DNA of 52,350 nt from Lentisphaerota bacterium. GTDB taxonomy: Bacteria; Verrucomicrobiota; Kiritimatiellia; RFP12; UBA1067. The position numbers and the translations under genes were made by a program. Positions 1-52,350 of this stretch are shown piece by piece (position 1 is the first letter of the stretch; every line of letters starts with the position of its first letter). Below the pieces are notes generated by a model that saw nothing but the letters and a program-made list of their open reading frames with translations, was not told where the DNA came from and made no database searches. The DNA is taken from NCBI GenBank assembly GCA_015061665.1, contig SUWC01000013.1, forward strand, positions 1 through 52,350, given 5' to 3'.

Positions 1-3000
1 GCTGCAGCATGAAGTTGCAGCGACGCAGATACGGGACGAGCTTCTTCATCTCGGCGGCATTTCTGCTGCGCCTGTCGAAGAACGTGCCGAACCAGGGCCT
101 GACCGGCGGCTCGGACTCGTCGCCCGGCTGGGAGATTACCACGTGCAGAATAGTCGCGTTGACGCCCTTCCTGAAGAACTTGTCGGCGTATGGCTTAAGC
201 GACTCGAACGACCAGTCGTCATCCGCGAATTTCTTCCAGCTTCCGGCCGTGAAGCTCTCCGCGTAGATCTTGTTCTTTCCGCCAAGGCGCGCCGCGCCAA
301 GCGCCGCCTTGACCTCCTTCGCGCGCTCGTTCTTCGGCTCTCCCGCCCAGAACTCGGCGGACACCTCATCCGCCGCCGCGCCGTATGTCACCGAATCGCC
401 GTCCCATCCACCGCGCGAATGCGAATACGGCTCGCACCACGTGATGAGTCCGTTTTCATGCGCGCACCGCGTGAGCTCGCCCATGTACTCCTCGGCAATG
501 ATGTCTGATAGCTTTCGCGGGTCGCCCGCAGGCTTCACGACGCGTCCGCGCTCCCAGCTGTCGACGACAAGAGTGGTGAGCGTCGTACGCTCGGCAGGCG
601 GTATACGGCGGAGTATATCGCCGACGAAGGCGTCGAAATGGCGCCGCACAGCCGCGCGATTCGTCTTGTCCACCTCATAGCCCGTGGCGGCGGGCGAGCA
701 GGGTCCGTTCTCGGGATACGTTCCGTCGGGCGCGATCTGCGCGTCTTCCTTCGTGACCCACGGTCCTCCCGACTGCGACCAGCCGGGACAGTTGAAGATG
801 CCCATCTCGATGCCGAGCTCGCCGGCGGTCTTGAACGCCGTCCTAAGGCAGCGCCACCATTTCTCGCTTCTGAACGTGCAGTCGCCGAACTGCTGCCCTT
901 CCCACGGATTCTCGAACCGCGTGCGGTTGCGGATGTCCGTCGCGAGAAAGGCGCGCGTAATGCCGTTCTCCTTCATCCAATTAAGGTCCTTCTTCACCCC
1001 TTCCTCATCGACGCGCTCGTTCACCCAGTAGTAGTAGCAACCGATCTTCACGTCCGGCGGCGGATTCGCAAACCCCTCCCTAAGCGCCGCCTCGCACGAC
1101 GATGCAGACTGTTTCACAGAGACTTTCGCCTCGCCGCTATCGTATGACTTGAAGAACGGACGGAACGGCTGTGCGGCACCCGGATGGCACTTTACTGGAA
1201 CAAGCGTGAAGCCGCCGTGCAGCTTCTCGCCTGCAGCAAACACCTTTACGTCGCGCGGCCATTCGTACTTGTTGAACTTGTCGGCAAGCGCAGCATTGTG
1301 GCTGATGCGGATTCTCCCGCCGACGTTCTCGAGCGCCACATCGCCAATGCCTCCATCAGGGATGAGCACCACGCCTGTGCCATCGCCCCGCAAAGCGGCG
1401 AGCCAGCGGACATCGCGGCGGTTGCCGGGGAAATACAGGTCGTCCTTGGAGAGTTCCCACCAGCCGAATATGCTCTGCGCGTTGCTGAGCGTGTATGCCT
1501 CGAACGGGCCCTGCCCGACCCAGCGGACAGTCAAGAACGCTTCCGGCAGCGTGAACGATAGACCGGCCTCGACTGTGTGCCATTCCTGCGTCGCGGAAAC
1601 GGCGTATGAAACATGGAGAGAGCCATCGGCACGCGGCTCTTCCTTGACATCCGCCGCGAATCCTGCGGGCTTTTCGAGAATCGAATATTTCTTCTTGTTT
1701 TTCTTCGGAAGATGCGCAGCAGACTTCGACATCATCTCGCGCCTGTCCCAACGCGGCTCGAAAACGAGAGGCGGCAGCGTCCCGTTCGGCGTGGTCGTTA
1801 TGTCAACCTTGAGCGGCCAAGCTTCGGCGCAGACAATGCGATTCCCGCTCTTCTCTTCGACAAAAACGTAAAGCGCCGCAACATCTTCGGCAATCTCCGG
1901 AAGTTCAACCGTGAAGGATGAGCTGGCATGCGGCGGCACAGAACAGGGAATCGCTCCCTTCGCAATCTCATGGCCATCCAAAAAGTCGCATCTATCCTGC
2001 GCACATTGACTGGGGGAAGCGGCGTCCCGCCGCTTCGAGACAGAGGAATCTATATCTTTTGAACAAAGCGGCGAGACGCCGCTTCCCCCAGTTATCTGCC
2101 AGGTTATTTTCAGCTCTGAAAGGTCCGTGAAATCGTAACGGTTTTCAATCGTCAGCGTTTTCTTCCCGTCGAACGACATCTTGACCGGCGCGAAGACTGC
2201 GCGCGCCGCGTAGTAATCGACCTGCGGCGTGCGGTCCGCATACACGATGCCGTCGCAACCGTCGATGCCGTGCGTATCCCAGACGGTCTTTTCGTCTTTC
2301 CATGCGAGCCACTTGCGATCCTTTTCCTTCACCGCCGACGCCGGACGCGCAATGCCCTGGTCCTGGAACATCCAGATGCATCCACCCGCGCATTCGGGAC
2401 GCTTCCACATCTCCTCCCACGTCTCGGCGAGCGTGCCGAAGTCCAGCCCGAGGGCATGCGCGAACTCTCCGGCGAAAAGCGGACGGTCCAGGCGAGGCGC
2501 AAGCGCGCGTATCTTCGCTGCGTCAACGTAGTGGAAGTCGTAGAGCATTGCGCTCGGCGGCGCACCGTCGTCCAGCATCTTCTGATAGACGCTCGAATAC
2601 TGCGGATAGCACGTCGGGCGCGTCGGATCGAGCTGCGCCACCAGATCGCCGCATTTCATGCAGATGTCCGTGAGCGGATTCTCGTTGCCGACAGTCCATG
2701 CAATGACGCTCGGATGCAGCTTGTCGCGCGAAACGGTGAGACGTGCGCGCTCCTCCAAGACTTCGAGGTAATTCGCATCGCGAAGGTTCTTCGTGCCCAT
2801 TCCAAACGGCACCTCGTCTATTGCGTAAAGCCCCAGTTCGTCGCATAGATCAAGGAACGCCTCGTTCGGCGGATAGTGCGCGAGACGGACGCAGTTGAAG
2901 TTTCCGTCCTTGATGAGCTGGGCGTCGCGCCGCAGCTCGTCGATTGTGATGGCGCGTCCGTGGCAGGGACAGAGATCGTGGTGGTTGACGCCGTGAAGCT

Positions 3001-3838
3001 TGATGGGGCGTCCGTTCAGTTTCAGCACCGCGCCGTCGCGCGAGATTTCGCGAAGTCCGACGCGCTTTTCCACGCGGTCGCGTCCGACTTCCGCAACGAG
3101 CGTGTAGATGTTCGGCGTCTCGCAGGTCCATAGCCGCGCGTTCTCGACAACGCCCTTCAGCGGCGCGGCACCTTCGAGGACGGTCTTGCTGTCTGCATCA
3201 ACAAGCCGCAGGCGCACCGCGCTCGTGCCGTCCGACGCCGCAGCCGAAATCTCGACGGCGGCAGAACCTCTCTCCGCATCGACCTTGCAGGCAAGCGAAA
3301 GATCGGCGACGTTGAGGCGCGGACGCGAAATGAGCGTGACGCTGCGGAAAATGCCGTGAAGCACCCAGTCGTCGTTGCAGTCGAAGCCCCAGCCCTTCGG
3401 GTTCTTCAGCGTCTCCACGACGAGATCGTTCGGCGCGTCGCGCCTGACAAGCGCGGTGATGTCCAGTTCGTTGCGGTTGAACGACGAGCGGAACAAGCCG
3501 GCGTCCTTTCCGTTCACCGTTACCCGCGCGCCGAACATCACGCCGTCGAAGCGCAAAATGACGAGATCATCCGCAGGCCAGCCGGACGGAATCGCGAACG
3601 TGCGCGCGTAACGGCCGGACTCCTTCGCATCCGCTTCGCCGTAGCGCAGTGTCCCGACGCCCTGCAGTTCCCAGCACGAAGGAACCGGCATATCGCGTTC
3701 CACGCCACCTTGAAAACTGAAACGCCATGTACCATCAAGGGAAAGCTGCTCTTCGGAGAAGGTTGCAATCGGAAGCGCTGCTACAGATACCGCCAGCGCA
3801 ACGGAAACGGACACCATTCTTTTCATTGGATTGTTCAT
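1..3838 (-). CDS. GH2 beta-galactosidase-like / GH106-like fusion (C-terminus beyond window)
   Basis: The frame is open from the ATG at 3838 to the left edge (about 1279 residues seen). AGGAG lies 11 nt before the ATG. A signal peptide is followed by a GH2 sugar-binding/jelly-roll domain, an Ig-like domain and a TIM barrel. The acid/base is Glu386 in VGNEN and the likely nucleophile is Glu458 in AGEFAH. Ig-like and C-terminal Bgal-type domains run to about residue 900. From about 920 a second catalytic module begins, with a YYYWVN...VKKDLNWMKENGI start, an NCPGWSQSGGPW motif and DSWERG, which is typical of GH106 alpha-L-rhamnosidases. Residues about 583-610 are encoded by an inserted REP pair (2008-2092) that keeps the frame. 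It follows the GH27 fusion by 59 bp and is probably co-transcribed with it. Predicted role: secreted or periplasmic removal of beta-galactose and alpha-rhamnose. Exact specificities are inferred. Confidence 0.85.
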   Translation of the reverse strand, partial: MNNPMKRMVSVSVALAVSVAALPIATFSEEQLSLDGTWRFSFQGGVERDMPVPSCWELQGVGTLRYGEADAKESGRYARTFAIPSGWPADDLVILRFDGVMFGARVTVNGKDAGLFRSSFNRNELDITALVRRDAPNDLVVETLKNPKGWGFDCNDDWVLHGIFRSVTLISRPRLNVADLSLACKVDAERGSAAVEISAAASDGTSAVRLRLVDADSKTVLEGAAPLKGVVENARLWTCETPNIYTLVAEVGRDRVEKRVGLREISRDGAVLKLNGRPIKLHGVNHHDLCPCHGRAITIDELRRDAQLIKDGNFNCVRLAHYPPNEAFLDLCDELGLYAIDEVPFGMGTKNLRDANYLEVLEERARLTVSRDKLHPSVIAWTVGNENPLTDICMKCGDLVAQLDPTRPTCYPQYSSVYQKMLDDGAPPSAMLYDFHYVDAAKIRALAPRLDRPLFAGEFAHALGLDFGTLAETWEEMWKRPECAGGCIWMFQDQGIARPASAVKEKDRKWLAWKDEKTVWDTHGIDGCDGIVYADRTPQVDYYAARAVFAPVKMSFDGKKTLTIENRYDFTDLSELKITWQITGGSGVSPLCSKDIDSSVSKRRDAASPSQCAQDRCDFLDGHEIAKGAIPCSVPPHASSSFTVELPEIAEDVAALYVFVEEKSGNRIVCAEAWPLKVDITTTPNGTLPPLVFEPRWDRREMMSKSAAHLPKKNKKKYSILEKPAGFAADVKEEPRADGSLHVSYAVSATQEWHTVEAGLSFTLPEAFLTVRWVGQGPFEAYTLSNAQSIFGWWELSKDDLYFPGNRRDVRWLAALRGDGTGVVLIPDGGIGDVALENVGGRIRISHNAALADKFNKYEWPRDVKVFAAGEKLHGGFTLVPVKCHPGAAQPFRPFFKSYDSGEAKVSVKQSASSCEAALREGFANPPPDVKIGCYYYWVNERVDEEGVKKDLNWMKENGITRAFLATDIRNRTRFENPWEGQQFGDCTFRSEKWWRCLRTAFKTAGELGIEMGIFNCPGWSQSGGPWVTKEDAQIAPDGTYPENGPCSPAATGYEVDKTNRAAVRRHFDAFVGDILRRIPPAERTTLTTLVVDSWERGRVVKPAGDPRKLSDIIAEEYMGELTRCAHENGLITWCEPYSHSRGGWDGDSVTYGAAADEVSAEFWAGEPKNERAKEVKAALGAARLGGKNKIYAESFTAGSWKKFADDDWSFESLKPYADKFFRKGVNATILHVVISQPGDESEPPVRPWFGTFFDRRSRNAAEMKKLVPYLRRCNFMLQ
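2008..2092. repeat. REP pair (BIME-like) inserted inside a coding sequence
   Basis: Two inverted REP palindromes occur at 2008-2036 and 2066-2092. Each has a GAAGCGGCG/CGCCGCTTC-type stem with an outer CTGGGGG/CCCCCAG flank, and the two face each other across about 29 nt. The same pair surrounds the RAYT gene at 41857-42060 and 42826-42994. Here it lies in frame within the Ig-like region of the GH2 gene and is translated through without a stop. Confidence 0.88.
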
Positions 3839-3897
3839 TCTGTCTATACTCCTAAACGGATTTCTTTCCTGCCAGATCTGATTTGAGCATCACCTGC

Positions 3898-6800
3898 TCA
3901 CAGCGAGCCTTTCACAAAACGGCTTTCGCCGGGAGGGATGACGACGGACGATTCTGTAGTCTGGCAGCGCGTCCAAGGATCGATAACGACAGCTGACTCT
4001 CCGCCGAGATCGACTTTGACCTCATGCTCGGTATCATTCGCGATAAATGCAAGTTTCTCTCCGCTCGGGAGGAGGCGCGAGATGTGCGGCAGATTAAGCC
4101 GACGCGCGGGCGGCATTCCTGCGAGTGTGCGTCCTTCGCTGTCAACGACATAGCCGTAGCGTATTCCCTCAGGAGTCGTCCAGGCTTCCGCCGTCTTCGT
4201 CATCCGCGCGGCGGCATCGCCCGTCGCAAAATCCCAGTCAAGTCCGTCCAGCGCCTTCGGCACTTTGGACGCGATGATCTTGACCGGCACATCGTCACCC
4301 GCGTAGAATAGCGCCTCTGGCGCAGGATCACCCTGGCGCAGCATCCACGAGCAGAAGGCGATATAGTCCCAGAACGGACGCGACCCCTCCCACCACGGAT
4401 TGCTTCTGTTCAGACCGTATTCGCGCGGACCCGTCGGCACCTTCACGCCGCAGTCCTTCTTCGGCAGATGCGGAACGGCGCAGGCCGTCATTGCATTCAC
4501 GCCGAAGGCGAATGCCAGGTCGCAGCGGCGGCGCAGCTCGGGAATGGTCATCTTGTACGGAGCGTCCGTCATCGCCTCCGCGCTCGCGATCTTCTTTCCA
4601 TAGAGATGCGCGGCGCTCGACGTATCCTTCACATCGTACGCGCCATGCTTCTGGTAGCCCCAGAACTCGCCTTCAGGTATTGAGATGTATTTCTTCGAGA
4701 ATACGGAATCCGCAATCATGAACATGCCTCCGCCCGTCTGCGCGGTGAACGACAATCCATCGTCGCAGCAGAGGCGGTCGAATGTTCCGTAGTAGCGCTC
4801 GGCGATCAGTTCCACACACGTCCTGCGGAAATCGGCAAGGACATCCTCCGCGTTCTCAGCGACGCAATAGCCCGCCATCAGCGGAAGATACGGCCTGAGA
4901 TCGTAGCCGCGCCGCCGCGCAAATTCCTCCAGCATGTCGTCCGTCCAGTTCTGCGCACCAGCCTCGTGGCTGTCTAAGATTATGCCGGCGAGCGGAATCC
5001 CTTTCGATTTTAGCCTGTCTATGATGCGCTTCGTATACGACTTCCAGTGCAGTTCCGCCGCCGCGACGCTCATCTTGTCGCATTCAAGCCCCATAGCCTC
5101 GGGACGTCCGTGCTTTGTGCATCCGCCCGTCGGCACAGCGACAAAACGCAGCACCTTCCAACGTCCCGCAGGCAGTTCGCATTTGAGTCTGCGGTCAGAC
5201 TCGTCGAATTTCTCCGTGACGTCGCGAACGTCTTTCATATCGACGCAGACCGGCGTGTCGCCGCGCGAAACGAAATCGACGACCGCCGCCGTCTTCGCCT
5301 GCCAGCGCGGAATCTTCGGAAGTGAATTTGTGACGGCCTTGAGCGTCTTTTCACGATAGCCGTACATTCCGCCCGGATGCTGCATCGTGCTGGCGAGCCC
5401 CTTTTCGTGTCCGGCATACTCCATATCGACGAACATTCCGTCTGCTTCCGGTAGTGGAATCGCGAGCACGGCGACTGTCTTCTGCCAGCCGCGGTCCTTC
5501 GCGACAGGGAGCGAGAGCGTCACCTTGCCGCCGTTCGTGTCGCGGTCGATTACGGCAAGCGTTTTCATGGCGTGCGCTGGATCGATCCACGGGCCGCCCG
5601 CGACATATCCATTGCCCACGGCCGTCTCGAATGTCAGCCCGAGACGCGCCGCCTCGGACGCGGCAAACTCGACGCCATCCCACCATTCGTCGCTCCACAG
5701 CTTTTCCGCGTTCGGGTTCTCTCCGTGATACTGGTCGTAGTACACCACCCCGCCGAAACCGACGCGCTTCATCGCCTCGGCGTCCGCCGTAATCCCCTCA
5801 TGCGTCGTCTCGGTCTGTCCGAAGAACCACCACGCCTTCGGACGGCAGTCGTCGGGGATATGGCCTGCGCGCGGCGCCTCAGACGCCGCGAACGAAGCAG
5901 CCTCGGCGAAAGTGGCGACGCGCACGTCATTCTGCTCTTTTATCCATTGAAGATGTTTGCGCAGCTCATCCGGGTTCTCCCACGCGTCATAGCCACGCGC
6001 GATGCCGTGGATCATAAAGACCAGCCATTCTCCGTTCTTTTTGGCCTTTTCGACCATCTCGTTAATGCGCTCGGCGGTCATCTTGCCGCCCGCCCCCTTC
6101 TGATGCATCCTAAAAAAATGAAGGCCCGCTTCCTTCGCGATTCCGCGGACTTCAACCCCGTCTTCGCCGTTTTTCGCATTGTACGGCGCGGCGAAACTGC
6201 GACATTCAACGCCGGCATTCTCCTTGATGGCGACTTGGTTTTTTCGTATGTCATCAAGGATTGCCGTGCGATTCATTCGTGAATATTTCCCATGCGCCCA
6301 TCCATGACTGGCGATTTCCATGCCGCACTCCGCCATTTCACGGACCTGCGTCCATGTCATTGTCGGCGTGTGGGATTCCGCTTTTGACCGCATCCCGTCC
6401 GGATTGCCGATCTTCGAGCCGATGATGAAGAATGTCGCCTTCAGCCCGGCTTCGCGAAACATCGGATAGGCAAGTTCATATTGGTCGAGAAGTCCGTCGT
6501 CGAACGTATAGGTGACAATGCACTTCGGCGTGGACGCCTTTCGGGAAGGTACCGTTTTTATGAATTCACCTTCGGAAAGTTCCATGACTTCGCAGCCCGG
6601 CAGGCGCAAGGAGGCAGTAGTGCCAGGCGGGACGAGTTCGATATAGTCTATTTCAGGAAGGACTGCGCCGCTGTTCGAAAGACGGATTTCGTTGACTCCT
6701 GGATTCAGCCTCACGCGGGAGACATCGGAATGGACTCCATTGACGGAGATTGAGGGCTTTGCACCGTCGCCAAGAGCTGCTATCGACAGCTCGTACTCTC

Positions 6801-8145
6801 CGCCCTCCTCGCTCCACACGCGGCTGAAGACAATATCATTGCCGCCGCGTCCGCCAGCGCCTGAAACAACCACGCCGCCAGACGCTTCTTTAGACTCCCT
6901 GTAGTAGGCCGTCTTGGCCTCCGCGGCATTGCAGAGTTCCTGGTAGAGCGGCAAATAGGCGGTCTCTGCCTCGTAGCGCCGCTTCTCGCGCCTGTGGCGC
7001 CCCGAAACCTTGCGGACTGCCGCGCCATGCGGGGGGAGCGAAACGGATATCGCATCGCCTTTCGCATCCGCTGGATCAAGATCAAGTTCTTCCATCGTGA
7101 CAGACAGATCCTTCTTTTCGTCGCCGAGGTTGAGGAATAGCACCGCGCGCGTCGTGCCAAACGCTTCGCCGATGTCTCGCGCGAGGACGTATGCTTCGCC
7201 ATCGCGCCTGACGACATTCCCCTGCGGCTCGGCGACATCCTGGTTGAGCGCAATCAGCTCCTTGTCTGCAAGAAGTTCGCGAAGGCGCGCATCGGCCTTC
7301 ACCTTCTCAAGATCGCAGCCGATGAGAAGCGGGGACGACATGAAGCACCACGTTGCGAAGTGCGTGTGGTCTTCGACTTCCGTCATGCCGCGCCCGACCT
7401 CCAGCATGTCCATGTCGTTGTAGTGTCCGCGGCTGGCATATGCGCCGAGATACAAGTTCTGCCTGATGATGTCCTTGACAGAACTCCAGCGCGGACGTAT
7501 ATCGTGGCTGATGCGCCAGCTGTCCGCGAGTTCCGCCGCCCATGTGCCGGGGAAATCCCATCGGCATATGTTCATGCGCACACCGGGCTTCGCGGCGTCG
7601 ATTGCACGACGTATGGCGGTATAGCGCTGGCGTTCGTCAAGCGCCAGCTTGTCGAAATTCTGCCTGGGGTCGCCACCGCAGAAATCCACCTTGATGAAAT
7701 CAAAATCGTGTTCACGGAAATAGTAGTCTGCGTCTTCATCGTCATGAAGGTAGAAGCCGACTCCTATGCCGAATTTGTCCTTGTCCCAGAAACTGCCGCA
7801 CGTGTTCGCGCCGCCGTCCGAGTATATGCCGGCCTTTAGGCCAAGCGAATGTATGCCGTCGACAATCCCCTTGAGTCCGTTCGGAAATCGCTCGGGATGC
7901 GTCTTTAGCCGTCCTGCCGGATCTCGTCCGCCGAAAAAGCCGTCGTCGACATTGACATGGTTGTAGCCGCTGTCCTTCAGTCCCAGTTCCACCAGTAGTC
8001 GCGCCTGCTTCAGAATCAGCTGCTCGTTGATGTTGACGCGATAGGTGTTCCAGCTCGACCACCCCATCAATGGCGGCTGCTCATCCGCCGCGAGCGCAGC
8101 AGCGGCAATTACAACAAGGCATGCGCATGAAAGAATCTTATTCAT
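3898..8145 (-). CDS. GH27 alpha-galactosidase / carbohydrate-binding / CE4 deacetylase / GH106 fusion
   Basis: The protein has 1415 residues and a signal peptide (1-20). Residues about 24-380 are a GH27 domain with the nucleophile Asp154 in IKVDFC, the acid/base Asp215 in WRISHDI, and NDMDML at 243-248. Residues about 390-510 look like a CBM6/35-type beta-sandwich beginning YEAETAY. Residues about 540-755 are a NodB-type polysaccharide deacetylase with TFDDG (547-551) and the metal-binding SHGWAHG (613-619). Residues about 763-1415 are GH106-like, with WWFFGQTETTHEGI, GNGYVAGGPW and DSHEAGAQNWT (Glu1061 a likely catalytic residue). Four modules on one chain suggest concerted removal of alpha-galactose, acyl groups and alpha-rhamnose from one branched glycan. 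It starts 6 nt after a TATAAT box, so it is probably leaderless, and it likely leads an operon with the downstream GH2 fusion. Confidence 0.88.
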   Translation of the reverse strand: MNKILSCACLVVIAAAALAADEQPPLMGWSSWNTYRVNINEQLILKQARLLVELGLKDSGYNHVNVDDGFFGGRDPAGRLKTHPERFPNGLKGIVDGIHSLGLKAGIYSDGGANTCGSFWDKDKFGIGVGFYLHDDEDADYYFREHDFDFIKVDFCGGDPRQNFDKLALDERQRYTAIRRAIDAAKPGVRMNICRWDFPGTWAAELADSWRISHDIRPRWSSVKDIIRQNLYLGAYASRGHYNDMDMLEVGRGMTEVEDHTHFATWCFMSSPLLIGCDLEKVKADARLRELLADKELIALNQDVAEPQGNVVRRDGEAYVLARDIGEAFGTTRAVLFLNLGDEKKDLSVTMEELDLDPADAKGDAISVSLPPHGAAVRKVSGRHRREKRRYEAETAYLPLYQELCNAAEAKTAYYRESKEASGGVVVSGAGGRGGNDIVFSRVWSEEGGEYELSIAALGDGAKPSISVNGVHSDVSRVRLNPGVNEIRLSNSGAVLPEIDYIELVPPGTTASLRLPGCEVMELSEGEFIKTVPSRKASTPKCIVTYTFDDGLLDQYELAYPMFREAGLKATFFIIGSKIGNPDGMRSKAESHTPTMTWTQVREMAECGMEIASHGWAHGKYSRMNRTAILDDIRKNQVAIKENAGVECRSFAAPYNAKNGEDGVEVRGIAKEAGLHFFRMHQKGAGGKMTAERINEMVEKAKKNGEWLVFMIHGIARGYDAWENPDELRKHLQWIKEQNDVRVATFAEAASFAASEAPRAGHIPDDCRPKAWWFFGQTETTHEGITADAEAMKRVGFGGVVYYDQYHGENPNAEKLWSDEWWDGVEFAASEAARLGLTFETAVGNGYVAGGPWIDPAHAMKTLAVIDRDTNGGKVTLSLPVAKDRGWQKTVAVLAIPLPEADGMFVDMEYAGHEKGLASTMQHPGGMYGYREKTLKAVTNSLPKIPRWQAKTAAVVDFVSRGDTPVCVDMKDVRDVTEKFDESDRRLKCELPAGRWKVLRFVAVPTGGCTKHGRPEAMGLECDKMSVAAAELHWKSYTKRIIDRLKSKGIPLAGIILDSHEAGAQNWTDDMLEEFARRRGYDLRPYLPLMAGYCVAENAEDVLADFRRTCVELIAERYYGTFDRLCCDDGLSFTAQTGGGMFMIADSVFSKKYISIPEGEFWGYQKHGAYDVKDTSSAAHLYGKKIASAEAMTDAPYKMTIPELRRRCDLAFAFGVNAMTACAVPHLPKKDCGVKVPTGPREYGLNRSNPWWEGSRPFWDYIAFCSWMLRQGDPAPEALFYAGDDVPVKIIASKVPKALDGLDWDFATGDAAARMTKTAEAWTTPEGIRYGYVVDSEGRTLAGMPPARRLNLPHISRLLPSGEKLAFIANDTEHEVKVDLGGESAVVIDPWTRCQTTESSVVIPPGESRFVKGSL

Positions 8146-8151
8146 GGCTCC

Positions 8152-8194
8152 ATTATACCAAACACTACTTCGTCATTGCATACCCAGTCGGGTA
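8152..8194 (-). promoter_or_regulatory. GH27-fusion promoter with TACCC-N4-GGGTA palindrome
   Basis: On the minus strand TATAAT (8152-8157) lies 6 nt before the ATG. The inverted repeat TACCCAGTCGGGTA (8181-8194) lies 23 nt upstream of that box. If transcription starts at the ATG, the palindrome is centred near -42, the usual site for a class II activator. About 60 bp here resemble the promoter at 13664. Confidence 0.75.
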
Positions 8195-8272
8195 CCATTC
8201 AAGACACACACATCGTGCGCCCGGGCGGCACGGACGACCATCTGATGCTGCTGACGCGCGCTGGACACGGAC

Positions 8273-11200
8273 TCAGAGACGCAGTTCGACAGAACCCGAG
8301 ACGCGGTCTCCAACCAGTCTGACGGGCCGCCCCTGCGGGCCGCCGCGCTCCGCCTTGAACAGCTTGTTGCCTATCGCAGGTATGACATGGTAAACGCCGA
8401 CGCCAAGTTCGTACGGCATTGCGTACAGATAGTTGTCTGGTCCGTCCTTCGGAGAACCGACGCCCATGTAGAGTCCATCGCGCGGAATAAAGCAGATATG
8501 CGACGCGCTCGGAGAACCGACTTCTACATCCATCCACTTCGCCTCGAACCAGCCCTTGAACGGGCGGTCCCACGATACACCCGGCACGGCATCGTTGTAC
8601 TCGTCCTTCCATACGCCCCATTTCGGACCGCGCATCCTGTTGCGCCAGATGCGATCCGGGCCTCTGCCATGCCATTTCTTCCCCAAAATATTCTGACAGG
8701 GGAAGTCGACGCCCAGCACATCAACCGCGTTCGTGCAGGAAATCGTCCAGGCGTATGTCACGCTCGCGTCGGCGTTCGTCGTGACCGTCCACTCGAACGA
8801 CGCTTCGACAGGTTCGTAGCGGCTCCCCTTCGTCTCGCCGACAAGCCGCCAGGCGATGAGACGCGGCTCGGGGATTGTGAACTCGCCGCCGCCGCGACGC
8901 GGCGGCTCGTCTTGCATCACACCGTCTCCCTCGCCCCCAAAAATCGCGCGCACCGTCGCGCAGCTTCCGCCCTCTTCGCCGTTCGGACCGACGAGCCCGT
9001 CCGGCGCGAGGTTACCGCACGCGTCGTATCGTCCGAGATCGTCGCGCCACTGCGCCTCGTCCTTCAGCGCCCAGAGGAAGCCGCCGATGCAGTTCGGATA
9101 GCGCATCATGGTAGTCCAGAAGTCCTCGAGCCCGGCGCCAAGTCCGCCGTCGTAGAGCCCGTGCTGAAATTCCGTCGGCATGAAAAGCTCGCCCGCCTTC
9201 AGCTTCTTCACGAGCCGGTCGTAGTCGGGATAGTGCTTGGTATCGATGCCATCATGGAACGCCCACGGATGAAGCACGGCGCGCTTCTGGAGATCGATCT
9301 CCTTGAACATCGCGTCAAGCTCGGTGTTCCATCCGCCTTCGTTTCCGTTGGACCAGAAGATGACTGACGGATGGTTGTGGTCGCGCTCCAGAAACACCTT
9401 CAAGTATTCTCGTCCGAGTTCCGTCCGGATCGGTTTCTGCCAGCTGCAGAATTCATCTTCAACATAAATTCCGAGTTCGTCGCAGGCATCGAGGAACGCT
9501 TCGTCCGCAGTGAGGTGCGCAATCCTCACCGCGTTCATGCTGAGCGACTTGATGAGCCGGGCGTCCTCGTAGTTCATCTCGCGCGTCAGCGTACGTCCGG
9601 TTCTCGCATTGAACGTCTGGCGATTGACACCTTTTACGACAATCTTCTTCCCGTTGACATACACACCGTCGCGCGGCCTGACTTCGACGGTTCGGAATCC
9701 AAACCGCTTCGTGACGGAATCAACCACATTCCCGTTTTCGTCCTTCAGCTCGAAAACCCGCTCGTAGAGCTTCGGATGGTCGACATCCCACGTCTCGATG
9801 TTCGTCCATTTCTCATCAATCGTCTCCTCTCGACCGTCGCTCGCCCTCACGACCGCATGTAGCGTGCCGTCGGCACGCGCGTCGATGCGCACGCACTCGA
9901 TATGCAGCTTCGGCACTGTGCGGAGCGAAACGGAGCGGAAGATGCCGCCGTAGTTCCAGAAATCGCATCGCCGCTCGCTTCTGTTCACGCTCGCATCTGA
10001 AGATTCCTTGCCGCAGTCGACTTCAAGCGTGTTTTCTCCGCCGTAATTCACGAGGTCGCTGATGTCGAACTCGAACGGAAACCACGCGCTGTGATGCGTC
10101 GGGAAAACCTTGCCGTTCACTTTAACGTTCGCCTCGGTCATCACGCCTTCGAAACGGAGCTTTACGCATCTCCCTCGCCACTCCGACGGGACAGTGAATT
10201 TGCGCAAATAGAGACCATGTTCGTCGGCGGGCTTTTCGTGTCCGTGCCACTTGTCGCCGAACTCGATGTTGTAGCCGTACTGCCACGTTCCGAATCCCTG
10301 CGTCTCCCAGCACGACGGAACCGTGATTGTCGTCTTCTCGCCCGCGCGCCGCCCGCCTGTCACCTCGAAAGACCATTCGCCATCAAGCGAAAGCGTTTCG
10401 CGCATGCCAGCGGACTTCTGCTCGTCTGCGACACGGAGGCGGATTGAAGCGGAGGGAATATTCGGTGCGGAGACGACAAGCTTCGCCTCGCCCTTCGCGC
10501 GCGCCGCGAGCGTCACGACGAGCGCGCCGTGAAACATCGTCATGCGCTGCTCGGTAAACACTTCAAGCGAAGTCGGATCGCCGTTGCAGACGCCCTTGAA
10601 CGCAAGCGCGTCGCCTTCTACCGCAAACGAGAGAGGCAGCGCTGCGTCAGGACAGACCGTGCCGTCCTTGTCTACGACCTCGACCGTCACATACGCAAGG
10701 TCGCGCGTGCCGTCGGATTCCGCAAGCGCGATCGTCTCGCGGTCGGCGGTCAATCTGAGCGCCGCCGGTGCGCCGGCCGTCTTTACGGTTTCCGTCTTTG
10801 TCGTGCCGTCAGGATAGAACGCGACGGTCTTCAGCTCGCCAGGCGCGTACACGACCTTGCGCCAGCGGAGGCGGAAACGGTCCAGGCGCGATGCCGGATT
10901 CTTGCGGATGCGTCCCTGCGACACGCCGTTCACGAAAAGTTCGGCCTCTGGCGCGTCCGTATAGACATAGACGGGCGTGACCTTCCCCTCGCGCCCCGGC
11001 CAAGTCCAGTGAGGCAAAATGTGTAGCGTGCGGACGTCCTTCCTCCAGACGCTTCGGTAGAGCCAGGCGCGATCCTTAGGAATGCCGGCAAGATCGTAGA
11101 TGCCGAAATAGCTCGACCGCGACGGCCAGTAGAGATTGTACGGTGAAGGCTCGCCGAGATAGTCGAAGCCGGTCCACACGAACTGACCGAGCGTCCACGT

Positions 11201-13657
11201 ATAATCCTCCTGCGCCGCGAGGTCGTCGTCCGCAAGATTGCTCCAGTCGATCTCGTCCGTGTCGTAGGATGAGACCTGTCCGTCGTCGTACGGCGAATCG
11301 CGGTATCTTCTCACGTCATCCGGGAAACGGTAGAATCCGCGCGTCGAAATCGCGCTGGACGTCTCCGTGCCCAGAATCGTGCCGTTCCTGGCGAACGGAC
11401 GCGTCGCCTCGTATTCGAAGATATGGTAGTTCGCGCCGGCGATGTCCTGCGCGGCAATGGTGCCGCGCTCTGCGGCACGTAGCGGGCGGTTGTTGCCGAG
11501 CGTGCACGGACGCGACGGATCGAGAGAGTGGATGAAATCCTGCATCTCCTTCACCATCGCCGGACCTTCAGGACAGACGGATTCGGAGATCTCGTTCCCG
11601 ATGGAATACATGACGACGCACGGATGGTCCCGGCACACCTTCACAAGCTGTGCAAGATCTTTTTTCCACCATTCCCTGTACCAGAGATTGTAGCCGTTTT
11701 CGACCTTCCGGCGCTTCCATGCGTCGAAACTCTCCGCCATCACCCATACGCCTTCCTCGTCGCAGATGTCCAGCATTTCCGGATTCGGCTGGTTGTGGGC
11801 CGTGCGAATCGCATTTACTCCGATTTCCTTCAAGAGCCGCAGCTGGCGGCGGAAGGCCGCAGCGTTCCATTCCGCACCGATCGATCCGAGGTCGTGATGC
11901 AGGCAAACGCCTCTGAATTTGACCTTCTCTCCGTCGATGAAAAAGCCATCCGGCGTCGATTCTATCTTCGGCAGACGCTTGCGCCGGTCGGGACGGGCGA
12001 AAACGGCCGCCTCCGGATCGTCCGAATCCAGCACGAGGTAGACGGGACGGAAAAGCCCTGCGCCCGGATACCACCGCGACGACTCCAGACGGTTGTGGAG
12101 GCGGACCTCGAGCGCATACGTACCAGGCGAAACGTCCGGCAAATCGACTTTAAAACTCGTGTAGCCGTGCTTCCACTCGCCGACTTTTGCACCATCCCAG
12201 AACACCTCCGGCTCTGACATCGCACCGCTGAACACAACCGCTGCCCGTTGCGTACCTTGGGAAATCTCGATCTTCCGCCGATACGTGCCGTCGCCGAACC
12301 ACGGCAGCGCGCCGGTGCGCCCCGTCTTTTCGCTCGCTTTCTTCTCGCCATCCTCGGCAATCGCCACAATCTGAATGTCGTTCGTCTTGTCGAACGGGCC
12401 TGAAATCGCCCAGTCGTGCGGGACGCAAACGTTCTTCCACGTTTCTCCGTCGCGCGAAAACTCCCAGCCGGACGAAAGCGGCGCCACGACGGTTGCCCGG
12501 CGCGGCGGAGTTGCCGCGAGAGCCGCGCAGAAGCGGAAGGGTTTGTCGGGATAATCGACGCGTCCGGCGAGGTCGCGAACCTTGACATAGCGCGCGGGAT
12601 CGTCAGGACGGTCCAGAAGCGAATAGCGCGTCGCGGCAGGATCAGTCCAATCGCCGGCAATCAGCTCGTCGCGGCGGAAACGCGTCGGCAGGCCGCTGTC
12701 GTCAAGATCGACGCGGCAAGAGAACGTTTCGCGTCCGAGCGGACATTTCGCACCGCCCTCTGTCATGCGCATTCCGAGAAACACGGCGCACCACTCGCCG
12801 CCGGGCGTCTGCACGAGGTCGGCGTGTCCGAAGGCCTGGAGCGGTGAATTGCGTCCACGGTCTTTGGCGGTCAGGACAGGATTCCCCGCGACATGAGTGT
12901 ACGGCCCTGTCACGCAATCGGAGACAAGGGCGATTTCCATGTGTCCCCATGCGGTTCCGCCCTGCGCATGCAAGAGCAGATACTTTCCGCCGATTTTGTA
13001 AAGGTGGGGACCTTCCGCGAAAGCGGCACCTTCGCCGAATCCGTCGGTAAGGACGTGCCTGTCTCCGAACAGACGCCCGGTTTCGAGGTCTATGCGCTGC
13101 ATCCATATCTGGCAGTGTCCGCGCCACTTCTGCTTTGACGGCTGCTGGTTCGAGAGGTACCACGCATCGTCGCCGTCAAAGAAGAGCGAGCCGTCGATGC
13201 CCGATTTCGCATCAATCTTCATCGGCTTCGACCACGGGCCTGCCGGATCCCTTGCGGTCAACAGGTAGTTCTCGGCCTTTTTGAATCCGTCGTGCCACGT
13301 GACGGTCAGATAGAAAACGCCGTTGTGATGGCGCAGCGTCGGCGCCCAGATGCCGTCGTCCGGCGTTTTGCACGGCCACGGTTCGCGCCATGCGTGGGAT
13401 ATGATTTCCCAGTGCACCATGTCTTTGGAGCGATACACCGGCAGACCGGGCGAAAGCGAAAAACTCGATGTGGCAATATAATATTCGTCACCTACGCGGC
13501 AAATCGTCGGATCGGGGTTCCCGCCGGAAAGAAGCGGAGTCGCGGAATTCTGCGCGGCACCTTCGGCGCGACACAACGCCCCGCCTCCAGCGGCGAAAAA
13601 AACTGTCGCCGCAGCGACAATTACGACAGGATGCACGATTGAGAGAATCATTTTCAT
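8273..13657 (-). CDS. GH43 / GH2 / GH2 triple glycosidase fusion
   Basis: The protein has 1794 residues with an N-terminal secretion signal (about 1-31). Residues about 40-345 are a GH43 five-bladed propeller with Asp49 (NPDP), Asp155 (GIDGS) and Glu215 (AEGPH) as the expected base, pKa modulator and acid. It resembles the xylosidase/arabinofuranosidase branch (YIATSSFSLSPGLPVY). From about 395 a GH2 beta-galactosidase-like enzyme begins without its own signal, with acid/base Glu689 (SIGNE) and nucleophile Glu765 (GTETS). A second GH2 enzyme starts near 1087 (LSLDGEWSF), with Glu1440 (NGNEGG) and Glu1496 (TEFQHG). All three active sites look intact. The GH43 lacks the C-terminal beta-sandwich common in that group. 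Leaderless start with the shared palindromic promoter. The exact sugars cleaved are inferred. Confidence 0.9.
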   Translation of the reverse strand: MKMILSIVHPVVIVAAATVFFAAGGGALCRAEGAAQNSATPLLSGGNPDPTICRVGDEYYIATSSFSLSPGLPVYRSKDMVHWEIISHAWREPWPCKTPDDGIWAPTLRHHNGVFYLTVTWHDGFKKAENYLLTARDPAGPWSKPMKIDAKSGIDGSLFFDGDDAWYLSNQQPSKQKWRGHCQIWMQRIDLETGRLFGDRHVLTDGFGEGAAFAEGPHLYKIGGKYLLLHAQGGTAWGHMEIALVSDCVTGPYTHVAGNPVLTAKDRGRNSPLQAFGHADLVQTPGGEWCAVFLGMRMTEGGAKCPLGRETFSCRVDLDDSGLPTRFRRDELIAGDWTDPAATRYSLLDRPDDPARYVKVRDLAGRVDYPDKPFRFCAALAATPPRRATVVAPLSSGWEFSRDGETWKNVCVPHDWAISGPFDKTNDIQIVAIAEDGEKKASEKTGRTGALPWFGDGTYRRKIEISQGTQRAAVVFSGAMSEPEVFWDGAKVGEWKHGYTSFKVDLPDVSPGTYALEVRLHNRLESSRWYPGAGLFRPVYLVLDSDDPEAAVFARPDRRKRLPKIESTPDGFFIDGEKVKFRGVCLHHDLGSIGAEWNAAAFRRQLRLLKEIGVNAIRTAHNQPNPEMLDICDEEGVWVMAESFDAWKRRKVENGYNLWYREWWKKDLAQLVKVCRDHPCVVMYSIGNEISESVCPEGPAMVKEMQDFIHSLDPSRPCTLGNNRPLRAAERGTIAAQDIAGANYHIFEYEATRPFARNGTILGTETSSAISTRGFYRFPDDVRRYRDSPYDDGQVSSYDTDEIDWSNLADDDLAAQEDYTWTLGQFVWTGFDYLGEPSPYNLYWPSRSSYFGIYDLAGIPKDRAWLYRSVWRKDVRTLHILPHWTWPGREGKVTPVYVYTDAPEAELFVNGVSQGRIRKNPASRLDRFRLRWRKVVYAPGELKTVAFYPDGTTKTETVKTAGAPAALRLTADRETIALAESDGTRDLAYVTVEVVDKDGTVCPDAALPLSFAVEGDALAFKGVCNGDPTSLEVFTEQRMTMFHGALVVTLAARAKGEAKLVVSAPNIPSASIRLRVADEQKSAGMRETLSLDGEWSFEVTGGRRAGEKTTITVPSCWETQGFGTWQYGYNIEFGDKWHGHEKPADEHGLYLRKFTVPSEWRGRCVKLRFEGVMTEANVKVNGKVFPTHHSAWFPFEFDISDLVNYGGENTLEVDCGKESSDASVNRSERRCDFWNYGGIFRSVSLRTVPKLHIECVRIDARADGTLHAVVRASDGREETIDEKWTNIETWDVDHPKLYERVFELKDENGNVVDSVTKRFGFRTVEVRPRDGVYVNGKKIVVKGVNRQTFNARTGRTLTREMNYEDARLIKSLSMNAVRIAHLTADEAFLDACDELGIYVEDEFCSWQKPIRTELGREYLKVFLERDHNHPSVIFWSNGNEGGWNTELDAMFKEIDLQKRAVLHPWAFHDGIDTKHYPDYDRLVKKLKAGELFMPTEFQHGLYDGGLGAGLEDFWTTMMRYPNCIGGFLWALKDEAQWRDDLGRYDACGNLAPDGLVGPNGEEGGSCATVRAIFGGEGDGVMQDEPPRRGGGEFTIPEPRLIAWRLVGETKGSRYEPVEASFEWTVTTNADASVTYAWTISCTNAVDVLGVDFPCQNILGKKWHGRGPDRIWRNRMRGPKWGVWKDEYNDAVPGVSWDRPFKGWFEAKWMDVEVGSPSASHICFIPRDGLYMGVGSPKDGPDNYLYAMPYELGVGVYHVIPAIGNKLFKAERGGPQGRPVRLVGDRVSGSVELRL

Positions 13658-13663
13658 GATTCA

Positions 13664-13706
13664 ATTATACCAAACCCGACTTCGTCATTGCTTACCCTGT
13701 CGGGTA
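13664..13706 (-). promoter_or_regulatory. GH43-GH2-GH2 promoter with TACCC-N4-GGGTA palindrome
   Basis: TATAAT (13664-13669, minus strand) is 6 nt from the ATG, and the palindrome TACCCTGTCGGGTA (13693-13706) is 23 nt further upstream. The element matches the GH27 promoter in both spacings. The surrounding sequence (taccaaac...ttcgtcattgc and tcaagacacaca) is also shared. Confidence 0.75.
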
Positions 13707-13777
13707 CTAATCAAGACACACATTCCCGCCCGGTTCTCCTGCCTTCCGTTTTGACGCTCGCCGTATTCACGTTGGGC

Positions 13778-14215
13778 TCACTTGACCGTCTTGGTGCCGG
13801 TCACGCGCCCCATCGAGTCGCGATAGGTCGTCTTGCCGTACCGGTCGGTGGTGGCGCTGCCCTGAAGCCGCCCCTGCGCGTCGCGCCACGTCGTCTTGCC
13901 GTAGCGGTCGGTCGTCATAGTGCCCTGGGTGCGTCCCATGGCGTCGCGCCACGTCGTCTTGCCGTAGCTGTCGGTGGTCATTGTACCCTGCACGCGGCCC
14001 ATCGCGTCGCGATACGTCGTCTTGCCGTAGTTGTCGGTCGTCTTCGTGCCCTGAAGCCGCCCCATCGAGTCGCGATACGTCGTCTTGCCGTAGCTGTCGG
14101 TCGTCATCGACCCCTGCACACGGCCCTGGGCGTCGCGCCAGACCGTCTTCGTGTCGGCCTGGCAGACAGCCGCCACTGCCGCCGCGAACGCAAATGCAAT
14201 TACGATTTTCTTCAT
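13778..14215 (-). CDS. small secreted protein of 21-residue tandem repeats
   Basis: The protein has 145 residues with a clear signal peptide (MKKIVIAFAFAAAVAAVCQA). The rest is five full copies and one partial copy of a 21-residue unit with the pattern T(Y/W)RD-x2-GR-x-QG-x2-TTD-x-YGKT. The unit is rich in Tyr, Trp, Arg, Thr and Gly and has no Cys after the signal. The pattern recalls YD-type beta-strand repeats but I do not recognise a family. GGGAGG precedes the ATG at normal distance, unlike the leaderless glycosidase genes on either side. It sits between GH43-GH2-GH2 and GH95 in the same orientation, so a role in glycan binding at the cell surface is possible but unproven. Confidence 0.75.
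   Translation of the reverse strand: MKKIVIAFAFAAAVAAVCQADTKTVWRDAQGRVQGSMTTDSYGKTTYRDSMGRLQGTKTTDNYGKTTYRDAMGRVQGTMTTDSYGKTTWRDAMGRTQGTMTTDRYGKTTWRDAQGRLQGSATTDRYGKTTYRDSMGRVTGTKTVK
13795..14150. repeat. 63-bp coding tandem repeat
   Basis: About 5.7 copies of a 63-bp unit encode the 21-residue protein repeat. Corresponding points lie exactly 63 bp apart (for example catcg at 14000 and 14063). Copies differ mostly at a few codons, so the array is old enough to have diverged but its length is still uniform. Confidence 0.85.
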
Positions 14216-14247
14216 TTCAGCCTCCCTTTCATGGTTTTGACGACTAG

Positions 14248-16506
14248 TTAGGGACGCAATCCTTCAGAATCTGACAAGAAAAAACAGCGGCCGTCGGGGT
14301 GGAGAAGCTCGAGTTCATAGCTGTCGCCCTGCCAGGAAAGCTTCTTGACCTTGATTCCGCCCGGGAGGAGAAGTCCCGATATGCTGCCCTTCTTCCATGA
14401 CGCGGGCTTGGCGTTGAGCACCTGGAAACCTCCGTCGGGGCCCTTCGTGATGAGCGCGTCGGCGATGATTCCGGGGAAGCCGCCGGATATGTCGATGTTG
14501 AAGAGCCAGCCCGGATCGTGCAGCGTGCCGAGCGCGTCGGTGAAGTACGTCTCCTGCAGAAGCTTGATCGCGCGCTCCATCACCGCCGCGTCGCCGACCT
14601 TCGCCGCAGCGTAGCCGATCTGCGTCACGCCGAACGCCATGTGGTTCTCCTTCTCGTGGAACGTCATGCGTGCGTCGAGCGTTTTCTTTATCGCCGCGAC
14701 GAAGACCGCGTTCGTGAGAATCTCCGCCGGCGCCTCGTCGTAGAGCGCGTAGACGTGAGAGACGTGCCGGTGGGAGTTGTTGTCCGGCGTGCCGGGAATA
14801 AGCCACTCCGCCCAGAAGCCGTCCTTCGAGACCGCGTACTTCGGCAAGCGCGCGCGCTTCTGCGCCCATTCGCGGACGCTCGCCTCGTCGCGCCCCAGAA
14901 TCTTCGCAGCCTTCGTCGCATAGTCAATGGACTGCTTGGCGACGGAGATGTCCATCGTCGGATTGTTCATGGTCGAGTACCCGCCCTTCGGGAGATCGGG
15001 ATTCATGACATCGCCCTGCGAGCGGAAGTCTCCGTGCGGAGCGTTCTCCGGCGAATAGCCAGGCGCGAAGCCGAGCGTGCCGTCCGGCATTTCCTCCATG
15101 CAGTCGCAGATGTAGTCCGCCGCATCCTTCAAAAGCGGATAGACCTTCTTCAAGACTTCGATGTCCTGAGTCGCCTCGTACCAGCGCCAGAGATAGCCCG
15201 TCATCCACCCCGCGCCGCCGTGCCACCACATCAGCTCGACGTTGCGGTAGTAGGCCGTCTCGAGTCCGGTCGTTGTGACCTGCCCCGGAATGTGGATTCC
15301 ACGCGCGTTGTAGCCCTTCTTCGCCGCCTCCTTGAAGTCCTCGTAATAGCGCATGATCCACTCGTAGAGCGATTCGTTGAACTCCGGCGTGTTGCCGCGC
15401 GTCCAGAAGCTCATCGCGCACGGCATGTTTCCGTCGACGGTGTAGCTTCCGTTGTACGGAGCGGACCAGCTTCCGGCCCAAAGTCCCTGCAGATTCGGCA
15501 GAACGCCGTCCGGACCAGTCGACGAAATGATGTTGTAGCGTCCGGCATGGAACTTGCGCACCAGATCGCGGTCTGGGAGATCGAGCGCGACGCGCCCCAT
15601 CAGCTCCTTCATCACCGGCGCGTGGCGCTCGAGAAGCCGCGCGTATCCCGTGTCCGCCGCGGCGGAAAGCTCGCGCTTCGCCGTCTCGAACATGGAGTCG
15701 GTTCCGAACGGCAGCGGATAGATTTTCACGAACACCTCGTCGCCCCTGCGGAGTCCGACAGCCTCGTATCCGTGGAACGGATTCTTCCCGTTCTCCTTGC
15801 GGAAATCGACGCGGTAGTACATGTAGCCGTCCTTCTCGCGGATGCGCTGTATCGCCGCATCGCCGCTGGGGCGTCCGTTGGAGATCGTTTCGAAACCGAC
15901 TGTGAACGGACGCCTCTTCGCGTCCTTGACCCGCATCGCGATCACGCCGTCCGTGCGCGAGGCGAATATCCTGCGCTCGTAGTCGTCGGTTCGTACGGTG
16001 CATTCGCCGCGCTCGAAGTCCGTCATGCGGCGATAGCCCGGCGCATCGCTCCACTTCGGCAGGTCCGGCGTGTCGACGACAAGGCTGACCGCGCCCATGA
16101 ACGGATCGCGCTTGAACGAATAGCCGCTTTCGTCCGACGCCTTCTGGATGACTTCGCCCCAGATTTCCTTTTCGCGTCCGGCGAGCGCCAGTTCGCGCGC
16201 CTTGTCGCGGTACTTCCCGAGCTCGAAATATCTTCCGTTCATGACGCGCGGGAGAAACAGCCGCGCGTGCGAGAGGAATATCTCCTCGTGCGCAAGTTCG
16301 CCCGGAACCATCGCGCCCATCGCGCCGTTGCCCGTCAAAAGCGACTGCTCCCATGCGCGGCTCTTGGGGACGCCCGGCCTCGCCTGCGCCGGCGTCTCGC
16401 ACACGACGCCAAGCCGAGGCGCGCGGAACTCGTCCGCAAACGCTGGGACGGAGACGAAAACCGCGGCAATCGCGGAGAGGCACAGACGGCAAAGTTTGAT
16501 TTTCAT
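14248..16506 (-). CDS. GH95 alpha-L-fucosidase-like enzyme
   Basis: The protein has 752 residues and a signal peptide (about 1-25). The order of motifs fits GH95: LLTGNGAMGAMV near 57, NLQGLWAGSW at 338, SPEN with the likely acid Glu487, HRHVSHVYALY at 579, and FNIDISGGF with the likely activating Asp672. In characterised GH95 enzymes a NIN triplet helps activate water. The aligned triplet here is DGN (358-360), so the first Asn appears to be Asp. That may change linkage or sugar preference (alpha-L-fucose versus alpha-L-galactose). It has the same palindromic, leaderless promoter as the GH27 and GH43 fusions, so all three are likely induced together. Expected to work outside the cytoplasm. 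Confidence 0.85.
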   Translation of the reverse strand: MKIKLCRLCLSAIAAVFVSVPAFADEFRAPRLGVVCETPAQARPGVPKSRAWEQSLLTGNGAMGAMVPGELAHEEIFLSHARLFLPRVMNGRYFELGKYRDKARELALAGREKEIWGEVIQKASDESGYSFKRDPFMGAVSLVVDTPDLPKWSDAPGYRRMTDFERGECTVRTDDYERRIFASRTDGVIAMRVKDAKRRPFTVGFETISNGRPSGDAAIQRIREKDGYMYYRVDFRKENGKNPFHGYEAVGLRRGDEVFVKIYPLPFGTDSMFETAKRELSAAADTGYARLLERHAPVMKELMGRVALDLPDRDLVRKFHAGRYNIISSTGPDGVLPNLQGLWAGSWSAPYNGSYTVDGNMPCAMSFWTRGNTPEFNESLYEWIMRYYEDFKEAAKKGYNARGIHIPGQVTTTGLETAYYRNVELMWWHGGAGWMTGYLWRWYEATQDIEVLKKVYPLLKDAADYICDCMEEMPDGTLGFAPGYSPENAPHGDFRSQGDVMNPDLPKGGYSTMNNPTMDISVAKQSIDYATKAAKILGRDEASVREWAQKRARLPKYAVSKDGFWAEWLIPGTPDNNSHRHVSHVYALYDEAPAEILTNAVFVAAIKKTLDARMTFHEKENHMAFGVTQIGYAAAKVGDAAVMERAIKLLQETYFTDALGTLHDPGWLFNIDISGGFPGIIADALITKGPDGGFQVLNAKPASWKKGSISGLLLPGGIKVKKLSWQGDSYELELLHPDGRCFFLSDSEGLRP

Positions 16507-16512
16507 GCCGCT

Positions 16513-16555
16513 ATTCTACCAAACCCCGCCCCCGCGGTAAATACCCAGTCGGGTA
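16513..16555 (-). promoter_or_regulatory. GH95 promoter with TACCC-N4-GGGTA palindrome
   Basis: TAGAAT (16513-16518, minus strand) lies 6 nt from the ATG and the palindrome TACCCAGTCGGGTA (16542-16555) lies 23 nt upstream. Spacings are identical to the other two sites, although the intervening 23 nt (GC-rich here) are not conserved. That argues for selection on the palindrome and its position rather than simple duplication. Confidence 0.75.
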
Positions 16556-16570
16556 CTATGGAATTTATAT

Positions 16571-17116
16571 TCACGCCGTGCGAAGGAGCTTGCGTCGCAC
16601 GCGCCAGTCGGGCATGCGCCGGTCCATCAATGCATAGAAGTCGGGGCCGTGGTTGTGGACGTCGAGATGCGTCAGCTCGTGGCAGACGATGTATTCCACA
16701 AGATCGCGCGGCTTGCCGGCAAGCATCTGCGCATACGTGACCTTGCGCTTGACCCAGTTGCAGACTCCCCAACGCGTCTTCATCCTGCGAATCTTCCACT
16801 CCACGCCAAGATGGCCAAGGTCGGCCGCCCAGCGCGAATGAAGCTCGGCAAGAAGCGTCCGAAGCTCCGCGACCTCCATCGGAGTGCATTCGCGCGGTGC
16901 AGGTGCCGGGCTCAAGAGCGCACGCCCCCTCGCCTTCATCACCCAATCCCACTTGGCGCGCAGGAACGCCTCCGCCTGCGCAAGCGTCGCGCGCCAGTAA
17001 GGCACCGTCAGCGCAACAGTCCCGTCGGGGCGAACACGCAGCACAAGATGCTTCGCCTTCCGCCGCACGACCGCAACCGGAATGCCGTCTACTAAGTTTT
17101 CGCCGTATCTAAGCAC
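16571..17116 (-). CDS. YgjP-family (M48-like) metallopeptidase-fold protein
   Basis: The protein has 181 residues. The N-terminal half resembles the YgjP/DUF45 family (LRVRPDGTVALTVPYW, then a helix with KWDWV). The C-terminal half carries the zinc motif HELTHLDVHNHGPDFY, with the two His and Glu of HExxH plus a downstream His. Members of this family are small cytoplasmic metal-dependent proteins of poorly known function. The start is GTG at 17116, preceded by GAGGGA. It lies 20 bp after the macroglobulin-like gene and is probably the last gene of that operon. The GH95 promoter lies just beyond its stop. Confidence 0.85.
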   Translation of the reverse strand: MLRYGENLVDGIPVAVVRRKAKHLVLRVRPDGTVALTVPYWRATLAQAEAFLRAKWDWVMKARGRALLSPAPAPRECTPMEVAELRTLLAELHSRWAADLGHLGVEWKIRRMKTRWGVCNWVKRKVTYAQMLAGKPRDLVEYIVCHELTHLDVHNHGPDFYALMDRRMPDWRVRRKLLRTA

Positions 17117-17136
17117 CTGGGCAGTCCCTCGGGCCC

Positions 17137-20100
17137 CTACTTAGCCGCCTCAACGCGAAGAGTCCGCGCACCGTTTCCATCGCTCTTCACGAAGACCGCA
17201 AACTCGGAGGGACGGAACTCGCTGTCGGTCGACACGGATTCATAGTCGAACACGCCGCGCAGATCCGTGTACCCGTCCTTGTGGAACTTCACCTGACGGC
17301 CGCTTGCGTCCCGCGAATAGACCTTGACGTACGCGCCTGGGAGAGCGCGTCCCTTCGCGTCGCGAACGCGGAGCTGACGGCATTCGCGCACGACCTGGAC
17401 GTCTATCGCGCCAGGAAGTATCTCAAGCCGCTCTTCGGCGCGACCATCCGCGCCCGTCGCGACTACGACGAGGTTGGACTCACGCATGGCCTTCGGAAGC
17501 TCGACGCGCGTACCGCCTTCGCCAAGCAGCCTTATATTCGACTCCCATGCGGGCCTGAGGCTCGACACTGCGCCGAACCCTCCCTTTCCAGATCCAAAGG
17601 GATTCTTCGAAAACGCAATCTCTATGTCGACCGGATATGCCTTCACGACGCACGTCTCGAGGTTGCGCGAGAAAAGCACAACACCGTCAGTCGCTCCATC
17701 CATCGCGTCGGCCCTCATAGAAAGCGAGGGCGCGGCGGAAGCCAAGCCGGAGACGACCTGCTCGTCGCGCCCTGCTATTTCGTCAGCCTGCGCAATGACG
17801 TCCGCAAACCTCTCGCGCCATATCTTCGACGGCGCGTCGGCATGCATTGCCGCAATCGCGCGAGCGCCTTCGGGGTCGCCATGCGAGAAGGCTATATAGG
17901 CGTTCATGTAGTCCAGCTGCATCTGCGTCTCCACGTCGCTCGGCGAGACGGACGCGACGAGCGCCTCGGCCTCGGCAATGCGGTCTTGCGTAAAGAGGTA
18001 AACAGCAGCAAGAAGCTTGTCCTTTGCGGAGGGCGACGGCTTGCCGGCAAGCATATCCAGAAACGCGCGGTACTGCGCCGCAAGCGACTCGTTCGGTATC
18101 GCGGCCGACCCGCCCTTCGCATGCGTCATCGCGTTGACTACGGGCCAGTATTCCCTGTGCTCGAAAAGCGAAGTCTCCTCCGGCTCGATGTCGACGATGG
18201 ACGTCTTGAGACACGGACCGAGATTCTTTGCGAGTTTTTCGAGATTCTGCTTCAGCGACGCCACCTGCCTGATTCTGCGAACGTCGAACGAGTCGCGCCA
18301 GTTCAGTCCGCAGAGCCATAGCGGCTCGCAGTAGACCGTGCGCGATTCAAGGACGCCAAGAACCTTGCGCGCAAAGTCGCCGTCCTTCATGCGCCATCCG
18401 GCGCGCGTCAGGTCGACGCCGTTCAGGTTCCTGCCGCGGAGGAACTCCAGCACCTCGCCCTTTGTCCCCCTCTGGGACACATAGCTCCAGCTTGCCTTGT
18501 CGACATTCGTCTGCTTCGGGACGACGCAGCACGTAAATTCCCTGCCCTTTCCTACCGCTGCATCCTGCTCTATCACGCACGCCGGTGAAAGCGCACCGGA
18601 GGCCTTGTCCGCAATCGGGAAATAGAATTCCTGCCGCAGCGCAACGGAGGACTCATACGGCCCCAGCACAAACGACTTGTCCTCCGCGCCGCCTGACTTT
18701 CCGATCGGAAATGCGCCCGACGGGAGTCGCGATACGACGCGAAGCCACCTTTTGCGCGAAGTTGGATTGATGACGATCGTGTCGAGTCCGTAGATCTTGC
18801 CGCCGACGAACTCGTCCTTCACTTCCAAGTTGTTGCCGTTTACATCCAGTTCGACTGCATCGACAAAATGCTGGACAACCTGGACCGCATCGGATTCACC
18901 TGCTTCACGCGTCGGCTTGCCCCTCGTGAACACTACCGACGCCGATTCCGATTCCCTGAACCCGACCTGCATCACGGCGAGAGCAGCAAGCATTTCCGTC
19001 AGCGAAGAAGTCGCAAAGACAATCTCGGGCGAACGGAATTCACCTTCCGTCCCCTCGGAAACGGCCGCGGCATAATCGCGCCAGAAAGTATTCGGCCCGA
19101 CAAGGCCAGCTGCTTCGCCAGCTGTGCGGCACATGTAGTAATATGTCTCGACCCACTCCCTTGTCCGCTCCGGCGGACGCCAGAACTGCCTGTTCTGTCG
19201 GCGCTGGATTTCCGCCGACCTGCGCGCAGCACCGCCGCGAACTGCCGCGCCTATGGACCGAGGCGTCCTGGAGCCGACCATCGACTTCATCCTGACAGGA
19301 GAGCTTACAAGGGTATCTGCTCTGGTCAGGGCGAAGCCTGCCGGACGCATCGAACCACAGTCGTCGAAATCAACCGCAACCTCAATATCTTCAGGGCATG
19401 GCGCTTCCGCAGCGCACAGAACGGCTGCCTCCGGAGTATCGTCCGCCTCGCCGATTGCTATCGCCTTGAGCCTGTCGCTTTCACGCGGATCGACGGGGTT
19501 TGAATCGCACCAGTCGGCAAGTTCCTTTGCAACAGACGGGGCAATCGACCTGACGCTGCGCGCAAGAAGGCATTTCTCAAGCGTGTTCAGGCTCTGAAGT
19601 TCGCCAGGCTCGGCATAGCGCGTTAGATCGTCGCCAATCAGCCAGTGGTCCAGAAAATCCTTGCTGCGTTTGTTGCGGAGGTTCGGCGCTACGACTGCGT
19701 CGAAAAACGCGCGGTCTTTTTCGTGGAGAAAGAGATCCATTTCATGCGAAGCGTATTTTCCGTACAGCTCCCGCTTCTGCGCCTCGCCGATTTCGTTCCA
19801 TCGCGCGAGAAACGCGAATTCCTGAAACGCTGCATGGTTGTTGCCGTCAACGGACATCAGGAGTGCGCAGAGTTCACCAAGAGTCGACATCTTCCTCGTT
19901 CTTCCGGACATTGCCAGCGCGTCGACGCCAGGATTGACGCGAAGGTCGCGCGGAGCAATCGGCGCGCACGGCCCTGCGAGCTTCACCTCGTCAATCAATG
20001 CGCCGTCCGTCGCAATGACATCGAAGTCCTGCATTCCGGCCGCGGACGCAACGTCGAGCTTCACGACGCCCTTGCCGTTTGGCCTCAGGTTCGCGAACAC

Positions 20101-23100
20101 AGCGCACGGTGACGGAAGGAAGTCTCGGCAATTGTATCCTCCGGCAGCCACGCCGCCGAATCCTCCTCGCGAATCCTTAAGCGAGCGCAGGGAATTCTCG
20201 GACGGTTCTGCGTCTTCCGCATCCCAGGAGCCACCGTCGGAAACATTGAGCTCCTTCGTCTTTGTGTCCGACACGGACCACGGGTTAAGCAGAAGCGACG
20301 GGCGCGAGAGCATGTTTCCGATGCGACCTGGCTCCTGGCGCCGGTCGAGGATATAGCGCAGCTTGTCGCCAAGTTCTCTTCCGGAAATGTACTTGGAAGT
20401 TATGTCTCCCCTCGTCGCGAGAACAGGATGCGGAACCGCCAGCGAATCGGCCAGCGCGGAGAACGGGGAAGCCGGGTCACGATTGTCGCGCATTGTCCGC
20501 GAAGCGTAGACATGCACGCGCGCATCGGGACTGTAGTTAAGGAGCTGGATGTACATGCTGCCGTCAGCATCAACGCGAGCGGAATCGATTCTAAGCCTGC
20601 CTGGCGCATCGGCTTCGGCGACGATGCGCATCGAACCGGCAACCGCTCCATCGCCTCCGCAGCCCTTCGCTGCGCGGACGACTGTGATCTTGGCCGCCTG
20701 GCGGTTTTCCGTTCGAAGCGACAAAACATAGTCCCCGGCGGGAAGCGGTTCGACATGAACGACGCCGCCTTCGTAGGAACACGCGGCGATGCAGTCGTCG
20801 GTTACCTCTCCAGCGCCGTTGACGCGAAGCAGCGAGAGCCTGTTGGCCAGCTCGGACGCGCCAGGCCATTTACCGGCGAGGAGGCCGCGAATCGGAAGCT
20901 CGAACGATTCTCCCTCCGCAACCGCGATCATCCTCTCACCGTAGGGCCACTGGGATTCGGACGCGATGTTCCACTCGTACCCTCCGAAATCCGACGTCGA
21001 GACAGTCGTGATGTCGTCGAGCAAGCCAAGCCTGACGACGCCTTCTGCGTCTCCCTGGAGATTCACCTGGATCGGACAGCCTCCGAAGGCGCAGTGCGCG
21101 AATCGGAGATTGACCGGACGAGAAGGAATCGGTTCGCCGGTTCTGCCCCGCATTTCGATGCGGTATCCGTCGCCGCATTTGCGCATGACGAGCTGAACGA
21201 CCTGCTGCGTGTTCCTGATTCCGTTGACGGCGAAATGACTGCCTGCGGACAGCTTCTCGTCGTCGCCGCCAGAAGCCCGCTTGACAGAACCAGCAAGCTC
21301 AAAGGATACGGAAAGCAGGTCGGACGGAACCTTGAACCTGCAAACGCTCTCTGCGTCGTCGAAGAGCGCAAAGTCTTCGAAGGTCTTCACGCTCTCGCGT
21401 CCGTTTGTGGATTTCAGCGTGACGGTGAGAACTGGGTTCTGGACGATCTTCAGCGAGCTCGGCATTCCGGACACGAACAACGTCGGGCGGATCAGCGCGG
21501 TCGCCTCGCAGCCTGCCACAAGCGATTCCGCAGGAAGAGCGACGCCGATGGCGAGGCTGTAGGCCTCGCACTTCAGCTCGAATGAGATCGGAGCCGCGAG
21601 GCGTCCAGCCTCGACGATGGCGGTCTTGCGTCCGCTCGACTTTGGACTTGATGCAAACGGGACGGGGATTTCGCCGTTCTCCTCGGCCTTGAACACGGTC
21701 CCGTCGATCCACACCTTCGCGCCCTTTACAACGCGTCCGCCTTCGTCGAAGACGGTGAAGACATGTCCCGCTGCGTCGCTGCGCACGATCGGTCGCAGGC
21801 ACCCCTTCCTCACGAACGCGCGGCTTGAGATTCCCTGTCCGGAGCATTCGACGACGTAGACGCCGGGCTTGTCCAGCTCGGGCAGCGAAAGCGTCTCACG
21901 GTGGCGCAGCACCGACGGTTGCGACGCAAATTCCATGGTCCTTTCAAAAGTCGGCACGGCGCAGTCAAGATCGATGTCCGCCGCAACAGCGCCATTGGCC
22001 GCTCGGCATGCCGAAGCGGCGTCAAGCTCGAAAACCGCGACGCGCATCTTCGGGACGTTCTTCACGTAGATCGCAAGCGAAACCTTGTCGTCTGCGGCGA
22101 ACACGCGGGGATTTGCATTGGACCACTTCAGCTCTACCCTGTTCTGGATTTCCCTGAACTTGTCCGCAGTAAAGACGGACGTGTCGACTTCGGCGGAGGG
22201 CCTGCCCATGACAAGGTCGGTCTCCGCTTCGACGGCCTTCACGAAATCCACGTCGACATACCCGGAGTATCCCCGATCGAAAGTCGCGCCGGCGCGTCGG
22301 GCTGCGGCTATGTAGTCCGCTATGAGGTCGTCCAAGATCGACTTGTCGTCTCCGCTAGTCTCAAGGTAGCGCCAGAAAAGGTCGAGATGATCGCCTTCGA
22401 CCCCGAACTGCATGTAGTGTTCGAGAAGTTCGCGAATGGTCTTCAGAAGATATTCGCGCCTCACGCAATCGCCGAGCGACGACGCGAAGTCGATCTTCTT
22501 CAAAAGGCAGGCCTCGCGTATCGCGAAGTCGTTGGGGTCCACGTCTGCGCTCGGCGCGAGCTTGGCAAACACGGTTTCGATGAAATCCCTGCTGTACGGA
22601 CACCGCACCGTTCGTCCGTCTACGCTGACTATTTCGCCTGTAAGCGACTTTTCCCTGTTGCCCTTCAGGGCCCTGGCGAGATCATAGAGCTGGACAAGCG
22701 TCAGGCCTGCGAATGTTCCGCTCCTTCGGAAAACGTGACCCTTGTCGCTGTCCCTGAGATACGCGACAAGATGCGGCATGAGCCCTGGGGTGTCGGCGAG
22801 GAACGATCCCGTCGCGGCGGCTTCGGCGAGACTGACGTCAACTGCGCCACTGTCCCTGAGAAAAGCGAGGAACCTGTATCTGTCGTTCAGTTCGCAAAGA
22901 GGTGCCTTTGAAAAGCTTTCGTAGGATATCTTGCCTTCGTCCAGCGCCGACGGATATGTGTCGGGCTGTATCTCGACTTCACGGGAAGGAAGCGAATGGG
23001 ATATTCCGGCATGGTCGAACACGGACCGCACTCGCCATATTGCATCCTTGCCCTGCGCGTTCTCCTCGTCGAAGCGCAGCATGTTCTGCCTGTCGCTTAG

Positions 23101-23382
23101 CGCGCGCCACCTGGAGACGTCGAAATCCCCGGACTTTCTGGCGGCGTCCCACTGCTTGAGCAGACGTTCCGCGTCGTCCAGCCTCCGCTCGTTCTGGGCG
23201 TGGAGGATCGAGTAGACGTACCACGCCCTCGTCTCGGGACGAAGCGTAGCGATGAGTTCCGCACGGTTCGTCGAGAACGCGTAGCGCTCGGCGAATTCGT
23301 TGTCGGCAAGGCCGCTGATCTGCACGGCCGAAGAAGCGAATGCAATGGAAAGGACGGCGGATGCGGCCATGAATTGCTTCAT
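17137..23382 (-). CDS. giant alpha-2-macroglobulin-like secreted protein
   Basis: About 2081 residues from the ATG at 23382, chosen because GGAGAACC precedes it, a signal peptide follows (MKQFMAASAVLSIAFASSAV), and it overlaps the upstream stop as ATGA. A helical N-terminal part is followed by macroglobulin-like beta-domains, with phrases such as DKVSLAIYVKNVPKMRVAVFE and FTVFDEGGRVVKGAKVWIDG. A helical stretch (about 1230-1480) and further beta-domains lead to a C-terminal beta domain ending KDGYTDLRGVFDYESVS. I see no CxEQ thioester; the nearest match is CVIEQ with one extra residue. Bacterial macroglobulins trap proteases in the periplasm, but thioester-less forms may be structural. Family assignment is moderate. 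Confidence 0.65.
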   Translation of the reverse strand: MKQFMAASAVLSIAFASSAVQISGLADNEFAERYAFSTNRAELIATLRPETRAWYVYSILHAQNERRLDDAERLLKQWDAARKSGDFDVSRWRALSDRQNMLRFDEENAQGKDAIWRVRSVFDHAGISHSLPSREVEIQPDTYPSALDEGKISYESFSKAPLCELNDRYRFLAFLRDSGAVDVSLAEAAATGSFLADTPGLMPHLVAYLRDSDKGHVFRRSGTFAGLTLVQLYDLARALKGNREKSLTGEIVSVDGRTVRCPYSRDFIETVFAKLAPSADVDPNDFAIREACLLKKIDFASSLGDCVRREYLLKTIRELLEHYMQFGVEGDHLDLFWRYLETSGDDKSILDDLIADYIAAARRAGATFDRGYSGYVDVDFVKAVEAETDLVMGRPSAEVDTSVFTADKFREIQNRVELKWSNANPRVFAADDKVSLAIYVKNVPKMRVAVFELDAASACRAANGAVAADIDLDCAVPTFERTMEFASQPSVLRHRETLSLPELDKPGVYVVECSGQGISSRAFVRKGCLRPIVRSDAAGHVFTVFDEGGRVVKGAKVWIDGTVFKAEENGEIPVPFASSPKSSGRKTAIVEAGRLAAPISFELKCEAYSLAIGVALPAESLVAGCEATALIRPTLFVSGMPSSLKIVQNPVLTVTLKSTNGRESVKTFEDFALFDDAESVCRFKVPSDLLSVSFELAGSVKRASGGDDEKLSAGSHFAVNGIRNTQQVVQLVMRKCGDGYRIEMRGRTGEPIPSRPVNLRFAHCAFGGCPIQVNLQGDAEGVVRLGLLDDITTVSTSDFGGYEWNIASESQWPYGERMIAVAEGESFELPIRGLLAGKWPGASELANRLSLLRVNGAGEVTDDCIAACSYEGGVVHVEPLPAGDYVLSLRTENRQAAKITVVRAAKGCGGDGAVAGSMRIVAEADAPGRLRIDSARVDADGSMYIQLLNYSPDARVHVYASRTMRDNRDPASPFSALADSLAVPHPVLATRGDITSKYISGRELGDKLRYILDRRQEPGRIGNMLSRPSLLLNPWSVSDTKTKELNVSDGGSWDAEDAEPSENSLRSLKDSRGGFGGVAAGGYNCRDFLPSPCAVFANLRPNGKGVVKLDVASAAGMQDFDVIATDGALIDEVKLAGPCAPIAPRDLRVNPGVDALAMSGRTRKMSTLGELCALLMSVDGNNHAAFQEFAFLARWNEIGEAQKRELYGKYASHEMDLFLHEKDRAFFDAVVAPNLRNKRSKDFLDHWLIGDDLTRYAEPGELQSLNTLEKCLLARSVRSIAPSVAKELADWCDSNPVDPRESDRLKAIAIGEADDTPEAAVLCAAEAPCPEDIEVAVDFDDCGSMRPAGFALTRADTLVSSPVRMKSMVGSRTPRSIGAAVRGGAARRSAEIQRRQNRQFWRPPERTREWVETYYYMCRTAGEAAGLVGPNTFWRDYAAAVSEGTEGEFRSPEIVFATSSLTEMLAALAVMQVGFRESESASVVFTRGKPTREAGESDAVQVVQHFVDAVELDVNGNNLEVKDEFVGGKIYGLDTIVINPTSRKRWLRVVSRLPSGAFPIGKSGGAEDKSFVLGPYESSVALRQEFYFPIADKASGALSPACVIEQDAAVGKGREFTCCVVPKQTNVDKASWSYVSQRGTKGEVLEFLRGRNLNGVDLTRAGWRMKDGDFARKVLGVLESRTVYCEPLWLCGLNWRDSFDVRRIRQVASLKQNLEKLAKNLGPCLKTSIVDIEPEETSLFEHREYWPVVNAMTHAKGGSAAIPNESLAAQYRAFLDMLAGKPSPSAKDKLLAAVYLFTQDRIAEAEALVASVSPSDVETQMQLDYMNAYIAFSHGDPEGARAIAAMHADAPSKIWRERFADVIAQADEIAGRDEQVVSGLASAAPSLSMRADAMDGATDGVVLFSRNLETCVVKAYPVDIEIAFSKNPFGSGKGGFGAVSSLRPAWESNIRLLGEGGTRVELPKAMRESNLVVVATGADGRAEERLEILPGAIDVQVVRECRQLRVRDAKGRALPGAYVKVYSRDASGRQVKFHKDGYTDLRGVFDYESVSTDSEFRPSEFAVFVKSDGNGARTLRVEAAK

Positions 23383-24920
23383 TTCCGGTTCTCCTTGTTG
23401 ATGCGGAGCAGTTCTAGGAATATCGGGAGAGTCTTGTCGGAAGGTATCTCGGACCACGAGTGGCGCGTTACGTCCGCAACGACCTCGGGATAGTCCTCCT
23501 TGTACTCGGGCGAGAACCAGACGAACATCGGAACCTCGCGGAGGCTTTCGCTGTCAGTCCGCGTCGTAGAAGACGGGCTCTCCCCGTGGTCGGAAAAATA
23601 CAGAACGAACGCGGGGCGGTTCATCGCGCGCATTGATTCCACTATCTCGCCCAGCACGTGGTCGGTGAAGAGGATCGTGTTGTCGTACGCGTTGACGAGA
23701 GCGCGCGCCGTTTCGTCTAGCCCCGACGTCTCTTCGTCTTCGAAGCCAGGCGCAAAGCGCGAGAACTCCGCTGGGTAGCGCTCGGCGAAGAGCCTGTGGC
23801 TTCCGATTGAATGGACGAAGGCGACTGCGCTGGAACCGTCTGCTTCCGCTTCGGAGAAGAAGCCCGCGAGATGCGGGAGCGCGAGCGAGTCGTAGACAGG
23901 TCCATCTTCCACGATGTCCGTCAGGAACACCTTCCTGGGGCACGTCCTGAAGAGCAGTCCGTCAACGCCGTCGACTCCGAGCCAGTGGTTCTGCGCCGAG
24001 ACGAGGGCGGTGGCATATCCTGCGGACTCCGCTGCCGACGGGACGGAGAACTCCGCCTCATGGCGCTCGTAGGAATCGTGGTCGGTGAGGAAGCTGAGAA
24101 GCGCGTTTGTCGTGAGCCACGCATCGGCGCGCACCTTGCCGAAGACGACGAGCTCGCCGCGCAGCGCATCCATCCGCGGCGTGGTTACGCGTCCGTAGCC
24201 GTATAGCGACATGTGGGCGCGGAGAGCTGATTCGCCGATCACCACGACTCCCATGACGCCTCGCTCCATAGTGTCCGCGGCAAAAGCGCCGCGCTCGAGG
24301 GGCCGTCCCGCGACTCCAAGCTCGTCGAAGCAGGAGGTACGCGTCGCGTTCGTCAGAAACGGATGGCCAGCGACTGCGTGGGCGAGGCAGCTGCAGTTGG
24401 GGATCGCGGGGATGAGCCCTGCAAGCGTCACCAGCGCGGCAACTGCGGCGGCGATGTAGAGACGCCGTTCGCGCCGCGCATGCTCCAGGCGCCAGACCAG
24501 CCAGAGGTATCCGCCGAAGAGAGCGAGCTGCGAGAAGATGAGAAGCCAGTCGCCGACGAGCATGGAGCCTCGCATGAATTCGAGGACCTCGCGAGGGGAG
24601 CTGTTCATCAGGACGGCGAGCCACTCCCCGCTGAACGAGTCGAGCGCGCTGACGAAGTGGCTCTTGAGGAATATCTCGACGCCGAGCCATATCGTGAGCC
24701 ACGCGAGAAGCGGCGCCATGAAGACGAGCGACCAGCGCCCCATCAAGACGGCCAGCAGCGCTACGAGCGCGCACGACGAAACGGTGTGGATGGCCGTCCA
24801 GACCGCGTGCCCCGAAAGCTCCCCGCAGTTGCCGAAGCCAATCGCGAGGCAGTTGCCGATGGACAGCGCCATCAGTATCGCAAAAACCGCAAACGGGAGG
24901 AATCTCTTGAATCTGCTCAT
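23379..24920 (-). CDS. EptA/CptA-like phosphoethanolamine transferase (sulfatase fold)
   Basis: The protein has 513 residues with about five N-terminal membrane segments (to residue about 175), then an extracytoplasmic alkaline-phosphatase/sulfatase-fold domain. The VVIGESALRAHMSLYGYGR-TTPRM motif is typical of phosphoethanolamine transferases. The nucleophile position appears to be Ser, as in CptA-type enzymes, rather than Thr. NAYDNTILFTDHVLGE and YFSDHGESP supply metal ligands. It probably decorates lipid A, core or another surface glycan. It overlaps rpoN upstream and the macroglobulin-like gene downstream by 4 bp (ATGA), so translation is coupled to both. The acceptor is not predictable from sequence. 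Confidence 0.82.
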   Translation of the reverse strand: MSRFKRFLPFAVFAILMALSIGNCLAIGFGNCGELSGHAVWTAIHTVSSCALVALLAVLMGRWSLVFMAPLLAWLTIWLGVEIFLKSHFVSALDSFSGEWLAVLMNSSPREVLEFMRGSMLVGDWLLIFSQLALFGGYLWLVWRLEHARRERRLYIAAAVAALVTLAGLIPAIPNCSCLAHAVAGHPFLTNATRTSCFDELGVAGRPLERGAFAADTMERGVMGVVVIGESALRAHMSLYGYGRVTTPRMDALRGELVVFGKVRADAWLTTNALLSFLTDHDSYERHEAEFSVPSAAESAGYATALVSAQNHWLGVDGVDGLLFRTCPRKVFLTDIVEDGPVYDSLALPHLAGFFSEAEADGSSAVAFVHSIGSHRLFAERYPAEFSRFAPGFEDEETSGLDETARALVNAYDNTILFTDHVLGEIVESMRAMNRPAFVLYFSDHGESPSSTTRTDSESLREVPMFVWFSPEYKEDYPEVVADVTRHSWSEIPSDKTLPIFLELLRINKENRK

Positions 24921-26323
24921 TTTACCATTCGTTCCTTGACACCGGGGATGCCGAGCTCGACGCGGTACTTGTTAACGGTCCTCCGCGCGACGGGGAATCC
25001 CTTTTCCTTGAGAAGCGCGGCGAGCTTTTCGTCCGAGTACGGCGACGACTTGTCCTCCGCCTCTATCAGCTCGCGCAGATGCTCCTTTACGTCCACCTTC
25101 GACACCTCCGTGCCGTCCTCGGCAGTTATGCCGGAGGAAAACAGCTTGCGAAGCTCGATCACGCCGCGCGGTGTGGAGGCGTACTTGTCGTTTACGGCGC
25201 GGGAGACGGTCGTTGGATGGACGCCAACCTTCTCCGCGATTTCCAGCATCGTAAGAGGTCCGATGCCCTTGAGTCCGTTTTCGAAAAACCCTGGCTGCGC
25301 GTCGAATATCGCCTGGGCGATGTTCGTCACCGTGTCCTGACGGTGCTCCACGGCCTCGGATATCGCCTCGGCTGCGGCGATGCGGTCGCGGATGAAGTCC
25401 TTCGTCTCCTTAGGCACCTTCGGATCCTCCAGCATCTTGATGTAGCGCGGGGAAATTCTAATTTCGGGAAGGCTGCGGTCGTCTACGCGCGCCATCCAGC
25501 GTCCGTTGACCTTTACGGCATGGACCTCGGGACGGATGTAGCGCTCGTCGGCGGCCGCGCTTGCGTATGCTCGGCCTGGATGCGGCTCGAGCGTGCGGAG
25601 CTCTCCTAGGACGTCGTCGAGCCGTTCGTCGGACATCTTCATCTCGTCGAGTATCTTCTGGCGCCTGCCGCCTGCGAGATCGTCAAGATGCAGGTCGATC
25701 AGTTCGCGGACGTCTTCCCTGAACGGCGAGTCGCCCAGTTTGTCCACCTGCGCCAGGAGGCATTCGCGCGGATCGAGCGCGGCGCATCCGGGCGGATCCA
25801 TTCGCATGACTGTCCGGCGCACTTCGTCGACGACTTCGGTCGGCTCTCCGGTCACCATGACGATGTCGGGGATTGAGCCCTTGAAATATCCGTTGGCGTC
25901 GAGCGAGCCGACGATGTACTCCCCGACAGTGGCGCGCGAGCCGTCGACGCCGTACATCCCGAACTGGTTCGTCAAATGCTCCTCAAGCGACTCGGGCTTC
26001 GTCTGGAGGTCGAAGAATCGCTGCCGGCGCTCGATCGCGTCCGCATCGACGTTGTAGGGCGTCTCGGGAACGTCGTCGTAGTCCACGTAGTCGCTTTCGT
26101 CCGCCTTTTCCCGCGCCTCGACCGCCCTTTCGACCTCGCTCGTCGTGTTGCGCTCGAGCGTCGGCTCCACGTCGTCGATGACGGGGTTGTGCGACAGCTC
26201 TGCATACAGTTCGTCCCGAAGCTGCGGCAGGCTCATGGCGAGCATCTTCAGGCCCTGGCGCATCTGCGGCGCGAGGGTCTGCCGCTGGGTCATGCCCTGC
26301 CGGAGATCGAGGCCGGTCTGCAT
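24917..26323 (-). CDS. rpoN: RNA polymerase sigma-54 factor
   Basis: The protein has 468 residues. Region I is Gln/Leu-rich (MTQRQTLAPQMRQGLKMLAMSL), followed by an acidic region II, the core-binding domain, a helix-turn-helix (EIAEKVGVHPTTVSRAVNDK) and the RpoN box ARRTVNKYRVELGI at 446-459. It therefore directs RNA polymerase to -24/-12 promoters with enhancer-binding ATPases, none of which is in the window. AGGAG precedes the ATG, which lies 6 bp after the gspE-like stop. Its position between a secretion/pilus ATPase and an envelope-modifying enzyme is uncommon and suggests that sigma-54 in this organism is tied to surface functions. Confidence 0.95.
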   Translation of the reverse strand: MQTGLDLRQGMTQRQTLAPQMRQGLKMLAMSLPQLRDELYAELSHNPVIDDVEPTLERNTTSEVERAVEAREKADESDYVDYDDVPETPYNVDADAIERRQRFFDLQTKPESLEEHLTNQFGMYGVDGSRATVGEYIVGSLDANGYFKGSIPDIVMVTGEPTEVVDEVRRTVMRMDPPGCAALDPRECLLAQVDKLGDSPFREDVRELIDLHLDDLAGGRRQKILDEMKMSDERLDDVLGELRTLEPHPGRAYASAAADERYIRPEVHAVKVNGRWMARVDDRSLPEIRISPRYIKMLEDPKVPKETKDFIRDRIAAAEAISEAVEHRQDTVTNIAQAIFDAQPGFFENGLKGIGPLTMLEIAEKVGVHPTTVSRAVNDKYASTPRGVIELRKLFSSGITAEDGTEVSKVDVKEHLRELIEAEDKSSPYSDEKLAALLKEKGFPVARRTVNKYRVELGIPGVKERMVK

Positions 26324-26329
26324 CTGTCG

Positions 26330-28021
26330 CTACTGCTCCTCTGTTACGCGGAGGATTTCCTTGACGCTCGTCACGCCCTTGAAGGCCTTCGCCCATCCGT
26401 CCTCGCGCAGAGTCTTCATGCCCTTTTCGAGCGAGATGTTGCGTATCTCGGTCGCGTTCTGGCGCTGCACGATCGCCTTCTCGATATCCTCGTCGACCTC
26501 GAGCACCTCGAAGAGCGCGCGGCGCCCCCTGTAGCCTGTGCGCGTGCATTCGTCGCAGCCGACGGGCTCGAAGACCGTGGGCGACGCGGGCGGATAGGAA
26601 AGCGTGTAGTACTTCATGTCGACTGGCACCTCGCGCTTGCACTTCGGACACAGCCTGCGGCAGAGGCGCTGGCCCATGACGCCTGCGACTGCGGACGCGA
26701 TGAGGAACGGCTCGACGCCCATGTCGATGAGACGCGGGAACGCGCCCGCTGCATCGTTCGTGTGCAGGGTCGAGAACACCATGTGTCCCGTGAGCGACGC
26801 GTTGATCGCGATCTCGGCCGTCTCTCGGTCGCGGATTTCGCCGACCATGATGATGTCGGGGTCCTGACGCAGGAATGCGCGTAGGGCGCGCGCGAAGTTC
26901 ATCCCGATGTCGGCCTGCATCTGGACCTGGTTTATGCCGGCCATGTGGTATTCGATCGGGTCCTCGGCCGTCATGATGCGCACGTCCATCGTGTTCACCT
27001 CGCTTAGGAACGAGTAGAGCGACGTGGACTTGCCCGAACCCGTCGGACCTGTCACGAGGAAGATTCCGTTCGGACGGTGGATGATCTTGTTTACGACGGC
27101 GAAGTCGCGCTCGTTGAATCCGAGGTCCTGCATCTTGACGAAGCTGCCGCTCTTGGCGAGAAGACGAAGCGATATCGATTCGCCGTAGGCGGCCGGCATC
27201 GTAGAGACGCGGATGTCGATGTCCTGTCCGCCGATGCGTATGCCGATTCGTCCGTCCATCGGAAGGCGCTTCTCGGCGATGTCGAGGTTCGCCATGACCT
27301 TGATTCGCGAGATGATGGCGGACTTCAGCCTGTTCAGCTGCGGCGGAACGTCCACCTTGTGCAGCATGCCGTCGATGCGGTAGCGGATTCGCAGCTCCGT
27401 CTCCTGAGGCTCGATGTGGATATCGGTAGCGCCCTGGTGGTCTGCTTCGGCGATGATCTGGTTGACGAAGCGGACGATGGACGCCTCCTCGCCCATCTCG
27501 TTGACGTCGATCTTCGTCATCGCGCCGAACTCTTCGTCGACGGAGTAGCGTCCGTCCTCGATCATCTTCTCGATCGCATCCGCGCCGACGCCGTAGTACT
27601 TCTTGACGGCCTTCTCGACCTCCTCCTTCTGCGCGAGCGCAGTGCGGACGCGGCAGCCGGCGATGAGACGGAGTCCGTCGGCCGCCCTGGTGTCGAACGG
27701 GTCGCTCGTGACGACGGTCAGAACGCCGTCCGAGAGCGCTATCGGGAGCGCGTTGAACTGGTAGACGGCGCTGGCGGGGACCTTTGTAAGGGCTTCGGGT
27801 GACGGCTGGCGGCGCTCAAGGTCAACGACCTCCATCCCGAGGGTCTTTCCGACCGCGGCGAGGAACTCGAGCTCCTTGGAGCCGCCGAACTTGACGGCTG
27901 CCTCGGTGAGGCTCATCCCGGGGTTGGACGCGCGCTGCGCGGCGATGCGCGAAAGCTGTTCGTCGGAGTAGATGCCGGATGCGCGGAGGATGGACGAAGC
28001 CAGCGATTCGTTGTTGTTCAT
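26330..28021 (-). CDS. GspE/PilB-type secretion or pilus assembly ATPase
   Basis: The protein has 563 residues. An MshE-type N-terminal domain (about 1-145) is followed by the GspE ATPase: Walker A GPTGSGKST (325-333), Asp-box TAEDPIEYH, Walker B DPDIIMVGEIRD, His-box LTGHMVFSTLHTND, and a four-Cys zinc site (CPKC and CDEC). It powers type II secretion or type IV pilus extension from the cytoplasmic face of the inner membrane. Other gsp/pil genes are absent here, so which machine it serves is open. It overlaps lspA by 4 bp and is followed at 6 bp by rpoN. Confidence 0.92.
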   Translation of the reverse strand: MNNNESLASSILRASGIYSDEQLSRIAAQRASNPGMSLTEAAVKFGGSKELEFLAAVGKTLGMEVVDLERRQPSPEALTKVPASAVYQFNALPIALSDGVLTVVTSDPFDTRAADGLRLIAGCRVRTALAQKEEVEKAVKKYYGVGADAIEKMIEDGRYSVDEEFGAMTKIDVNEMGEEASIVRFVNQIIAEADHQGATDIHIEPQETELRIRYRIDGMLHKVDVPPQLNRLKSAIISRIKVMANLDIAEKRLPMDGRIGIRIGGQDIDIRVSTMPAAYGESISLRLLAKSGSFVKMQDLGFNERDFAVVNKIIHRPNGIFLVTGPTGSGKSTSLYSFLSEVNTMDVRIMTAEDPIEYHMAGINQVQMQADIGMNFARALRAFLRQDPDIIMVGEIRDRETAEIAINASLTGHMVFSTLHTNDAAGAFPRLIDMGVEPFLIASAVAGVMGQRLCRRLCPKCKREVPVDMKYYTLSYPPASPTVFEPVGCDECTRTGYRGRRALFEVLEVDEDIEKAIVQRQNATEIRNISLEKGMKTLREDGWAKAFKGVTSVKEILRVTEEQ

Positions 28022-28530
28022 GACGATGCCTCAGATTTGTCCGCTTTCGATCGCGGCATGAAGGAAACGATTACGAGGAGCCCCGCGGCGACCGATATGA
28101 AGGCGTCCGCGAGGTTGAAGCAGGGGAAGTGGTGGACTCCCCAGTGGAAGTCGAACATGTCGATGACGTATCCGCGGACGACGCGGTCGAGCAGGTTGCC
28201 GATTATTCCCGCGTAGAGCAGCGGCTCGGCGATGCGCCCGAAGGCGGAGGCAAGACGCGGGAAGCGGATTCCCTCCGGCGCGCCGAAGACAGAGCGGCGC
28301 TTCCAGATCAGGAACGCGAGCGCGACGAGCCCGAACACAGCCAGGGGCCATACCGTCCCCTGGAGCATTCCCCAGGCGCAGCCGCGGTTCTCGACGTATG
28401 CAAGGTCGAAGAGACCCGGTATTACGGAAAGCGCCGCACTCCCTTTCAGGCGGACGGCGCATTCCTTTACGACTGCGTCGGCGAGCGCGAGGTTCGCGAC
28501 GACAGCGAAGAGTGTGACGAAAGTCCTCAT
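28018..28530 (-). CDS. lspA: lipoprotein signal peptidase (signal peptidase II)
   Basis: About 170 residues from the ATG at 28530, chosen because it gives the usual length and starts with a membrane segment (MRTFVTLFAVVANLALADAV). Four membrane segments are visible. The two catalytic aspartates are in GNLLDRV and FNLADAFI, with the conserved NRGCAWG between segments 1 and 2. It cleaves prolipoprotein signal peptides after lipidation. It shares its start with the dksA-like stop (TGATG), so the two are translationally coupled. Confidence 0.93.
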   Translation of the reverse strand: MRTFVTLFAVVANLALADAVVKECAVRLKGSAALSVIPGLFDLAYVENRGCAWGMLQGTVWPLAVFGLVALAFLIWKRRSVFGAPEGIRFPRLASAFGRIAEPLLYAGIIGNLLDRVVRGYVIDMFDFHWGVHHFPCFNLADAFISVAAGLLVIVSFMPRSKADKSEASS

Positions 28531-29165
28531 CAGGTCCTTGCGCCGCGCTCCATCTCGTTCTGGCACTCCATGCACGTCAGCACGAACGGCTGGTTCAGCA
28601 GGCGCGGCTTGCGGATGAGCTGCCCGCATGCCGTGCAGACGCCGTACGTTCCGTCGTCGATTCGGTGGAGAGCCTCCTCGATCTGCTGGACCGTGCGCTG
28701 AACGTTGCCCATCTGGCCGAGGGCCTGCAGGCGGAGCGTCTGGTTCGTTCCATCGCCGCCGTCCGCCTCGTGGTCTTCGGCTTCGTTGAAGCCCGTAGCG
28801 CGGAGCCCGTCGATTCCCTTGAGAGCCTTTTCGCGCTCATTGAGGAGAAGCTGACGGAACTCGTCCAGGTCGGCCTTCGGGAACTGCTCGGAGTGCCCGC
28901 CCTTCGTGCGGGAGGTTGGACGGTCGGACAGCTTGATCGTCGCCTCGTTCTCCTTTTTGTCGGCTTCGCGGGCGCTGCGCTTCATTTCCTCGGCTATGGA
29001 CATCGCGAATGCGACGGCCTTGGCCGTGTCGATGACGGGCACGGGCTTGGGCGGCGCCTTGGCTATGACGGGGGGACGCTTCGTAATCTTGAGGGAAACG
29101 CGCTTTGGAGCCTCCTTGGCGGGCTTTGCTTCCTTTGGTTGGACATCTGATACTTTCACTGCCAT
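28530..29165 (-). CDS. DksA/TraR-type zinc-finger regulator with long N-terminal tail
   Basis: 211 residues from the ATG at 29165, set by AAGGAGG 7 nt upstream; an earlier in-frame ATG lacks such a site. Residues 1-about 110 are a Lys/Pro/Ala-rich tail. The rest is a coiled-coil followed by the four-Cys zinc finger CTACG...CMECQ and fits the DksA/TraR superfamily, which binds the RNA polymerase secondary channel. The coiled-coil contains EFRQLLLNEREKALKGIDGL and DGTNQTLRLQ. It is the first gene of the long operon that includes lspA, gspE-like and rpoN. A TATAAT box (29207-29212) lies 41 nt before the ATG and abuts the preceding stop codon. Confidence 0.88.
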   Translation of the reverse strand: MAVKVSDVQPKEAKPAKEAPKRVSLKITKRPPVIAKAPPKPVPVIDTAKAVAFAMSIAEEMKRSAREADKKENEATIKLSDRPTSRTKGGHSEQFPKADLDEFRQLLLNEREKALKGIDGLRATGFNEAEDHEADGGDGTNQTLRLQALGQMGNVQRTVQQIEEALHRIDDGTYGVCTACGQLIRKPRLLNQPFVLTCMECQNEMERGART

Positions 29166-29206
29166 TTCGGGCCTCCTTCCTGTGAAATCTCTTTGTTGAT
29201 GTAACA

Positions 29207-29212
29207 ATTATA
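29207..29212 (-). promoter_or_regulatory. -10 box of the dksA-lspA-gspE-rpoN operon
   Basis: TATAAT in the context GATATAAT on the minus strand lies directly beside the stop codon of the long GreA-like gene. It gives a leader of about 35 nt that contains a strong AAGGAGG, in contrast to the leaderless promoters of the glycosidases. Confidence 0.55.
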
Positions 29213-31237
29213 TCATATTTGGGCGCCTTCGGGTAGCTTCATCCATTCGCGTATCTCGTCGGAGATAGGAAGGATGTCAACGACTCGTCCAAACGCGACC
29301 TGTCCCTCCGTGCCGGGGAGCTCGAACTGGTCGCCCTTCTTCTTGCCGAGCATCTTGACGGCGAGCATCGCCTTCGAGGAGATGATGCCCATATCGAGGT
29401 TGTTGTCCCACTCGCCAAGGATGGTGTATGTCTTCTGCCCTTCGGCGGACTCGATGACGACGGTGACGCCGGGCATCACCTCGTCGGTCGTCGCGTCGGC
29501 GAATTCGGAGGCCTTGACCGCCTCGAGGTCAGCCTGCATGAGCGACTGCTTCTGCATGAGGGCGCGCTGCTCGTCCTTCGCGTACTGGTATTCGGCGTTT
29601 TCGGAAAGGTCGCCGAATCCCTTCGCGAACTCGATGCGCTTGATGTTCGCGGGCATCTCCTCGTTGATGAGCTTGAGGTACTCGCACTTGCGCATCCAGA
29701 AGCTGCGCGGCGAGGTGAGGCGGGCGTACTCCTTCTTCTTCTCGGCCTTGACGAGGTGGCTTTCGAGGCTCGGGTCGATCTTGGTCATGCGGATGACCGT
29801 CGCGTGGTGCGTAGAGGCCTCCCATGCGATGGACGCCTGGAAGCGCTCGAAGAACAGCGCCTTGTCCGCGGGCGAAAGCCAGCTGAAGACGTTCTCAAGC
29901 CACTTGCGGTCGGCGAAGAGCCTGCGGATGATGTTCTGCATCTTGAGCGTCTCGCCACCCTGACGTCCCTCTCCAAGCGCGATGGCGTGGGTGAGGAGCG
30001 TGATGAAGGGAGGAAGCTCGGGCCAGGCGTCCTTGTACTTCTGGTAGCTGCCCGTGAAAAGCGTGGTAAGCGTCGCAGGGGCCTTGGGCTCGAGCATGAA
30101 CTTGGCGAGCGCTGCGCGGCATTCCGCGATTCCGGCGAACTGGGTCACGATTTCGGTGACGGCTGTGTAGCAGAATTCGGGGACGGCGGCGCAGAGCTTG
30201 AGCTTCGACTCAAGCGTATCGCCAAGGAACGCGACCATGTTGCCTACCTCGCGCGCGGGCAGCGCGGCGGCCGCCTTGATGAAGCGCTTGCGGTCCCAGA
30301 GATAGGCGCGCATCGATTCGGCGGACGGCTTGGCGTAGCCGAGGGAGGTGATCAGCGTCGCGAGGCGGGCGTAAAGCGCGTCGTCCACAAGGCGCGCGGC
30401 CGTGATTGCGAACTCGAGCCTGTCGCCGATTGCGTCGCGGACCTGCCCGGAGGCATCCTCGAACTTCTTCTGCGCAATGAACTCGCGCACCGCTGCGAGG
30501 ATGAGCTTCGGGTCAGTCTCGTGCGAGAACGCCGTAAGCCAGGAGTCGCCGTAGTTCTCGGCGGACGCCTTGACCTCGATCGGGTCGGCGCGCTTGACGG
30601 GGATGACGACGCACTTGTCCTGGCGGAGCGCCGCGCGGGCCTTCTCCCAGAAAGACTTCCAGTTGGCGGCCTTGACGAAGCCGCACTTCTCGCAGACGTC
30701 CTCAAGGCGCTGGATGGGCATTCCGCCGAAGCTCCTCAGGACGCGCTTGACGAATTCGCCTGGCTTGTCCTTCAGCTCGATCTCGAACGCCGCAGGGTCG
30801 GCGGCCTGGAATACAAGTACATGGTCTTCAGGAGCGACGACAAGCATGTCTGCAGCCGCCGCGTAGGAGAACTGGTGCCCGCGCTTCCTGGTGAAGTCGA
30901 CGGTTATGCGCTTGTAGAAGTAGTCGACGCGCTTGACCTTGCCGAGACCCCATTCGATGGACTTGGACAAAACGAGCGCGCCCTCCTTGAGGGACACGAG
31001 CTTCTCCAGGCGGAAGAGGGATTCCTTGACGGGCCTCTGGCCGAATTCGACCCCGTCCAAAAAAGAAAGAAGAAGCCGATCCTTAGTCGCCTTCTTCAAT
31101 GCATCCTTGACGCCTGCCGCGTTGATGACCTTCGTGAGTTCCGCCTGGTTCTCGCGGACAATCTTGAGAGCTCCGTCGAAGTCTTCGCGCTCCGCGCATT
31201 CATTTAGCTGTTCTGTCAGTTTCTGTGTTTCGGCCAT
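29213..31237 (-). CDS. greA: long GreA-type transcription elongation factor
   Basis: 674 residues from the ATG at 31237 (MAETQKLTEQ), chosen for AGAAAGGA upstream; the open frame continues further but lacks a start signal. The last about 150 residues are a GreA/GreB unit: a coiled-coil with LSENAEYQYAKDEQ and the FKBP-like C-terminal domain ending QFELPGTEGQVAFGRVVDILPI. The first about 500 residues form an alpha-helical extension with an SH3-like patch near 90-150 (SIEWGLGKVKRVDYFYKRITVDF). Such a long form is known from Chlamydiae and related PVC bacteria, whereas standard GreA is about 158 residues. It should rescue backtracked RNA polymerase. The role of the extension is unknown. Confidence 0.85.
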   Translation of the reverse strand: MAETQKLTEQLNECAEREDFDGALKIVRENQAELTKVINAAGVKDALKKATKDRLLLSFLDGVEFGQRPVKESLFRLEKLVSLKEGALVLSKSIEWGLGKVKRVDYFYKRITVDFTRKRGHQFSYAAAADMLVVAPEDHVLVFQAADPAAFEIELKDKPGEFVKRVLRSFGGMPIQRLEDVCEKCGFVKAANWKSFWEKARAALRQDKCVVIPVKRADPIEVKASAENYGDSWLTAFSHETDPKLILAAVREFIAQKKFEDASGQVRDAIGDRLEFAITAARLVDDALYARLATLITSLGYAKPSAESMRAYLWDRKRFIKAAAALPAREVGNMVAFLGDTLESKLKLCAAVPEFCYTAVTEIVTQFAGIAECRAALAKFMLEPKAPATLTTLFTGSYQKYKDAWPELPPFITLLTHAIALGEGRQGGETLKMQNIIRRLFADRKWLENVFSWLSPADKALFFERFQASIAWEASTHHATVIRMTKIDPSLESHLVKAEKKKEYARLTSPRSFWMRKCEYLKLINEEMPANIKRIEFAKGFGDLSENAEYQYAKDEQRALMQKQSLMQADLEAVKASEFADATTDEVMPGVTVVIESAEGQKTYTILGEWDNNLDMGIISSKAMLAVKMLGKKKGDQFELPGTEGQVAFGRVVDILPISDEIREWMKLPEGAQI

Positions 31238-31268
31238 TTGTGGCTTCCTTTCTAAATTCAGGTTGATT

Positions 31269-31274
31269 ATTATA
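31269..31274 (-). promoter_or_regulatory. -10 box of the long greA gene
   Basis: TATAAT on the minus strand in the context TTTTTGCTATAATAAT, 31 nt before the ATG, with an AGAAAGGA ribosome site in the leader. It lies in the 74-bp gap after the LemA-partner gene. Confidence 0.55.
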
Positions 31275-31311
31275 GCAAAAACCGCCCGCCTCCACAATAG
31301 GCCCGCATTAG

Positions 31312-33021
31312 CTAGCGGACAAACGAGTAGATCGAGCGGCGAAACGCCGATGCGGACGACTGGGCATATCGCGACGAGAAGCCATCGGACGGCTTCTCGC
31401 GCTCGTCGACGCATATCGACCCCGTGTGCGACACCGGCAGGTACTCCACCCACCGCACGGGGACGTCGTGCCACCGGCCGTCGTTCCCGTAGACGCTCTT
31501 GTACTCCACGCGGTCAATGCCCTTGTAGCCGCTCGCCGTAACTGAGACGACGCTCGCGCCGTCCTCCCGCGCCGCAACCCGCGTCTTGAGGATGCTTCGC
31601 GTCATGCACTCGGGATGCGCAAAATGGCTTTCCCCGTGGTAGTTCGCGATAGCCTCGTGCTCCCAGGACGACGACGACTCTCCGGACGCAAACTCGCGCC
31701 AGATGTCCTCGTGAGTTCGCGTCTGCTGGTACAGGGGAATCGCCAAAAGCGGCGCAAGCGCGAAGTATACGTCCTTGAAATACGCCGCGCTGAAGTCGGC
31801 GAACTTCCTCCCCACCTTGCGGAAGTCCCAGTCCGCGAATCGGGAGGGATCAGTGTTGATGGACCCCGCGTCGAGATGGACGGACGACAGGAAGTTCATC
31901 TTGCCCGACTTGACGAAGGAGAAGTCGTCGCCGAACCCGATCTCGGTGTCCTTCATGAGGGTCAGCATCTGGGTCTGCGCAACAGGCGTGAACAGAAGGC
32001 GGAACTCCACCTCGTCGTCGCGGTCCTTCGCGTGGAACCACGTCTCGAACTCCTCGTTGGACATCAGCGTGAAGTTGGAGTCGTCGTCCAGGTTGCGCGA
32101 AAACTCCCTCAGGTCGGCGAGCCTGCGCCTCTTCTTCAGCGACTCGAAGAGACCGCCCTTGGCGGAGAGTCCCGACGGCCTGCGAGAAAACGAGAGCCTC
32201 GGCGCGGCGTCGTTTCCGTAGAGCAGTATCTTGTGGTCGCCGTAAACCGGGATTGGCTTTGTGACGTATGCGTGAAGCGTCTGTGTGCGACGCACGGCGC
32301 GGCGCCTGCCGTTGGCGTCCCGCTCGTATTCCGTCCAGCTGATCGTCTTCGTGCCCTCGTACGTCTTCTCGCCCCACTCCATCTCGAGGTACTGCCCGAA
32401 GACAAACGGATTGCCGTTGATTCTCCCCGACTGGACGAACAGCATCGACTTGCCGGCGAAGAACGAGTCGTCGAGTCCGTACAGCCTCTTAAGGGCGTCA
32501 AGCCGCGACGCCGTGAAGTACGGGTCGAACGCGACCCTCGGCACGGTCTTCTCTATCAGCCTGTTGGCCTCGTCCCAGCCGAAGAGTCCGTTCAGCGGCG
32601 CCATCTGCGCCCACGCCTCGTCGCGCTTGGCTCGAGCCGCGTCCTCGGTGTTCCGCTGCAACTTTGCCCGAGACCGGCACCAGACGGCGAAGAGGACGCC
32701 AAGTCCGAGCGCTACGCACCCACCGGCGACAAGCGCGGCAAAATCGCGGCGCTCGAACTCGCCGAGGCAGCAGGCGCATGCGGAAAGCGCACACGCGACG
32801 AAGAACAGCGCCGAGACGATGCCGTGGAACGTCTTCCACCGTCCGTGCGAACGGGCGGACCCGAATAGCGCAAGCGCCTCGTCGGACGTCTTGGCGTTGG
32901 CCCTTATGTCGACGCCGGACTTTCCGACCAGCGCGTCGAGCCTTTCCGCGGCGAGCGCGGCAAATCTGCCGCGGAAGTCGTCGCGGTAACGCGCAAGCGG
33001 CTCGTAGACGTCCTCAATCAA
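31312..33021 (-). CDS. membrane protein of the LemA-partner (DUF3137-like) type
   Basis: The protein has 569 residues. Two membrane segments near 85-155 (IVSALFFVACALSACACCL and FAALVAGGCVALGLGVLFAV) follow a helical N-terminus. A long soluble part contains short phrases such as FDPYFTASRLDALKRLYGLDDSFFAGKSM and a late two-strand motif NFTLMSNEEFETWF. Proteins of this kind are commonly encoded directly after lemA. Here the start overlaps the lemA stop by 4 bp (ATGA), which supports a shared complex. Its biochemical function is unknown to me, and the family name is a moderate-confidence call made from context and length. Confidence 0.6.
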   Translation of the reverse strand: MIEDVYEPLARYRDDFRGRFAALAAERLDALVGKSGVDIRANAKTSDEALALFGSARSHGRWKTFHGIVSALFFVACALSACACCLGEFERRDFAALVAGGCVALGLGVLFAVWCRSRAKLQRNTEDAARAKRDEAWAQMAPLNGLFGWDEANRLIEKTVPRVAFDPYFTASRLDALKRLYGLDDSFFAGKSMLFVQSGRINGNPFVFGQYLEMEWGEKTYEGTKTISWTEYERDANGRRRAVRRTQTLHAYVTKPIPVYGDHKILLYGNDAAPRLSFSRRPSGLSAKGGLFESLKKRRRLADLREFSRNLDDDSNFTLMSNEEFETWFHAKDRDDEVEFRLLFTPVAQTQMLTLMKDTEIGFGDDFSFVKSGKMNFLSSVHLDAGSINTDPSRFADWDFRKVGRKFADFSAAYFKDVYFALAPLLAIPLYQQTRTHEDIWREFASGESSSSWEHEAIANYHGESHFAHPECMTRSILKTRVAAREDGASVVSVTASGYKGIDRVEYKSVYGNDGRWHDVPVRWVEYLPVSHTGSICVDEREKPSDGFSSRYAQSSASAFRRSIYSFVR

Positions 33022-33677
33022 AAGAACGTTCCCCTCGCGAGCTGCTTGGTCTCGGCGGAGGCTGTGAACGGAATGCGCGTCGTGTAGCCAGCGCGTGCGG
33101 CCACGATCTGCTTTGTGGGCCAGTCATAGAGGTCGGAGTTCCACTGCATCACGGAATCGTTGTAGAGCTGGCGCGCGGCGGTAATCTCCTTCTGGAGGTA
33201 CGCATTCTGCTGGATGGCCTCGGCGATCGCCGCGTGCGCCTTGAGCTCCGGATACGCCTCGACCTGCGGGAACAGGCGGCCAAAGCAGCCGTCGACCTGG
33301 CTCTGGACCTGGTTGCGGTTCTCCTCCGTGACGCGTCCGCCCCTGAACGCCGCAACAGCCTTCATGACGTCCTTGTCGAGCTCCGTCGCCTTCTCGACGA
33401 GACGCGCGAGGTTCTGGAGAATCTGGACGCGCTGCTCGAGGTAGTTGTCGATCGTCGAGGCGTCGGCCTGGATCTTCTGCTGGAGCTTGCGGAAATAGTT
33501 GCGCGCGCCGGTCTTCATGAACTGGAAGACTATCCCGGGGATGATGCCGCAGACCCAGAGCATGACCTCGAAAAGGACAGATCCGAATCCGATCGTCACG
33601 GGAAGCTGCTTCTCGATCACGTTAACGTCGCGCCCCGCGCCGTTGACGGGGCCGGTCATTTCATCAAGTTCGTTCAT
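33018..33677 (-). CDS. lemA: LemA family membrane protein
   Basis: The protein has 219 residues. A single membrane segment (about 30-55, IGFGSVLFEVMLWVCGIIPGIVF) is followed by a long helical domain. The helical domain carries family signatures YLEQRVQILQNLARLVEKATELD, FGRLFPQVEAYPELKAHAAIAEAIQ and ARQLYNDSVMQWNSDLYDWPTKQIVAARAGY. LemA proteins sit in the inner membrane with a helical bundle and are of uncertain function. AAGGAAAGGAAAG precedes the ATG. A TATAAT box (33702-33707) lies within the 3' end of the upstream glycosyltransferase gene, so this pair probably has its own promoter. Confidence 0.92.
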   Translation of the reverse strand: MNELDEMTGPVNGAGRDVNVIEKQLPVTIGFGSVLFEVMLWVCGIIPGIVFQFMKTGARNYFRKLQQKIQADASTIDNYLEQRVQILQNLARLVEKATELDKDVMKAVAAFRGGRVTEENRNQVQSQVDGCFGRLFPQVEAYPELKAHAAIAEAIQQNAYLQKEITAARQLYNDSVMQWNSDLYDWPTKQIVAARAGYTTRIPFTASAETKQLARGTFF

Positions 33678-33695
33678 GCTTTTCTTTCCTTTCCT

Positions 33696-34520
33696 TCAAG
33701 AATTATAGCAGTTTCCGCCGCAAAATGCAAAACGGACGAATGCCGCAAAGCCGCCGAGCCTCAGGACCTCAAGCGCGCCGAGGACAAACGAGCCGCGCCA
33801 GTGCGACATTGACGGGTCCAGCGCCCTTCTCGCGTCGCGCAGCGCGAACTTCGCCGCAAGCTTTCTTTCGGGCGCGCTCTGGGACATCATGCCGCCCGTC
33901 GGACGGATGAAGTACCTGTAGCCCGCATAGTCGATGACCCGCATGCTCGACGCCATCTTCGCAAAGGCGCAGAGGAACACGGAATCCTCGTAGAGGCGGA
34001 TGCGTTCGTCGAACCTGAGTTCGCCGATCGCGGAACGCCTGAACGCACGGCACCAGACGCTGCCGAACTCACGTCCGCAGTTCCGCCACAGGCCGCCGGG
34101 CAAAAGCGCCTTGGGCAAGTCGCGCAGCCTGTAGCCGAACGCCCGCCTCCACACGAATTCGCGGACCGCGCCGCCCGTCAGGACCATTCCGTCCTCGGCC
34201 GGGCGCGGCGAAAGTGCCGCGGAAGCCGCGTCGCCTGCCACAGTCTCGTAACGGCTCCACACAAGGTCCACGCCTTCGCACGCCCCAACAAGCCGCTCGA
34301 CGTAGTCTGGCGCGATTTCGTCGTCGACGTCTGCAAAGAGGACTATCTCCCCTTTCGCAGCTCCGAGCCCCTGGTTGCGCGCCCAGCTCGGGCCGCGCCC
34401 TTCGGCGTCATGGACAAATATCGGCTCAAAGTCGTGGAAGGTCTGGGCGGACACCATTTCGCGCATCCTGTCGAGGTATGCGCCTTCTTCGCGGTATGGG
34501 ACTATGAGGCTCGCCTTCAT
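33696..34520 (-). CDS. family 2 glycosyltransferase
   Basis: The protein has 274 residues. The GT-A fold is shown by SLIVPYREEGAYLDRMREMVSAQT at the start, the ARNQGLGAAKGEIVLFADVDDE stretch with its metal-binding DxD, and a later acceptor-side motif RLYEDSVFLCAFAKM with an ED pair. It transfers a sugar from a nucleotide donor to an unknown acceptor, probably for a surface glycan. The C-terminus has a short hydrophobic stretch. It overlaps recJ by 4 bp (ATGA) as the last gene of the ilvE-recJ operon. The link to recJ looks incidental. Confidence 0.88.
   Translation of the reverse strand: MKASLIVPYREEGAYLDRMREMVSAQTFHDFEPIFVHDAEGRGPSWARNQGLGAAKGEIVLFADVDDEIAPDYVERLVGACEGVDLVWSRYETVAGDAASAALSPRPAEDGMVLTGGAVREFVWRRAFGYRLRDLPKALLPGGLWRNCGREFGSVWCRAFRRSAIGELRFDERIRLYEDSVFLCAFAKMASSMRVIDYAGYRYFIRPTGGMMSQSAPERKLAAKFALRDARRALDPSMSHWRGSFVLGALEVLRLGGFAAFVRFAFCGGNCYNS
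33702..33707 (-). promoter_or_regulatory. -10 box of the lemA pair
   Basis: TATAAT on the minus strand in the context CTGCTATAATTCTTG, 24 nt before the lemA ATG, embedded in the end of the glycosyltransferase gene. The leader contains a doubled AAGGAAAGG purine tract. Confidence 0.5.
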
Positions 34521-36301
34521 GCCTCGGACGGCCGAATGTCGACGATGCGAAGCTCGACATGCTCGCCGCAGTAGTCGGAAACGGAAACGCCGAAGAGAAC
34601 GTCTACTGGTGCGGACGCCTTTTCGCGGATGGACTCAATCTCGTCGCCGTGGTACCACCACACGGCCCTCAGGGAACCATGGGAATCAGAAAGCATGAAA
34701 CTGACATGCCTCGGGGGCTTCTTGTCCGGCTGATCCGCCTTGCCAAGCGTCCTGATGTCGTCAAGCTTCGCGCCTCGCAGCATGAAGACCGGCTCGGGAT
34801 TGCCTTCGCCGAAAGGCTCCATCGTGGCGACGCTCTTTCCAAGCGCAAGCGTTACGGCGGAAGTCGGAATCTCGGCGTCGTAGCGAACAGCCGCTAGTTC
34901 ATCAGGCGGAATTGCCTCGGCCTGCCTGGAGCAGGCTTCGGAAAAGGCATTGCGGAAAGCGTCGATGAAACCATCCTTCACGCCAAGGCCGGCAGCGGCG
35001 GCGTGGCCTCCGAAATGCGAAAGGCAGTCCGAGCATGCGGCAAGCGCATCGCGAACATTGTATCCGGAGGGAGCGCGAGAGGAGCCCTTTCCGTCGACAA
35101 GAACGCACACGGGCACCTTGTGCTCGATCTTGTCCAGAACGCGCGAAGCGACGATGCCTGCGACGCCTGGATGCACATCCCTGACATTCGCCTCGAATGA
35201 GATGACCTGCGCGCCGAGCGATTCGTCGACCTGCTTCATCGCCTCGTCGGTCATGTACTTTTCGTAGTTCTTGCGGCTTGCGTTGCAGTTGTCGATCTTC
35301 GCCGCAAGCTCGCCGCATTCCGCCGGGTCCGTCGAAAGCATGAGACGAAGCGCGTCCATCGCAGTGCCGAACTCGCCCTCCAGCCGTCCTACGGCATTTA
35401 TGCGCGGACCGAGCATGAAGCCGAAGTCGCGCGCCGCAAGAGTGGTCCGCGTCGTCTTCGCGGCCTTCTTGAGAAGCTCGCGCAGTCCGGCAGGTGCGCC
35501 GCGCCTTGCCCTGCCGGGCAGGCGGACGTCGGGATTCTGGAATCGCCTAAGCGCCTCAGAGACGAGGATTCTGTTCTGTCCGCAGATGGGCATTACGTCC
35601 GTCACCGTCGCAAGTCCCGCGAGGACAAGAAGCGGCTCGCCCAGGCTCGGCCCGGTGTAGAGCCCCGTGGCCTTCGCGCGGGAGACTAGGCTGTTCGCGA
35701 CAAAGAACGCGACGGCAGCCCCGCAAAGGTTCTCGAGCTCATGCGGCGAGGCGACCTTCGGATTGACCAGAGCATCCGCGTCGGGAAGCGTTTCCCCGGG
35801 AAGATGATGGTCCGTCACGACGACGGAGATGCCGCGCGCCTTGAGGGCCGCGATCTCGCGCACGGAGCCGATTCCGTTGTCCACTGTCACGACGAGGCTG
35901 ACGCCCGGGTGCTCGGCGAGCATCCGCGCGACCGACGCCTCGGTCATGCCGTATCCCTCGCCCATGCGGCGCGGGATGAAGGCGGAGACCTTGCCTCCGA
36001 TGGACGATATGGCGGTGACCGCAATCGCGCTCGCGCTGATTCCGTCGCAGTCGTAGTCTCCGAAGACGACGATCTCCCTGCCCGACTTGACGTGGTCGAG
36101 GAGTATGTCTACGGCATTAGAGACGCCGGGGAGAGAATCGGGCTTGGCAAGCGCCGAGAGCGACGGATTCAGGTATCCAGCGATGTCCGCGGCGGAAATG
36201 CCGCGGTTCGCCATAAGCCGCGCGACAAGCGGCTCGATGCCCGCTTCCAGCAGCGAGGCAAGAGCCGCTTCGTCAGGCTTCTTCTCTTTCCAGACTGGCA
36301 C
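34517..36301 (-). CDS. recJ: single-stranded-DNA-specific exonuclease RecJ
   Basis: The protein has 594 residues, within the usual RecJ range. The DHH phosphoesterase motifs are FGDYDCDGISASA, VTVDNGIGS, VVVTDHHLPG and GPRINAVGRL. The DHHA1 part carries GKGSSRAPSGYNVRDAL and HFGGHAAAAGLGV, followed by an OB-fold. It degrades 5' single-stranded DNA in recombination and mismatch repair, using Mn2+ or Mg2+. The start is GTG at 36301, 7 bp after the ilvE stop, with no obvious ribosome site, so coupling to ilvE translation is likely. Confidence 0.95.
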   Translation of the reverse strand: MPVWKEKKPDEAALASLLEAGIEPLVARLMANRGISAADIAGYLNPSLSALAKPDSLPGVSNAVDILLDHVKSGREIVVFGDYDCDGISASAIAVTAISSIGGKVSAFIPRRMGEGYGMTEASVARMLAEHPGVSLVVTVDNGIGSVREIAALKARGISVVVTDHHLPGETLPDADALVNPKVASPHELENLCGAAVAFFVANSLVSRAKATGLYTGPSLGEPLLVLAGLATVTDVMPICGQNRILVSEALRRFQNPDVRLPGRARRGAPAGLRELLKKAAKTTRTTLAARDFGFMLGPRINAVGRLEGEFGTAMDALRLMLSTDPAECGELAAKIDNCNASRKNYEKYMTDEAMKQVDESLGAQVISFEANVRDVHPGVAGIVASRVLDKIEHKVPVCVLVDGKGSSRAPSGYNVRDALAACSDCLSHFGGHAAAAGLGVKDGFIDAFRNAFSEACSRQAEAIPPDELAAVRYDAEIPTSAVTLALGKSVATMEPFGEGNPEPVFMLRGAKLDDIRTLGKADQPDKKPPRHVSFMLSDSHGSLRAVWWYHGDEIESIREKASAPVDVLFGVSVSDYCGEHVELRIVDIRPSEA

Positions 36302-36308
36302 GGAGGTC

Positions 36309-37334
36309 TTACAGCCTGACTTCGTGGCACCAGCCGTGGGTGTCGGGCAGATCGCCGTACTGTATGCCCTGGACGGTGTCGAAGAGCTTCTGGAGATGCG
36401 GCCCGACGCCGTCGGGCTCGCTGATCTTTATGACCTCGTTTCCGCGCGTTATCTCCCAGACAGGCGTCACGACGACGGCCGTTCCGCACGCTGCGACTTC
36501 GGCGAACTCCTTGATCTCCTCGTAGGGAACGGGACGGCACTCGACCTTCCAGCCAAGGTCCGCCGCAACCTGCTTGAGCGACATGTTCGTCACGGAGGGG
36601 AGCACGGAATGGCTATCGGGCGTGACGTAGGTTCCGTCCTTCTTGATGCCGAGGAAGTTGGACGTCGAGAACTCCTCGACGTACTTGTGGGTCTTGGCGT
36701 CGAGATAGAGCTCGACGGGCCAGCCGTCATGCTTCGCCTTCTCGTGCGCGAAAAGCGACGCGGCGTAGTTGCCGCCGACCTTGACGTCGCCCATGCCATG
36801 AGGCGCCGCGCGATCCCAGTCGTCGAGGATGACTGCGCGCACGGGCTTGAGGCCGCCCTTGTAGTATGCGCCGACGGGCATGACCATGATCATGAAGGTG
36901 TACTCCTTCGCGGGAGCGACGCCGATCTGCGGGCCGGTTCCGATAAGAAGAGGACGCAGGTAGAGCGAACCGCCCGTGCCATACGGCGGGACGAACTCCT
37001 CGTTCGCAGCGACGACCTTCTCGGCGGCCTCGATGAACATCTCCTCGGGGACGGGGGCCATCACGGTGCGGACCGCAGTGCGGTGCATGCGCCTGGCGTT
37101 CTCGTCGGGACGGAAAATGACGATCTTGCCAGACTTCTGGCGGAACGCCTTCATTCCCTCGAAGCACTCCTGCCCGTAGTGAAGGCAGCTCGCGCCGATA
37201 TGCATCGTTATGTACGGATCCTTGATCAGCTCTGCCTCACCCCACTTGCCGTCCTTCCAGACGTAGCGAATATGACAGTTGACATCCGAAAAACCGAAGC
37301 CCAGCTTGGACCACTCGATATCTGTTCTTGGCAT
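36309..37334 (-). CDS. ilvE: branched-chain amino acid aminotransferase
   Basis: The protein has 341 residues. It fits the class IV PLP aminotransferase fold, BCAT type II subgroup, shown by ECFEGMKAF, GSLYLRPLLIGTG, DVKVGGNYAASL (Lys being the PLP Schiff base) and YVEEFSTSNFLGI. It makes Leu, Ile and Val from their 2-oxo acids with glutamate. GAGG precedes the ATG. The promoter lies in a nested inverted repeat at 37347-37379. It heads the operon with recJ and the glycosyltransferase. Confidence 0.95.
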   Translation of the reverse strand: MPRTDIEWSKLGFGFSDVNCHIRYVWKDGKWGEAELIKDPYITMHIGASCLHYGQECFEGMKAFRQKSGKIVIFRPDENARRMHRTAVRTVMAPVPEEMFIEAAEKVVAANEEFVPPYGTGGSLYLRPLLIGTGPQIGVAPAKEYTFMIMVMPVGAYYKGGLKPVRAVILDDWDRAAPHGMGDVKVGGNYAASLFAHEKAKHDGWPVELYLDAKTHKYVEEFSTSNFLGIKKDGTYVTPDSHSVLPSVTNMSLKQVAADLGWKVECRPVPYEEIKEFAEVAACGTAVVVTPVWEITRGNEVIKISEPDGVGPHLQKLFDTVQGIQYGDLPDTHGWCHEVRL

Positions 37335-37346
37335 AACTTAACCTCG

Positions 37347-37379
37347 TGATATAATTTACTGTTAAGTATTATTATATCA
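37347..37379 (-). promoter_or_regulatory. ilvE promoter within nested inverted repeats
   Basis: TGATATAAT (37347-37355) and ATTATATCA (37371-37379) form a perfect 9-bp inverted repeat around a smaller palindrome TACT-GTTA-AGTA (37358-37369). The minus-strand TATAAT at 37371-37376 is the likely -10 box of ilvE. The other arm gives a plus-strand TATAAT. The symmetry may be an operator or a bidirectional promoter. Confidence 0.5.
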
Positions 37380-37445
37380 TAAATTGCCTCGCTCGGCGGA
37401 AAAAACAGTTGTGAAGCGGCCGCGCCGCCGCCGAAATCCGCCACA

Positions 37446-37464
37446 CGCGGGGTCTGTCCCCGCG
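37446..37464. other. GC-rich hairpin after the response regulator
   Basis: CGCGGGG (37446-37452) pairs with CCCCGCG (37458-37464) around a 5-nt loop. It lies 20 bp downstream of the response-regulator stop on the minus strand. No T-run follows, so it is not a classic intrinsic terminator, but it may protect or end the message. Confidence 0.4.
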
Positions 37465-37483
37465 CGAGTCCTGTCGGTCGATG

Positions 37484-38086
37484 TCAGGCCCGGAGTATGC
37501 CAAGCTCATAGGCGCGCGATACCGCCGCGGGCGCGTTCGTGCTGTCGAGTTTCCTGAGGATGCTCTTCATGTGCGTGCGCACCGTCTCGGCGCTGATGTC
37601 GTGGATTATGCCGATTTCCTCGTGCGTCTTCCCCTGTGCGACGTATTTCAGGATATCCATCTCGCGGGCACTTAGCGGCCCCGGCTTCGCCTCGTCGAAA
37701 TCGTCGGAGAGGAACTCCCCTCCATCAGCCGCGAGCCTGATCGCCGAGACAAGCCTCTCCCAGTCGATGCTCTTGGGCAGATATCCGCGCGCGCCCGCCT
37801 CCCTCGCGCGCTCCTCCTCGGCCTTCAGCGGCATTCCGGCGAGCATCAGGACGCGAATGTCCGGGACGAAGCGCTTCATCTTTTCCAGTGTTTCGAATCC
37901 ATCCATGCCAGGCATCCGTATGTCGCTTATGACGATCGATGGCGCGCCTTTGTGCTTAATGTATTCGACGGCCTCAGCACCGCTCTGCGCGGCGCAGACG
38001 ACCTTGAAGTCGCTTTCGTTTTCGAGCATCGCGGCCATTCCTTCGCGCACCACAGGATGGTCGTCTATAATCAATATCTTTGTCAT
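37484..38086 (-). CDS. NarL/FixJ-type response regulator
   Basis: 200 residues from the ATG at 38086 (MTKILIIDDH), chosen because the receiver domain starts there and the ATG overlaps the kinase stop (ATGA). The receiver has the acidic pair Asp8-Asp9, the phospho-acceptor Asp55 in ISDIRMPG, and a Lys near 105. A LuxR-type helix-turn-helix (LSAREMDILKYVAQGKTHEEI and AETVRTHMKSILRKL) completes it. It pairs with the adjacent kinase. Targets are unknown; candidates include the palindromic glycosidase promoters, but NarL-type sites usually look different. Confidence 0.93.
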   Translation of the reverse strand: MTKILIIDDHPVVREGMAAMLENESDFKVVCAAQSGAEAVEYIKHKGAPSIVISDIRMPGMDGFETLEKMKRFVPDIRVLMLAGMPLKAEEERAREAGARGYLPKSIDWERLVSAIRLAADGGEFLSDDFDEAKPGPLSAREMDILKYVAQGKTHEEIGIIHDISAETVRTHMKSILRKLDSTNAPAAVSRAYELGILRA

Positions 38087-39468
38087 AATGGTATCCTTGC
38101 CGTAACAGTCGTTCCTTCGCCTGGACGGCTCGTCACCGAAAGCGTGCCGCCCAGTCCCTCCGCGTGCTGACGCATCGACATCAGCCCTAGATGTCCGCTC
38201 TTCGGCGGCGTGCTGGAGTCGAAGCCGCATCCGTCGTCCTTAACACCGAAGACGAGCGCCGTCTCCGTGAAGTCGACCACTACGTCTACGCGCTTCGCGC
38301 CACCGTGGCGCAAGGCGTTTCCGACGGCCTCCTGGAGGATGAGGAGAAGCGAGCCGGAGCATTTGCGCGCAACGGACCTCTCGCGCCCTCGTACCGTGAA
38401 ATGGACCTTTCCCGCCCACTGCGGCAGCCTGCTGGCGGCGTATTTGAAGAGTTCCGAGAGCGCGGCGGGGCCTTCCGCCTCCTCTGTGAGTCCCCAAAGC
38501 GCGGAGCGGAGCGAGGACTGCGTGTGGTTGAGCGAGTTGCGCAGGAGCTCAAGCTGCGCGCGCGCCGCATCGTCGTCTTTCCCAATCTTTCCCATCGCCG
38601 CGCCGAGGCGGAACATGCAGCCTGCCAATAGCTGCTGGAAGTTGTCATGGAGCTCGCTCGTGAGCCTTAGGCGCTCGCGACGAGCGGCGTCCGCGGCGAT
38701 TTTGTCGCGCTCCCTCGCGCGCATTGCGAGCGCGACGAACCCAAGCATGACTAGCGCGAACACGGTGCACGCGGCGAATATCTTCGTCGGCGTCCAAAAC
38801 GGCGCCACGTCAAGCACCTGGAGGTCCGACAGCTTCTCCGGCATGACACAGAAGTTAGACAGCCTGGCGACGACTACTGATCCCTCGTTTCTGACCGTAT
38901 CGTAGTGCCCTACGCCCTTTACGCGCACAAGCGCGCCGATCTCGAGTCCGCTCGGGAGCGGATCGGACCATCCGATGGGAAGCGGAATCTGCACGGCCCT
39001 GCGCTTTGGCCCAATGAGCAGCTGCGTGAAGGTCTCGCGCCGGTTGATGTCCGACACCTCGCCATGCACCGCCACAAGCCTTGCGAACCAGTCGCGCCGT
39101 CCCTCCTCGCCGTCTTCGCCGACGGCGTACATCTCCTCTACGCTCATCTCGACCGGCTCAGGAACGACGCCCGTCCCCTTCTTCTCGACCAGGGCGCGGT
39201 CGATCTGCGGACGCGCCGACCACTTGGGCCGGATGCCCGACACACGGACTCTATCCCCCGCGCCGACGCGGAGCTTTCCATCCGCGCTCTTCACGCGCCA
39301 GGCCGCGCCCGAGTCGTCGACAATAAAGCTGTGCACATCGCCTGGGCGATGCCAGACAACGACGCCCTCCGCCGAGACGGGGACGTCGTTTGTCAAACAC
39401 ATGACTTCGCCGCGGGAAAGAGCCGCGACGAAGACCATTGCAATACAGATGGAGGTTTTAGCCGTCAT
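38083..39468 (-). CDS. NarX-type sensor histidine kinase with OB-like sensor domain
   Basis: The protein has 461 residues. A signal-like N-terminus is followed by an extracytoplasmic domain (about 25-225) that is beta-rich with two OB-fold-like stretches: GVVVWHRPGDVHSFIVDD...RVRVSGI, and VAVHGEVSDINRRETFTQLLI...ALVRVKGVG. A membrane segment spans about 229-249. The HisKA_3 domain carries the phospho-His274 in LTSELHDNFQQ. The HATPase has NALRHGG and KDDGCGFD. It phosphorylates the adjacent NarL-type regulator. The sensor domain is not a common PAS or Cache type and its ligand is unknown. A -10 box ends 6 nt before the ATG, suggesting a leaderless mRNA. Confidence 0.9.
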   Translation of the reverse strand: MTAKTSICIAMVFVAALSRGEVMCLTNDVPVSAEGVVVWHRPGDVHSFIVDDSGAAWRVKSADGKLRVGAGDRVRVSGIRPKWSARPQIDRALVEKKGTGVVPEPVEMSVEEMYAVGEDGEEGRRDWFARLVAVHGEVSDINRRETFTQLLIGPKRRAVQIPLPIGWSDPLPSGLEIGALVRVKGVGHYDTVRNEGSVVVARLSNFCVMPEKLSDLQVLDVAPFWTPTKIFAACTVFALVMLGFVALAMRARERDKIAADAARRERLRLTSELHDNFQQLLAGCMFRLGAAMGKIGKDDDAARAQLELLRNSLNHTQSSLRSALWGLTEEAEGPAALSELFKYAASRLPQWAGKVHFTVRGRERSVARKCSGSLLLILQEAVGNALRHGGAKRVDVVVDFTETALVFGVKDDGCGFDSSTPPKSGHLGLMSMRQHAEGLGGTLSVTSRPGEGTTVTARIPL

Positions 39469-39474
39469 AAGTCA

Positions 39475-39480
39475 ATTTTA
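39475..39480 (-). promoter_or_regulatory. leaderless -10 box of the histidine kinase
   Basis: TAAAAT in the context TTTTGGTAAAAT on the minus strand, with exactly 6 nt between it and the ATG. The layout matches the glycosidase promoters but there is no TACCC-N4-GGGTA palindrome. Confidence 0.55.
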
Positions 39481-39509
39481 CCAAAACCTCCATTGCCTTC
39501 TCAACCCCC

Positions 39510-41738
39510 TCAGCGGAAAATCATGACGAAACCGACCTTTGTGTATCTGAGAATCAGGCTGTTTCCACATTGGACAAGCTTCCACTTGCCCTTACCGTCA
39601 TCCTTGATCAACCGGGTGGTCCAGTTGCTGATCGACTTCGCCGCAAAGACGGTATAGATTGTGTCCTTGCTAAGTGTCGCAACCGTCTTCTCCGTCGGCA
39701 TGTTGTCCAGCGTCGCCTTCGTGAAGTCGACGTCGAGGTCGAGCGTTTCAGGCGTCGCTCCAGGCGTAGGATCGATTGCTGCGACCTTGTAGCTCGCGGG
39801 GAGCGTCATGTTCTCAGGCCACTTGCCCGAGCCGGAAAGGACGACGTTCGCCGACGCCTCGCTCAAGTCAACCGTGAAGCCAGCGCTGAGATTCGCATTG
39901 TTTTCGAACGTTCCGTCGACAATCTTGAAGGTTGGGTAGTTCGTAGCGGTGTCAGTAAATGCAGTTCCACTCGCAACAGACAAATCGGCAAGCGCTACTG
40001 CACGGAAACGAGGACCAAGCGTAAGCTTGCCGTTGCCGATCTTTTTGATGACCGAACCCTCGGAAGCATTGGTGCGCAGAGCGACGGCGCCGTTGAGGAC
40101 GCTATCCACGTCATCTCTGTTACCAACTTCAAGCTCGGTAATTTTGCGGTGGATCGAGATGCCGCCCTTGTCGCTTATCTGGCGCAACGCGCCGCAGTAA
40201 GCCTTGCTGCCGGCAGTCGTGCCTTGGAAGTAGAAGAGCAGCGTATTGTCGTTTTCCGGCTCGCCGGTGACACCCCAGACGACGTTCGAATTGCCGAGCT
40301 CATCAACATTGCCGACAAGGCCGTCAACCGTCGCCGAGATGCCTTTGTTCGCGAAGTTGATCGTGCCTTTGAAGTCCGCGTCGCCGAAAGGATACGCCGC
40401 GCAGCGCCACAGACGCCATGCAGCATTCGGAAGGAGATTCACCGTCGCAGTATCGCCGAGTGTGCCGACTTTGTCGTCAATCTGATATGTGTGGTTGTTC
40501 ACATATGTGATTTCCGCTCCGTTCTTGACTTCGAAGTTTTCTTCCGTCAGCGTCGTGTTGTTGACAGGAATCGTGAGCGAGCCTTCCTCGACGACCGTCT
40601 TGCCGGTGTAGAGTGGCAGCTTGGAGAGCACGAGAGAGCCTTTTCCTTTCTTGACGAGGCCGCCCTTGTTGGAAGCGTCGAGTGCGTTCGCAAAGGTGAT
40701 GTCGCGGTCGTTCGTGTCAATGGCAATCGCGGTCGTCGAGTTCTTGATGTATGCCGAATAGTCGGTCGTGATCTTCTCCCCCTTGACGTTGCCGTCGGCT
40801 GCGTTGTCGTCATAGATGCTGTCGCCGTAAATCAGCGTGCCGCCGCCGAAGGAGATGTCGCCGGTGTTCGTGCCATTGTATCCCAAGAGTGCGTTCTTGT
40901 GGACGAGTGTCACCGTGCCGTTGTTGATTTCCGTTCCCTTTGAATGGCGGGTATCGCCGAGGACGAGATTGCCCGTGCCGACCTTGCGTATCTTGACATA
41001 GGAGCATCCGGCATCGTTGTTGTTGCCCATCTGGACGGTCAGTCTGTCGTCGCCGAGCGTGCCGTTTGCGCCGCCGATTTCGAGGACAGGTGTCGTGTTG
41101 GAGTTGTTGAAGCGAACAGAACTCTGCCTGTTTGAAACTGATGTCGTGAAGAACGAACCAAACGAGAACTTGTCCGCCGCGCAGTCAGTCGCCGTCTGGA
41201 TATTGCCGGTCGTGAACCCAGAGACGATATAGCGCGCTTTCAGGGAGGGCGTGAGATTGTCGCCAAGCATGAACTTGTCCTTCCACGTGCTGTTGAAGTA
41301 GAAGGTGCCTTCAAATTCGCTCTGGTCGTTGTTGAGGATGATCGCCTGAGCGGACGAAGCTGTGGCTTCTTTTGACGTGTCGGCGGCGAGACGGAGCAAT
41401 CCATCGCCGGTCAGCTTGCCGGTGAACGTCACGTCAAATTCGGTATTTCTGATGATTCGAGCTTCTGCATTCGCCGTTGAGGACTTCGGGATGTTGATCT
41501 CAGCCGCAATCATGGTGGCGGCGGAAGGCTTGAGGTAGATGGATGTCGTCGCCGTTACGGGAATGATGGCCTTGTCTGTCGCAGCGAGCGGATAGCTTGT
41601 GTCGTCGCCGCCTGTCCAGTTGGACGGGGTTTCCCAGTCGCCGGATGTGCCGCCGTTCCAAGTATAGTCCGTGGCGAACGATGACATCGCGGCCGAAGCG
41701 GCGAGCGCGATTGCGAGAAACAATTTGTCTGAACGCAT
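39510..41738 (-). CDS. autotransporter-strand-repeat surface protein without a beta-barrel
   Basis: The protein has 742 residues with a signal peptide (about 1-23). The N-terminal TWNGGTSGDWETPSNWTGG motif is common at the start of autotransporter-strand-repeat passengers. The body is Asn/Thr/Gly-rich beta-helix with a repeat of the type GLVKKGKGSLVLSKLPLYTG...VEEGSL. No C-terminal beta-barrel is present. The protein ends in a short basic-aromatic segment, ILRYTKVGFVMIFR, that may be a sorting or anchoring tail (inference). AAGGAGG precedes the ATG. A probable -10 TACAAT lies upstream near 41770. Likely a surface adhesin or scaffold. Confidence 0.72.
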   Translation of the reverse strand: MRSDKLFLAIALAASAAMSSFATDYTWNGGTSGDWETPSNWTGGDDTSYPLAATDKAIIPVTATTSIYLKPSAATMIAAEINIPKSSTANAEARIIRNTEFDVTFTGKLTGDGLLRLAADTSKEATASSAQAIILNNDQSEFEGTFYFNSTWKDKFMLGDNLTPSLKARYIVSGFTTGNIQTATDCAADKFSFGSFFTTSVSNRQSSVRFNNSNTTPVLEIGGANGTLGDDRLTVQMGNNNDAGCSYVKIRKVGTGNLVLGDTRHSKGTEINNGTVTLVHKNALLGYNGTNTGDISFGGGTLIYGDSIYDDNAADGNVKGEKITTDYSAYIKNSTTAIAIDTNDRDITFANALDASNKGGLVKKGKGSLVLSKLPLYTGKTVVEEGSLTIPVNNTTLTEENFEVKNGAEITYVNNHTYQIDDKVGTLGDTATVNLLPNAAWRLWRCAAYPFGDADFKGTINFANKGISATVDGLVGNVDELGNSNVVWGVTGEPENDNTLLFYFQGTTAGSKAYCGALRQISDKGGISIHRKITELEVGNRDDVDSVLNGAVALRTNASEGSVIKKIGNGKLTLGPRFRAVALADLSVASGTAFTDTATNYPTFKIVDGTFENNANLSAGFTVDLSEASANVVLSGSGKWPENMTLPASYKVAAIDPTPGATPETLDLDVDFTKATLDNMPTEKTVATLSKDTIYTVFAAKSISNWTTRLIKDDGKGKWKLVQCGNSLILRYTKVGFVMIFR

Positions 41739-42058
41739 GGAATCCCTCCTTGTTTGATTGACGCTTATATTGTATCTTTTTTCTCAAAGTCGCGGTATCC
41801 CCGCTTGCGGGGATAGTGGTATAGTGGCAGAAAAATCGCGTTAGAAGGCGATTTTTGACTGGGGGAAGCGTAGCCGCCCCATTGAGGGTGCCGACGACCC
41901 ATAGGGAAGTCGGCAAGCCGAGCGGAGCGAGTGCCGAGCGTCTCGCCGCTTCGAGATTGGCGGAATGATTCCTTTGATCTAAAGCGGCGGGACGCCGCTT
42001 CTCCCAGTCAGAATGCGGTGTTTTTTGTAGTAAAGCGGCGGGACGCCGCTTCCCCCAG
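41739..42058. other. 320-bp gene-free stretch carrying REPs
   Basis: No gene is visible. The stretch holds the promoter and ribosome site of the surface protein (41739-41775), an 8-bp perfect hairpin at 41797-41814 (ATCCCCGC TT GCGGGGAT), and three REP elements, one of them interrupted. Confidence 0.7.
41797..41814. other. perfect 8-bp hairpin
   Basis: ATCCCCGC and GCGGGGAT pair around a TT loop. It lies between the RAYT gene and the surface-protein gene, with no T-run on either side at the expected distance for a terminator. It could be a transposon-related structure or a transcript-stabilising hairpin. Confidence 0.45.
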
Positions 42059-42060
42059 TC
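41857..42060. repeat. REP cluster 3' of the RAYT gene
   Basis: Three REP elements occur. The first (41857-41870 continuing at 41941-41952) is split by about 70 bp of foreign sequence. The second is at 41982-42010 and the third at 42033-42060. The first faces the second across a spacer containing GGAATGATTCCTTT, the same geometry as the pairs at 2008 and 42826. The stop codon of the RAYT gene (42059-42061) is formed by the end of the third REP. Confidence 0.85.
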
Positions 42061-42739
42061 AGGGTGCGGTGTGGAGAAGTAGATCTTCTCGCACATACGC
42101 ATAGCCTGCGCCACCCGCGTTGCGCGGATTTCTCGCGATATATCTGACGACTTTCGCGAAATGGCGATCGTCACGAATCAGACGGTCCCAGCTCTCCTTC
42201 TGCCAGAACGAACCGGAATCGCCGACGGCGCGCCGGACTTTGTGCGCCGTGAAGCTTTTCCATGAATGGAGTATCCCGCTCGCGCCGAAATCTCCGATCG
42301 GGCTGAACAGCACATGAACATGGTTTGGCATCACCGTAAATGCGAATAGCGTGTAACGCTCGCCGTCGAAGTGCCGGAGCGCATTGCAAACAAGCTCACG
42401 GTTGTCAGGATATTCGAGGGCGCAGGAGCCAAGTCCGTCGTCCAGCCACTTCTCCAGCGCATTGCCGAACTCCGTAAAGTATTCGTTCTTCTCTTCTTCA
42501 TTCCAGGGTTGTGGATGCCGAGAAAGCCAGTCGTCCCGCTCCTCCTGCCACTGTCCGAGCTTGCTTTCAGGGATGGAATCGGCAAGTCGGAATGTCACGA
42601 AAACGCAGGTCTCCCCCTGCTCCCAGTGCGGAAGGTTGGCGCTCCGTTTTGCTATGGGCGATTCTGTGGACATAAAACGAGGTCGCCCCGAACCGGATGT
42701 CGGGGTGGTTGAGATTGAATCGGGATTCTGCTCGCACAT
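42059..42739 (-). CDS. REP-associated tyrosine transposase (RAYT, Y1 family)
   Basis: 226 residues from the ATG at 42739. The frame remains open to 43261 only because REP sequence is translated there. The HUH motif is VMPNHVHVLF (His140, His142), followed by FWQKESWDRLIRDD and YIARNPRNAGG, the usual RAYT order. At the position where many relatives carry the catalytic Tyr (ESYD or similar), this protein has Trp184, so activity may be reduced or use Tyr200. TATAAT lies 6 nt before the ATG (leaderless). RAYTs cut and join REP palindromes on single-stranded DNA. REPs lie on both sides of this gene and inside the GH2 gene. Confidence 0.9.
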   Translation of the reverse strand: MCEQNPDSISTTPTSGSGRPRFMSTESPIAKRSANLPHWEQGETCVFVTFRLADSIPESKLGQWQEERDDWLSRHPQPWNEEEKNEYFTEFGNALEKWLDDGLGSCALEYPDNRELVCNALRHFDGERYTLFAFTVMPNHVHVLFSPIGDFGASGILHSWKSFTAHKVRRAVGDSGSFWQKESWDRLIRDDRHFAKVVRYIARNPRNAGGAGYAYVREDLLLHTAP

Positions 42740-42745
42740 GGTGCG

Positions 42746-42751
42746 ATTATA
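42746..42751 (-). promoter_or_regulatory. leaderless -10 box of the RAYT gene
   Basis: TATAAT in the context TTTTGCTATAAT on the minus strand, exactly 6 nt before the ATG. Confidence 0.55.
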
Positions 42752-42825
42752 GCAAAAGTGTTCAGAACCAATCAAGCGAGCGTAGCAGATTTTGTCGTTT
42801 ATTGACTGCAGGCGTAACGACTGTT

Positions 42826-42994
42826 GACTGGGGGAAGCGGCGTCTCGCCGCTTCAAACATAGCGGAATTATTCCTTTTTGTAATGAAGCGGCGGGACGCC
42901 GCTTCCCCCAGTCAGAGTGCAGTTTCCCCCAGTCAGGATGCAAAGGAATTTGGCGTTTGTTGCGAAGCGGCGGGAGGCCGCTTCTCCCCCAGTC
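42826..42994. repeat. REP cluster 5' of the RAYT gene
   Basis: REPs at 42826-42854 and 42885-42913 form a facing pair around AGCGGAATTATTCCTTT. A tail fragment (TTTCCCCCAGTC) lies at 42923-42934 and a further REP at 42964-42994. The last lies 20 bp from the stop of the esterase gene. Together with the cluster at 41857 it brackets the RAYT gene. Confidence 0.85.
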
Positions 42995-43013
42995 TGTTAG
43001 CAGCCAGTCAGGG

Positions 43014-45176
43014 CTACTTGAGCAGTTCGCCGACGGCAGGGCGGATGGCGTCGAGGAAGACGCGGTAGCCCGCCTCGTTGGGATGCAGGTTGTCGCCCGT
43101 GAGGCCAGGCTTGAGGTTCCCGTCCTGACCGAGGAACTTGTCGCCCACGTCGAGCCAGACGATGCTCTGTCCGTTCGCCAGCTGCTTCGCCGCGTAGTTT
43201 GTGCGGATGTTCTTCTGGTTAGCCGCATCCGCGGCGGTTTTGCCGCGCGGCGTGATAGCAAGAAGCAGTATCTTAGCCTGCGGCTGCTTTTCGCGGATCG
43301 TCGTAAGCACGCGGCGGATTCCGTACGACACGTGCTCGGGATCGCTGTCGCCCCAGTCGTTGTTGTTCGTGCCGATCATCACAGTGAAGAGCTTCGCGCG
43401 GTATCCGTCCAGCTCTCCGTTCAGCTCGCGCCAGATCACGTTCTCCGTGCGGTCGCCTCCGTAGCCGAGGTTCAGCACCTTGTAGTCCTTCGTGAACTGC
43501 GCATACGCCTCCCCTCCGCGCTCGGGCTTCGCCTCCATGAAATGCGTTATCGAGTCGCCGATCATCACGACATCGTACCTGCGGTCCTTGTTCGCCGCGA
43601 TCTCCGCAAGCTTCTCGGCGTGGCGCTTCATCCACCAGCCCTCCGGATCGGCGTTCGCCGGAACAGGCATCAGCGTTGATTCGCGCGTCGTCTTATCGTA
43701 CGAGGGGTCGGCTAGCTCGAACGGCGCGACGGGAATCGCATTGTCGCCGTAGAGCGTTCCGGCGAACGGACGCTCGTGGCAGTACCTGAGCGCCTTCGGC
43801 TCCGGCACGTCCTTGGAGGAAACCGTGATCTTTCGGCTGAAGTGCTTCGACGGACGCTCATACTGGTCGACGACCGCAGGCTTCCACGCGCCGTCCGCTC
43901 CCGCGACCTCGAAAGCTGCGCACGGACGCGCATCCTGCGTGTAGACGTAGAGCGAGTTGCATCCGCCGAACTCGATCGCAAACTTTCCTCCGTCGATCTT
44001 CCACGACTTGACGGACGCCGGCGCGGCGGCGATCCCCTTGAATCCGTACTCGCGCGAAAGCGCCGCGGCGAGGAGGCGCTGCGCGGCGGTCTCCTTGTCG
44101 TTCGGATGGATGTCGTAGTAGTTGCCGGCGTCGAAGAGCGGGACAAGCGCCGCGCGCGGTTCGGACGCCGCATACTGCTCCTGAGCCTTCCAGATGTCCC
44201 ACCACGACTGCTTGTACGGCGCAAGCTGGAAGATGTAGATCGGGAGGTCCGCCTTCTCGAAGCGCGTGGCCCATCCGTCCCTCAGCGCCTTCAGCTTCGT
44301 CGCGTAGATCTCCGGGTCGCGGTTGGCGTTCGCGCACCCCTGGTACCACGCCATCGCGCGGAACGCCATCGGCGCGTATGCGTCGACCATCGCGTTCCAC
44401 AGCGTCTTCGGGTTCTGGCATCCGCGTCCGCGGCTCGCGGCGAGCGCCTTTACGCGCGGCTCATCGGACGCGGCGAGCCCGCACTCGGGGATCCATCCGT
44501 CAATGCCCGTCCCGCCCCACGACGAGTCTATGATTCCGACAGGAACGCCCAGCGCCGCATGAAGCTCGCGCGCGAAGTAGAACGCGATAGCCGAAAGCGG
44601 CATTCTGTGCTCGAACTTCGTGTAGTCGAAGCTCTCGGGCTCGAACCTGAGCCACTTCGCCTTGACGGCCTTCGGCTCGGCGGACGCGTCGCGTTCGTTC
44701 TTGACGAACCGTACGTCAGGGAGGTGCGTCACAGAGACCATCATCGCGCCTTTGCCGTCGCGGAAGCGCGGGTTTTCGCCCCAGATCGGACACTCCATGT
44801 TCGACTGTCCGGAGACGATCCACACCTCGCCGATGAGAATGTCGCTTACTTCGACGGTCTCTCCCGGTTCCGCGCCTGCGTAGGCGGCGGAAGAAGCCGT
44901 CAACGTGCGCCCCTCAGCGGAGGCTTCCATCGGCGGCATCGTAAGACGCCACGCTCCGTCCGTCCCCGCCGTGGTCGAATAGGACTTTCCGCCGAATTCG
45001 ACGGTGACTGTAGACCCTGAATCTGCGCGTCCCCAGACCCTGAGCGGTGTGTCGCGCTGAAGTACCGCGCCGTCTGTGAACGGTGCGCCGAGTTCGAGTG
45101 CGGCGAATATGCTGTGCGACGCGGCGAACGCCGCGAAAGCGATGGCGAGAGTATTCTTCATTATTATATAGCCCAT
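43014..45176 (-). CDS. sialate O-acetylesterase / GDSL esterase fusion
   Basis: The protein has 720 residues, or 715 if the second ATG (45161) is used, which places the signal peptide (MKNTLAIAFAAFAAS) at the N-terminus. Neither ATG has a strong ribosome site. The N-terminal enzyme fits the sialate O-acetylesterase family, with Ser125 in SGQSNMECP, IIDSSWGGTGIDGWIPE, and a D-x-HP pair in YDIHPNDK. The C-terminal enzyme is an SGNH/GDSL hydrolase with Ser542 in IGDSIT, NLGYGGD, MIGTNNNDW, and Asp695/His698 in GDNLHPNE. Both should remove acyl groups from glycans outside the cytoplasm, complementing the glycosidases at 1-16506. The promoter may be TATAAT near 45215. Confidence 0.9.
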   Translation of the reverse strand: MGYIIMKNTLAIAFAAFAASHSIFAALELGAPFTDGAVLQRDTPLRVWGRADSGSTVTVEFGGKSYSTTAGTDGAWRLTMPPMEASAEGRTLTASSAAYAGAEPGETVEVSDILIGEVWIVSGQSNMECPIWGENPRFRDGKGAMMVSVTHLPDVRFVKNERDASAEPKAVKAKWLRFEPESFDYTKFEHRMPLSAIAFYFARELHAALGVPVGIIDSSWGGTGIDGWIPECGLAASDEPRVKALAASRGRGCQNPKTLWNAMVDAYAPMAFRAMAWYQGCANANRDPEIYATKLKALRDGWATRFEKADLPIYIFQLAPYKQSWWDIWKAQEQYAASEPRAALVPLFDAGNYYDIHPNDKETAAQRLLAAALSREYGFKGIAAAPASVKSWKIDGGKFAIEFGGCNSLYVYTQDARPCAAFEVAGADGAWKPAVVDQYERPSKHFSRKITVSSKDVPEPKALRYCHERPFAGTLYGDNAIPVAPFELADPSYDKTTRESTLMPVPANADPEGWWMKRHAEKLAEIAANKDRRYDVVMIGDSITHFMEAKPERGGEAYAQFTKDYKVLNLGYGGDRTENVIWRELNGELDGYRAKLFTVMIGTNNNDWGDSDPEHVSYGIRRVLTTIREKQPQAKILLLAITPRGKTAADAANQKNIRTNYAAKQLANGQSIVWLDVGDKFLGQDGNLKPGLTGDNLHPNEAGYRVFLDAIRPAVGELLK

Positions 45177-45309
45177 AAGTTGGAGTCCGGGTCCATTCCC
45201 GTCCCCTTTGCGTACAATTATACAATTTTCCGCAAGTCCTTAACAACCCCGCATTTGGTACCCTACATACGGCCAACTGCATGCATGTGACAGAGCTGTC
45301 GCGTTATGG

Positions 45310-45315
45310 TATAAT
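45310..45315 (+). promoter_or_regulatory. -10 box of the EEP-nth operon
   Basis: TATAAT in the context ATGGTATAATATG on the plus strand, 10 nt before the ATG at 45326. The leader would be only a few nucleotides. It lies in the divergent gap (45177-45325) that also carries the esterase promoter. Confidence 0.5.
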
Positions 45316-45325
45316 ATGTAGAAAC

Positions 45326-46231
45326 ATGGGTTGCATAACTTCCATAATTCTTGCCGCGGTCACTATGGCCACGTGGAACGGCGAATGGTTTCCTTCGGGA
45401 CGCGCCGAGCACCGCGCCGACCCCAAGACCGAGGCGAAGACAATCAAGCGCGCGGGACAGATGCTGCGCGGCGCTTTTGCCGCGGTCGATCCGTCCGGCA
45501 CGAACGACATCGTCCTCTGCCTCAACGAAATGCGCGACAAGGAAACCGTTCTCGCGCTTGCGGATGCAATCGGACGCAAGGACCTCAAGCTCGCCATCAT
45601 CTCCGGCTACAGGCGGCGCGACAGGTTCGACATGCAGCAGGACGCCATACTCACCACCCTTCCCTTCGCAACGGCAAGCTGGAGCCGCTGGCGCAACGCC
45701 AAGGACGCCACGCCTCCACGCGGCTACGTGTTCTCCGAAATCGTCTTCCCAAACGCCGTCACAACGCGCGTCTACGCCGTACACCTCAAATCCAACTACG
45801 GACAGACCAGCGAGCAGATCGCAGAGTCCAACCGCTCGAAACGCGCAAACGCAATCGCGCAGCTAATCGACCAGGAGCGCGCCAAGCGCGGCAGATTTGC
45901 CGCGCCAGTCGCGATTCTCGGCGACATGAACGCCGACGCATGGAAAAAGGAGTTCGCAAAGGACCGCATGTTCCGGCTCCTCTCCGACGCCGGATTCGAG
46001 AACGTCCTCTCAGGACTCGACGAAGACGACAGGATCACGCATCCAGGCCGCGGCAAATGGCAGGGAAGCGTCCTCGACTACATCTTCCTGCGCGATCTTC
46101 CGCGCAGCGCCCCGCCGACCGTCTTCTTCGCAGGCGGAATATCAGACCACAACCCTGTGCTTGCCGTTGTTGACCCGGCGCCGGCGAAACACAGTCCAAA
46201 GACATCCCAACCGAAACAGAAGCAGCAATGA
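45326..46231 (+). CDS. endonuclease/exonuclease/phosphatase family protein
   Basis: 301 residues from the ATG at 45326, chosen for the adjacent -10 box; an upstream ATG (45281) would lie before the promoter. EEP-fold signatures are ATWNGEWFP at the start, LCLNEMRDKE, VYAVHLKSNYG, VAILGDMNADAW and ISDHNPVLAVV. The first about 15 residues are hydrophobic and may be a short signal or anchor. Such proteins are metal-dependent phosphodiesterases acting on DNA, RNA or phospholipids. Coupling to nth (ATGA overlap) points to DNA repair, but the hydrophobic start leaves a secreted nuclease possible. Confidence 0.82.
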   Translation: MGCITSIILAAVTMATWNGEWFPSGRAEHRADPKTEAKTIKRAGQMLRGAFAAVDPSGTNDIVLCLNEMRDKETVLALADAIGRKDLKLAIISGYRRRDRFDMQQDAILTTLPFATASWSRWRNAKDATPPRGYVFSEIVFPNAVTTRVYAVHLKSNYGQTSEQIAESNRSKRANAIAQLIDQERAKRGRFAAPVAILGDMNADAWKKEFAKDRMFRLLSDAGFENVLSGLDEDDRITHPGRGKWQGSVLDYIFLRDLPRSAPPTVFFAGGISDHNPVLAVVDPAPAKHSPKTSQPKQKQQ

Positions 46232-46893
46232 TTTCAGCAAAGGACATAGCCTTCGTCGACAAGGCGCTGAAGCGCGAGTTCAAGGCCCATTCGGCCCCGA
46301 TCATCGAGTTGATCGAAGCGCAGACGCACGACCCCTTCTGCGTACTTGTCGGGACGATACTCTCTGCACGGACAAAGGACGCCTGCACGGCAGGCGCGGT
46401 AAGGCGCCTTTTCGCCACGGCGAAATCCGGCGTCTTCCGCCCCGACGACCTCGAGCGCCTGTCGCAGGAAGAAATCGAAAAACTGATTTACCCCGTCGGC
46501 TTCTTTCGCGACAAGGCGAAGCACCTCAAGGCGCTTCCTACCGTCCTCCGCGAGCGCTTCGGCAACGTCCTTCCGCACACCGTGGAGGAACTGTGCGAGC
46601 TGCCTGGGGTCGGACGCAAGACCGCCAACCTAACGGTCGCCGTCGGATTCGGGCTTCCCGCAATATGCGTCGACGTTCACGTCCACAGAATCTGCAACTG
46701 GCTCGGGATCGTAGACACCAAGAAACCAGTGGAGACTGAAATGGAACTTCGCCGCACGCTTCCCGTCCGCTACTGGAAGACGTGGAACAGCCACTTCGTA
46801 AGCTTCGGGCAGACGAGGTGCGACCCCGTCCGCCCGAAATGCGCGGGATGTCCGATATCCCGCCTCTGCGCCTCGCCGAAGAAGCGCGCCTAG
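46228..46893 (+). CDS. nth: endonuclease III
   Basis: The protein has 221 residues. A helix-hairpin-helix ELPGVGRKTANL holds the catalytic Lys, and CVDVHVHRICNWLG holds the catalytic Asp. The four-Cys [4Fe-4S] loop ends the protein (CDPVRPKCAGCPISRLC). It removes oxidised pyrimidines and cuts the abasic site by beta-elimination. Its start overlaps the EEP-family stop by 4 bp. Its stop overlaps the convergent proA stop by 4 bp, so there is no room for a terminator between them. Confidence 0.96.
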   Translation: MISAKDIAFVDKALKREFKAHSAPIIELIEAQTHDPFCVLVGTILSARTKDACTAGAVRRLFATAKSGVFRPDDLERLSQEEIEKLIYPVGFFRDKAKHLKALPTVLRERFGNVLPHTVEELCELPGVGRKTANLTVAVGFGLPAICVDVHVHRICNWLGIVDTKKPVETEMELRRTLPVRYWKTWNSHFVSFGQTRCDPVRPKCAGCPISRLCASPKKRA

Positions 46894-48098
46894 CTGCGTA
46901 TAACGCCGTCGCCAGTAACTGTGTACTTGTACGTCGTAAGCTCCTCGAGCCCCATTGGGCCGCGCGCGTGCAGCTTGTCCGTCGAGATTCCGATCTCGGC
47001 GCCCATGCCGAACTCCGCGCCGTCAGTGAACCGCGTCGAGACGTTGTGGTAGACGCATGCCGAATCGACGTCGCGCAGGAACTCCGCGGCGCGCTCCGCG
47101 TCGTCCGTCACTATCGCGTCAGAGTGGTGGGACGAATTTGCGTTTATGAATTCGATCGCCTCGCGATATCCAGCGACGGTCGCGACGTTGAGGTCGAGGG
47201 ACAGGTACTCGACCCCTGCGTCGCCTTCATGAAGCGTAACTCCCCTGTCCGCCGCCCACGCGCGGACCATCGGAAGAAACACGGGCGCAAGCTTTTCGTG
47301 AACGAGGAGAGTCTCCGCGGCGTTGCACGCGCTGGGACGCTGCACCTTTGCGTTGTCGAGGATGGAAAGCGCCATCGGCAGGTTCGCCTTGTCGTCTACG
47401 TAGACGTGGCAGACGCCCTTGTAGTGCTTGAGGACCGGGATCAGCGCCGCCTCGCACATCGCGCGGATGAGGCGCTCGCCGCCGCGCGGGATTGCGACGT
47501 CTATGAGGCCGACGGCACGAACCATTTCGGCGACAGCCGAGTGGTCCTGCACCTCGACGAACTGAACGGCGTCAGGAATGTCCGCAAGCGCCCTGCGCAC
47601 GCAGTCGGCGAGCGCCTTGTTGGAGCGGACCGCCTCCTTGCCGCCGCGCAGGATGATTGCGTTGCCCGTCTTGAGGCAGAGCGCGGCAGTGTCGACGAAG
47701 ACGTTGGGGCGCGACTCAAACACGACCGCGACTACGCCGAACGGCTCGCGGACTTTCGTGATCGAGATTCCGCTCGGACGCTCCCTGCGCCAGATCACCT
47801 CGCCCACGGGGTCTGGCAGCTGCGCTACATGCCGAACGCCGTCGACCATCGAACGGAAGCGCGAATCCGTTAGCGTAAGGCGGTCGACCATAGCGGGAGA
47901 AAGTCCATTGGCCTTCGCCGCCGCAACGTCCTCGTCGTTGGCCTTGCCGATTGCAGCGCGGTCCGCCTCGAGCGCATCGGCGATCTTGAGGAGCATTTCG
48001 TTCTTGCGCTCCGTCGTAAGCTTCCTTAGTCCTGCCGCCGCAGCGCGTGCGCGAACGGCCATTGCGTGGATGATTTCCGCAGTATCTTTTGTTTCCAT
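46890..48098 (-). CDS. proA: gamma-glutamyl phosphate reductase
   Basis: 402 residues from the ATG at 48098; an upstream TTG at 48110 would add four residues. The aldehyde-dehydrogenase-superfamily fold is shown by EPFGVVAVVFESRPNVFVDTAALCLKTGNAIILRGGKEA, VPRGGERLI, the catalytic-Cys segment QRPSACNAAETLLVH, and SSRF-type YHNVSTRFTDGAEFGMGAEIGIS. It reduces gamma-glutamyl phosphate to the semialdehyde in proline synthesis, with NADPH. proB and proC are not in the window. It follows the LysM gene by 17 bp. Confidence 0.96.
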   Translation of the reverse strand: METKDTAEIIHAMAVRARAAAAGLRKLTTERKNEMLLKIADALEADRAAIGKANDEDVAAAKANGLSPAMVDRLTLTDSRFRSMVDGVRHVAQLPDPVGEVIWRRERPSGISITKVREPFGVVAVVFESRPNVFVDTAALCLKTGNAIILRGGKEAVRSNKALADCVRRALADIPDAVQFVEVQDHSAVAEMVRAVGLIDVAIPRGGERLIRAMCEAALIPVLKHYKGVCHVYVDDKANLPMALSILDNAKVQRPSACNAAETLLVHEKLAPVFLPMVRAWAADRGVTLHEGDAGVEYLSLDLNVATVAGYREAIEFINANSSHHSDAIVTDDAERAAEFLRDVDSACVYHNVSTRFTDGAEFGMGAEIGISTDKLHARGPMGLEELTTYKYTVTGDGVIRS

Positions 48099-48115
48099 TG
48101 TGTTCTGCAACTTTA

Positions 48116-48610
48116 TTACTTAAGCTTGATTTTCTGTCCGACCCACAGCATGTTCATCGCACTGAGGCTTTTTCCGTTTGCCTTCGCGATCGCCTCGGCC
48201 GTAGTGCCGTGGGCGCGCGCAATCTTCGTGAGGTTGTCGCCCTGCTTGACCACGTAGATCGCGGGCGTCGAAGAGGCATCCTGGCGGGCGGGTTGCGCGG
48301 CTTGCGTTGGCGCTTGCGCACGCGAGGACGGACGCTGCGCCCGCCTGCCGCCTGATTCTGGAGTAAGCACGCTGCCGCCAGGCGGAGTGTAGGAACTCTC
48401 CTGGCCGACCGAATCGCCTTCGGTCGGCGGCGTTACGTCCGTCTGCGCCACCTCGGGAGCATCAGACTGTCCCTCGGTCGTTTCGTGCGCATCGCAGCCC
48501 GGCGCAAGGAAAACGCCTATGACGACGACATGTATGATGACGCTTGCAATTGCCGCAAACGCCCAACGCGCTCCGCTTCCGCCCTCTTCAGTGTCTGTAA
48601 TGCTGTCCAT
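48116..48610 (-). CDS. single-span membrane protein with C-terminal LysM domain
   Basis: The protein has 164 residues. A cytoplasmic N-terminus (about 1-15) is followed by one membrane segment (about 16-37, FAAIASVIIHVVVIGVFLA) and a Pro/Ser/Gln-rich linker to about 115. A LysM domain (YVVKQGDNLTKIARAHGTT...NMLWVGQKIKL) ends the protein. It should bind peptidoglycan from the inner membrane. TATAAT (48618-48623) lies 7 nt before the ATG. Its small size and lack of a catalytic domain suggest a structural or regulatory role in the envelope. Confidence 0.88.
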   Translation of the reverse strand: MDSITDTEEGGSGARWAFAAIASVIIHVVVIGVFLAPGCDAHETTEGQSDAPEVAQTDVTPPTEGDSVGQESSYTPPGGSVLTPESGGRRAQRPSSRAQAPTQAAQPARQDASSTPAIYVVKQGDNLTKIARAHGTTAEAIAKANGKSLSAMNMLWVGQKIKLK

Positions 48611-48617
48611 GGAGACT

Positions 48618-48623
48618 ATTATA
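48618..48623 (-). promoter_or_regulatory. near-leaderless -10 box of the LysM gene
   Basis: TATAAT in the context ATATGGTATAAT on the minus strand, 7 nt before the ATG. It lies in the 27-bp gap between the GHKL-ATPase stop and the LysM start. Confidence 0.55.
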
Positions 48624-48637
48624 CCATATCGGGCGCG

Positions 48638-49801
48638 CTATTTCAGCAGTTCCTTTAGTCCACCTTTCGGGACGGACCTCATTGCGCTCCTGAGCAGCTT
48701 GAAGAGAACGGACCTATCCTCGGGCGTCGCGTCCGCCAGGGCGGAGACGCGCCCAGCCAGCTCGACTGCGAGCTTGTCGAAGCGACCGCGCTCGGCGGAC
48801 TCCTCGCCGTCTTCGAACGGATAGCTGCCGTCCTCCCGCCAGGACTCTATCTGAGCGGCATCGCGGTCTCTGCCCTTCTGCGAGAAGTGTTCGCGCAGAG
48901 CGGCCTTCGCCGCGTCGAGGTACATGCGCACCTCGGGGTTGAGGTCGTCCATTATGAGGGAGTTCTCCGCGTTCAGCGCGGGGAAGCGCGGCGAAACGAG
49001 GTATGCCGTGAAGCTGGTCCCGCCGGAGCGAACGCCTGCCGGGACCTCGTGCAGCTGGAAGCCGTCGTTTCCCGAAAGGACTATTTTGCCTGTCCCCGCG
49101 AACTTGCGCCTCCACTCGATTATCTCGAGACGCGCGTACGCTCCCTCTGATACGTTGAGGCGGATGTCGGTGACGCTGCGCTGCATCACGAGCGGCGTCA
49201 CGGGGAGTCCGCAGAAGAAGATCCTCACATCGGGATAGCTCTTCAGGTACAGCGCGAACTTCGCGGCGAGGGACTGCACAATCTCAGCCGCGTCAAGGAA
49301 CATGTCGCAGTTAGCGCGTGCGCCGGAGACGTAGACCTCCGTGCCGGTGCCAGGGCCAGGCGACGGAGAGGCGTCCAGTTCGAAGACGCCAGGCTCGGAC
49401 GCGTTGCCGCGAATGACATAGGAAAGGAGTTCGTTGCCGATGCGGACTGTAGTGCGCCACTCGACGGTGGAGCCAAGCGCGAACGCCTTGAAGCGCCCGC
49501 AGCCGCGGCGACCGTGAAGACGGCGCCCTGCGCCCGTCGCAGCGTTGTCCGCCCGCTTCCAGCTGCCGCCGAGCGAGCCGAACGTCGAATCGGCGCGAAG
49601 GACGTCTATGCCCGTTCCGTCGTCGGATATGCGGATTGCCTCCACGCCGCCGAGCGGATTCGTCACGACGTCGATGAGGACCTGGTGAGCATCCGCGTCA
49701 AGCGCGTTCCAGACAAGCTCCTCGATCGCCGTGATGGGCGTGGCCTTCGACAAGGACTCTATGTGGTCCGCCTGCGCCTGCACGTATATGCTGCGGCTCA
49801 T
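48638..49801 (-). CDS. GHKL-type ATPase, MutL/MORC/Hsp90-like
   Basis: The protein has 387 residues. The N-terminal ATP-binding domain has the N-box AIEELVWNALDADA (Glu28, Asn32), G1 ISDDGTGID (59-66) and a Gly/Arg-rich lid GAGRRLHGRRGCGRFKAFALG (90-110). A transducer-like domain with VTPLVMQRSVTDIRLNV follows, then a charged helical C-terminus. This layout is closer to MutL, MORC and Hsp90-type dimerising ATPases than to sensor kinases; no His-phosphotransfer domain is present. The start overlaps the xseB stop by 4 bp (ATGA). A role in DNA processing or defence is possible, but I cannot name the family. Confidence 0.72.
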   Translation of the reverse strand: MSRSIYVQAQADHIESLSKATPITAIEELVWNALDADAHQVLIDVVTNPLGGVEAIRISDDGTGIDVLRADSTFGSLGGSWKRADNAATGAGRRLHGRRGCGRFKAFALGSTVEWRTTVRIGNELLSYVIRGNASEPGVFELDASPSPGPGTGTEVYVSGARANCDMFLDAAEIVQSLAAKFALYLKSYPDVRIFFCGLPVTPLVMQRSVTDIRLNVSEGAYARLEIIEWRRKFAGTGKIVLSGNDGFQLHEVPAGVRSGGTSFTAYLVSPRFPALNAENSLIMDDLNPEVRMYLDAAKAALREHFSQKGRDRDAAQIESWREDGSYPFEDGEESAERGRFDKLAVELAGRVSALADATPEDRSVLFKLLRSAMRSVPKGGLKELLK

Positions 49802-50022
49802 GGCGCGACGCCTCCGTCTTCGGTACGCGGGACTTCGGACAGCGCGCCTGACGCGGTTACCTTTTCGATCCTGAGCCTTATGGACTCAAGGTCGCGGTTG
49901 CATTCCTCGATCAGGCTCCGCCCTTCCTCGAAGGACTTTATCATGTCGTCAAGAGACATCGCGCCGGATTCCATTCCAGCGACCAGCTTCTCCAACTTTC
50001 CTAGCTTGTCTTCAAATTTCAT
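49798..50022 (-). CDS. xseB: exodeoxyribonuclease VII small subunit
   Basis: 74 residues from the ATG at 50022, set by the -10 box 6 nt upstream; the frame is open further only by chance. The sequence FEDKLGKLEKLVAGMESGAMSLDDMIKSFEEG and the following helical hairpin are typical of XseB. It joins the large subunit XseA in ssDNA degradation. xseA is not in the window. It is followed directly by the GHKL ATPase gene, an unusual partner. Confidence 0.92.
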   Translation of the reverse strand: MKFEDKLGKLEKLVAGMESGAMSLDDMIKSFEEGRSLIEECNRDLESIRLRIEKVTASGALSEVPRTEDGGVAP

Positions 50023-50028
50023 GCCACT

Positions 50029-50034
50029 ATTATA
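50029..50034 (-). promoter_or_regulatory. leaderless -10 box of xseB
   Basis: TATAAT in the context ATATGGTATAAT on the minus strand, exactly 6 nt before the xseB ATG. Confidence 0.55.
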
Positions 50035-50078
50035 CCATATCTCAACCTCTCGCGTCAGTTGGAGATTATCGGGCCGTG

Positions 50079-52350
50079 CTACGCGAGGTCCTTGGCGTTG
50101 ATCATGATCTCGTTGCCGATGCGGTTGCCGATGTCGCCGCCCTTGATGTCGCCGTAGTTCTTCTCCAGCGGCGCGAACATGTCGTCGAGGATGTTCACGA
50201 TAAACGCCCTTTCCTCCTCGTCCTCCGGCAAGCGGTCGCAGATCCACGAAATGTTTTCGATCATCTTGTTGATGCCCGCGCCGTCTAGGACATCTCCGGA
50301 CACGAGGCGCTCGGCGAGCTGCGGATACTTCTTGGTGAGCCTCTCCTTCGCCAACAGGATGGCGTTCTTCTGCGCCGTCGTGAGGTTCTCCTTGCGGATC
50401 CCGGGCGCCTCCTTGGGCGTGAACTTGGACACAAAGAGCGAGGAGCCGTGGCAGATGGACTCGATGATGTCCCCGAACCTGTAGTTACGCGTCTTCATGC
50501 CTTTAGAGACCGCGTCATACTTGTCGAATAACTTCACGTGCGCCGTCGAGCAGAAGATGCCGAACGTCTCGCACTTGAGGAAGAGCCTGCGGCGCGGGCC
50601 GTTTCCGTTGCCGCCGTTCTTGAGTCCGTCCGCATCCGGAATCGTGAAGAAGTGGAACGTCCTCATGCCGTTCAGGAGCCCGCCCGCGCCGGTCGGGACG
50701 TCGTAGCCGCGCGGCATGTTGAGATGTCCGTCGACATACGCCGTCTGGTAGGGCTTCGCGTGCGTTGACGTACGGATGTAGAGGTTATTCGCCTTGTCGA
50801 GCCAGCGCGCGATGTCGCCGTTCTTGTCCTCGATCGAGAAGGAGCCGCGGTACATGAACTCGCCCTTCTTGAGCGCCGTCGCGTGGAGCGCGTAGGTGAG
50901 CGCGACGATGTTCTGGTTCGTCGGCTTGAAGAGATTGGGCCTGCCGCTCATCAGCGCGCCGAGGACGTCCCTGCCGAGCTTCACCTGCGCCGAGAGGAGG
51001 GCGCGAAGCTCCCCCTCGTTGCGCGGACGGTGCACCGACGACTTGACGGAAATAAGATCCTGGTAGTGGATTTTCGGGAACTTGTACACGAGTCCGTCCA
51101 CTGCGAAGTCGATTTGCTCGGGGAGCTGGTCGACGGTCATGAGCGGACGCGGATCAAGGCCGGGGTTCGGGCACGGGACGGGCTTGTATATCGTCGCCTC
51201 CTTGAGTCCGTCGCGGCCATCCTTGCGCGCCATGTACTCCGCAGGGTGCGTGATCTGCTGCACCTTCTCCTCGTTGAACGCGGCGAAGAACTGCTCCGCC
51301 TTGTCCAGCGGCACGGTTATGCGCGTCACGCCCATCGCATCGTCCTCGAACTTCGCGCCCGCCGCCGTGACGACGGCCTCGAGCTGCAGCAGGTTCCTGT
51401 ACGACATCTTCGTTTCGGTGAAGAACACGATGCCATTGTCCTTCAGCACGCCCTTCCACGGGACGCGCGACTCGGGGATTACCTCGAGGTGCTCGAGCGC
51501 TACCTTGCCCTTCTTGCTCGTCCAGGTTGTGGGCGAAGTGAGCTTCTCGAGGTTGGCGAGGTTCTCTATCGCGCCCCGGCGCACGGACTCCGGCTGGTCG
51601 CTGAGGTCGTCGTAGAGGTCGAGGTTGTTCACGGATACGTCGAGTATCTTCTTCAGCGACTCGTTGAACTCCGTCTCCTTCTTGTTTATGTCGGCGATGA
51701 TCTTCGTGCGCAGCGCCTTCTCGGCGTCGGAGATGCCTTCGGCGTTCGGGTCGAAGGCGGCCCTGTAGTCGTCGAACAGCTTCTTGAACTCGCCCTTCCT
51801 GGCGGTCTCACGGAGGTTTATGACGCCTTCCAGCTTGGAGAAGAACGTGTCGTCGTCGAAGACGGAGAAGTTCTCGAAGCGCGGCTTCGTGCTCTTGCCG
51901 TAGGTGTCCTTGAAGGAGAGGTCGTCGGAGACCTTGAGGTACTTGGAGTTGCCCTCGAGCGAGTGGCCGGGGTCGATCGCGAAGAACTTGCCGTGCGCGA
52001 AGCCCTTGTTCTGCCCGCGCCGCCCCACGGCGTCGCGATCGGCCGTCAAGAGGAAGAACGCCTTGTACTTGCCGAGCTTCTCGGCCGACTCCCCCTTCGG
52101 CGGCACGATGCGTCCGTCCTTGATGAAGCCCGCCTCCATGTCTTTGTATCCGTCGGCGAACTTGGCCTGGAGCATGAGCTTGGGGTGTCCGTCGGAATAC
52201 TCGCCGCGGACGATCTCGAGCTCCTGCGCGGGGACTCCAGCGATGCGCGTGAGGTCGTTCGCGAGCGCCTCGGTGACGGCGCCGGCGGAGATGGAGTCGG
52301 CGGAGGACGCGGTCTGGAGGCGGTAGATCTGTCCGAGGATCGGCTTGCGC
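50079..52350 (-). CDS. large protein of unknown family (N-terminus beyond window)
   Basis: At least 756 residues are visible; the frame stays open to the right edge. I recognise no standard domain. Near 51960-52060 it reads TADRDAVGRRGQNKGFAHGKFFAIDPGHSL, where an Asp-Arg-Asp, a later Asn and an Ile-Asp-x-Gly faintly resemble the catalytic and metal loops of atypical lipid/protein kinases. Later parts (YVDGHLNMPRGYD, RRRLFLKCETFGI, DIIESICHGSSLF) and a helical C-terminus are uncharacterised. No membrane segment is visible. It lies 56 bp before xseB. Codon use looks like its neighbours. A kinase-like or toxin-like enzyme is speculation. Confidence 0.6.
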   Translation of the reverse strand, partial: RKPILGQIYRLQTASSADSISAGAVTEALANDLTRIAGVPAQELEIVRGEYSDGHPKLMLQAKFADGYKDMEAGFIKDGRIVPPKGESAEKLGKYKAFFLLTADRDAVGRRGQNKGFAHGKFFAIDPGHSLEGNSKYLKVSDDLSFKDTYGKSTKPRFENFSVFDDDTFFSKLEGVINLRETARKGEFKKLFDDYRAAFDPNAEGISDAEKALRTKIIADINKKETEFNESLKKILDVSVNNLDLYDDLSDQPESVRRGAIENLANLEKLTSPTTWTSKKGKVALEHLEVIPESRVPWKGVLKDNGIVFFTETKMSYRNLLQLEAVVTAAGAKFEDDAMGVTRITVPLDKAEQFFAAFNEEKVQQITHPAEYMARKDGRDGLKEATIYKPVPCPNPGLDPRPLMTVDQLPEQIDFAVDGLVYKFPKIHYQDLISVKSSVHRPRNEGELRALLSAQVKLGRDVLGALMSGRPNLFKPTNQNIVALTYALHATALKKGEFMYRGSFSIEDKNGDIARWLDKANNLYIRTSTHAKPYQTAYVDGHLNMPRGYDVPTGAGGLLNGMRTFHFFTIPDADGLKNGGNGNGPRRRLFLKCETFGIFCSTAHVKLFDKYDAVSKGMKTRNYRFGDIIESICHGSSLFVSKFTPKEAPGIRKENLTTAQKNAILLAKERLTKKYPQLAERLVSGDVLDGAGINKMIENISWICDRLPEDEEERAFIVNILDDMFAPLEKNYGDIKGGDIGNRIGNEIMINAKDLA

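Follow-up and report, generated by a model that had tools for sequence, protein, structure and literature searches.

A fixed-spacing TACCC-N4-GGGTA palindrome at glycosidase promoters of a gut Kiritimatiellae bacterium and a candidate NarL-type regulator

The window (the whole 52,350-nt stretch of DNA analysed) harbours on its minus strand three genes for secreted glycosidases, each of which follows the same arrangement of palindrome, 23 nt, a −10 box (TATAAT, TATAAT and TAGAAT, respectively), six nucleotides and ATG (Table 1). Exactly three copies of TACCC-N4-GGGTA were found, at 8181, 13693 and 16542, where dinucleotide shuffles predict 0.01, and allowing one mismatch added no further copy in the window; both the exact geometry and the lack of a fourth copy had been reported by the first-pass annotation and were reproduced here. 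That annotation had also called the spacer of the GH95 copy unrelated to the others, which is overstated, as TTTGn beside the −10 box is common to nearly all sites. Further along the same strand, a 2106-aa open reading frame (17137-23457) has no Pfam match.

Table 1. Palindromes, −10 boxes and associated genes in the window.
Feature	Coordinates	Strand	Remark
Secreted fusion of GH27-like melibiase, polysaccharide deacetylase (CE4-type) and GH106 rhamnosidase	3898..8145	-	
−10 box TATAAT, extended (TTTGG before)	8152..8157	-	23 nt from palindrome, 6 nt from ATG
Palindrome TACCCGACTGGGTA, candidate binding site of a response regulator, GH27-CE4-GH106 gene	8181..8194	-	
Secreted GH43-GH2-GH2 fusion	8273..13657	-	
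−10 box TATAAT, extended	13664..13669	-	23 nt from palindrome, 6 nt from ATG
Palindrome TACCCGACAGGGTA, candidate binding site of a response regulator, GH43-GH2-GH2 gene	13693..13706	-	
Secreted GH95 glycosidase	14248..16506	-	
−10 box TAGAAT, extended	16513..16518	-	23 nt from palindrome, 6 nt from ATG
Palindrome TACCCGACTGGGTA, candidate binding site of a response regulator, GH95 gene	16542..16555	-	
NarL/GerE response regulator of paralogous system, clade differs from A1	37484..38230	-	
HisKA_3 sensor kinase of paralogous NarL-type system, probably not the TACCC reader	38083..39468	-	

The source genome (3.44 Mb in 177 contigs) was searched for exact copies of the palindrome, with the reversed pattern as control. 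A total of 14 copies were found against 1 for the control, and when TANNAT was required at a distance of 21-25 nt, 11 of the 14 remained, all of them at 22-24 nt, while the control fell to 0; the copies are thus placed by promoters rather than at random, as had been proposed from the window. A twelfth promoter copy precedes a GH10 xylanase gene, with TAAAGT at 24 nt followed by N6-ATG. The other two were rejected, one (on contig C143) as a chance match within a tRNA-Ser and one as a degenerate tandem copy that has no −10 box. The ‘small regulon' of the first-pass annotation therefore comes to about 12 promoters in this genome. Copies with one mismatch were considered as weaker members and discarded, for their number (48, the 14 exact ones included) was at the level of the control (64), which indicates that the ten arm bases are strict. 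On contig C174 two near-identical TACCC promoter regions lie 1.3 kb apart (L054:7860-9167), one of them with a degraded −10 box, which suggests a recent duplication. Among congeners, the hits in G002, which fall in tandem palindromic repeats, and in G013, at 21 nt, were put aside as repeats or chance; the G002 repeat array (L071:5699-5806) consists of TACCCCnnGGGGTA palindromes, five in tandem at intervals of about 23 bp, and lacks a fitting promoter geometry.

The genes that follow these promoters in the source genome mostly encode secreted carbohydrate-active enzymes. They comprise the GH27/CE4/GH106 and GH43-GH2-GH2 fusions and GH95 of the window, GH2, GH10, GH28, a two-domain GH43, GH35 and a GDSL esterase, plus three giant secreted or autotransporter-like proteins. 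In the relatives, which are uncultured Kiritimatiellae of the ruminant (cow and goat) gut, the targets include a GH78 fusion, GH35, orthologues of GH95 and GH2, GH115 and a rhamnogalacturonan lyase (RGL11), together with RhaT, KDPG aldolase and a PfkB kinase. The theme shared by these targets is the use of pectin and hemicellulose. In G020, a palindrome was also found at a gene of the mannitol-dehydrogenase family, where no −10 box was recognised. In G011, a gene for an ECF sigma factor is divergent from a TACCC-driven GH35 gene (L061:4285-4812).

To describe the promoters, the 18 sites with 23-nt spacing were compared. TG one base before the −10 box was present in 17 of the 18, with the consensus TTTGn-TATAAT, and no −35 element was detectable in them (best match to TTGACA, 2.83, versus 2.67 in shuffled spacers). 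Counted from a transcription start at the ATG, the palindrome would cover −49 to −36, with its centre at −42.5; given this predicted start, both the spacing of the site and the missing −35 element fit class-II activation from an extended −10 promoter. Since the palindrome lies upstream of the −10 box, its reading as an RNA hairpin or terminator was rejected.

Leaderless transcription of the regulon genes is plausible from the TATAAT-N6-ATG geometry. Among open reading frames generally, as sampled at loci of the source genome, 6 and 7 nt are the commonest distances between −10 box and ATG (21 and 11 cases; other distances, 5 or fewer), so that leaderless transcription, if it occurs, would be a trait of the organism and not of the regulon. 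Leaderlessness was accordingly dropped as a mark of the regulon: TANAAT-N6/7-ATG is a genome-wide habit, and several members have leaders of 25-240 nt. A literature search on leaderless promoters in the phylum returned nothing usable.

Repressors often bind palindromes near promoters, and the palindrome could in principle be a repressor operator instead of an activator site. Repression is also known for regulators of the NarL type, as NarL represses at frdA (PMC4549865). However, the predicted centre near −42.5, the helical-phase precision of the spacing (mostly 23 nt), the missing −35 element and the extended −10 box together make up an activator-dependent anatomy, and at the activated promoters napF and yeaR the 7-2-7 sites of NarL are at −40 to −49 and −38 to −47 (PMC4549865); repression is therefore very unlikely. 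The fixed spacing, the promoter anatomy, the coherent targets and the recurrence of the arrangement in related species support the earlier proposal that these glycosidase genes are co-regulated through an activator site near −42.

The arms themselves recall a known site. The binding sites of Escherichia coli NarL are inverted heptamers, and TACCC arms are also present in its engineered 7-2-7 site TACCCCTAAAGGGGTA; NarL and the sites described here have in common inverted TACCC half-sites, a GerE-type response regulator (here a candidate one) and a position around −42 of activated promoters (here a predicted one) (PMC4549865). In contrast, the heptamers of NarL, 2 bp apart, yield TACCC-N6-GGGTA where all sites here have N4, the NarL targets serve nitrate respiration rather than plant-polysaccharide use, and the promoters here, unlike those of NarL, carry an extended −10 box and no −35 element. 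With arms and predicted position matching and the spacer differing, the palindrome would be a NarL-type, class-II-like site but not a NarL site. The 5-bp arms and N4 spacing are those of the GC-rich palindrome of Staphylococcus NreC, also a NarL-type regulator, whose arms however are TAGGG/CCCTA and which acts in nitrate/oxygen control; searching the literature on the NreC palindrome yielded nothing usable.

The source genome encodes 22 HisKA_3 kinases and 24 GerE regulators. A first lead to the regulator came from G014, where a TACCC palindrome precedes a HisKA_3 kinase and a NarL-type regulator (L065), and in a tree of 100 regulators one group, A, was often found on contigs with TACCC sites. 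Its sub-clade A1, defined as response regulators at least 60% identical to the one on contig C73 of the source genome, was profiled in 35 congeners. Six of these congeners have 23-nt TACCC promoters, and five of the six carry A1, namely G000 (with two copies), G008, G009, G011 and G020, while no other congener has it; the sixth, G019, has one 23-nt site, and A1 was not detected in this genome, which is 85% complete. These genomes are related, so the co-occurrence counts are not independent.

A1 is also linked to the palindrome by operon structure. Its genes in the source genome lie on C73 and C154, and on C73 palindrome, GH28 gene, kinase gene and regulator gene form one tight run. In UBA7008 (L243), the palindrome directly heads the kinase-A1 operon, and in G009 it heads a fragment at a contig end whose product is 80% identical to the UBA7008 kinase. 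In G020 (L164), L108 and L214, the promoter of the kinase gene in the A1 system has no perfect TACCC palindrome. Response_reg and GerE domains scored above cut-off in the regulators of L049, L243 and L108, and HisKA_3 was present in the adjoining kinases of L049 and L243. D8, D9, D55, T83 and K105 (among them the acidic pair, the phospho-Asp and the Lys) are invariant in the alignment of A1 receivers, and the nearest solved structures are VraR and NarL.

When genomes were instead picked for an A1-like regulator (L241, L242 and L243; 68-72%), all three were positive, with 4, 4 and 10 rows of TACCC promoters (control, 0), though the 4 rows of L242 count one site twice, and L242 may be the species of G020, which leaves the independence of this check uncertain. 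Conversely, three of four genomes that lack A1 were without TACCC promoters. The exception was RUG12088 (G063, L247), with six rows, at 24-25 nt except for one overlapping reading; in G014 likewise, TACCC promoters are at 25 nt and A1 is absent, the L065 regulator belonging to another clade. Their simplest reading is that a second regulator reads the TACCC word at a slightly longer spacing, and TACCC can then be used by a regulator other than A1. We infer from these sequence relations that A1 is a good, as yet unproven, candidate for the regulator of the TACCC set.

The regulator had been stated not to be in the window, which is probably right for A1, yet a paralogous HisKA_3/NarL pair at 37484-39468 had been missed. 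That this pair reads the palindrome is suggested by its family and by the three palindromes on the same contig. It belongs to a clade other than A1, however, neither its own promoter nor the one upstream has a TACCC palindrome, and the nearest relatives of its regulator among those sampled are only 44-53% identical; the pair was rejected as the TACCC reader, a role that is highly improbable for it. A gene for a secreted PATR-repeat protein precedes the pair, whose own word may be CCGC-N4-GGGG, an imperfect palindrome at the promoter of the kinase gene.

Other words were found in the same layout. At two-component loci, the two best −10 offsets had 8 and 7 perfect 5-N4-5 palindromes other than TACCC versus about 1 at other offsets, an enrichment that is partly selected because the choice of words had started from these very loci; palindromes with an odd spacer or with none (N0) were not enriched at that position. 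The words at this position were CCCCC, CCCCT, CCCTC, CCTAC, TACAC, TAGCC, TGTAG and TGCAC. Several directly precede the kinase genes of their systems: CCCCC does so at two loci that are orthologous, TAGCC at a pair of loci whose recognition helices are identical, and TACTC in A2, the sister clade of A1. Whole-genome searches for CCTAC returned 17 sites in G030, 8 in G008 and 7 in G011, and those for TAGCC, TACAC and TACTC smaller regulon-like sets, with controls of 0-1 per genome throughout; the genes downstream nearly always start with an apparent signal peptide. CCTAC-N4-GTAGG (L190, L225, G030 and C76 of G011), mostly at 25 nt, makes up the largest other set, and those of its G030 sites that were examined are before secreted proteins. 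Sister two-component systems thus appear to use the TACCC layout with other palindromic words, the apparent pairing of word and regulator resting on gene neighbourhood.

These loci also bear on a rival reading, in which the reader of the palindrome is a one-component regulator from a different family (LacI, AraC, GntR or CRP-like) and the link with A1 a phylogenetic coincidence. Sugar genes are often under such regulators, the class-II position would suit CRP-like activators too, and in G009 (L057) a regulator with Peripla_BP_3 and an AraC-type HTH is divergent beside the palindrome of the PfkB gene. Yet recurrence beside the palindromes was found for HisKA_3/NarL pairs and not for one-component regulators, palindromes of the same layout with other words precede other HisKA_3/NarL operons, and the TACCC arm matches the NarL half-site; a one-component reader consequently seems unlikely, the genus-wide profile having covered response regulators.

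We therefore favour, as the probable reading, a regulon for plant polysaccharides in which the palindrome serves as operator and is read by the HisKA_3/A1 system through class-II activation. The sites, their fixed spacing, the promoter anatomy, the targets and the co-occurrence and operon linkage of A1 are computed observations, and the predicted course from signal through binding and activation (rather than repression) to transcription start would be as follows. A HisKA_3 sensor kinase would detect a signal occurring together with glycans of the pectin or hemicellulose type and phosphorylate the NarL/FixJ-type response regulator of clade A1, a dimer of which would bind TACCC-N4-GGGTA, centred at about −42.5. 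The bound regulator would then recruit RNA polymerase to promoters with the extended −10 box (TTTGn-TATAAT) and no −35 element, and the transcripts may often begin at the ATG.

In Pontiella agarivorans, of the same phylum (Kiritimatiellota), PF07730 kinases and response regulators lie beside glycoside hydrolase genes, and the parts of that report consulted describe no operator, promoter anatomy or regulon for them (PMC10880615). For Desulfovibrio vulgaris, response-regulator motifs are mostly inverted repeats of 4-6 bp spaced by 3-8 bp, the same motif can serve several paralogues, and autoregulation occurs; that work is experimental, concerns largely sigma-54-dependent regulators and has no sister words at one fixed promoter position (PMC3333781). 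Our literature search found no study on the regulation of plant-fibre degradation in uncultured Kiritimatiellae.

The regulon is real and its promoter architecture well supported, and the apparent set of sister words is the most interesting part. On balance, we lean towards the view that in this genus of gut Kiritimatiellae NarL-type systems have expanded, to 22-26 per genome at most, on a common chassis (a 5-N4-5 palindrome, 22-26 nt, an extended −10 box and often a leaderless start) on which sister systems are told apart by the 5-bp word alone (TACCC, TACTC, TAGCC, TACAC, CCTAC, CCCCC and others), forming an operator alphabet that can be read from sequence. The strict promoter signature can be searched for in genomes and provides a list of the regulon and a named candidate regulator. 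The operator alphabet, if true, would show which substrate genes belong to which sensor. The wider word set, if real, would supply, from nature, a series of paralogous regulators with matching operators, all of one geometry, which would help to trace how the DNA specificity of NarL-type regulators changes and would allow glycan sensors to be assigned to enzymes from metagenome sequence alone.
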